DNA from: a virus
IMG/VR virus record: IMGVR_UViG_3300027844_000445
Span: 1-28,040 of that record
Reading direction: 5' to 3' (one strand)
DNA: 28,040 nt
Shown: piece after piece, positions 1 to 28,040 of the stretch
Numbering within the stretch: the first letter of the stretch is position 1
How the letters are laid out: each line of letters opens with the position of its first letter
The notes under the pieces: model-generated
Told to the model about the DNA's origin: nothing
What the model saw: the letters and a program-made list of their open reading frames with translations, nothing else
The model's database searches: none
Translations under genes and position numbers: made by a program

Positions 1-2350
1 CCGGAGAACCAGTTACAACCTCTTTTATCCTTGCAACAAAATACTTACGTCCACGACCGGGCCGATGAACTGAATCATAAGGTAAATTTAAACCAATTCT
101 CCTTGGCCCCGGACGAGCATCTCCTGAGCTATGCCCACCACTTACTCTTATATAATCACCTACTGTAAAGTTTGTAAGAGTTGCTTCAACAAATTTTATA
201 CTTTTATCACTACCATCTATCTTCGCAGTGGTATGTATAGAAGACTGGCCTGCATGCGTTTGTAATGTAATTGCACCACCCGGAGTATAGCTACATAGTC
301 TTACACTGGTATTTTTAAATGACTTTTCATTTGAACCCTCAGAATCATAATATATAGGTGCAGCTATTGTATTATTAACAAGTCCGTACCCATCAAATAG
401 TATCGGATTATTAATAAGTCCCCTGCCTGTAGAAGTGTTAGTCATAGTGAAAGTATATCCTGTGTGATCACTTATTACATTTACAGCAGAAGATAATCCT
501 TTGCCTGTTTGATACACTGTATCTGGAACTGCATTTGCTGGCTGATCCGGAGGTGCTAGATTTACATATCTTGAGAACTGATGTCTCCCACCCCCAAAAT
601 TCCAGTCTAAGCCATCCCAGTTAGTGGGATGTACTGGATTTGACATTGTTTGATACGAAGGATTACTAGAATTCAGCCACGATAATCTGTTACCATAAGA
701 ATAGGTTGAAAACCCTCCCCCACGAAAATGAGTGGGACTTGAAATTCCAGATCTACCTGCCCGATCATTATCATCCCCACCACGTGTGCTCCAATCCTGC
801 CATCTTGTATATTTTCCGGGTAGTGGATCTCCTTCCCAGTATATAGACCCACCAATATGTGGAAACTTCATATAGATATGCATATGGAATCTATATAAAC
901 TGACCCAATGATAAGTTCTCTCATCACTGTCATTTCCCGGATCACTCTGCCCGTACCTCTGCAGATATCTTGTAAGTAATGTTTCTGAAAAAGATCTTGT
1001 AACAGTTACATCCTTTGCATTTTGTGCAGTTATAATACCACCACCACCTTCTTCGGAGGATCTGAAGTCACCTTCAATAACCATGATCTCTGGTTTATTT
1101 GCTCCAGTCTGTCTTACACATGCCCATGTACCTGCTGGGAAATGCTTGACTATATACTTTAAACCTATATCATACTCTCCACCCCCACTAAAACTACTCG
1201 TATTAAATCTGCCTCTTGGTGTTATCCAAGTCGCATCTCCACTTGGATTGGCAACTGTAAAAAGCTTAACATCATCATCTCCTGCATCATATGCTCCTGA
1301 TGACTCGGCCTTACTTCCACTGACTATAACCACTCCCGGATGTGCCCAATCTTTATATGCAAAACCATCCCGAAGTAATAGAATATATGAATCTGTCTCC
1401 CTAGGTAATATCCACCTCTCATTATCACTATCTGTATACTTTGTAAGAGCTTTAGCCCCAGACTTATCTGCAGTTTCAATTTTCTGTGTGAATGTAACAA
1501 CACCATTACATATATCTACAGAAGTTATTTCTATTGCAGTTGCTGGATATGTTGCAGTACTGTCAAATCCAAAGTTACTACCTACATCACCATTTTGAGT
1601 TGTATCAATAGTATCAAATGAATTGACTGACATACTTGAGTTACTTAATGCAACTGTTTCAATAAACTGTGCATCCCAGCATATAAAATAATTCTCCTTA
1701 AAGAATGAGCCTCCACTATTACGAGTCAAATTGCCGGATGTTATATCATTTAATGTAAATTTACCATTAACATATGCACGTGTTTTTACATTCCAAGTAT
1801 CACCTGTCTTCTCCACCCAATATGGCTGACCGGCATAGTAATATACATGATCTGAATCCTTAGTTGCAGTTGCCTTATGCTCCTCTAATGATGGAGCATC
1901 TGTAATAGGATCTGCTGTATCAATTGCACCCAGTTTATCTGATGGTAACCCAAGTAGATGTGCACCATCACCGGGACGTTCGCCCCTAGTACCCTCTGAT
2001 ACTATAGTTCCTGTAATAACTGCCCCCGGTGGTAATGCTGGCCCCAAATTTCTGGCAACATTATCTTTGTTATTAATAATCTCTTCAAACTGGGGACGTT
2101 TAGCATCATAAGTCTTCACAACACCAACACCTGACTCCTCAAATGATACTGCTTCTGAATCCTTTATCCACTCACCACGATAATAGTAATGCCCTGAGTC
2201 CGTTAAAGGGTTAATTCCTTCTCCGGGTTCAAGTGCATACCCCTTAAGGTTGATATCAATTGCCTCCTCACCTTGGTCATCACGAAGGTTTTGAGCGTCT
2301 ATCTCATTGGAGATACCACCTGTAAATTGTCTGAGAACAGTCCTAGGCAT
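1..2350 (-). CDS. Large phage structural protein, possible tail tubular/hub protein (3' end cut by window)
   Basis: The reading frame stays open from an ATG at 2350 to the left edge, about 783 codons without a stop, so the C-terminus is missing. The start overlaps the stop of the M15 peptidase gene as TAATG, which argues for this ATG and for translational coupling. The N-terminus begins MPRTVLRQFTGGI, followed by a stretch ending DINLKGYALEPGEG. The RQF-GG start followed by a D-I-N-L then charged/Pro-Gly segment resembles the beginning of T7 gp12-like tubular or P22 gp10-like stabilisation proteins, but this is inference from pattern only. The rest is rich in Gly, Tyr, Trp and Asp, with no signal peptide or membrane segment. 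It could also be another virion protein. Confidence that it is a gene is high; the role is weakly supported. Confidence 0.85.
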   Translation of the reverse strand, partial: MPRTVLRQFTGGISNEIDAQNLRDDQGEEAIDINLKGYALEPGEGINPLTDSGHYYYRGEWIKDSEAVSFEESGVGVVKTYDAKRPQFEEIINNKDNVARNLGPALPPGAVITGTIVSEGTRGERPGDGAHLLGLPSDKLGAIDTADPITDAPSLEEHKATATKDSDHVYYYAGQPYWVEKTGDTWNVKTRAYVNGKFTLNDITSGNLTRNSGGSFFKENYFICWDAQFIETVALSNSSMSVNSFDTIDTTQNGDVGSNFGFDSTATYPATAIEITSVDICNGVVTFTQKIETADKSGAKALTKYTDSDNERWILPRETDSYILLLRDGFAYKDWAHPGVVIVSGSKAESSGAYDAGDDDVKLFTVANPSGDATWITPRGRFNTSSFSGGGEYDIGLKYIVKHFPAGTWACVRQTGANKPEIMVIEGDFRSSEEGGGGIITAQNAKDVTVTRSFSETLLTRYLQRYGQSDPGNDSDERTYHWVSLYRFHMHIYMKFPHIGGSIYWEGDPLPGKYTRWQDWSTRGGDDNDRAGRSGISSPTHFRGGGFSTYSYGNRLSWLNSSNPSYQTMSNPVHPTNWDGLDWNFGGGRHQFSRYVNLAPPDQPANAVPDTVYQTGKGLSSAVNVISDHTGYTFTMTNTSTGRGLINNPILFDGYGLVNNTIAAPIYYDSEGSNEKSFKNTSVRLCSYTPGGAITLQTHAGQSSIHTTAKIDGSDKSIKFVEATLTNFTVGDYIRVSGGHSSGDARPGPRRIGLNLPYDSVHRPGRGRKYFVARIKEVVTGSP

Positions 2351-2814
2351 TACACTAATCCTTGTTTATATTTAACTTTCTTGTCCTTAACAACAGTGTG
2401 ACGTATATCATGTCGTTGTTCTTCCTTTATCCTACTATAAGATACATGAACCCATCCTGAAGAAGGATCGTCTGAGTTATAGAACTCTAGTATTAACTGA
2501 TCAAAGTCTAAATTCTTTGTAATCCACTCTGCAAGTTGGTAGTTATCTGTCCCAGTTACCTCGATATCTGCCGCTTCACCCCTAGCATGCTGACTCTTAG
2601 CTGAGCTTCCTACTAACTTACATAACTCTACTGTCCTGAACCCAGAATTGGGAGTGAATGAACCATACTTATCCCGCACTGGCTGTAGAATATTGTTACT
2701 TAATACAGTTAATGCGACTATTTCCTCTATAGAAGGCTTGTTCTCCAGCCCATTCCGTAGAGCCGTCTGGCTCTTAGTCAATTCACCAAGACTAAAGTTG
2801 CGACTGAGGTACAT
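2350..2814 (-). CDS. Peptidase M15-family endolysin (D,D-carboxypeptidase / L-Ala-D-Glu endopeptidase type)
   Basis: This 154-residue protein has the M15A zinc-peptidase signature: SGFR at 57-60 (the conserved Arg loop), SQHARGEAADIEV at 74-86 supplying the zinc ligands His76 and Asp83 in HxxGxAxD, and WVHVSY at 121-126 supplying the third ligand, His123. The family cleaves peptide cross-links of peptidoglycan. Phage members act as endolysins or virion muralytic enzymes. No signal peptide is visible, so release through a holin is expected; a holin-like gene lies upstream at 3960-4265. The start overlaps the preceding lipoprotein gene by 23 nt. The stop overlaps the next gene as TAATG. Family assignment is secure. 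Whether it serves lysis or entry is not shown, but its place in a lysis-like cassette favours lysis. Confidence 0.93.
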   Translation of the reverse strand: MYLSRNFSLGELTKSQTALRNGLENKPSIEEIVALTVLSNNILQPVRDKYGSFTPNSGFRTVELCKLVGSSAKSQHARGEAADIEVTGTDNYQLAEWITKNLDFDQLILEFYNSDDPSSGWVHVSYSRIKEEQRHDIRHTVVKDKKVKYKQGLV

Positions 2815-3139
2815 TTAACTGGCATTGATTTAAAAATTTATCATTCATACCAAGTATTTCTTTATGTGACAGCTTCTGTAAGCTGGACTTGGAGTAGGTT
2901 TCCCTAATTGTATCAACTATACAATCACATGTAGGGATATATACTTGGGGAGGGATCTGTGGTGCAAGTCTTTGGAAATTACTAGAACATAAAATCCACA
3001 TTGATCGTATATCAAGGGTATCAAAATTACTGTAATGTTTTTCACCCCTGATAGACTCAGTAGTAGCCTCTCTATTATGTAAATAAGTACATGAGGTTAC
3101 AGCTAGAGCTAACAATATGATTAATACGATCCTTAACAT
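2792..3139 (-). CDS. Putative phage lipoprotein, unknown function
   Basis: The 115-residue product starts with a classic lipoprotein signal peptide: a basic n-region (MLR), a hydrophobic core to about residue 14, and a lipobox VTSC with the acylated Cys at position 17. The mature part is hydrophilic and holds further cysteines, including a CDC motif in the second half, so disulfides in the periplasm are possible. It sits between a small hydrophobic protein and the M15 endolysin and overlaps the latter by 23 nt, placing it in the lysis cassette. It might act in outer-membrane disruption or superinfection exclusion. Neither is shown by the sequence. I do not recognise the mature domain. Confidence 0.8.
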   Translation of the reverse strand: MLRIVLIILLALAVTSCTYLHNREATTESIRGEKHYSNFDTLDIRSMWILCSSNFQRLAPQIPPQVYIPTCDCIVDTIRETYSKSSLQKLSHKEILGMNDKFLNQCQLNVPQSQL

Positions 3140-3156
3140 ACACTACCATTTCACTA

Positions 3157-3333
3157 CTACCCTAATTGTTTCTCATAAGCAGCTAAAATTTTATCATCTA
3201 GCTTATTATCTGTACTTGCAACAAGCTTCTTTAATAATATAAGGACAACCTCTGCTAGAAGTTTCTCAGAGAGCATGCTCATGCACATTGTTTTTACTAC
3301 ACCACCAACTAGCGGGGCTAATAGACCTATCAT
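3157..3333 (-). CDS. Small amphipathic/hydrophobic phage protein (58 aa)
   Basis: A 58-codon ORF starting at the ATG at 3333, with AAGGAAAA just upstream as ribosome-binding site, ending TAG at 3157-3159. The N-terminal half is hydrophobic (MIGLLAPLVGGVV), followed by a helical segment rich in Leu, Val and Lys, and a charged end containing TDNKLDDKI. It fits the gap between two lipoprotein genes within the lysis cassette, with no better frame there. It could be a holin-like or membrane-associated accessory, but one clear transmembrane helix cannot be delimited. I do not assign a function. Confidence 0.6.
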   Translation of the reverse strand: MIGLLAPLVGGVVKTMCMSMLSEKLLAEVVLILLKKLVASTDNKLDDKILAAYEKQLG

Positions 3334-3345
3334 AATTTTCCTTTA

Positions 3346-3516
3346 TTAACATTCTTTGTTTCTAAATGGTTTAAAAGTCTCAACACACTGAAATCGGTTA
3401 GTGAATGTGCTAGACCCCCGTTCGATCCAGTGACCATACAGCCCCTTACTTGAGCCTGCCTCCTTACTACTACAGCTTAATAATAAAAATAGAATCATTA
3501 GTAAATAATATCTCAT
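3346..3516 (-). CDS. Very small lipoprotein, candidate o-spanin
   Basis: A 56-codon ORF from the ATG at 3516, which overlaps the stop of the upstream gene as TAATG. The product starts MRYYLLMILFLLLSC: a short hydrophobic signal ending in a lipobox (LLSC) with the lipidated Cys at 15. The mature protein would be about 42 residues, similar to the mature length of lambda Rz1 (about 40). It directly follows a gene for a one-TM coiled-coil protein, the arrangement expected of an i-spanin/o-spanin pair. Lipoprotein status is well supported by the motif. The spanin role is inferred from length, topology and neighbour, since spanins are poorly conserved in sequence. Confidence 0.68.
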   Translation of the reverse strand: MRYYLLMILFLLLSCSSKEAGSSKGLYGHWIERGSSTFTNRFQCVETFKPFRNKEC

Positions 3517-3800
3517 TAATGATCCTGCCTGTCCCTGCGATCCCTCCCTCCCAGTTGAACCCTCAGATCAGTTAGCGTTATACTCATTGCGTCAATTTTA
3601 TTAGACAACCCATCCACTTTTTCCTCAAGATTGTGAACTGTCCCTTCGTTTAATAGCTTCACTTGTTGTTCCAATGACATGACACTGGTAAAAAGCCAGC
3701 CACATACTCCCACGATTGCTGCAACGAGGAAGGGAACTGCTGCCTTTACTAATGAATGCTCGCTCACTGCCCCTATAGTTCCATTTACTGTCATTCCCAT
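3516..3800 (-). CDS. One-TM coiled-coil protein, candidate i-spanin
   Basis: The 94-residue product has a short N-terminal segment, one hydrophobic membrane segment at about 20-40 (AAVPFLVAAIVGVCGWLF), and then a heptad-like helical stretch at about 43-83 (LEQQV, LEEKV, LSNKI, LTDLR). It ends in a charged tail rich in Arg and Asp. This N-terminal TM plus periplasmic coiled coil is the architecture of class II inner-membrane spanins. The next gene, coupled through TAATG, encodes a tiny lipoprotein. The start ATG follows the stop of the 51-residue gene directly (TAAATG). An alternative is a generic membrane protein of the lysis cassette. The tail is shorter than in lambda Rz. Confidence 0.8.
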   Translation of the reverse strand: MGMTVNGTIGAVSEHSLVKAAVPFLVAAIVGVCGWLFTSVMSLEQQVKLLNEGTVHNLEEKVDGLSNKIDAMSITLTDLRVQLGGRDRRDRQDH

Positions 3801-3956
3801 TTAACGCCTTTTGTTTTCTTGTTTACGAGCCTCACGATGAAGATCCTTCAGTCGATTTGCCTCATTAGTTTCCTTAACCCACTTCTCTATAATATAATGA
3901 TCATCTATATCAGGCTTCATAAACAGATCCTTAAACTTCTGAATAAAACTAGCCAT
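3801..3956 (-). CDS. Small charged helical phage protein (51 aa)
   Basis: A 51-codon ORF from the ATG at 3956, preceded by AAAGGAAG at good spacing, and ending TAA immediately before the ATG of the next gene. The product starts MASFIQKFKDLFMKP, an amphipathic helix that could lie on a membrane. It continues with a strongly charged Glu/Lys/Arg helix ending RKQENKRR. It lies between the holin-like gene and the one-TM coiled-coil gene. No family is recognised. A lysis accessory or antiholin role would be speculation. Confidence 0.65.
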   Translation of the reverse strand: MASFIQKFKDLFMKPDIDDHYIIEKWVKETNEANRLKDLHREARKQENKRR

Positions 3957-3959
3957 GTT

Positions 3960-4265
3960 TTACTTCCTTTTTTTTAATTTATATCTTCCCTTGCTTGCTT
4001 CCATCTCCTCTTCATGTTCGTGATCTTTCTTTTCACGGAACCAATAATCGGTAGACTTTGCAAGGACTGCAACGTATGCACCACAGAGGATATTAACCAA
4101 ATCACGGCTTGATTCCTGAACCTCCGAATAGAACAGTAAATACAATAGAACAAGAAACGTAAACGCATTGGCAATTGATATGACAAAACGTGCCCAAAAA
4201 TTGAGGAGCTTCCTGTTCTCCAAAGCATTACCACCTCCGCCTAGTAGTGTTCTGTGAAGTTTCAT
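3960..4265 (-). CDS. Holin-like membrane protein
   Basis: The 101-residue product has two hydrophobic segments, at about 27-46 (VISIANAFTFLVLLYLLF) and about 57-71 (VNILCGAYVAVLAKS), joined by a polar loop (SEVQESSRD). It ends in a highly charged tail of Glu, Lys and His, a layout typical of phage holins with two TM segments. It opens the lysis cassette that ends with an M15 peptidase, so delivering endolysin across the inner membrane is the natural reading. The start is the ATG at 4265. Several in-frame and out-of-frame ATG/TGA sites crowd the region just upstream. No sequence family could be named, and the second segment is short for a TM helix. Confidence 0.78.
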   Translation of the reverse strand: MKLHRTLLGGGGNALENRKLLNFWARFVISIANAFTFLVLLYLLFYSEVQESSRDLVNILCGAYVAVLAKSTDYWFREKKDHEHEEEMEASKGRYKLKKRK

Positions 4266-4315
4266 TCATTCTTCATTGCAATTCCGGAGTTACACTTCTA
4301 ATAATCATGGTTGTA

Positions 4316-4426
4316 TCAACCCAAAATGTTACCACTTTTTGTGACTACCCAACTGACTACCCAACTGACTACCCAACTGATTACCCAGTAGTTTGTGGTC
4401 GAATATTTCGACTTCAAATCGGACAC
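4316..4426 (-). CDS. Possible membrane micro-peptide (36 aa) with SWVV repeats
   Basis: Starting from a GTG at 4426, a 36-codon frame reads VSDLKSKYSTTNYW, then VISWVVSWVVSWVV, then a short polar end. The hydrophobic core, about residues 13-28, is made by four-residue repeats encoded by a 12-bp minisatellite. GGAC lies four nt before the GTG, a weak ribosome site, 9 nt after the stop of the preceding gene. The hydrophilic head plus uninterrupted hydrophobic core is what a small membrane protein would look like, directly upstream of the holin-like gene. Against it: the GTG start, the weak ribosome site, and the start codon lying inside a hairpin (4420-4435). The segment may instead be non-coding. 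Confidence 0.35.
   Translation of the reverse strand: MSDLKSKYSTTNYWVISWVVSWVVSWVVTKSGNILG
4343..4387. repeat. 12-bp tandem repeat (three exact copies plus a partial)
   Basis: The unit gactacccaact occurs three times in a row (4343-4354, 4355-4366, 4367-4378), followed by a nine-base partial copy with one change (gattaccca). Because 12 is a multiple of three, the repeat stays open in two leftward frames: SWVV, and LGSQ, which lacks a usable start. It also stays open in a rightward frame (DYPT). It lies between the tail-associated gene ending at 4436 and the holin-like gene. Confidence 0.95.
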
Positions 4427-4435
4427 TTATGTCCG
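4398..4435. other. Two adjacent short hairpins after a stop codon
   Basis: Two perfect inverted repeats follow the TAA of the upstream leftward gene: cggaca/tgtccg with a 4-nt loop (4420-4435) and gtcgaa/ttcgac with a 3-nt loop (4398-4412). Neither is followed by a T run on the leftward strand, so they are not ordinary intrinsic terminators. They may stabilise mRNA ends or control downstream translation. Confidence 0.6.
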
Positions 4436-4777
4436 TTATGAGGGTTTAGGAAACTTTGCTTTTACTTCGGCACGTTTTGCTTCAACTGCTGATTTATCGT
4501 CTGTATCGTACAAAGCTACTGTCAACTCAAGTAGACTTGGGTATTCTGCCTGTCTGTTTCTGGCGTATTCCTGTGCTGTCCATTCAGTTAGTAAACGAGC
4601 CTTTTCAGCATCTATTTCTGCTGAAGTTACTGGTGCTACTGTTGGCTTTACCCAAGTTATTGTTTCAATGTCTTCAGGATCTGTTGTGATATAAAATTCT
4701 GCATCAACAACCAACGATTGAATTGCATCCATTGTAGAAAAGGTTCCTGTTACAATACTCGGTCTTGAATTATTCAT
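4436..4777 (-). CDS. Phage tail-fibre-associated protein with YPS...KAKFPKP motif
   Basis: A 113-residue soluble protein. Its C-terminal half reads RQAEYPSLLELTVALYDTD and ends AKRAEVKAKFPKPS. I recognise this YPS...LY...VKAK(Y/F)PKP pattern from small proteins encoded next to tail fibres in many marine phages; some are called tail-fibre assembly or XkdW-like proteins. The first half contains a predicted beta-rich stretch (EFYITTDPEDIETITWV). It is the last of a run of fibre genes, 15 nt after the receptor-binding-like fibre gene, and precedes the lysis cassette. Function as a fibre-associated or chaperone protein is inferred. Gene reality is well supported. Confidence 0.85.
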   Translation of the reverse strand: MNNSRPSIVTGTFSTMDAIQSLVVDAEFYITTDPEDIETITWVKPTVAPVTSAEIDAEKARLLTEWTAQEYARNRQAEYPSLLELTVALYDTDDKSAVEAKRAEVKAKFPKPS

Positions 4778-4792
4778 AACTATTTTTTCTTA

Positions 4793-5518
4793 TTATTGTG
4801 CAATTTCTTGTAGTACCCATAGTGTCATATTCTCCCAAGTGTTACTATGTATCGCTCCTCTGCCAGACCATTGCCCCATGTATATTCTATATGATACTAA
4901 GGATGTTGTAGCAGGAGAATCTAAATATGAATAATGCATCGTAGTAGATGCATTAGAATTCACAGTTTGATCATCATCCATAAAATAAGCACGTATATTC
5001 GTGCCAGTGCTACTAAAATTCTTTATTACAGCATAACCTCCACCAGCAGTATCCCTCCAAAGTTCATAGGCAATCCCATTATCGGTGTTAGAAGTGCCTT
5101 TGGCTAAGTAAAATGGTTGATCAACCATAACTAAAATTTTACTTGTACTACTTTTAGGTGTTATAGTACAAATATTAGGAGTTGCTGTCATAGCTGTAAC
5201 ACCAGTAGAACCTAATGACCCTTGATATGCAGACTGATGAACTGTCTGAATCACATGCCCTGCTGGATATACAATAGCAGTATTAGCTAGGTTTCCTGAA
5301 GTAACAGTCCCAAGTTCAGTTACATCTAATGCATTAATATCAGCTAGTGTTGGATTAGCATTAGTTACTTTAGCAGTATTAGCCACAACAGCAGTTTCCA
5401 AGTTTGCTACATTTGGAATTGCAACTGTACCTGTGAACGTAGGGCCAGCTATAGGTGCTTTCAATGCCAGTTCATCACCGCTACTAACGTAGTCTGCGAG
5501 TATTCTTGCTCTTGTCAT
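4793..5518 (-). CDS. Tail fibre / receptor-binding protein
   Basis: The 241-residue product carries a fibre-type linker, LALKAPIAGPTFTGTV (about 18-33), of the LK-P-P-FTGT sort found in phage tail fibres. After a low-complexity Asn/Thr/Ala region comes a compact C-terminal domain from about residue 85. It contains SKILVMVDQPFY, YELWRD, YSYLDSP and a final TLWVLQEIAQ, a pattern I associate with the tip domain of many marine phage fibres. The start overlaps the upstream stop as ATGA, so it is translationally coupled to the MSHFAKI-type gene. It probably sits at the distal fibre and contacts the host surface. The receptor cannot be inferred. Confidence 0.87.
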   Translation of the reverse strand: MTRARILADYVSSGDELALKAPIAGPTFTGTVAIPNVANLETAVVANTAKVTNANPTLADINALDVTELGTVTSGNLANTAIVYPAGHVIQTVHQSAYQGSLGSTGVTAMTATPNICTITPKSSTSKILVMVDQPFYLAKGTSNTDNGIAYELWRDTAGGGYAVIKNFSSTGTNIRAYFMDDDQTVNSNASTTMHYSYLDSPATTSLVSYRIYMGQWSGRGAIHSNTWENMTLWVLQEIAQ

Positions 5519-5835
5519 TCTGTTACCTCATCCCAAGTTGTTGTGTCTTCATTCCATGTATAATCTTTATCATCATCTGGCATTGCAGTTGGAGGTTGCC
5601 AATCGAAACTGGCATCTAATGCCCATGATGGATAAGGCTTTGGTGAAATGAATACGTCATTGGCTTTGTCGTATGTGTATCCTACGCCTGCATACTGTTT
5701 TCTGAAGTTGTTATTGTAGCTAGTTTGTATCCATAAGAAGGAATCTCCAACAAGTCCTGAGTTTATAAAGTCCTGTTCTGCCACGATTACTTCTGTGACT
5801 ATATTATCTTTATCTATTTTTGCGAAATGACTCAT
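5515..5835 (-). CDS. MSHFAKI-type phage tail-associated protein
   Basis: The 106-residue product starts MSHFAKIDKDNIVTEVIVAE. It contains AGVGYTYDKANDVFISPKPYPSW and ends in a Trp/Asp/Thr-rich tail (YTWNEDTTTWDEV). This sequence style is very common in cyanophage and other marine phage genomes beside tail fibre genes, where it is annotated as hypothetical or structural. No enzyme motif, TM or signal is present. It overlaps both neighbours by ATGA, so it is translated with the glycine-rich fibre upstream and the receptor-binding fibre downstream. I am confident of the family resemblance, less so of the role. Confidence 0.9.
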   Translation of the reverse strand: MSHFAKIDKDNIVTEVIVAEQDFINSGLVGDSFLWIQTSYNNNFRKQYAGVGYTYDKANDVFISPKPYPSWALDASFDWQPPTAMPDDDKDYTWNEDTTTWDEVTE

Positions 5836-7265
5836 ATTGCATACCTTATTATTACGATTCCTGAACCACCAGTTCCACTTCCTCCACTACCAGTGGTGAT
5901 ACCTAGCCCACCGCCACCGCCACCAGTATTTGCTCCACCATTACCTCCCTTAGTGGGAGTTCCAGCTATTCCTGCATTTAAAGCAGAACCTCCGGCTGCA
6001 CCACCAGTACCTGAAGCTGCTCCACATCCTCCACCTCCGCCACCTGCACCTCCAGCACCAGCAGTTGAAGTAGAATATTGTGAACCACCTCCACCACCAC
6101 CAGCCCAAGACAGAGAAGTACCATTGATAGATGACACGAACCCAGTACCACCAGCACCAGATACAGAACCTGAGTCTGCAAGACCTAACGCACCGCCACC
6201 GCCACCTCCGGCACTGGTATATGGTTGTGTAGATGTGTCTACTGATGTTCCACCTGCATAACCTTGAAAGGTCACTGTTCCAAAAGTTCCTCCGTCATTT
6301 ATTCCAGTACCACCAGCACCAGCAACCCAACCTCCTCCACCACCAGAACCACCTGCAAGACCTGCTGTATCACTCGAAGTATGATATTTTCCTCCTCCAC
6401 CTCCTCCAGTAGCTATTATTGAACCTAGTGATGTGTTGACTCCATTATTACCTTTTGCTTGTGAAGTATCTGCTAGAGGTGTACCTCCGGCTCCAATTGT
6501 TATAGTATGATTGCCTGTAGCCATTGAATATCCGGTTGCATACCTAATACCTCCAGCACCACCCCCACCAGCAGACCCTCCTGAGCCACCTCCAGCAACT
6601 ACGAGATAGTCAACTGTACCAGTCATAGTATGTACTGTGAATGTACCAGAAGTTAAAAAGGTATGAACTATATAGCCTGAGTAAGATGTAATTGTTCCAC
6701 CAGTAGCAATATTACTTAAACTAATCCAAGAAGTACCATTGTAAACTTTTACTGTGTCACTCGTACTGTCATAATAAATTGCTCCTTCTGCTGGAGAGCC
6801 GGGAGCAGAGCCGGGTGTAAGGACGATAGAGGGGGCTGTAACTGCTCCTGAGAATGTTCCTCCTGAAGCGGCACTAACAAAGTCTGTTGGTATAGTGACT
6901 GTCTGCCAACTTGATGTACCATCTCCATCTACTCGTAAATACTTCGTAGTTCCTGTTACTCCAGTTGAGATAATATCTGCACCTTCTACAGTAGTTGCAC
7001 TAAAGATCGACAGGGCAACAACCTCTACAACGTCTGAGGCCGCCAATGCAGATAGACCTGTAATAGTGCTTCCATTCGTTGCAATGCAGTCAGTACCAAC
7101 AACTAATTTTACACCATTTAAAAATACGCTGACCTGACCAGAAGTGTAGCCTATGGGTACGCCAGCATCATCTGCTGAGACTACTGTTTCACCACCAGAT
7201 GCTGATGTGTATGTGAACCTCTGGGCTTTGCCCATGCCATCTGGTTCTGCTCCTATGTAACTCAT
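5832..7265 (-). CDS. Glycine-rich tail fibre protein
   Basis: This 477-residue fibre has three parts. An N-terminal domain (about 1-90) with GQVSVFLNGVKL and DVVEVVALSIF matches the attachment domain of many marine phage fibres. A linker (about 100-190) contains KYLRVDGDGTSSWQTV and AIYYDSTSDTVKVYNGTSW, a motif repeated across fibre proteins. A C-terminal glycine-rich domain (about 195-477) begins YIVHTFLTSGTFTV and LVVAGGGSGG and ends GGSGIVIIRYAI. Such glycine-rich domains form polyglycine-helix sandwiches in some adhesins. The tip is related to that of the gene at 7285-9456. A ribosome site (AAAGGAAAC) precedes the ATG. The opposite strand carries a long proline-rich shadow frame created by the Gly codons. 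Confidence 0.92.
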   Translation of the reverse strand: MSYIGAEPDGMGKAQRFTYTSASGGETVVSADDAGVPIGYTSGQVSVFLNGVKLVVGTDCIATNGSTITGLSALAASDVVEVVALSIFSATTVEGADIISTGVTGTTKYLRVDGDGTSSWQTVTIPTDFVSAASGGTFSGAVTAPSIVLTPGSAPGSPAEGAIYYDSTSDTVKVYNGTSWISLSNIATGGTITSYSGYIVHTFLTSGTFTVHTMTGTVDYLVVAGGGSGGSAGGGGAGGIRYATGYSMATGNHTITIGAGGTPLADTSQAKGNNGVNTSLGSIIATGGGGGGKYHTSSDTAGLAGGSGGGGGWVAGAGGTGINDGGTFGTVTFQGYAGGTSVDTSTQPYTSAGGGGGGALGLADSGSVSGAGGTGFVSSINGTSLSWAGGGGGGSQYSTSTAGAGGAGGGGGGCGAASGTGGAAGGSALNAGIAGTPTKGGNGGANTGGGGGGLGITTGSGGSGTGGSGIVIIRYAI

Positions 7266-7284
7266 GTTTGTTTCCTTTTAATTT

Positions 7285-9456
7285 TTATACTGCGTATCTA
7301 ATTATTACTATTCCTGAACCGCCACTTCCTGCCGCACCAACTTCATCCCATTCTCCTGCTCCTCCACCTCCACTACCAGTATTTGCACCGCCATTCCCAC
7401 CAACGGCTTGGGGAGAACCAACAGTTCCTGCATTTAAACCTCCTATTCCTGCTAAGCCATTGACCGCACCTGCTCCTCCTATTGTTCCTCCTCCACCACC
7501 ACCTAGTCCACCTGAGTTTACTCCATTAGAAGTACTATAACCAGCACCACCTCCACCGCCAGCCCAATAGAATCCAGTATTATATGCAACACTATTATGA
7601 GTACCAGACCCAGAGGTATGTCCTAATGCATCTGGAGTTATCCAAGCTATTTGGAGTCCATCACCACCTGTTCCACCTACTGACCCACTAGTGTCTCCCC
7701 CAACAGACCCAGCATCGGTTGCACCACCACCTCCACCTCCCATCTGCGAGTTTGGTGATGGATTAGAGCCACCAGCACTGCCATAATTAGTATATGAGCC
7801 ACCTACCGTTGTCTGACTTTGTGCAGGTTGGGTTGCCGCAGAAGCGGTGAGGGTCTGATGACCCCACACACCACCACTACTCCCACCTCCGGTAGATGGA
7901 GGATTTGGGTTTGCGTATGCCCCTCCAGCACCACCACCAAGAGCAGTAAGAACTGTAGTGCTTCCCAAAGTAAATGTTGAACCATAGCCATTATAACCAG
8001 CATTGGTTGATGCCCCAGCACTTCCTCCCGATTCTCTTCCTGCTCCTCCATCTCCTACAGCTACAACATAAGTACCAGCGGCTAATGTTATTCCTGTGGC
8101 ATAAACTATACCTCCTGCTCCACCTCCACCACCATGTCTGGAACCTCCTGCACCACCTCCAGCAACAACGAAAACATCTGCTGTCATAGAACTGGTAACA
8201 ACAAAATTGAAACTACTTGAACTATTCGTGTATGTATGAACCCTGAAACCAGTATAAGTTGTTATTGTTCCACCATTTGATGTGGGTAATGCCTTTGTTA
8301 TTATATTAAATAATCTAGGGGAACTTTGTGCCTGTGCATCTATTGCATCAACAGTAATATTATAAGTTGTGTAGGTAGTACCAGTAATAGTTCCAGTAAT
8401 ATCACCTGTAGATGTACTCATTGCCAAGCCGGGAGGTAATGGACCACTCGATAGTGCATAAGAAGTTGTAGCCGGTGATCCACCAACTAGATCAATTGTA
8501 GAAATTGCGGAACCTGTAATAAAAGCAGATAATATATTCCCAGAAGCAGGAGAAGTCCAGCCGGGTAAAGCAGAATAATCAACATTAATACTTGCCGACA
8601 AACCACTTGTATTCCCTACTACCAAACCATCAACCTTAGTTCCTGCTGTTTTTGCTGGAGTACCTGTGACAGTAATTTGACTTGAACTATCTCTTGAGAC
8701 TGTGCTTGGAGCAGTACCATCTATAGTAACAGTTGCACCTGTCTGAAAATTAGTGCCAGTAATTATGAGTGTTTGTGTATTAAAGGTTAATGATATTGGA
8801 GAACCTGAACTTGCAGTAGCGGTTGGTGCTATAACAAAAGAGGCATTAGTTATGATTGATGAAACAGTAGTATTAAATGATAAAACCGCTGAAGAATTTG
8901 TTGCAGTTGCATTTGCAGAAAGCTCAAAAGATGTATCAGTTATAATTGATAAAATAGTTGCTCCAGCAGGAACTCCTGTAAATTCGGCTACTGTCATTCC
9001 AACTACAAGTCCAGTAGTAGACCCTGCAACTGTGACTGTTGCATCAGTATTAGTAAGACCACAAGTAAGATTGCTAACAGTAGAAATACCTGTTCCCTTA
9101 ACTACCTGTCCTACTACTATTCCAGTTGTAGATGCGGCTAATACTGTAGTGCTACTCTGGGTAGTACAACTGAGATTAAATTCACCAACAGTATCTAATG
9201 CGGTATCATCACCGGGATAATTTAGTGAGGAAACTGTAGGTGGAGAATCTATTGAAGCCCATCCTGTTGCATTATACTGTTGCATAATGCCAAGAGTGGT
9301 ATTGTACAGCATCATTCCAACCACAGGAGTCAACGCATCTCTTTCAGTTGTTGTTGCTGAAGGAATCTTAACGTAGTCACCTAAAAGGTTCAGGTTCGAG
9401 GGTATGTCAGCAGAGATTAAAGCGGCTCTGCCAGATTTTCTTCCAACGTAACTCAT
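7285..9456 (-). CDS. Large tail fibre with IPT/TIG, He_PIG-like and glycine-rich domains
   Basis: The 723-residue protein starts with a short fibre head containing the MMLYNTTLGIMQQYNATGW motif (about 48-66). An IPT/TIG-like Ig fold follows. It starts near PPTVSSLNYPGDD (72-84) and resumes at LIITGTNFQTGATVTIDG (230-247), the two parts being separated by about 130 residues. The gap holds two copies of a beta module with STTG(I/L)VVG, one inside the other. Next comes a He_PIG-like Ig domain (about 325-385: YALSSGPLPPGLAMSTSTGDITG). A glycine-rich tip (about 400-723) ends GGSGIVIIRYAV. The start overlaps the previous stop as ATGA. The role is host binding at the fibre tip. Domain names rest on motif recognition. 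Confidence 0.92.
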   Translation of the reverse strand: MSYVGRKSGRAALISADIPSNLNLLGDYVKIPSATTTERDALTPVVGMMLYNTTLGIMQQYNATGWASIDSPPTVSSLNYPGDDTALDTVGEFNLSCTTQSSTTVLAASTTGIVVGQVVKGTGISTVSNLTCGLTNTDATVTVAGSTTGLVVGMTVAEFTGVPAGATILSIITDTSFELSANATATNSSAVLSFNTTVSSIITNASFVIAPTATASSGSPISLTFNTQTLIITGTNFQTGATVTIDGTAPSTVSRDSSSQITVTGTPAKTAGTKVDGLVVGNTSGLSASINVDYSALPGWTSPASGNILSAFITGSAISTIDLVGGSPATTSYALSSGPLPPGLAMSTSTGDITGTITGTTYTTYNITVDAIDAQAQSSPRLFNIITKALPTSNGGTITTYTGFRVHTYTNSSSSFNFVVTSSMTADVFVVAGGGAGGSRHGGGGGAGGIVYATGITLAAGTYVVAVGDGGAGRESGGSAGASTNAGYNGYGSTFTLGSTTVLTALGGGAGGAYANPNPPSTGGGSSGGVWGHQTLTASAATQPAQSQTTVGGSYTNYGSAGGSNPSPNSQMGGGGGGATDAGSVGGDTSGSVGGTGGDGLQIAWITPDALGHTSGSGTHNSVAYNTGFYWAGGGGGAGYSTSNGVNSGGLGGGGGGTIGGAGAVNGLAGIGGLNAGTVGSPQAVGGNGGANTGSGGGGAGEWDEVGAAGSGGSGIVIIRYAV

Positions 9457-9797
9457 GTAATCTCCAGATAACTTGTAATCACATTCATGGAATTTGCTGT
9501 ATTGCTTCTAACTTTTATTGAGTCTGAGGTTTCCATAACGAGCTTGTAGTCCCCTCCAAGCACCACCAAACTTCCGCCCGTGGGAATCGGGGCATCCTTG
9601 ACTATCCATGTTTCTGTACCACCATTAACTAGCTTAACTCCAACTGCAATAACTCCTGCTGTTATATTGGCTATTGTCATTCCAATTAAAGTAGTCTGTG
9701 TTGCTGGACTTGTGGTAGCAACTAGAGATAGTGCAGGACTATCTGTATCAGCCGCTAAAGCAGCGTTAAAAGTGTCATTCTTAAATGTGTTTGCCAT
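9453..9797 (-). CDS. Small virion structural protein (beta-rich)
   Basis: A 114-residue soluble protein starting MANTFKNDTFNAA. It alternates beta-strand-like stretches (TTLIGMTIANITAGVIAVGVKLV, TWIVKDAPIPTGGSLVVLGG) and ends with DSIKVRSNTANSMNVITSYLEIT. This layout is common for small proteins beside tail fibre genes in marine phages and resembles the protein at 11306-11680. Both have a PIP(T/L)P-like turn followed by hydrophobic strands and then (D/S)-I-KV near the end, so distant paralogy is possible. AAGGAT precedes the ATG. It overlaps the next fibre by ATGA. A decorating or fibre-collar role is only a guess. Confidence 0.85.
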   Translation of the reverse strand: MANTFKNDTFNAALAADTDSPALSLVATTSPATQTTLIGMTIANITAGVIAVGVKLVNGGTETWIVKDAPIPTGGSLVVLGGDYKLVMETSDSIKVRSNTANSMNVITSYLEIT

Positions 9798-9820
9798 ATT
9801 TATCCTTTAATTTCAATTAG

Positions 9821-11296
9821 TTATCCAAGAGCGATACTCATAGCTACGGCTGAGTTGTTTGCTTCTAATTGGGTTTCTGTTAGAGTAAGTCCAAATGCCT
9901 GCCATGCAGAAGCATCATAAAAACTTAGTTTGTTAGTCGTAGTATTATAATACAAGTCCCCTTCATCATTATCTGAGCCCGGAGCAGAACTTGCGATTCT
10001 ATACCTATCTGCAAAGTCATTGACACTACTTATATTATCTGCAACTGTTTCTATATCACCTATTACTCCAGTAGCACCTAATAAATCCATATCTGCTATT
10101 ACTGGTGCAAGACCTAACAAGGCCATATCTTCTGTTACAGTAGCTGTTCCAAGTCTAGCTAGGTGACCTGTGGTTGCATGTGCCATATTAGACGTACCAA
10201 GCAATGTAATTTCACCATCTACTGCTGCTACAAGGGCTACCTCTCCATCAACATCTGCTACTTTAGTTACATCTCCAGTTGTAATACTAGCAACCTTAGT
10301 TACATCACCAGTAGTAATTACTGCAACTTTACTTACATCTCCTGTAGTTATATCTGCAACTTTACTAACATCACCTGTGGTTATAACAGCAACTTTTGAA
10401 ACATCCCCAGTTGTAATAACAGCCACTTTTGACACATCGCCAGTAGTAATATCTGCGACTTTACTTACATCACCAGTTGTAATATCTGCAACTTTTGAGA
10501 CATCTCCAGTAGTTATAACGGCTACTTTTGAAACATCTCCAGTCGTAATAACGGCTACTTTAGATACATCTCCTGCTGTTATACCAGCAACAGTTGATAC
10601 ATCAGCACCATCAGTTCCTATATTTGAGACAGTAGTTATATCAACTCCAGCAGTACCAAGAACAGCTAATTGTCCTATTTCAGTATCTATTGCAGCTACT
10701 TTTCCAATATCAACTGCATCTGCAACAGCCGCATCAATATTTGTTTGTTGACCTGATGTTGGAGTAGTTTGTTTCCATGCGGAAGCAGTATCATCCCATA
10801 CTTTCATTACTTCTAATGTTGTATCATAATATAATGCTCCGTCATCTAAGGCATCACCATCATTATCTTTTCCTACATTTGCTCCTACTTCTCTGGACGC
10901 AGTAGTATGCGAGCCTAAATATTTATCATCAAATGCATCTGTATAACCCTCAGCCAATGCTGCTGAAGCTGCAGCATTACTTGCATACTTCTTTGCAGAA
11001 TATTCCCCTGTAATAACTTCTGTAGCTTCTACATGGGAGCCTCCACCCAAAGCCCATTGCTTTGCAGTGCCACCTGTCGCAGCAATACCCTGTGCATATT
11101 CCTTTGCGGAATACTCATTTGTCTGAGCATTATTTACAAAATCAAATACAGTAGTCCCATCTGTTAATGTGACCCACTCTTCAACTGTCTGAAGCTTGAG
11201 AGATACATCATTTGCACCATCAATAATATTCAAAGCAGACGTTACTGCTAACTCACCGCTACCTGCACCAATATATACTGGGGATTTACTACTCAT
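9821..11296 (-). CDS. Tail fibre with ten-copy 11-residue repeat shaft
   Basis: This 491-residue fibre has an N-terminal domain (about 1-60, with WVTLTDGTTVFDF). Two EYSAK(E/K)YA motifs follow (61-68 and 98-105), as often seen in marine phage fibres. A GALYYDTTLEVMKVWDDTASAW linker module lies at 153-174. A shaft follows: residues 239-348 are ten consecutive 11-residue units of the form ITTGDVSKVA(V/D). The shaft continues in degenerate form with DGE(V/I) units and LLG/MA segments to about 415. The C-terminal part repeats the linker theme (GDLYYNTTTNKLSFYDASAW, about 452-471). GAGGAG precedes the ATG. The shaft probably trimerises. The role is host attachment. Confidence 0.92.
   Translation of the reverse strand: MSSKSPVYIGAGSGELAVTSALNIIDGANDVSLKLQTVEEWVTLTDGTTVFDFVNNAQTNEYSAKEYAQGIAATGGTAKQWALGGGSHVEATEVITGEYSAKKYASNAAASAALAEGYTDAFDDKYLGSHTTASREVGANVGKDNDGDALDDGALYYDTTLEVMKVWDDTASAWKQTTPTSGQQTNIDAAVADAVDIGKVAAIDTEIGQLAVLGTAGVDITTVSNIGTDGADVSTVAGITAGDVSKVAVITTGDVSKVAVITTGDVSKVADITTGDVSKVADITTGDVSKVAVITTGDVSKVAVITTGDVSKVADITTGDVSKVAVITTGDVTKVASITTGDVTKVADVDGEVALVAAVDGEITLLGTSNMAHATTGHLARLGTATVTEDMALLGLAPVIADMDLLGATGVIGDIETVADNISSVNDFADRYRIASSAPGSDNDEGDLYYNTTTNKLSFYDASAWQAFGLTLTETQLEANNSAVAMSIALG
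10253..10582 (-). repeat. Ten-copy 33-bp coding repeat in a tail fibre gene
   Basis: The segment encodes ten successive 11-residue units (consensus ITTGDVSKVA followed by V or D; the last two have T for S). At the DNA level the 33-bp units differ mainly at third codon positions while the protein is almost invariant. This points to selection on the protein sequence after old duplications rather than a recent expansion. Confidence 0.93.
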
Positions 11297-11305
11297 ATAA
11301 CTCCT

Positions 11306-11680
11306 CTATACTCTTTCTATCATTGACAAAATAACAGAACATGTTTGTGTTGAAGTAACTTTTATAATATCTCCTGTTAATACAGGAGTACCTGCATTAT
11401 TTAATCCATGCTGCAAAATCATTTTACCGGGTATAAGATCTAATGAACTATCTGCTGGTAATGGTATTGTATCTGCTAACTTAACAACAGTTGCATCATA
11501 AAAAGCAGTTAAAGTAATTGTTAATTCTCCTGCACTTGTTGAAGTTGATGCCACATAAAATCCAATTATAACTGAATCTGCCGCAGTGGGAGTCGCATCA
11601 TCGCTTGCAGGGGCTGTAAATATTGTTGTTTCTGTAGCAGCCGGAACATTGACTGCATACCTCATATATCTTTCTGCCAT
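11306..11680 (-). CDS. Small virion structural protein (beta-rich)
   Basis: A 124-residue soluble protein starting MAERYMRYAVNVPAATETTIF. It has alternating strands and a turn (ADTIPLPADSSLDLIPGKM) and ends TGDIIKVTSTQTCSVILSMIERV. The organisation resembles the 114-residue protein at 9453-9797 and similar small proteins among marine phage fibre genes. A strong ribosome site (AGGAGATTAAT) precedes the ATG, directly after the stop of the fibre-base gene upstream. I infer a virion component near the fibre attachment site, with no direct evidence of position or partner. Confidence 0.83.
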   Translation of the reverse strand: MAERYMRYAVNVPAATETTIFTAPASDDATPTAADSVIIGFYVASTSTSAGELTITLTAFYDATVVKLADTIPLPADSSLDLIPGKMILQHGLNNAGTPVLTGDIIKVTSTQTCSVILSMIERV

Positions 11681-11681
11681 A

Positions 11682-12071
11682 TTAATCTCCTAATATCATT
11701 TGATTTTTCCTAGCAACTCTTTCCATCATTGCCTCTAAAGTTTTTTCTGTACCCTGATCAATAGCATATGCATTATCTAAAACTACTGAACCAGAAGCGT
11801 AAGTCACTTTACCTGTTCCAATTGTAGACAATAAATTACTTGATGAATCACTAATTGTCCCAGACCACTTTTGATTGGTCAGGGTTTTATTAGTAAAAGA
11901 ATCTGTACTATCTATTGTTGGAACTGTATAGCTTGCTGTACCATCATGAACCTTTAATCTCCAAGGATCTCCACTTGCATCTGATTTGAGGACTGTAATC
12001 TCTCCTTCTGAACCAGTAAATGTTCCATGTTCAGTAGCAGTCCCTCTTCTAAATTGTATACTTATTCCCAT
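11682..12071 (-). CDS. Fibre protein with major-tropism-determinant N-terminal-like domain
   Basis: The 129-residue protein starts MGISIQFRRGTATEHGTFTGSEGEITV and continues with WRLKVHDGTASY. The pattern RRGT..EH..F.G.EGE(I/L)TV followed by LRVHDG is the hallmark of the Mtd N-terminal-type domain that anchors many phage tail fibres to the baseplate or tail. The C-terminal half has a fibre-like TNKTLTNQKWSGTI segment and a helical end (EKTLEAMMERVARKNQMI). It is short, with no receptor-binding tip of its own, so it may be a fibre base or adaptor. The start overlaps the preceding connector gene as TAATG. Confidence 0.87.
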   Translation of the reverse strand: MGISIQFRRGTATEHGTFTGSEGEITVLKSDASGDPWRLKVHDGTASYTVPTIDSTDSFTNKTLTNQKWSGTISDSSSNLLSTIGTGKVTYASGSVVLDNAYAIDQGTEKTLEAMMERVARKNQMILGD

Positions 12072-12997
12072 TACCTCCTCACTATCATTCTATTTAAGTT
12101 TACCCCACCAGTTATAGAAGCAGGATTTAATGGTTCAACACGATGAGCATCTGCTATAAGTTGCATCTTCTTGTTCATAAAATATCCACTCTTCTCAACA
12201 TTCCTTAAGTCATGTTCTTTTAAATATGCTCTTTCTAATGTTCCATACGTAAGTGCATCTACCCACACTGAATCTATATCACATGTAGTTTGATAATCAG
12301 TTGATGCAATAATAAATGTATCTGTATAATTACTAATGGTTTCTGCTGCAGAATCAAAGGTCAATGAAATACCTGCATCATCAACCAATGCTGTTGATGT
12401 TCCAACAATCCAACCTTGCAAAGTTGTTACTATTATCCGTACTACAGAATTATCTGCATTTGTAGTATCTGTATACTGATATGGAACCTCATCACTCATT
12501 CTTGGTGGACGAGATGTCCCTGTTAGTTTTAATGTTGCTTCTACAGTTGGTATAGGCCACACAGTTATAGTGCCTGAAGATCTTTGGTCAATCACAAGTG
12601 CCTGAGGAATGCCTGTAACAGTTGTCCAATCCTGTATCCTACTCCATAGAGGATTACCAAATATCTTGGTGATAGAAAACTCGCCTTCTGCTGTAGTAGC
12701 AGGGAGCCTTCCCTCCGAAGAAAGTGACTTCATTTCAGAGGTTGTGACAACTGGCAATTCCCTTCCACTAATTGACCCTCCCCCACTGATATCCATAAGA
12801 GTAGAAGGAAGTGCTATCTTATAGTTAGTGGCACTAATAACTACTTCATTGTCTTCTACCGGCAACCTAATAGTCCTCACAAGATCTAAAACTGCATCAT
12901 GAATATAATTATTTAATTCAGTCTTAGTCCAACGAATATATTCTGTATCTTGAAGAACAGTTATTACCCGTGACCTGATATCAACTAAATCAATCAT
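12071..12997 (-). CDS. Neck / head-tail connector protein (DUF6682-like)
   Basis: The 308-residue protein opens with a helical segment (DIRSRVITVLQDTEYIRWTKTELNNYIHDAVLDLVR), then PSTLMDISGG and WPIPTVEATLKLTG, and ends with a helix (WVDALTYGTLERAYLKEHDLRNVE). A W-[ST]-..EL..(Y/W)I.dA helix near the N-terminus, then an LP-x-x-L/M strand and a C-terminal AL.Y..L.+A helix, is the pattern of phage neck/tail-completion proteins, including DUF6682-type proteins. It lies between two unknown proteins after the capsid gene and the fibre cluster, the expected place for a connector. Its start overlaps the upstream stop by ATGA. The specific family is a moderate-confidence call. Confidence 0.8.
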   Translation of the reverse strand: MIDLVDIRSRVITVLQDTEYIRWTKTELNNYIHDAVLDLVRTIRLPVEDNEVVISATNYKIALPSTLMDISGGGSISGRELPVVTTSEMKSLSSEGRLPATTAEGEFSITKIFGNPLWSRIQDWTTVTGIPQALVIDQRSSGTITVWPIPTVEATLKLTGTSRPPRMSDEVPYQYTDTTNADNSVVRIIVTTLQGWIVGTSTALVDDAGISLTFDSAAETISNYTDTFIIASTDYQTTCDIDSVWVDALTYGTLERAYLKEHDLRNVEKSGYFMNKKMQLIADAHRVEPLNPASITGGVNLNRMIVRR

Positions 12998-13455
12998 GCA
13001 ACTTCAACTCTTTGTAGCTGTGCATTAACCTTATCCTTATCAACCTTAGATGAAACAGGAGTTTTTAATACTTGCACATTGTACCTGCAAACATCATAAC
13101 CAATTAATGGTGAACCTTCCTGTGCCTGATGATACTTTGTTTCAACTGCATCCATAAGAACACTGAAATGACCCGGAGGTATAGCCCTACGAGAATTTCT
13201 AGGGAACCTCAGCACCCAATCATTGTGCGTAACTGTAACTGGCCCCATTTGAGATGGGTCATCACCATACCCAATTACTACAACGCCCCAACCCTCAGGT
13301 GTTTTTAAGTCCTTACCAACTTCTATAGCCATGTCTTTCTGGAATGTTTTATGTACAGATACATTCTTTCTACGGCCTGAATCATACATCGGGCTATTAA
13401 TCTGATGCCCATATTCTCCTACTGCAAGTAGTCCTCCTGCTAATTCGCCACTCAT
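12994..13455 (-). CDS. Phage structural-module protein of unknown function (153 aa)
   Basis: A soluble 153-residue protein with EGWGVVVIGYGDDPSQMGPVTV in the middle, followed by NDWVLRFPRNSRRAIPPGHF and a basic C-terminal part. No TM, signal or enzyme motif is visible. Both ends overlap the neighbours by ATGA, so it is part of a tightly coupled set with the 145-residue protein upstream and the connector candidate downstream. Genes in this position (after the capsid, before the tail adaptor) usually encode head-completion or neck proteins. I do not recognise it and assign no function. Confidence 0.85.
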   Translation of the reverse strand: MSGELAGGLLAVGEYGHQINSPMYDSGRRKNVSVHKTFQKDMAIEVGKDLKTPEGWGVVVIGYGDDPSQMGPVTVTHNDWVLRFPRNSRRAIPPGHFSVLMDAVETKYHQAQEGSPLIGYDVCRYNVQVLKTPVSSKVDKDKVNAQLQRVEVA

Positions 13456-13889
13456 GTCATTGCTCTCGTTTTAATGAAAAATAAAATTCTGCCAGAAGTA
13501 GGAGGATCACTTCCCCTTAATCTGACTGTTAATCGGATCGTTTTATTAGATCCGTCCGGTGGAAGAAATACGGATTCTGGACGTTGCTGAAACGAATGTG
13601 GCTCCTGCGGTAATCCAGCCCATTTTAAATATAACTCTTTTTCTTCCTTTACTCTACTCACCCTTCCTACACATATATCTGCCGATACACCCAAAAATGG
13701 TTCAGTCAATATAACTGATATTCTTTCCGGCAAAGTTTCTGGATAAAGATAGTGATCAAAGTAAGCACTGGTAATCAGAGTATCATTTCCACCATTAAAA
13801 CTTTCATGGTTGATTTCAATTATACTCGTTTCCCCTATCGCTTCTGAGACAGGGGCAGGCGGAACCCACCCCTGAAATCGTTGTGTCAT
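13452..13889 (-). CDS. Phage structural-module protein of unknown function (145 aa)
   Basis: The 145-residue product starts MTQRFQGWVPPAPVSEAIGE and is rich in beta-type stretches (RISVILTEPFLGV, KTIRLTVRLRGSDPP, SGRILFFIKTRA). The C-terminal part with two long strands suggests a compact beta domain. No membrane segment or catalytic motif is seen. It lies 9 nt after the major capsid gene and overlaps the next gene by ATGA, which is a usual site for head decoration or head-completion proteins. Either role would be inference. The family is not recognised. Confidence 0.85.
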   Translation of the reverse strand: MTQRFQGWVPPAPVSEAIGETSIIEINHESFNGGNDTLITSAYFDHYLYPETLPERISVILTEPFLGVSADICVGRVSRVKEEKELYLKWAGLPQEPHSFQQRPESVFLPPDGSNKTIRLTVRLRGSDPPTSGRILFFIKTRAMT

Positions 13890-13898
13890 TCAACTCTA

Positions 13899-15149
13899 TT
13901 AACTAATAGTAGATGCACCACACTCGATACGATAAAGCCAGTCTTCATTGAGGATCTGGCAAGCATACCAGCTCTTCCATCCGACTGAACCAGATTGACC
14001 CAAAGGATCAGTAACTGCTGGTTGAGGCATTACTACCTTAGGAATCACAGCATCATAACCAGAGAGTGATACACACCCTATGCATTCTGCTGAGAAAATA
14101 ACGATAGGATATACCTGCACAGTATTGTTAGATGCATTTGTAACAAGCTTCAGAGAAGCAATAGTTGCACCTATCTCCGTTGCTGCTCCTGCTTCAGCAT
14201 AATTACTGGTGTCAGCAACAGTGCCAGCCGTAGAACCAAATGATTGGCCTGTATGACCGGGCGTGTAGCCACTTGTTTGAGTTTCCAGTACATTCGTATC
14301 AATCATCTCTGTTCCATCTGGTGTCTTACCAAACGGAGATGCCTGAGTTGTAAGTACGAATCTAACTACGCCAACACTACCTAATTCTCCCGGTAGCATT
14401 TGCTGACCATTATTACTGTACTTCACATAAGGTATAAAGCCCGGAAGCTTCTCAATGTCCTTACGTAAATCAGTATGCCCTACAGCAACAAATGCTTCAG
14501 GTACTGGTTCAGTATTGTATTTGGCGGAGGGAGTCATCTGCTTCGCAATCTTGCGAGCTTCATTATACTCCAGTGTACGGACTGCCGTATCAAGAAGATT
14601 GGTTGTCGAACCAGTAGTATCACCAGTTGTTCCGCCAATCTCTGCATCTACTGTTGCTCGTGTAGTACCACCAGCATAAGCCGCCTGAGTACCTGAACGT
14701 GCATGTAGAAATGTAATGAAGTCCATCAGTTCGGCAGCTTGAATTGATTGCCGTTCTGTTATCTGCTGAATAATAGGATCTGACGCTGCGGCAACCAACA
14801 CATCAGTAGTGGCAACATATGAACCATATTGGTTCAACTTTACCTTGATGATTGTCTGCAACAGTGTATCGGCTGGGGGCTTAACACCTTCAGCCAATGG
14901 AACGAGAGGTAGTGCGAACTTTTCAAAACGCTTCCACCTAACCTCAAGTCCTTCCTTCTGTGCTTTAGTCTCCTTCTGTCCGAACCGAGCCATTATCATG
15001 GATCGTTTCGCTATTGATAGGAATTTTTTTTGGATCTTAAAGGCCTCTGTTTCATCGAGAGAACCATATTTCATGGTTCCGCCCATAGAGGATGCACCTG
15101 TAGCACCTCTATTAGCGTTTGATCCGCCACTTGTCCAAGTTGTAGCCAT
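13899..15149 (-). CDS. Major capsid protein, N4-gp56-like family
   Basis: The 416-residue protein shows the order of motifs I associate with the N4-gp56 family of HK97-fold capsid proteins. These are a helical N-terminal arm, then ARFGQKETKAQKEGLEVRWKRF (about 54-75), PLAEGVKPPADTL (84-96), an LNQYGSYVATTDVL segment (105-118), and later EAFVAVGHTDLRKDIEKL. LPGELGSVGVVRF follows, where family members have LPGE-G. It forms the head shell. It follows a scaffold-like gene by 58 nt, the usual portal-scaffold-capsid order. A perfect TATAAT lies just before the ATG (15161-15166) but is too close to serve as its promoter. A Gly/Thr-rich loop sits near residues 160-185. Confidence 0.92.
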   Translation of the reverse strand: MATTWTSGGSNANRGATGASSMGGTMKYGSLDETEAFKIQKKFLSIAKRSMIMARFGQKETKAQKEGLEVRWKRFEKFALPLVPLAEGVKPPADTLLQTIIKVKLNQYGSYVATTDVLVAAASDPIIQQITERQSIQAAELMDFITFLHARSGTQAAYAGGTTRATVDAEIGGTTGDTTGSTTNLLDTAVRTLEYNEARKIAKQMTPSAKYNTEPVPEAFVAVGHTDLRKDIEKLPGFIPYVKYSNNGQQMLPGELGSVGVVRFVLTTQASPFGKTPDGTEMIDTNVLETQTSGYTPGHTGQSFGSTAGTVADTSNYAEAGAATEIGATIASLKLVTNASNNTVQVYPIVIFSAECIGCVSLSGYDAVIPKVVMPQPAVTDPLGQSGSVGWKSWYACQILNEDWLYRIECGASTIS

Positions 15150-15207
15150 AATCTTACTCTATTATATTGTTAAAAAATTTAGTTAATGTAGAGCAAGAAC
15201 GGGATTA

Positions 15208-16011
15208 TCAATCAGCCATTGCGTTAAATAACGCCTCACCTGAAAGTCCCTGAGTAGAGTCTGTAGTCGTGGCCTGAGGTTGTGATGACCCCATTAACTG
15301 GGATGCTTGTTGCCTTCTTTGATCCTGTCGATCAACACCAACATAAGGCTCCTCACCTTGTCCACTCAAGAATAACTGAATTACTTGAGCTTTTGCCTCA
15401 TTATCACCTTGGGTCATGCCCAGCCTACGCATTGAATCCTGATTCACCCACTCTATAAAGGTTGCATCATCTTCAATTCTAGGCCATATTCCAAACCCAA
15501 GCTTGCCATCAAAATACGATTGTTGCGATATTGCATCATACTTCTGATTCAATGTAGTTATTGGCTCCTCGTATTTATTTTCTACATACTTACTTATTCT
15601 ATCTTCTACATCATCTAATTGTTGTTGCTTAAACTGATTGATTTGCCGCCTTACCATCCGTTCTGCTAATTTCTCCGATGTCTTCATAACTTCAGGGAAA
15701 TCATCCAGTACTCTTTGGTCATCGTCAGACAAAAAGTTTTCATCGGAATAGGGGTCAGGTTTTTGAGTTTGTAAACTAATTTCTGATTCACGCTCAAGAA
15801 CTGCAAGTCTAGCTCGCAAGTCCTGATTTTCCGCATCCTTTTCTTTTTGTGCACTAAAGGCACGATCTGCATGTGGCCTTAGATCTTCATAACTTTTTGT
15901 TACTGAATTTAGTTTCTGGTTTAATTCGGCAATCTCATCTTCCCTTGCCCCTTGATCTTTTGCTTGGTCATCAAACATTTCTCCATCTGATGGAGGTGTT
16001 TCATCTTGCAT
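15208..16011 (-). CDS. Capsid scaffolding-like protein
   Basis: The 267-residue protein is acidic at the N-terminus (MQDETPPSDGEMFDDQ). It then carries a long heptad-rich coiled coil (about 25-85: EIAELNQKLNSV, AENQDLRARLAVLERE) and a second helical part (about 110-170). A Gln/Ser/Thr-rich linker and a small C-terminal segment (GLSGEALFNAMAD) follow. Highly charged coiled-coil proteins encoded between the portal and the major capsid gene are typically internal scaffolds that guide procapsid assembly. No protease motif is present. The assignment rests on position and composition, since scaffolds are not conserved in sequence. Confidence 0.85.
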   Translation of the reverse strand: MQDETPPSDGEMFDDQAKDQGAREDEIAELNQKLNSVTKSYEDLRPHADRAFSAQKEKDAENQDLRARLAVLERESEISLQTQKPDPYSDENFLSDDDQRVLDDFPEVMKTSEKLAERMVRRQINQFKQQQLDDVEDRISKYVENKYEEPITTLNQKYDAISQQSYFDGKLGFGIWPRIEDDATFIEWVNQDSMRRLGMTQGDNEAKAQVIQLFLSGQGEEPYVGVDRQDQRRQQASQLMGSSQPQATTTDSTQGLSGEALFNAMAD

Positions 16012-16014
16012 ATA

Positions 16015-16296
16015 TCACTCTTCACTATGGGTTAGTACGTTCCTGATAAAATTATCAAGGTCAAGTATATTCTTGATTTCTTTAATTTCACCAATTAGTA
16101 CGTTAAAGGAGGCTACTTCCTTTCCGTCATAGAGGGGCTTCTCAATGAGTCTATCCTCTTTCCGTCTAAGTCTGTCCTCTAAAAAATCAGAGAGTTGAGT
16201 CCATCTGGGGTCTTCCCTCAGTGTTAGGAGGTGCTCCAGCTTCTCCCTGTCCAAACGCTGGTTGTGTTGTCTGTTCTTGCTGTTGATTTTGAACAT
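16015..16296 (-). CDS. Small protein between portal and scaffold, unknown function
   Basis: The frame gives up to 93 residues from an ATG at 16296. That start lies deep inside the portal gene (110-nt overlap) in its Gln-codon tract and has no clear ribosome site. The compact helical core begins near LLTLREDPRWTQLSDFLEDRLRRKEDRL and continues to a C-terminal helix (EIKEIKNILDLDNFI). A start closer to the portal stop, for example a TTG near 16257, is possible, so the N-terminus is uncertain. Small helical proteins are frequent here in phages with this gene order. The stop lies 3 nt before the scaffold gene. The function is unknown. Confidence 0.72.
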   Translation of the reverse strand: MFKINSKNRQHNQRLDREKLEHLLTLREDPRWTQLSDFLEDRLRRKEDRLIEKPLYDGKEVASFNVLIGEIKEIKNILDLDNFIRNVLTHSEE

Positions 16297-18391
16297 CCTG
16301 TTCTTCTTGCTGTTGCTCCTGTTGTTGTTGTTGCTGTTGTTGTTGTTGCTGCAACTGCTGAGCTTCCATCTGCTGTTTTTGCATTTCTTCTAATAACAGT
16401 AAGGATGTTTGCTGCAACATTTGAGGCAGATTCTCAGCCAACGACAAATCTCCTTCTTTAATTTTAGCTAGTCTTTCCTGTATAATACCTTTTCTTATAT
16501 CTGATGCTACAGCTTTCTTTTCATCTACAAGTGCCTTACCTTCATAGCCCTCGGTTTCCATTTCCATCTGCTGTCTAACTTGCTCAATCACAGCAGCTTT
16601 CTCTTGTTGGGCTGCCTCAGCAACTTCTTCCTCAGATTTTATTAGTCCGTCTATTTCTAATCCTAACCCAGCCTTAAGTGGAACGGCAAGCTTTTCAAAA
16701 TTAAATCTGTTCCTCATCTCAGGAACCTGACCAACTACCTGTATTAACTGTAACACCTGTTGTATCGTAACTTCCTTTGCCATGAAAGTATCATAGCTTT
16801 TTGCCTGACAAAGGAAATCTCCCTTAATAGACATGTCATCTGAATCTGCCATTAACCAATAATAGATAGCAGACACATTTGAATTGACTAAATTATTTAG
16901 CGACCTTACTACACCTGTAGTTAACTTGTTCTGGTTTTCATTCAGTATCTGCATACCTGTTGCAGTTTTAGTTTGATACTGTGCACCACTACCCATACCT
17001 ATAGGTGTTTGACCTGAAGCTAAATCTGTATTCCTTTCTATTAATCTTAGTAAGTCAACGAGTCCATTTGTAACATCTGGAACTAATACCGGTTTAAATG
17101 CATCATTAACACTCTCTCCAGTCTTCATCCTAAATATTTTACCCGGAAAGATATCATAAAAGTCATCCTGAGTGCTGTCAAAGGCATTAGGATTTATTGC
17201 AAACATTGGCTGAGATGCCATAGTCTTACCTTCAACAATCATCCCATATATAAAATTCATCATAGATTGATCGTCACGGATAGCTTCATATATTCCACTA
17301 CCCCATATGCTATCTTCCTGCTCCTGCCAATAACAAAAATCGTATGGTATCCTACCATCAAATGGATTAGGGATAGCCCTCAATACTTTAGAGCCAAGTA
17401 CAGTAACTACAACAGGCATATGGATCGGGCCATCAGCCGTCATATTATCCGTAATTTCCATATGCTGCTCAAGCTCCTGCTTGCCAATACCTCGATGCCA
17501 TAATTCAAGCACACAGAAATTCTTATTCTTATCGTAACTTGAACTCCACCTTTTTGGAGAAGTACCACCTATATCTGAAATTGTCTGGCCTTCACCTGTC
17601 TCAATACATCTTTCAATTAGTTCTGGATCTAAGTTCCCATTAGATGCCTGAGCCATTGTCCTTAACTCCTGAGCCGACATATAGCGTCTTTGGATAACCC
17701 AGTCTAAATCAGACTTACACGTGGAACCAGAGGAAGGGAATATATCCCAAACAGAGATCCACTCAACATGTGGATACATCTCAGACTCAACTGCTTCCTC
17801 GATCATCTCCATTAAGGGATCTGCATATGCAGTCTTATATAATGGAAAGTCAATCTTCTTTAATACAATTGACTTGGTAATCCCCGTGCCATACAGTGTC
17901 TGTTCATTAATTACTTTAGACAGGACATCTTCATATTCTGTTACATCAAAAATATCTCTGATTTTTAACTCACAGTTCTTTGCCCGGATAGTTGCTTCAT
18001 CATAAGGTGAGTCACTCTGTAATACATCGGGTGACATAAACTTTGGTCTACGTGCAGGTGTGATTTTAAATGGGATCTTACCTTGCTGAAACGTAGAACT
18101 CATCAGCTTGGTTCGTGCCTCATGAACTTTACGCTTCGTAAGGTTCACATATATACCACGTTCCTTTGCAATCTCTACTGCCTTGGAGACTGTATCAGGG
18201 AATTCACCACGCATAGCATGCCATGCAGATTCCCATATTGCTTCTTTAGTTGTTCGTTCAGAATCAGAAGACGCTTCTGTATACAGTTCCTGTACCAGCA
18301 ACCCTAAAGAATCTGGAAGTAGCCCCTCTGGTGTATCCTCATCACTATCAGACGTAATATACTGGGTGCTTTCCTTTGCATACTCTGCCAT
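16187..18391 (-). CDS. Portal protein with glutamine-rich C-terminal tail
   Basis: At 734 residues this fits the size of podovirus-type portals, which form the dodecameric vertex ring through which DNA is packaged. Typical features are an N-terminal helical part, the EWISVWDIFPSSGST segment with a conserved W-D-(I/F)-FP turn, and a mid-region with PYDFCYWQEQEDSIWGSG. A long crown-like helix region follows (SGAQYQTKTATGMQILNENQNKL). The last about 65 residues are extraordinary: a run of eleven Gln and further Gln/Glu clusters encoded mostly by CAA/CAG. It ends GRPQMDSTL. It is followed by a scaffold and a capsid gene and preceded by two Lys-rich proteins. The portal call rests on motifs and gene order. 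Confidence 0.9.
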   Translation of the reverse strand: MAEYAKESTQYITSDSDEDTPEGLLPDSLGLLVQELYTEASSDSERTTKEAIWESAWHAMRGEFPDTVSKAVEIAKERGIYVNLTKRKVHEARTKLMSSTFQQGKIPFKITPARRPKFMSPDVLQSDSPYDEATIRAKNCELKIRDIFDVTEYEDVLSKVINEQTLYGTGITKSIVLKKIDFPLYKTAYADPLMEMIEEAVESEMYPHVEWISVWDIFPSSGSTCKSDLDWVIQRRYMSAQELRTMAQASNGNLDPELIERCIETGEGQTISDIGGTSPKRWSSSYDKNKNFCVLELWHRGIGKQELEQHMEITDNMTADGPIHMPVVVTVLGSKVLRAIPNPFDGRIPYDFCYWQEQEDSIWGSGIYEAIRDDQSMMNFIYGMIVEGKTMASQPMFAINPNAFDSTQDDFYDIFPGKIFRMKTGESVNDAFKPVLVPDVTNGLVDLLRLIERNTDLASGQTPIGMGSGAQYQTKTATGMQILNENQNKLTTGVVRSLNNLVNSNVSAIYYWLMADSDDMSIKGDFLCQAKSYDTFMAKEVTIQQVLQLIQVVGQVPEMRNRFNFEKLAVPLKAGLGLEIDGLIKSEEEVAEAAQQEKAAVIEQVRQQMEMETEGYEGKALVDEKKAVASDIRKGIIQERLAKIKEGDLSLAENLPQMLQQTSLLLLEEMQKQQMEAQQLQQQQQQQQQQQEQQQEEQDVQNQQQEQTTQPAFGQGEAGAPPNTEGRPQMDSTL
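16312..16360 (-). repeat. CAA/CAG trinucleotide tract encoding polyglutamine
   Basis: A near-perfect trinucleotide run (plus-strand ttg/ctg) within the 3' part of the portal gene encodes an uninterrupted stretch of about eleven glutamines plus flanking Gln. CAA and CAG are mixed. Such tracts can change length by replication slippage without breaking the frame. Confidence 0.9.
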
Positions 18392-18394
18392 AGG

Positions 18395-18637
18395 TTATGT
18401 CTTTTTCTTCCGATAAAGTTCTTTCCAATTTGTTCTAAGTATTACACCCTTCTTTTTTGCGGCTGTCATTAAGGCTACTCTTTTCTTTGCCAGTTCCTTC
18501 CTTTTCTTCTCAGCAGCAATTTTCTTTTTCGCTGCTAACTTTGCCTCTGCCATAAGCTTTTTACTTTTTAAATCCAGCTTTATTTCTTTTGTAAAATGCT
18601 TCCGGGATTTTCTAGTTCCCTTTAATGGTGTATCCAT
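18395..18637 (-). CDS. Lys/Arg-rich basic protein (80 aa)
   Basis: The 80-residue product is extremely basic and helical. It has Ala/Lys-rich segments (AEAKLAAKKKIAAEKKRKELAKKR) and a short C-terminal segment, GVILRTNWKELYRKKKT. Such proteins can bind DNA or act as internal head proteins. Neither is shown. It starts at the ATG at 18637 and ends 3 nt before the portal start, so the two are probably co-translated. No known domain is recognised. Confidence 0.8.
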   Translation of the reverse strand: MDTPLKGTRKSRKHFTKEIKLDLKSKKLMAEAKLAAKKKIAAEKKRKELAKKRVALMTAAKKKGVILRTNWKELYRKKKT

Positions 18638-18647
18638 AGTTAACTCT

Positions 18648-19004
18648 TTATTTCTTTTTATCTGAATTCTGATTAATCCATTGGCTAGCCGAATAACCTA
18701 CTGCTGCTGAAGTACCAAGTGCTGATGCACCGCCTGTTACCTTAGCCACTCTCACTAATTTCTTTTTTGAACTTTTGGTTTTCAATTTTGGATGTGATGC
18801 TTTTTTATTAGTCTTTACCATTGCCCTCGTTTCAGATTTAGTTGTAAGGGGCGTGGATTTTTTCTTTAATTTAAGTATGTCTGGTCTTTTACTTTTTGTT
18901 GACCTATACGCTGCTCCACCAGATCCTCCTATTCTTTCAAAAATATCAGCATTAGTTTCCGTAGCAGTTCTTGAAAACTTCTTTAGCTTTATTTTACTTG
19001 CCAT
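18648..19004 (-). CDS. Lys-rich basic protein with C-terminal hydrophobic patch (118 aa)
   Basis: The product opens MASKIKLKKFSRTATETNADIFERI, continues with a Lys/Ser/Thr-rich low-complexity middle, and ends with a short Ala/Gly-rich patch (VTGGASALGTSAAVGYSAS) before QWINQNSDKKK. The patch is too polar for a firm TM call. AGAGGAAATT before the ATG at 19004 is a good ribosome site. It precedes another basic protein and the portal. The high charge suggests nucleic-acid contact or head packing, but no family is recognised. Confidence 0.8.
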   Translation of the reverse strand: MASKIKLKKFSRTATETNADIFERIGGSGGAAYRSTKSKRPDILKLKKKSTPLTTKSETRAMVKTNKKASHPKLKTKSSKKKLVRVAKVTGGASALGTSAAVGYSASQWINQNSDKKK

Positions 19005-19037
19005 AATTTCCTCTTTATAATTTGTTTATTTAGTAAT

Positions 19038-19109
19038 TTAATAGGATTTACAAGGGATGTCATAGTATGCATGGTAGTATTTTAATGCAGTACAGAAAGA
19101 TCTGAGCAT
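19038..19109 (-). CDS. Possible 23-residue micro-ORF
   Basis: The gap between the HNH gene and the first basic protein holds a 24-codon frame from an ATG at 19109 to TAA at 19038. It reads MLRSFCTALKYYHAYYDIPC then KSY. The Tyr/His/Cys-rich content is unlike random AT-rich sequence. It begins about 20 nt downstream of the start site predicted for the promoter candidate at 19136-19164. A good ribosome site is lacking (only AAAAAAG before the ATG). A different 23-codon frame (ATG ACG AAG) overlaps it. Coding status is uncertain. Confidence 0.33.
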   Translation of the reverse strand: MLRSFCTALKYYHAYYDIPCKSY

Positions 19110-19135
19110 CTTTTTTATAACACTTCGTCATTATC

Positions 19136-19164
19136 AGCCTAAGATACAGGAAAACGTCCGTCAA
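19136..19164 (-). promoter_or_regulatory. Candidate sigma70 promoter for the head genes
   Basis: Read leftward, TTGACG (19159-19164) is one base from the -35 consensus. After exactly 17 nt comes TAGGCT (19136-19141), a weak -10 with three matching bases. It lies in the gap after the HNH gene, upstream of the basic proteins, portal, scaffold and capsid genes. The weak -10 leaves it tentative. Confidence 0.4.
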
Positions 19165-19176
19165 TATAAATATTTT

Positions 19177-19584
19177 TTAACCTAGTTTTATCTGCACTAA
19201 AAATTCCTCATATCCTATACTCCCCTTAGACTGGTTGCACTTACGACATGCTACTACAAGATTACTCTCTTCCATCATTTCTTTCTTAGTAGTAAGCTTT
19301 GCTACCGGTATCTTATGATCAAGTACAAAATCTTCTGGTGTTACCCTTGTCTCACAGTAATGGCATGGTGCTGTATTATCAGACAACCTAGCTTCCATCC
19401 ACTTCTTAATATAGGTTGACCTATTATATCCACCTTTCTTATGCCTTATATCTCCTGATATTATCTGCTTTTCCCATCTACGTTTATCCTTACAACGTCT
19501 AGTACAATACCTCTGTCTTGCATATTGAAATTTATTTGCAGGATATTCAGAGCCACACTGTTCACATATCTTAATCCTATCCAT
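19177..19584 (-). CDS. HNH endonuclease
   Basis: The 135-residue protein has an N-terminal zinc-ribbon-like part (C7xxC10 and C27xxxC31). A classic HNH core with a second zinc site follows: C74xxC77, FVLDHKIPV with Asp89-His90 (the catalytic His region), NLVVAC with Asn108, and C113RKC116NQSKG. It directly follows the large terminase (start 1 nt after its stop). HNH proteins beside terminases assist DNA packaging in some phages, for example HK97 gp74, but others are homing nucleases. Since this one lies in line with the operon and does not interrupt a gene, a packaging role is plausible. Confidence 0.92.
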   Translation of the reverse strand: MDRIKICEQCGSEYPANKFQYARQRYCTRRCKDKRRWEKQIISGDIRHKKGGYNRSTYIKKWMEARLSDNTAPCHYCETRVTPEDFVLDHKIPVAKLTTKKEMMEESNLVVACRKCNQSKGSIGYEEFLVQIKLG

Positions 19585-21378
19585 TTATGCCCTCACGTAA
19601 TATTCTCTTCTTTGAGACTTTGGTTGAATTGCTATCTGTGGCCCCGGTATATGTGGGTGCATATAACACATGTACCCAGCAATAGCTAACGACATTACCC
19701 TATCATCGTGGCAACCATGCTGTGCCGCTTCCTTACCATTGTTATGTATAACGAATGTCTGTAGCTCATCTATTGATGCCTTTGAAAATATTTCAATTTG
19801 TTCTTCACGAATAAGTCTACGCAATAAATCAAGTATTAATTTTCTAGTTTTAACATTTGTATTAAACCCTAATCGTTTCTTCTGCCTCTGCCCCCGTTCA
19901 TCCAGAGCCTTCTCTATGTATATATTGTCATACTGATGGATTGATGATAAAAACTTCAAGGTTAATAACCCATGATTGTTATTTTCTACTGCAACAAGTG
20001 CATGGTTATACCATATACCTATAGTAACTATTACCCACGCAAGTAGATCTGGATCTATACGTGCACTCCATGTGCCACACTCCTCATATGTTTCTGCATC
20101 CAAGACTGTAATCACAGAATAATCCGGGTTACCTGTTTCAGATATTATGCCTTCTGCAACATCGACTCCTATCCTATAATGCCTGCCATCCTGTGGGGCG
20201 TTGAATACAGTAAACTCTCCATCTCTACTTTGATCCATAAAATATCTCATCTTTTCTTCACCACCTATATTTTGGAATCCATTAACAGGAACCTCAAAAC
20301 GCTTAGGCGGAAAATCTCGCTCCCTTTCCTCTGCTTCAAACCACATTTTAGTTAAGACCACTGAATCAAATGCACTCCTTCCTGATGCGACAAAAGCTTC
20401 TCTCGCAGTAGTAGGGTATTCCTGATGGAACACATTTAGGTCGCCTTGACATTCCGGAGAGATAATTTTATTCCTCCGCCACTTCAAGTGTTCAAGGGTT
20501 ATTTTAAACTCATAGGTAACATCGTCTGCTATATAGGATGTTTCCACACCTAAAAGAGTTTTCTCCTCAGTTCCCCCATATACAGGATTTGATCCCAGCG
20601 ATTTTTCAAACGTATCATCCTCCAACTCCTCTTCACTTAGTTCTGTTTTATATTCATCAAACACAAACCAAGGGAAAAATACAGTTTTAAGGCCGCTATC
20701 ATCTTTCTCCGCCCTCCACCATTCTTTTTCAAAATAGTTACCAACACCCTTTGCAGTACTCTCCATCCATATTTCCGTCCCATATCCCTGTACAACACAG
20801 TTCATCATACCAGTTGCATATTCACGGGCACGACCTCCCCAACGGGCGACCTCGGAACAATGAAGCATGTCGATCCCCGCACCTACTACCTCAGAGCCTT
20901 CTACAGTAGACATCCCGTACCTAGAGTTCAGCCCTTTGCCATCACTAGAACCCCATGTAAGTTCCTGCTTACCTGAGTAATGTGATAGTGGCTTAATAAA
21001 AGTGGGGTAGTTCTGTTCCATAACCTTAGTCATGGCAAACATTTCTGAAGTTGTATTCTTAGAGTGTGTGCAGATATGCACTAATTGATTAAACTGGGTG
21101 GCTGCACGTTTAAACATACGTGCCTGAACATATGTAGATATACCGAATCGCCTTGCTTTCAAGACAATTATCCTTACATGCCCCTTATCTTTTAACTGCT
21201 GCTGTGCTACACCATGCAAAATCTTCTGCACAGAATTCATTACAAAAGGAATCAGCTTCTTTGTTCCTAATTCCTGAATCTTTACACAGTATTGAAAATA
21301 AGTATCATGATCCTGAAGCCGATCCATCAGCTCCTGCATCGCCTCCTTATCATCCATCCTTGGAGCTTGTTGTGCCAT
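19585..21378 (-). CDS. terL: Terminase large subunit
   Basis: The 597-residue packaging motor has both domains. The ATPase part shows a variant Walker A (KARRFGIST, 74-82), Walker B with catalytic Glu in GIDMLHCSEVARW (168-180, Glu176) and a coupling motif MESTAKG (205-211). The EYPTTAREAFVASG block (320-333) marks the end of the ATPase domain. The RuvC-like nuclease domain carries acidic residues in YRIGVDVAEG (Asp406), VAVENNNHG (Glu465) and CHDDRVMSLAIAG (Asp558/Asp559). It cuts concatemers and pumps DNA into the procapsid through the portal. It overlaps the resolvase gene by 29 nt and is followed by an HNH gene. Length and motifs are complete. Confidence 0.97.
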   Translation of the reverse strand: MAQQAPRMDDKEAMQELMDRLQDHDTYFQYCVKIQELGTKKLIPFVMNSVQKILHGVAQQQLKDKGHVRIIVLKARRFGISTYVQARMFKRAATQFNQLVHICTHSKNTTSEMFAMTKVMEQNYPTFIKPLSHYSGKQELTWGSSDGKGLNSRYGMSTVEGSEVVGAGIDMLHCSEVARWGGRAREYATGMMNCVVQGYGTEIWMESTAKGVGNYFEKEWWRAEKDDSGLKTVFFPWFVFDEYKTELSEEELEDDTFEKSLGSNPVYGGTEEKTLLGVETSYIADDVTYEFKITLEHLKWRRNKIISPECQGDLNVFHQEYPTTAREAFVASGRSAFDSVVLTKMWFEAEERERDFPPKRFEVPVNGFQNIGGEEKMRYFMDQSRDGEFTVFNAPQDGRHYRIGVDVAEGIISETGNPDYSVITVLDAETYEECGTWSARIDPDLLAWVIVTIGIWYNHALVAVENNNHGLLTLKFLSSIHQYDNIYIEKALDERGQRQKKRLGFNTNVKTRKLILDLLRRLIREEQIEIFSKASIDELQTFVIHNNGKEAAQHGCHDDRVMSLAIAGYMCYMHPHIPGPQIAIQPKSQRREYYVRA

Positions 21379-21844
21379 TCAATATATTTAATTTTAAATA
21401 TCTTGCAATTAATACAGCATCAGCAATCCCATGGTCTTTAACTCTTGTAAGTGATAGCTCTGGGTAAAGCTGTGCAACCTTCTGTATAGACGCACCTTTC
21501 TCCCTACCCATATCTGGCATCATAGCCTTTTTCCATGATTGAGGCTGAATCAAATGATAAGGTATTCCATTACCCACACATAATCCACGAAGGAAACCAT
21601 ATGAAGCCATGTATCTCCCAGTAGAAACTATACCCTGCTTTGGCATTGTCTGGCTCTTCTCAAGTCCGATACTCATGGGCCGGAGTCTCCACCTGCCAAA
21701 TATAGTTGCTAGCTTTGCCTCATCGAGTTCCCTCTTCTTGCCTACCATAATAATAGGCATATCCATTACAAATTCTATTTTTAAATTTTCATCTAAAACT
21801 GCTAGTGCCCCTGAAAAACCGGGGTCAATTCCCATTAAGTGCAT
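21350..21844 (-). CDS. RuvC-like Holliday junction resolvase
   Basis: The 164-residue protein starts MHLMGIDPGFSGALAVLD, the RuvC first strand with catalytic Asp7. It has LEKSQTMPKQG (Glu62), a SYGFLRGL helix, a SWKKAMM motif and a final KDHGIADAVLIARYL with Asp137/Asp142 as the last acidic site. This matches small RuvC/RNase H-fold resolvases of phages. The enzyme would trim branched replication intermediates before packaging. AAGGGGACTA before the ATG is a good ribosome site. The gene overlaps both the upstream zinc-protein gene (20 nt) and the terminase gene (29 nt), so the three are coupled. Confidence 0.92.
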   Translation of the reverse strand: MHLMGIDPGFSGALAVLDENLKIEFVMDMPIIMVGKKRELDEAKLATIFGRWRLRPMSIGLEKSQTMPKQGIVSTGRYMASYGFLRGLCVGNGIPYHLIQPQSWKKAMMPDMGREKGASIQKVAQLYPELSLTRVKDHGIADAVLIARYLKLNILNGTTSSKDG

Positions 21845-22424
21845 TAGTCCCCTTATACCTTTCTATTTCTACATCCTGTTCTTCATCAGATATTTCCCAT
21901 TTAGTTATACTGTCAGCATCCGTAATAGCTGGTTGTGCCCCATATCTCATTATCTTCCCGCCATTAGCAAGGAACTCTTCAACCTGAGACTGTAACTCAA
22001 CTCTTTCTTCTGTATCTGCATTAGTAAAGGCGGCAGTCGCTACAAATGTTTTAGGTATATTAACTGCGGTGGGCTGACCGAATGTCCCAATCTTCCTAGA
22101 CCTGTTACCTGATCCTGCTGTACTTCCTAACCCCTTTGGATTTTTTCTGGCTAGCTCCTCACGCTTCTCTGCCCGTCTTTTCTTTTGCCGGTCTGCCGTT
22201 AAAATATCCCAACACACCTTACTACAGCATGCATGACGATCCGTCTTTGGCTGGAACATATTACTACAGCCAATACATTTCCTAGGTGTAAGTAAAGAAC
22301 TAAGCCTTAAGCTTTTTCTCTTTCTTTTAAAACTATCATGGAATTCGGAACATGTCCCTGAACAAAACCGTGTCCTACGTGAGGGGAGTTCACTCTTACA
22401 TACAATACATATTTTTATTTTCAC
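21825..22424 (-). CDS. Protein with two N-terminal treble-clef-like zinc sites
   Basis: The 199-residue protein begins with two similar Cys4 sites: C6xxC9...C21xxxC25 and C50xxC53...C66/C67xxxC71. Each is followed by basic residues, as in treble-clef or HNH-associated zinc fingers. The remainder is basic (RQKKRRAEKREELARK), then Gly/Ser-rich, then an acidic C-terminal part. The first site resembles the N-terminal site of the HNH protein at 19177-19584 (ICxxC..., RFCS/RYCT, xxC), so a shared origin is possible, but no HNH core is present here. DNA or RNA binding is the likely mode. The precise role is unknown. It precedes the resolvase and terminase. Confidence 0.83.
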   Translation of the reverse strand: MKIKICIVCKSELPSRRTRFCSGTCSEFHDSFKRKRKSLRLSSLLTPRKCIGCSNMFQPKTDRHACCSKVCWDILTADRQKKRRAEKREELARKNPKGLGSTAGSGNRSRKIGTFGQPTAVNIPKTFVATAAFTNADTEERVELQSQVEEFLANGGKIMRYGAQPAITDADSITKWEISDEEQDVEIERYKGTNALNGN

Positions 22425-22426
22425 AC

Positions 22427-22672
22427 CTATTTTTCCTCGTTCTCCAACATATAAATCATTGTGCCAACAGTATCTGCTATCTCCAACCAGAATGTTTCTG
22501 GAGAAGTATCTGCCTTACCTGCCTCCATCATTAACTCCTGAAATGATACACCAGACTTCCACGAGGCTGCGGCACATCCTAACATCAGTGCCAACTGTCT
22601 CCGGGAACTCATTATGGAATCATTTTCTAGCTTCTGTTCCTTTACTGTTTTCTGCCTCTTCCCTTTGCTCAT
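22427..22672 (-). CDS. Small phage protein of unknown function (up to 81 aa)
   Basis: From an ATG at 22672 the frame gives 81 residues, overlapping the small-terminase candidate by 53 nt. A second ATG at 22612 would give about 61 residues and avoid the overlap. Neither start has a convincing ribosome site. The shared part contains SSRRQLALMLGCAAASW and an acidic end (YMLENEEK). The first 20 residues are Lys/Gln-rich and may not be real. No domain is recognised. It stops 2 nt before the zinc-protein gene. Confidence 0.7.
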   Translation of the reverse strand: MSKGKRQKTVKEQKLENDSIMSSRRQLALMLGCAAASWKSGVSFQELMMEAGKADTSPETFWLEIADTVGTMIYMLENEEK

Positions 22673-23261
22673 CGTTAATTATCTCTAGTGAGGGGATGGT
22701 GATACTTGGCTCGGCAATAATTTCCCCTTCAATTACCTCCCCATGCATTTGCACGTTTAGTTCCTTAAGGGCATCTTCTACCCTATATACGTTCTCATTC
22801 TTTTGTTCTATGTACTTATACTCATTCGGCATTGCCAGTGCTATCCTTTCACTGCGGATGATCTTCATAACAGTATCTGCCTTTGAAGACCATATACTTA
22901 ACTCACTTGTATCCTTTGAGCTAAGCACCTTCTCCTTTAGATTGTTTAGTTCGTCTAGGTGCTGGTGGGAAATATTTGCCCTATCGTCTGCATACTTCTG
23001 AATCATCCTTGTATGCATACTTGTAAGAGCTTCCTCCCTCCTAGATGCATACTTCCAGTCTCCTGCATTGATATACTTGGTAAGTGTACTCTGCCAGAAC
23101 CCATACTTCTCACATAACTGTGATCGTGTAAGTATACCGGCCTCATAGTCAACCCTTACAGCAGCCTTCATTACCTCCCTGTGATGCTTAGCTTCATGCT
23201 TAGATCCAGTTGTAACCTTAGTTGCGTTGCTGTTTCCTCTTGTCTTTACTGGTTTTCTCAT
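22620..23261 (-). CDS. Candidate small terminase subunit (HTH protein)
   Basis: The 213-residue protein has a basic N-terminal tail and a helix-turn-helix region at about 34-69 (RVDYEAGILTRSQLCEKYGFWQSTLTKYI, then NAGDW). This pattern, with a GILT.sqL..kYG..qstl..yi and a following W, is typical of DNA-binding small terminases. Helical oligomerisation-type segments follow (about 75-150), then an acidic tail. It lies upstream of the large terminase in the same operon, separated by a zinc protein and a resolvase, which supports the call. It would recognise phage DNA and load the motor. An alternative is a transcription regulator with an HTH. Confidence 0.78.
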   Translation of the reverse strand: MRKPVKTRGNSNATKVTTGSKHEAKHHREVMKAAVRVDYEAGILTRSQLCEKYGFWQSTLTKYINAGDWKYASRREEALTSMHTRMIQKYADDRANISHQHLDELNNLKEKVLSSKDTSELSIWSSKADTVMKIIRSERIALAMPNEYKYIEQKNENVYRVEDALKELNVQMHGEVIEGEIIAEPSITIPSLEIINDEQREEAENSKGTEARK

Positions 23262-23481
23262 CTTGTTTTATTATTCTAATAAACTCGCATTGCGGATGAA
23301 GGAATTTATCCATAAATATCTCCCCCTTTTCATTGGTCTGTTCGATCCATGCCCCCTTAGCCAGTTTAGCAGACACATACGATTTCCACTGCTCCTTCTG
23401 CTTCTGACTTTTGTTCGTATCTTCCATATGCCACCACTCTTCTTCGCAGTTGTATTTTTTACCAATACTTAATGATTTCAT
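23218..23481 (-). CDS. Small charged protein of unknown function (87 aa)
   Basis: I chose the ATG at 23481 because it is preceded by GAGGGGG with a 6-nt spacer. The frame also extends to a GTG at 23496 that lies within that ribosome site. The product reads MKSLSIGKKYNCEEEWWHMED and is rich in Lys, Glu, Gln and Trp, ending in a basic tail. No motif is recognised. It overlaps the zinc protein before it and the HTH protein after it (44 nt), as is common for small genes in this operon. Confidence 0.7.
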   Translation of the reverse strand: MKSLSIGKKYNCEEEWWHMEDTNKSQKQKEQWKSYVSAKLAKGAWIEQTNEKGEIFMDKFLHPQCEFIRIIKQDEKTSKDKRKQQRN

Positions 23482-23602
23482 AACTTGCCCCCTCACAGCA
23501 TGGTTCTACATTTGTACCACAGTTAGCACATTGCTGATGCCCGTGCACCCTTACCTCTACAGTAGCGACACCACAGTAATCACACCTACTTTGCATCTCC
23601 AT
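23459..23602 (-). CDS. Small zinc-ribbon protein (47 aa)
   Basis: The product carries a Cys-rich ribbon: C7xxC10 (CDYCG), then VEVRVHGHQQC25xxC28 and a C35C36 pair (EPCCEG). I recognise the CxxCG...EVRVHGH..C..C..N..PCC pattern from tiny phage proteins of unknown function. The frame stays open upstream to an ATG at 23674, which would add 24 residues overlapping the preceding gene. The ATG at 23602 (or 23596) gives a compact protein that begins where that gene ends, so I prefer it. It likely binds zinc and perhaps nucleic acid. Confidence 0.72.
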   Translation of the reverse strand: MEMQSRCDYCGVATVEVRVHGHQQCANCGTNVEPCCEGASYEIIKYW

Positions 23603-23798
23603 GCTTATATGTGTCGTCTGTGGGATGTTCTTCGAATAACTCCCTGAATAAATTATCTTCTCCTTCAACTCCATGTATCCTTAAATCTATCCTGACTTTC
23701 TTATCCTTAACATGGGGAACCTCATCCCATTCATATATACCCCCCTTCATTAAATTGAATAATTCGCTTGCTGTCAATGGAACATCTATTTTAATCAT
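23586..23798 (-). CDS. Small phage protein of unknown function (70 aa)
   Basis: The start is set at the ATG at 23798. It overlaps the previous stop as ATGA and has GAGG 4 nt upstream; an earlier ATG (23819) would add only seven residues. The product begins MIKIDVPLTASELFNLM, contains YEWDEVPHVKDKKVRIDLRI, and is mildly acidic. No TM or zinc site is seen. It lies between the nuclease-like gene and the zinc-ribbon gene. I do not recognise a family. Confidence 0.75.
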   Translation of the reverse strand: MIKIDVPLTASELFNLMKGGIYEWDEVPHVKDKKVRIDLRIHGVEGEDNLFRELFEEHPTDDTYKHGDAK

Positions 23799-24208
23799 AT
23801 TACCTCTATTAGTTGACATAGTGAAATGGGGATGTTATAAAAGTCCTCACCTTCCGGATACCTCGTGTTACATATGTTCTCTACATACTCCTCCTTCATG
23901 TACTTGCCATCTATGTGCCACGCCTTAGTGCAATCCTTATTTAATACCCAAAACATTACCTTCCTGCCACCATCCATGTACTTCTTCTTCCTATATGGTA
24001 TGTGAACAGTACTCCACATAGTAGGCCACTTATCCTCCCAAGACGTTTTAATCTCCACCTCATGGTAGATATTGACCCAAGATTGTATATCAGGGCCGTA
24101 ATCCTCATATACATTCGTGAATATACCCTTGGAATCTAGGTATCCCCTTACTGCTGTCTTTGCTTTATTGTCGCAAGCTAGGTACGCCTGCTTGTTGAAG
24201 TGGGCCAT
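23795..24208 (-). CDS. PD-(D/E)XK-like nuclease fold protein
   Basis: The 137-residue protein has a helix with conserved-looking KAKTAVRGYL. It then has YGPDI with Asp40, and, 12 residues on, EVEIKTSW with Glu52 and Lys54. The G-PD...(9-20)...ExK spacing matches the catalytic core of the PD-(D/E)XK nuclease superfamily, such as restriction-type and VRR-like enzymes. Later parts (IPYRKKKYMDG, MFWVLN) form further strands and a basic patch. It is coupled to the first leftward gene by TAATG and is expressed directly from the strong leftward promoter. It could process DNA in replication or act on host DNA. The target is unknown. Confidence 0.75.
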   Translation of the reverse strand: MAHFNKQAYLACDNKAKTAVRGYLDSKGIFTNVYEDYGPDIQSWVNIYHEVEIKTSWEDKWPTMWSTVHIPYRKKKYMDGGRKVMFWVLNKDCTKAWHIDGKYMKEEYVENICNTRYPEGEDFYNIPISLCQLIEVI

Positions 24209-24537
24209 TATAATAATCGTCCATGATTTCCTTCTAATAGCTGTTGAAGTGGGATGTTGAAGTTGTCTCCTCCGGGGTTGTATATCTGGGGTGGGAGTGG
24301 AGCCTCCCTTTTCTGGACTGGATGGGACTCCTGAAGCTTCTGCTTCTTAAGTACCCTTTTTAACATAGCCCTGTCCTCCGACATTGCTACCTCATGTGAT
24401 GATGGATGACTGTATTTCTGCTGGTATGTACTGTGCCGAGAAAAAAAGCCCCATACCATTAATGGGATTAGTCCGGAAAATATTAGAAATACCGCTATGG
24501 GATATAACCTGTCCCATATCCTGTCAAATGTGTCCAT
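24208..24537 (-). CDS. Single-pass membrane protein, first leftward gene
   Basis: The 109-residue product has one hydrophobic helix at about 12-33 (YPIAVFLIFSGLIPLMVWGFF) and a long polar, basic and Pro-containing C-terminal part. The ATG at 24537 is preceded by AGGGGG with a 5-nt spacer, a strong ribosome site. It lies about 24 nt downstream of the start site predicted for the near-consensus leftward promoter. As the first gene of the leftward operon it may be made early and abundantly. Possible roles such as superinfection exclusion are speculation. No family is recognised. Confidence 0.8.
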   Translation of the reverse strand: MDTFDRIWDRLYPIAVFLIFSGLIPLMVWGFFSRHSTYQQKYSHPSSHEVAMSEDRAMLKRVLKKQKLQESHPVQKREAPLPPQIYNPGGDNFNIPLQQLLEGNHGRLL

Positions 24538-24567
24538 GATAACCCCCTGTTATTATGTTGAAACCTC

Positions 24568-24596
24568 AGTATACAACCACTATTACAGGATGTCAA
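24568..24596 (-). promoter_or_regulatory. Strong leftward sigma70 promoter
   Basis: Read leftward, TTGACA (24591-24596, perfect -35) is followed after exactly 17 nt by TATACT (24568-24573, five of six -10 bases). It lies directly upstream of the first leftward gene. It is the best promoter match I found in the window. Confidence 0.88.
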
Positions 24597-24625
24597 GTAT
24601 TTTTTTCATGGGGATTTATTCTTGT

Positions 24626-24651
24626 GGGATTCGGGTTTTTGGGGTGGGGGG
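24626..24651 (+). other. G-quadruplex candidate
   Basis: Four G runs of 3, 3, 4 and 6 bases are separated by loops of 4, 5 and 1 nt. A fifth run (GGGG at 24610-24613) lies just before. This satisfies the usual G3+N1-7 quadruplex pattern on the plus strand. The block begins about 30 bp upstream of the -35 of the leftward promoter. Confidence 0.65.
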
Positions 24652-24807
24652 TGTACGAGACTAGGAGTCCCATATATATATATGTACGGGTGCAGGTTCG
24701 CCCGTGGGGGGGGTCTTTTAAACCCGATCAGTTTTATTAGGTCGGATGGAGTGGTCGCATCTGGAAAAGTGCTTCGGGGCAATCGAGCCACTTCCCAGAA
24801 AAAAATC

Positions 24808-24816
24808 TGATAGAAT
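24808..24816 (+). promoter_or_regulatory. Candidate rightward extended -10 promoter
   Basis: TGATAGAAT fits TGnTATAAT with one mismatch in the -10 box (TAGAAT). No -35 match lies at 17-18 nt upstream, which is tolerable for extended -10 promoters. It is about 100 nt upstream of the first rightward gene. Confidence 0.45.
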
Positions 24817-24917
24817 GAAGTTAGGATCTCGGCAGAATACTCTGAGATTTCAGGCACATACCCGCACACACAGTGCGTGTGTATGGTTGCCGAACAACTC
24901 ACACACAGGAGTGAGAT

Positions 24918-25283
24918 ATGTCCAGATATGTAACCGAAGCCCAACTCGACAAAATCATCGAGAAGGCAACGAAGCGAACCATCATGGCTTTCCTCAGCGA
25001 AGCTGACAAGCCACAGTCTAGTGGCAAGCCGAAGGCTGAGCCGAAGGCTGATAAGCTGGGTGCTTGGAAAGCGGAGCTTTTCGATGGTCTTGCAGAGCAC
25101 TACGAAGACTACGAAGGCTCTGAGCTAGCCGAAGCTAGCCGGAAGAAGTTTAACGGCAAGGCTAACCTTCGGTGCATCATGCTCACATGGGGTATACTGC
25201 ACAAGCAACCTTCGGTCAAGGATTTCGTTGGCAACAAGAAGTCCAAAGAGCTTCGCTCTTGGTACAAACGCCAAGTAGCATAA
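24918..25283 (+). CDS. Small basic/helical protein, isolated early cistron, unknown function
   Basis: The 121-residue product starts MSRYVTEAQLDKIIEKATKR. It has a Pro/Lys-rich linker (KPKAEPKADK) and a C-terminal helical domain (about 47-121) with ELFDGLAEHYEDY, LRCIMLTWGILHKQPSVKDF and a basic end (SWYKRQVA). No TM, zinc or HTH motif is firm. AGGAG with a 6-nt spacer precedes the ATG. The coding sequence is visibly richer in G and C than the leftward genes. It is followed within 6 nt by a strong terminator and preceded by its own promoter candidate, so it looks monocistronic. A regulator or host-takeover factor is conceivable, but no homology is recognised. Confidence 0.85.
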   Translation: MSRYVTEAQLDKIIEKATKRTIMAFLSEADKPQSSGKPKAEPKADKLGAWKAELFDGLAEHYEDYEGSELAEASRKKFNGKANLRCIMLTWGILHKQPSVKDFVGNKKSKELRSWYKRQVA

Positions 25284-25288
25284 CCCAG

Positions 25289-25328
25289 AACCCCTTGTGG
25301 ATCTAACGATCTGCAGGGGGTTTTTTTT
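25289..25328 (+). terminator. Strong intrinsic terminator
   Basis: AACCCC and GGATC arms pair with GATC and GGGGTT across a TAAC loop, giving a long stem with an internal mismatch region and a GC-rich base, directly followed by eight T. It ends the first rightward cistron. Confidence 0.93.
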
Positions 25329-25415
25329 ATGCCTACTGGAATCAACCTTCAGCAGGTAGTATGCAATAGTGCAGAAAGCGTTGGTATAACAAGTACTTAT
25401 ACTAGCGATGATTAA
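25329..25415 (+). CDS. Possible 28-residue micro-ORF after the terminator
   Basis: An ATG immediately after the terminator T run opens a 28-codon frame (MPTGINLQQVVCNSAESVGI, then TSTYTSDD) ending TAA at 25413-25415. The only ribosome-site-like sequence is the GGGGG of the terminator stem, 8 nt upstream, which would exist only in read-through RNA. The promoter candidate at 25382 lies inside it. It is probably a chance frame and is listed because the gap has nothing else coding. Confidence 0.2.
   Translation: MPTGINLQQVVCNSAESVGITSTYTSDD
25382..25390 (+). promoter_or_regulatory. Candidate extended -10 promoter for the small-gene train
   Basis: TGGTATAAC fits TGnTATAAT with a single mismatch. 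It lies between the terminator of the previous cistron and the small gene at 25437. No clear -35 is present. A promoter is needed here because of the strong terminator upstream. Confidence 0.5.
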
Positions 25416-25436
25416 CCAAGTAAACGGAGCCTGAAT

Positions 25437-25535
25437 ATGTATAACAAGCTAGTGCTACTGAACGTAGCGTTGTTAGTAGCATTCACAGTATGGTGTGGAG
25501 CAATGGTGCTTCTATTACCACACATAACCAAGTAA
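25437..25535 (+). CDS. Membrane micro-protein (32 aa)
   Basis: A 33-codon frame from the ATG at 25437 encodes MYNKLVLLNVALLVAFTVWC, then GAMVLLLPHITK. Apart from a Lys at position 4 and the C-terminal HITK it is one continuous hydrophobic helix of about 25 residues, a typical single-TM micro-protein. CGGAG with a 7-nt spacer precedes the ATG. It lies after the promoter candidate at 25382 and before another small gene with its own ribosome site. The function is unknown. Phage micro-membrane proteins often inhibit host systems or lysis partners. Confidence 0.68.
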   Translation: MYNKLVLLNVALLVAFTVWCGAMVLLLPHITK

Positions 25536-25556
25536 CCATTAACAACTAGGAGGAAT

Positions 25557-25727
25557 ATGAGGACTAAGAAGAAGATAAGTACAGTAAGCGAAGGTACAAG
25601 TCAGAGGTTAGAGTTAACGAGAGCCTATATCCCAGAGCTAGATTTAAGGAAGTTGGGAGGAAGCCTAGACAGGGCATGGTTCATCAACCAAGTGATCTGG
25701 CATGACAATGGTTCCAGAGCACGTTAA
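25557..25727 (+). CDS. Small basic phage protein (56 aa)
   Basis: A 57-codon frame from the ATG at 25557, preceded by AGGAGGAAT, an excellent ribosome site. The product begins MRTKKKISTVSEGTSQRLEL and contains AYIPELDLRKLGGSLDRAW and VIWHDNGSRAR. It is basic, with no TM or Cys. The next gene follows after 12 nt with its own strong ribosome site. No family is recognised. Confidence 0.75.
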   Translation: MRTKKKISTVSEGTSQRLELTRAYIPELDLRKLGGSLDRAWFINQVIWHDNGSRAR

Positions 25728-25739
25728 CAAGGAGGAAAT

Positions 25740-25991
25740 ATGCTTTACGTAGAAATGGTTCCTAACCCTATGGAACGAGTTTCAGTGGAGAGATGTGAGC
25801 ATTGCAAGAAAGATTTAGCAAGCTTCCCTTGGAGACATTACCTTAGTGGTAGTATCCCCGAAGGGTTGATGGCTTTAAGCAATGATTCGCTATCAGTCGG
25901 AGAGGCTCACGAATCGGTATGTCCTAGTCCTAACAGGATACCGGAGAATGAGTTGGTTTATTTCTCGACTGACGCTGACTTCATCTACTAG
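25740..25991 (+). CDS. Small phage protein with CxxC motif (83 aa)
   Basis: The ATG at 25740 is preceded by AAGGAGG at good spacing. The 83-residue product has VERCEHCKKDLASFPW near residues 16-31, a single CxxC followed by basic residues as in half a zinc ribbon, and one further Cys near residue 61 (ESVCPSPNRIPENELVYF). The protein is otherwise soluble and mildly acidic. It may bind a metal through these three Cys and a His. The family and role are unknown. It closes a block of three small genes before a non-coding stretch of about 445 bases. Confidence 0.8.
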   Translation: MLYVEMVPNPMERVSVERCEHCKKDLASFPWRHYLSGSIPEGLMALSNDSLSVGEAHESVCPSPNRIPENELVYFSTDADFIY

Positions 25992-26002
25992 GGTTAAAGT
26001 GT

Positions 26003-26042
26003 GGGCTGGCAGTTGGTCAGGGGTTTGTACCAGTACCAGCCC
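26003..26042 (+). other. Stem-loop after the CxxC-protein gene
   Basis: GGGCTGG at 26003-26009 pairs exactly with CCAGCCC at 26036-26042. Inside, TGGT can pair with ACCA, giving a two-part stem. There is no following T run, so it is not a standard terminator. A structured RNA element or processing site is possible. Confidence 0.55.
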
Positions 26043-26193
26043 ATGATCCCTCGAGGGTGAGGGTTCATTAAAGGGTTTATAACAGAGCCAGTTAGCTCTA
26101 GTTAAGTAGCTGTTTTATAGGTCTTTTATGTAATACTAGGATACGAATACAATTTCAAGCCTATATATATAGTTTATTTACTATAGAGATATA

Positions 26194-26227
26194 TATAAAG
26201 AAAAAGAAAGTATAAAGAAAAAGAAAG
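26194..26227 (+). repeat. 17-bp perfect tandem duplication
   Basis: TATAAAGAAAAAGAAAG is present twice in direct succession (26194-26210 and 26211-26227). It is purine-rich on the plus strand and sits directly after an alternating AT tract. Confidence 0.95.
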
Positions 26228-26381
26228 TCACATAGCTTTGTAACCTAGCTATAAGTTCCACAGTTACACAACCTCCCCGAATACTGTTTAAAACCACACT
26301 ACATTGAAGCGAAGTACTTACGCTAGGCAATCGATGCTTAGTTAAGTCCTCGTTTCATTCTAGGGTTGTTTTAAGCAACCT

Positions 26382-26435
26382 ATGGCGACAACGTGGTGTT
26401 GTTGTCATCAAGTTAACTCCCAACATGGAGACTAA
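26382..26435 (+). CDS. Possible 17-residue upstream ORF / leader peptide
   Basis: A frame from an ATG at 26382 encodes MATTWCCCHQVNSQHGD and stops at 26433-26435, one base before the ATG of the next gene. It has three consecutive Cys codons and overlaps the hairpin at 26387-26406. There is no ribosome site before the ATG. The layout resembles a leader peptide that could couple translation, but it may be coincidental. Confidence 0.22.
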   Translation: MATTWCCCHQVNSQHGD

Positions 26436-26436
26436 G

Positions 26437-26739
26437 ATGAATACATTAAACAAATACAAGGGCATAGTATCCTTGCTGACTAACGCAGTCAATGAAGCAG
26501 GTCAACTCGATGAGATTTCGCTTAAGAATTCCAATCGTAACAAGCCTGCTTTGAGGCATACTGCTCAACCTGAACCTGACAAGGAAGTGTTAGAGTTCAA
26601 GTTCACTAAGCCTAATGGGTTTGATTCCCATGCTAGTGCTAGAAGGTTCAAGGCTCCCATCGAAAAGAGCCTCCTCTTAGAGACAGAGGAGACTACCTTT
26701 AGAACTTTCGGGAATGAGGTCTTTGACTATCTTAACTAG
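26437..26739 (+). CDS. Phage protein of unknown function (100 aa)
   Basis: I place the start at the ATG at 26437 because GGAG lies 6 nt upstream. The ATG 12 nt earlier overlaps that ribosome site and has none of its own. The 100-residue product begins MNTLNKYKGIVSLLTNAV. It has a polar Asn/Lys/Pro-rich middle and ends in an acidic-helical part (SLLLETEETTFRTFGNEVFDYLN). No TM, Cys or known motif is seen. A structured leader precedes it and three stem-loops follow it, so its expression may be controlled at RNA level. Confidence 0.78.
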   Translation: MNTLNKYKGIVSLLTNAVNEAGQLDEISLKNSNRNKPALRHTAQPEPDKEVLEFKFTKPNGFDSHASARRFKAPIEKSLLLETEETTFRTFGNEVFDYLN

Positions 26740-26926
26740 ACTTGCCATTCCTAAGTTTGCTGGGGCTGGGTTACATCACTCAGCCTCAACATTCATGAGG
26801 AGTTATAACTATCACCGAGTTGCTCCTCAATAGCTTAGTCAGAACATTCTGAGCTATTGATGTGCAATTCTACAGAGGGATTGTATTAGTGTCAAGTTAT
26901 TATTTACAAACAAACAAGGAGGACAT
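26740..26926 (+). other. Intergenic stretch with three stem-loops
   Basis: Three inverted repeats lie in a row: GGGGCTG/CAGCCTC (26762-26787, one G-T wobble), GAGGAG/CTCCTC (26797-26828), and AATAGCT/AGCTATT (26829-26858) with an inner CAGA/TCTG. None has a T run. The strong ribosome site of the next gene (AAGGAGGAC) follows after an unstructured A-rich segment. Confidence 0.65.
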
Positions 26927-27376
26927 ATGACAAGGGAATTTAAACAGACTTGGGAAGAACAAAGGGAATTGAAACACTTAAGACTTAAGGAAATATTCCC
27001 CAATCAACGTGATCGTTGGGTGTTCGATGACATCTACTGTAATCGTGGTAGGAACAGGACATTAGGAGTTCCAAAAGCATTAGATGATCTACAGAAGTGG
27101 ATTGAGTCTAACTATATTCACGAATTCAGCATGGATGCATTGATTGATGCCGTGTTCTACAAGATCTCCAATGGTGAGGTTTCACCTAACAACATGGAGA
27201 AGCTTGATAGATTCTTGAAACCATTCTTCAAGAAGCATAGGAAGTTTCTAAAGGAATTCCCTGAATGGAATGAAAAAGATCCACTTGAGTTAAGCTCTGA
27301 CTCTGGATCTTCTAGGAAGTGGAGAAGGAATTCTGAAGACAACGAGCCTTACTTTGATAAACTGCAAATGAGTTAA
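26927..27376 (+). CDS. Phage protein of unknown function (149 aa)
   Basis: AAGGAGGACAT before the ATG gives a strong ribosome site. The 149-residue product is highly charged and helical: MTREFKQTWEEQRELKHLRLKE, WVFDDIYCNRGRNRTLG, then FLKPFFKKHRKFLKEFPEW and a Ser/Arg-rich end. It is basic overall, with one Cys and no TM. Aromatic and basic clusters suggest nucleic-acid or protein binding, but no known domain is visible. The next gene follows after 13 nt with its own ribosome site, so these small genes form one transcript. Confidence 0.85.
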   Translation: MTREFKQTWEEQRELKHLRLKEIFPNQRDRWVFDDIYCNRGRNRTLGVPKALDDLQKWIESNYIHEFSMDALIDAVFYKISNGEVSPNNMEKLDRFLKPFFKKHRKFLKEFPEWNEKDPLELSSDSGSSRKWRRNSEDNEPYFDKLQMS

Positions 27377-27389
27377 CTAAGGAGGATAC

Positions 27390-27608
27390 ATGTTAAAAGA
27401 TAGATGGTATAGCCAGAAAGAAAAGGAACAAACATTCAGTGAACTAACCAATATAATCAGCATACTCAAGGAAGGTCTTGAGGACATAGCTAGTGACGAC
27501 TCGTCAGAGGGTGAACTAGCAGTTGAAATCTTACAATCAATGGAGGATACATGCAAACAAAGCAACCTAGTAGACATAAAGAATCTCCCGAAGTTATTGA
27601 ATACATAG
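27390..27608 (+). CDS. Small acidic phage protein (72 aa)
   Basis: The ATG at 27390 follows AAGGAGGATAC, a strong ribosome site. The product is acidic and helical, with LTNIISILKEGLEDIASDDSSEG and LAVEILQSMEDTCKQ, suited to protein-protein contact. No motif is recognised. Its last 58 nt overlap the start of another small frame that has its own ribosome site. Confidence 0.78.
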   Translation: MLKDRWYSQKEKEQTFSELTNIISILKEGLEDIASDDSSEGELAVEILQSMEDTCKQSNLVDIKNLPKLLNT

Positions 27609-27712
27609 AGCAAGTGGAGTGGTCGCCCCCCAACTCGGTGACATTCGATGAGGTAGATGAGGAGTTAATGGATCAGCTAGTAGACAAGAGGATTCATGCC
27701 AAAAATAACTAA
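27551..27712 (+). CDS. Small overlapping gene (53 aa)
   Basis: A 54-codon frame from the ATG at 27551, preceded by GGAGG with a 4-nt spacer inside the previous gene. The product reads MQTKQPSRHKESPEVIEYIE, has WSPPNSVTFDEVDEELMDQL, and ends DKRIHAKNN. The acidic helical second half fills the otherwise empty gap between 27608 and 27696, which supports it as real. It overlaps the previous gene by 58 nt and the next by 17 nt. The function is unknown. Confidence 0.62.
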   Translation: MQTKQPSRHKESPEVIEYIEQVEWSPPNSVTFDEVDEELMDQLVDKRIHAKNN

Positions 27713-27878
27713 AGAAGAAATTGATACCATTGTAGAGCAGATAATGGTTGACATTGCTAACAAGGATTACACTGCTATCTATGGGTTGATCGAGAGGTTA
27801 GCCGAACTGGATAGTGTAATAATAACACCCCTACTTAGGGGGTTCTTACCAGAGGAGGAACATGGAATACATATGTGA
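27696..27878 (+). CDS. Small phage protein with D-Y-T-x-I...LPEE pattern (60 aa)
   Basis: AGAGG with a 4-nt spacer precedes the ATG. The product has MPKITKEEIDTIVEQIMVDI, then KDYTAIYGLIERL and GFLPEEE near the end. Small proteins with an (E/K)DYTAI..L.......YLPE(E/D) pattern occur in early regions of several marine phages in my recollection, with no known function. It is acidic and helical. Its end overlaps the next gene by 17 nt. Confidence 0.78.
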   Translation: MPKITKEEIDTIVEQIMVDIANKDYTAIYGLIERLAELDSVIITPLLRGFLPEEEHGIHM

Positions 27879-28040
27879 ACCGACCAAGATCCCAACAGAT
27901 TATTTAGATGCTTATTGTGATGCAGTGCTTGGTCATACAAACTGGGCGTTCACTCACACCCTTTGGGATGTCCATCTGACAGGGAATGACAGCAACTTTC
28001 ATTCTGCTGTAATCTTTTATGAAACCCCAGCAAAGGAGGA
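27862..28040 (+). CDS. Phage protein of unknown function, 3' end cut by window
   Basis: The ATG at 27862 is preceded by AGAGGAGGAAC, a strong ribosome site, and the frame is open to the right edge (59 codons). The visible part reads MEYICEPTKIPTDYLDAYCD and continues with WAFTHTLWDVHLTGNDSNF, a mixed soluble sequence with two Cys. AAAGGAGGA at the very end looks like the ribosome site of a following gene, so this gene probably stops shortly after the window. Confidence 0.78.
   Translation, partial: MEYICEPTKIPTDYLDAYCDAVLGHTNWAFTHTLWDVHLTGNDSNFHSAVIFYETPAKE

Follow-up and report, generated by a model that had tools for sequence, protein, structure and literature searches.

Conserved elements between the early and late genes of an uncultured podovirus-like phage suggest a divergent transcription control region

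The region separating the leftward structural genes from the rightward early genes of an uncultured tailed phage is best explained as a region that controls early and late transcription in a podovirus-like phage and has a putative protein-bound core. Judged by arrangement, spacing and conservation in the sequence, this reading was given a probability of slightly above one half (about 0.53). The analysis was carried out on a window of 28,040 bp, i.e. the whole stretch of an IMG/VR virus record, which is a fragment of the phage genome. The eye-catching G-quadruplex candidate proved to be the least conserved part of the region, and the elements around it were kept at fixed spacing. The features on which the argument draws are the following, in window positions.

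19585–21378, leftward structural operon: TerL
22620–23261, leftward strand: gene of a 213-aa protein with a helix-turn-helix-like stretch (read from an alignment)
24208–24537, leftward strand: first leftward gene, 109 aa, without a family match
24568–24596, leftward strand: structural-gene promoter, with -35 TTGACA (24596–24591), a 17-bp spacer and -10 TATACT (24573–24568)
24626–24651, rightward strand: canonical G-quadruplex candidate GGGATTCGGGTTTTTGGGGTGGGGGG (runs of at least three G, loops of 1–7), not kept
24646–24651, rightward strand: upstream G tract (G6); in 16 of 19 sequences a G4–8 run starts 16–19 nt ahead of the core
24657–24683, rightward strand: core, GAGACTAGGAGTCCC-(AT)6, with the odd palindrome GGASTCC at 24664–24670
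24686–24705, no strand assigned: GC inverted repeat ACGGG/CCCGT, between the core and the downstream G tract
24706–24713, rightward strand: downstream G tract (G8), starting at +44 from the core
24761–24798, no strand assigned: imperfect inverted repeat CTGGAAAAGTG...CACTTCCCAG, enclosing a CTTCG box
24808–24816, rightward strand: early extended -10 promoter TGATAGAAT, TG-A-TAGAAT, without an evident -35

The leftward structural set of the window comprises TerL, a portal/head-tail adaptor, a major head protein and a tail fibre, and the early genes run rightward. Nothing similar was found when a phage collection was searched with the window DNA. TerL was 31.0% identical to that of a spring podovirus and 29.6% to that of Roseobacter phage CRP-7, and the portal showed weak similarity (about 22–28%) to Roseobacter and Pelagibacter phages, several of which we take to belong to the HMO-2011-type group. 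A RuvC-like Holliday junction resolvase (21350–21844, leftward strand) adjoins TerL, and an array of about ten copies of a 33-bp repeat (10253–10604) lies inside a tail fibre-like gene (9821–11296). A relative, G001, of 62,229 bp carries an exact 77-nt end repeat and was interpreted as a circle of 62,152 bp, with early, mostly rightward genes at 69–14,200 and late, leftward genes at 14,775–61,738. A physical genome end at the control region of G001 was rejected, as the repeat is exactly 77 nt, presumably a k-mer length used by assemblers. Products of G001 include an early DnaB-type helicase, a YqaJ/RecE-type exonuclease, a phrog_1297 ATPase and a 3,138-aa protein with domain LPD38. The single match of the core in bacterial and archaeal genomes (L068, PBPE01000097.1) belongs to this phage group; the contig comes from a Tara sample of the Red Sea and had been binned with a Dehalococcoidia MAG. 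Being a phage contig in such a bin, it is no proof of host and was rejected as such.

Relatives were fetched by protein scans with the 121-aa product of the first early gene (four loci), with the 109-aa protein (four) and with a TerL alignment (27), and by pattern scans with a 29-base stretch (four contigs), GAGASTAGGAGTCCCATATA (17) and AGAGNNGGASTCCNATATATA (20). A leader-pattern scan added nine stretches, three of which (L069, L070 and L072) looked like chance matches and were rejected as relatives, having neither homologous genes nor a match to the leader model. Fetching by core patterns biases a set towards the core, not towards G tracts, promoters or leader, and core invariance among these relatives is therefore partly a result of selection. 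Among the 27 contigs fetched by TerL, 11 reached the core, three (L021, L033 and L035) stopped short of or inside it and 13 did not reach it; the core TAGGAGTCCCATATA was present in all 11 that reached it. Several rows are near-duplicates, so that counts across relatives are not independent. The relatives form one genus-like group (TerL 80–94% identical in the loci compared), in which the divergent early/late arrangement is kept. L002, L004 and L013 are near-identical to the window; four-fold degenerate sites of TerL, used as a neutral yardstick, were 68% identical to the window in L003 and 66% in L005.

A preliminary description had named a near-consensus leftward promoter, a rightward extended -10 promoter, an AT palindrome and several inverted repeats between the divergent units, and all were found. 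The leftward promoter is sigma-70-like with 11 of 12 consensus matches, and a best site with at least 10 of 12 was present in 14/14 regions, several of them near-duplicates; L056 is a less certain case, its match being displaced to -183. In the rightward promoter TGnTA was kept across a 12-sequence alignment, and in all 14 regions the CTTCG box (24772–24776) preceded the -10 by 38–39 bp. The block 24760–24816 was identical to the window at 57 of 57 positions in L003, L004 and L005; by eye, the outer stem of the inverted repeat around the box was not kept in more distant relatives. The AT palindrome occupies 24669–24690, and the inverted repeats are present, but short. Promoter-like matches within 1,500 bp did not exceed those in shuffled sequence (two found against a mean of 3.2), and both promoters and core are credible because they are conserved in relatives, not because of such counts. 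The two opposed promoters are thus kept in relatives as in a divergent sigma-70 control region.

The core has the consensus GAGAS-NN-GGASTCC-N-(AT)n. L071/L073, which were found by the leader alone, carry GGACTCC in place of the GGAGTCC of the window, so that what the sequences have in common is the odd palindrome GGASTCC. The core occurs as a single copy in each locus having it, and the block 24652–24690 was unchanged from the window at 95% of positions in L003 and 92% in L005. The spacing of palindrome, AT tract and G tract was nearly constant. A downstream G5–9 tract started at +44 to +47 nt in all 18 sequences reaching that far (L031 is cut), its position being held although the intervening sequence varies. 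The upstream tract was G4 only in L012 and L056, and was displaced in L071, L074 and L076, where the nearest run lies at -35/-36. Flank shuffles matched the observed tract by chance in 5–12% of cases upstream and 2–7% downstream, for sequences that are related by descent.

Two ordinary divergent promoters would suffice for divergent transcription, and the relatives all belong to one genus-like group, so that the apparent core might be incidental conservation. Against this, both the core and the G tract at +44 are retained where the upstream flank aligns poorly, and promoters alone are considered an unlikely account of the region. A coding reading of the core was rejected by eye, since beyond the AT tract L013 is in another frame than the near-identical window, and L055 lacks the ATG. 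A GC hairpin ahead of the downstream G tract was likewise rejected, reaching p ≤0.05 in just three of 18 sequences tested (the window, L013 and L076). Limited literature searches, which cannot show absence from print, found nothing on the core.

Five G runs precede the core (GGGG at 24610, GGG at 24626, GGG at 24633, GGGG at 24641 and G6 at 24646), and they fit a quadruplex as had been noted. The canonical pattern at 24626–24651 is the sole rightward-strand match in the window, its distance from the leftward -35 was measured as 30 bp (about 30 bp had been stated), and the highest G4Hunter score of the whole window (2.16) falls on this cluster. The window has two rightward-strand runs of at least six G, both in the control region. 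The proposal that these runs fold into a quadruplex switching the leftward promoter draws on this position and score, and also on G4Hunter maxima of 1.48–2.16 in the region for each of the 16 sequences scored, a range which means that G-richness as such persists. However, the canonical motif occurred in only three of 24 sequences (the window, L002 and L013), all near-identical, and in two of 16 in a smaller set. The block 24626–24651 was 32% identical in L003 (with a 36-bp insertion counted) and 69% in L005, against 68% and 66% at four-fold sites, and thus drifts at about the neutral rate; L004 keeps the whole block. Conservation in relatives, to which the preliminary description had pointed as a check, therefore holds for the recurrence of G runs, one of them at a fixed place, and not for the motif of four G3+ runs with loops of 1–7. 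A conserved quadruplex was rejected, and a quadruplex switch of the leftward promoter is very improbable.

Downstream of the early promoter, the following features were mapped.

24823–24917, rightward strand: 5′ leader of the first early transcript (presumed start), with P1, P2, P3 and a Shine-Dalgarno sequence
24824–24850, 24853–24891 and 24898–24915, rightward strand: leader hairpins P1, P2 and P3
24908–24911, rightward strand: Shine-Dalgarno GGAG
24918–25283, rightward strand: first early gene, 121 aa, with a Lys/Ala/Pro linker and a variable C-terminal part
25287–25324, rightward strand: terminator-like hairpin after the first early gene

Transcription of the early unit probably begins within the 5′ hairpin or immediately ahead of it. 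In each relative the stem of the first hairpin, with this part folded alone, began at the fourth to tenth nucleotide after the -10; in folds of whole leaders, L054 and L060 paired from nucleotide 1 and L059 from nucleotide 4. The first hairpin is followed by a conserved linker TCAGRCACAT (TCACACACAT in L060) and then by a GC-rich hairpin, and most leaders have a hairpin at the Shine-Dalgarno sequence. In all 14 cases the whole leader was more stable than its dinucleotide shuffles (z -2.8 to -5.9), and P1 alone reached p ≤0.05 in 11 of the 14. Leader energies ranged from -32 to -42.5 kcal/mol; 42 control leaders from the window and G001 had a mean of -19.6 and a lowest value of -39.5, and one of them, at -34.1, equalled the window leader. 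Within the five closest leaders all 11 pairs of P1 were kept, two being compensated and four changed on one side. The covariation score of this set was reached by 29 of 500 shuffles, so that covariation is supportive, not conclusive; one P2 pair was unpaired in two sequences. RNAalifold on all 14 leaders recovered parts of P2 and P3 only (11 pairs, four two-sided changes, covariation term -0.26), in an alignment that misplaces P1. A model built from the 14 leaders found L071/L073, L075 and L076, outside the training set, at 49–57 bits. No second copy of the leader with a better value than E 0.09 was found in the window or G001, and no Rfam leader or riboswitch in the window scored above the gathering cut-off of any family. 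Mean pairing probability of the GGAG was 0.28–0.43 in nine leaders, 0.50–0.65 in two and at least 0.90 in four, with a mean of 0.47 in the 42 control leaders. Since pairing differs so between leaders (0.28 to at least 0.90), no common translational switch is shown, and a switch sequestering the Shine-Dalgarno sequence was rejected.

The first early gene also showed a structured coding RNA. Its folding energy lay below the mean of synonymous shuffles in all 11 complete genes (z -1.5 to -6.7; L036, which is cut, was dropped), and seven of the 11 were beaten by none of 40 synonymous shuffles. For comparison, z was -2.0 to +0.2 for seven leftward genes of the window and -1.5 to -2.9 for three other rightward genes. 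In G001, sampled with at most four segments per gene, 28 early segments had a mean z of -2.55 versus -1.03 for 56 late ones (Mann-Whitney p 0.0007); segments of the capsid, portal and terminase homologues were often low too. Such a broad trend would fit long-lived or highly expressed mRNA. The extra folding in G001 (L047-L053) averaged higher on the sense than on the antisense strand. Perfect mini-hairpins were commonest in the first kilobase of G001 (nine with stems of at least 6). Mini-hairpins with such stems numbered 31 in the early region of G001 against 12.3 in shuffles, and two in the early part of the window against 2.4; as the latter is not enriched, they were not carried further as a shared trait. 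The first early proteins have a common layout of N-terminal stretch and Lys/Ala/Pro linker, and their C-terminal part differs even between the window and L011, as if C-terminal domains had been swapped between close phages.

A replication origin had been proposed for the region beside a transcription switch or operator. The divergent transcription part of that proposal is supported, with promoters, box, core and leader kept; the skew gave the origin no support. The expected skew switch does exist: GC skew flips at the control region, with the cumulative minimum there, in both the window and G001. The cumulative maximum of G001, however, lies at the convergent gene junction (13–14 kb), and no sign change occurs near the antipode (~31 kb). 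Skew therefore follows gene strand and neither supports nor excludes an origin, and it was rejected as origin evidence. Iterons beside an AT-rich element were not seen either, 24450–25000 holding only short two-copy repeats. If the core itself were the origin, its AT tract would unwind, the G tract and GGASTCC would bind an initiator, and replication would start between the promoters. The cumulative skew minimum in window and G001, the AT tract, the single copy per core-bearing locus and the DnaB-type helicase among the early genes of G001 would suit such a role, whereas the second skew switch at the convergent junction and the scarcity of repeats speak against it. A more textbook-like site is found in the nearer relatives 1.5 kb right of the control region. 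The AT-rich stretch 25992–26424 has no listed ORF of at least 60 aa, falls to 23% GC and carries TATATATA; two head-to-tail 17-bp TATAAAGAAAAAGAAAG repeats lie at 26194–26228, within the 23%-GC part (26,100–26,250) that resembles a textbook origin more than the core does. This stretch is a possible candidate origin. Its repeat site is kept in G001, L068, L054/L061, L059 and L058; by pattern it was not found in L062, L071, L073 and L075, i.e. in four of ten sequences long enough, all ten of which have the core, a difference that slightly raised the standing of the core as an origin and slightly lowered that of the preferred reading. On balance an origin at the core appears rather unlikely.

The core also heads the structural operon, which contains TerL and a candidate small terminase of 213 aa, and could in principle be a pac site for the small terminase; closure of G001 by a 77-nt overlap is compatible with permuted ends. 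A pac site is often located within the small terminase gene or next to it, yet the gene of the 213-aa protein is about 1.4 kb away from the core. That this protein may be the small terminase is our own reading of an alignment, and no family names it so: its PHROG matches were to unknown, transcriptional regulator (phrog_2789, E 3.3e-5) and DNA-binding families only. Its structural model was too poor (mean pLDDT 54) and a structure search with it was dropped. A packaging site was judged improbable. Searches with large G001 proteins gave no support to promoters of the N4 type, hairpins that a virion RNA polymerase would read. Among solved-structure sequences, nothing at E ≤10 was found for the 3138- and 2101-aa proteins, and the only matches of the 883-aa protein were to antibody heavy chains and a domain of a myosin-binding protein; no polymerase family was found among the part of the G001 genes scanned.

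Under the preferred reading as an early/late control region, host RNA polymerase would read the leftward promoter directly and would also use the rightward one, with help from an activator protein bound at about -51 to -47, where the CTTCG box keeps to one face of the helix. The core would be recognised by a DNA-binding protein, of either phage or host origin, through which the two promoters are coupled or switched, and the downstream G tract would form part of this protein site, not a conserved quadruplex. Polymerases moving apart would leave the DNA between them negatively supercoiled, and the AT tract would open easily there. The 5′ hairpin, the structured coding region and the terminator would together yield a long-lived first early mRNA of about 500 nt carrying one gene. 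A bolder and rather doubtful suggestion is that GAGAS-NN-GGASTCC-N-(AT)n with a G5–9 tract about four helical turns downstream constitutes a new kind of phage nucleoprotein site, placed in a supercoiling trap between the diverging early and late polymerases, whose combined negative supercoiling would open the AT tract and so time the late switch or the start of replication. Should the core turn out to regulate transcription, to start replication or to direct packaging, one of the key cis elements of this group would have been pinned down. The group, known here from metagenome contigs alone and without a close relative in the phage collection searched, now has a concrete, testable control region.

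Several known systems resemble parts of this arrangement. Early/late regions of temperate phages of the lambda immunity/operator type likewise have back-to-back promoters with conserved sites between them and gene blocks in opposite directions. The core described here differs in having just one odd palindrome, accompanied by AT and G tracts, instead of repeated operators; in addition, no integrase was seen among the proteins scanned, which cover part of the genes, and the only regulator-like match was that of the 213-aa protein. Roseobacter phage CRP-7 (MK613349) shares the leftward structural and rightward early genes and has, towards the left of its divergent region, four G runs of 4–5 in a stretch of 47 nt, but no core was seen in it and its sequence is not recognisably related (TerL 29.6% identical). 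In this phage (L065) an open rightward frame of 128 aa at 7609–7995 lies opposite the annotated gp72, with G runs clustered upstream, and the annotated strand of gp72 may be wrong. The hairpin near the presumed 5′ end recalls mRNA-stabilising 5′-terminal hairpins of the ompA type; the predicted fold of the phage leader differs in its three consecutive hairpins and conserved TCAGRCACAT linker. G tracts beside AT-rich DNA are also a feature of the R-loop primers of mtDNA CSB II and ColE1 RNA II, whereas here neither identified promoter reads through the G tracts, and no G-rich transcript is therefore predicted.
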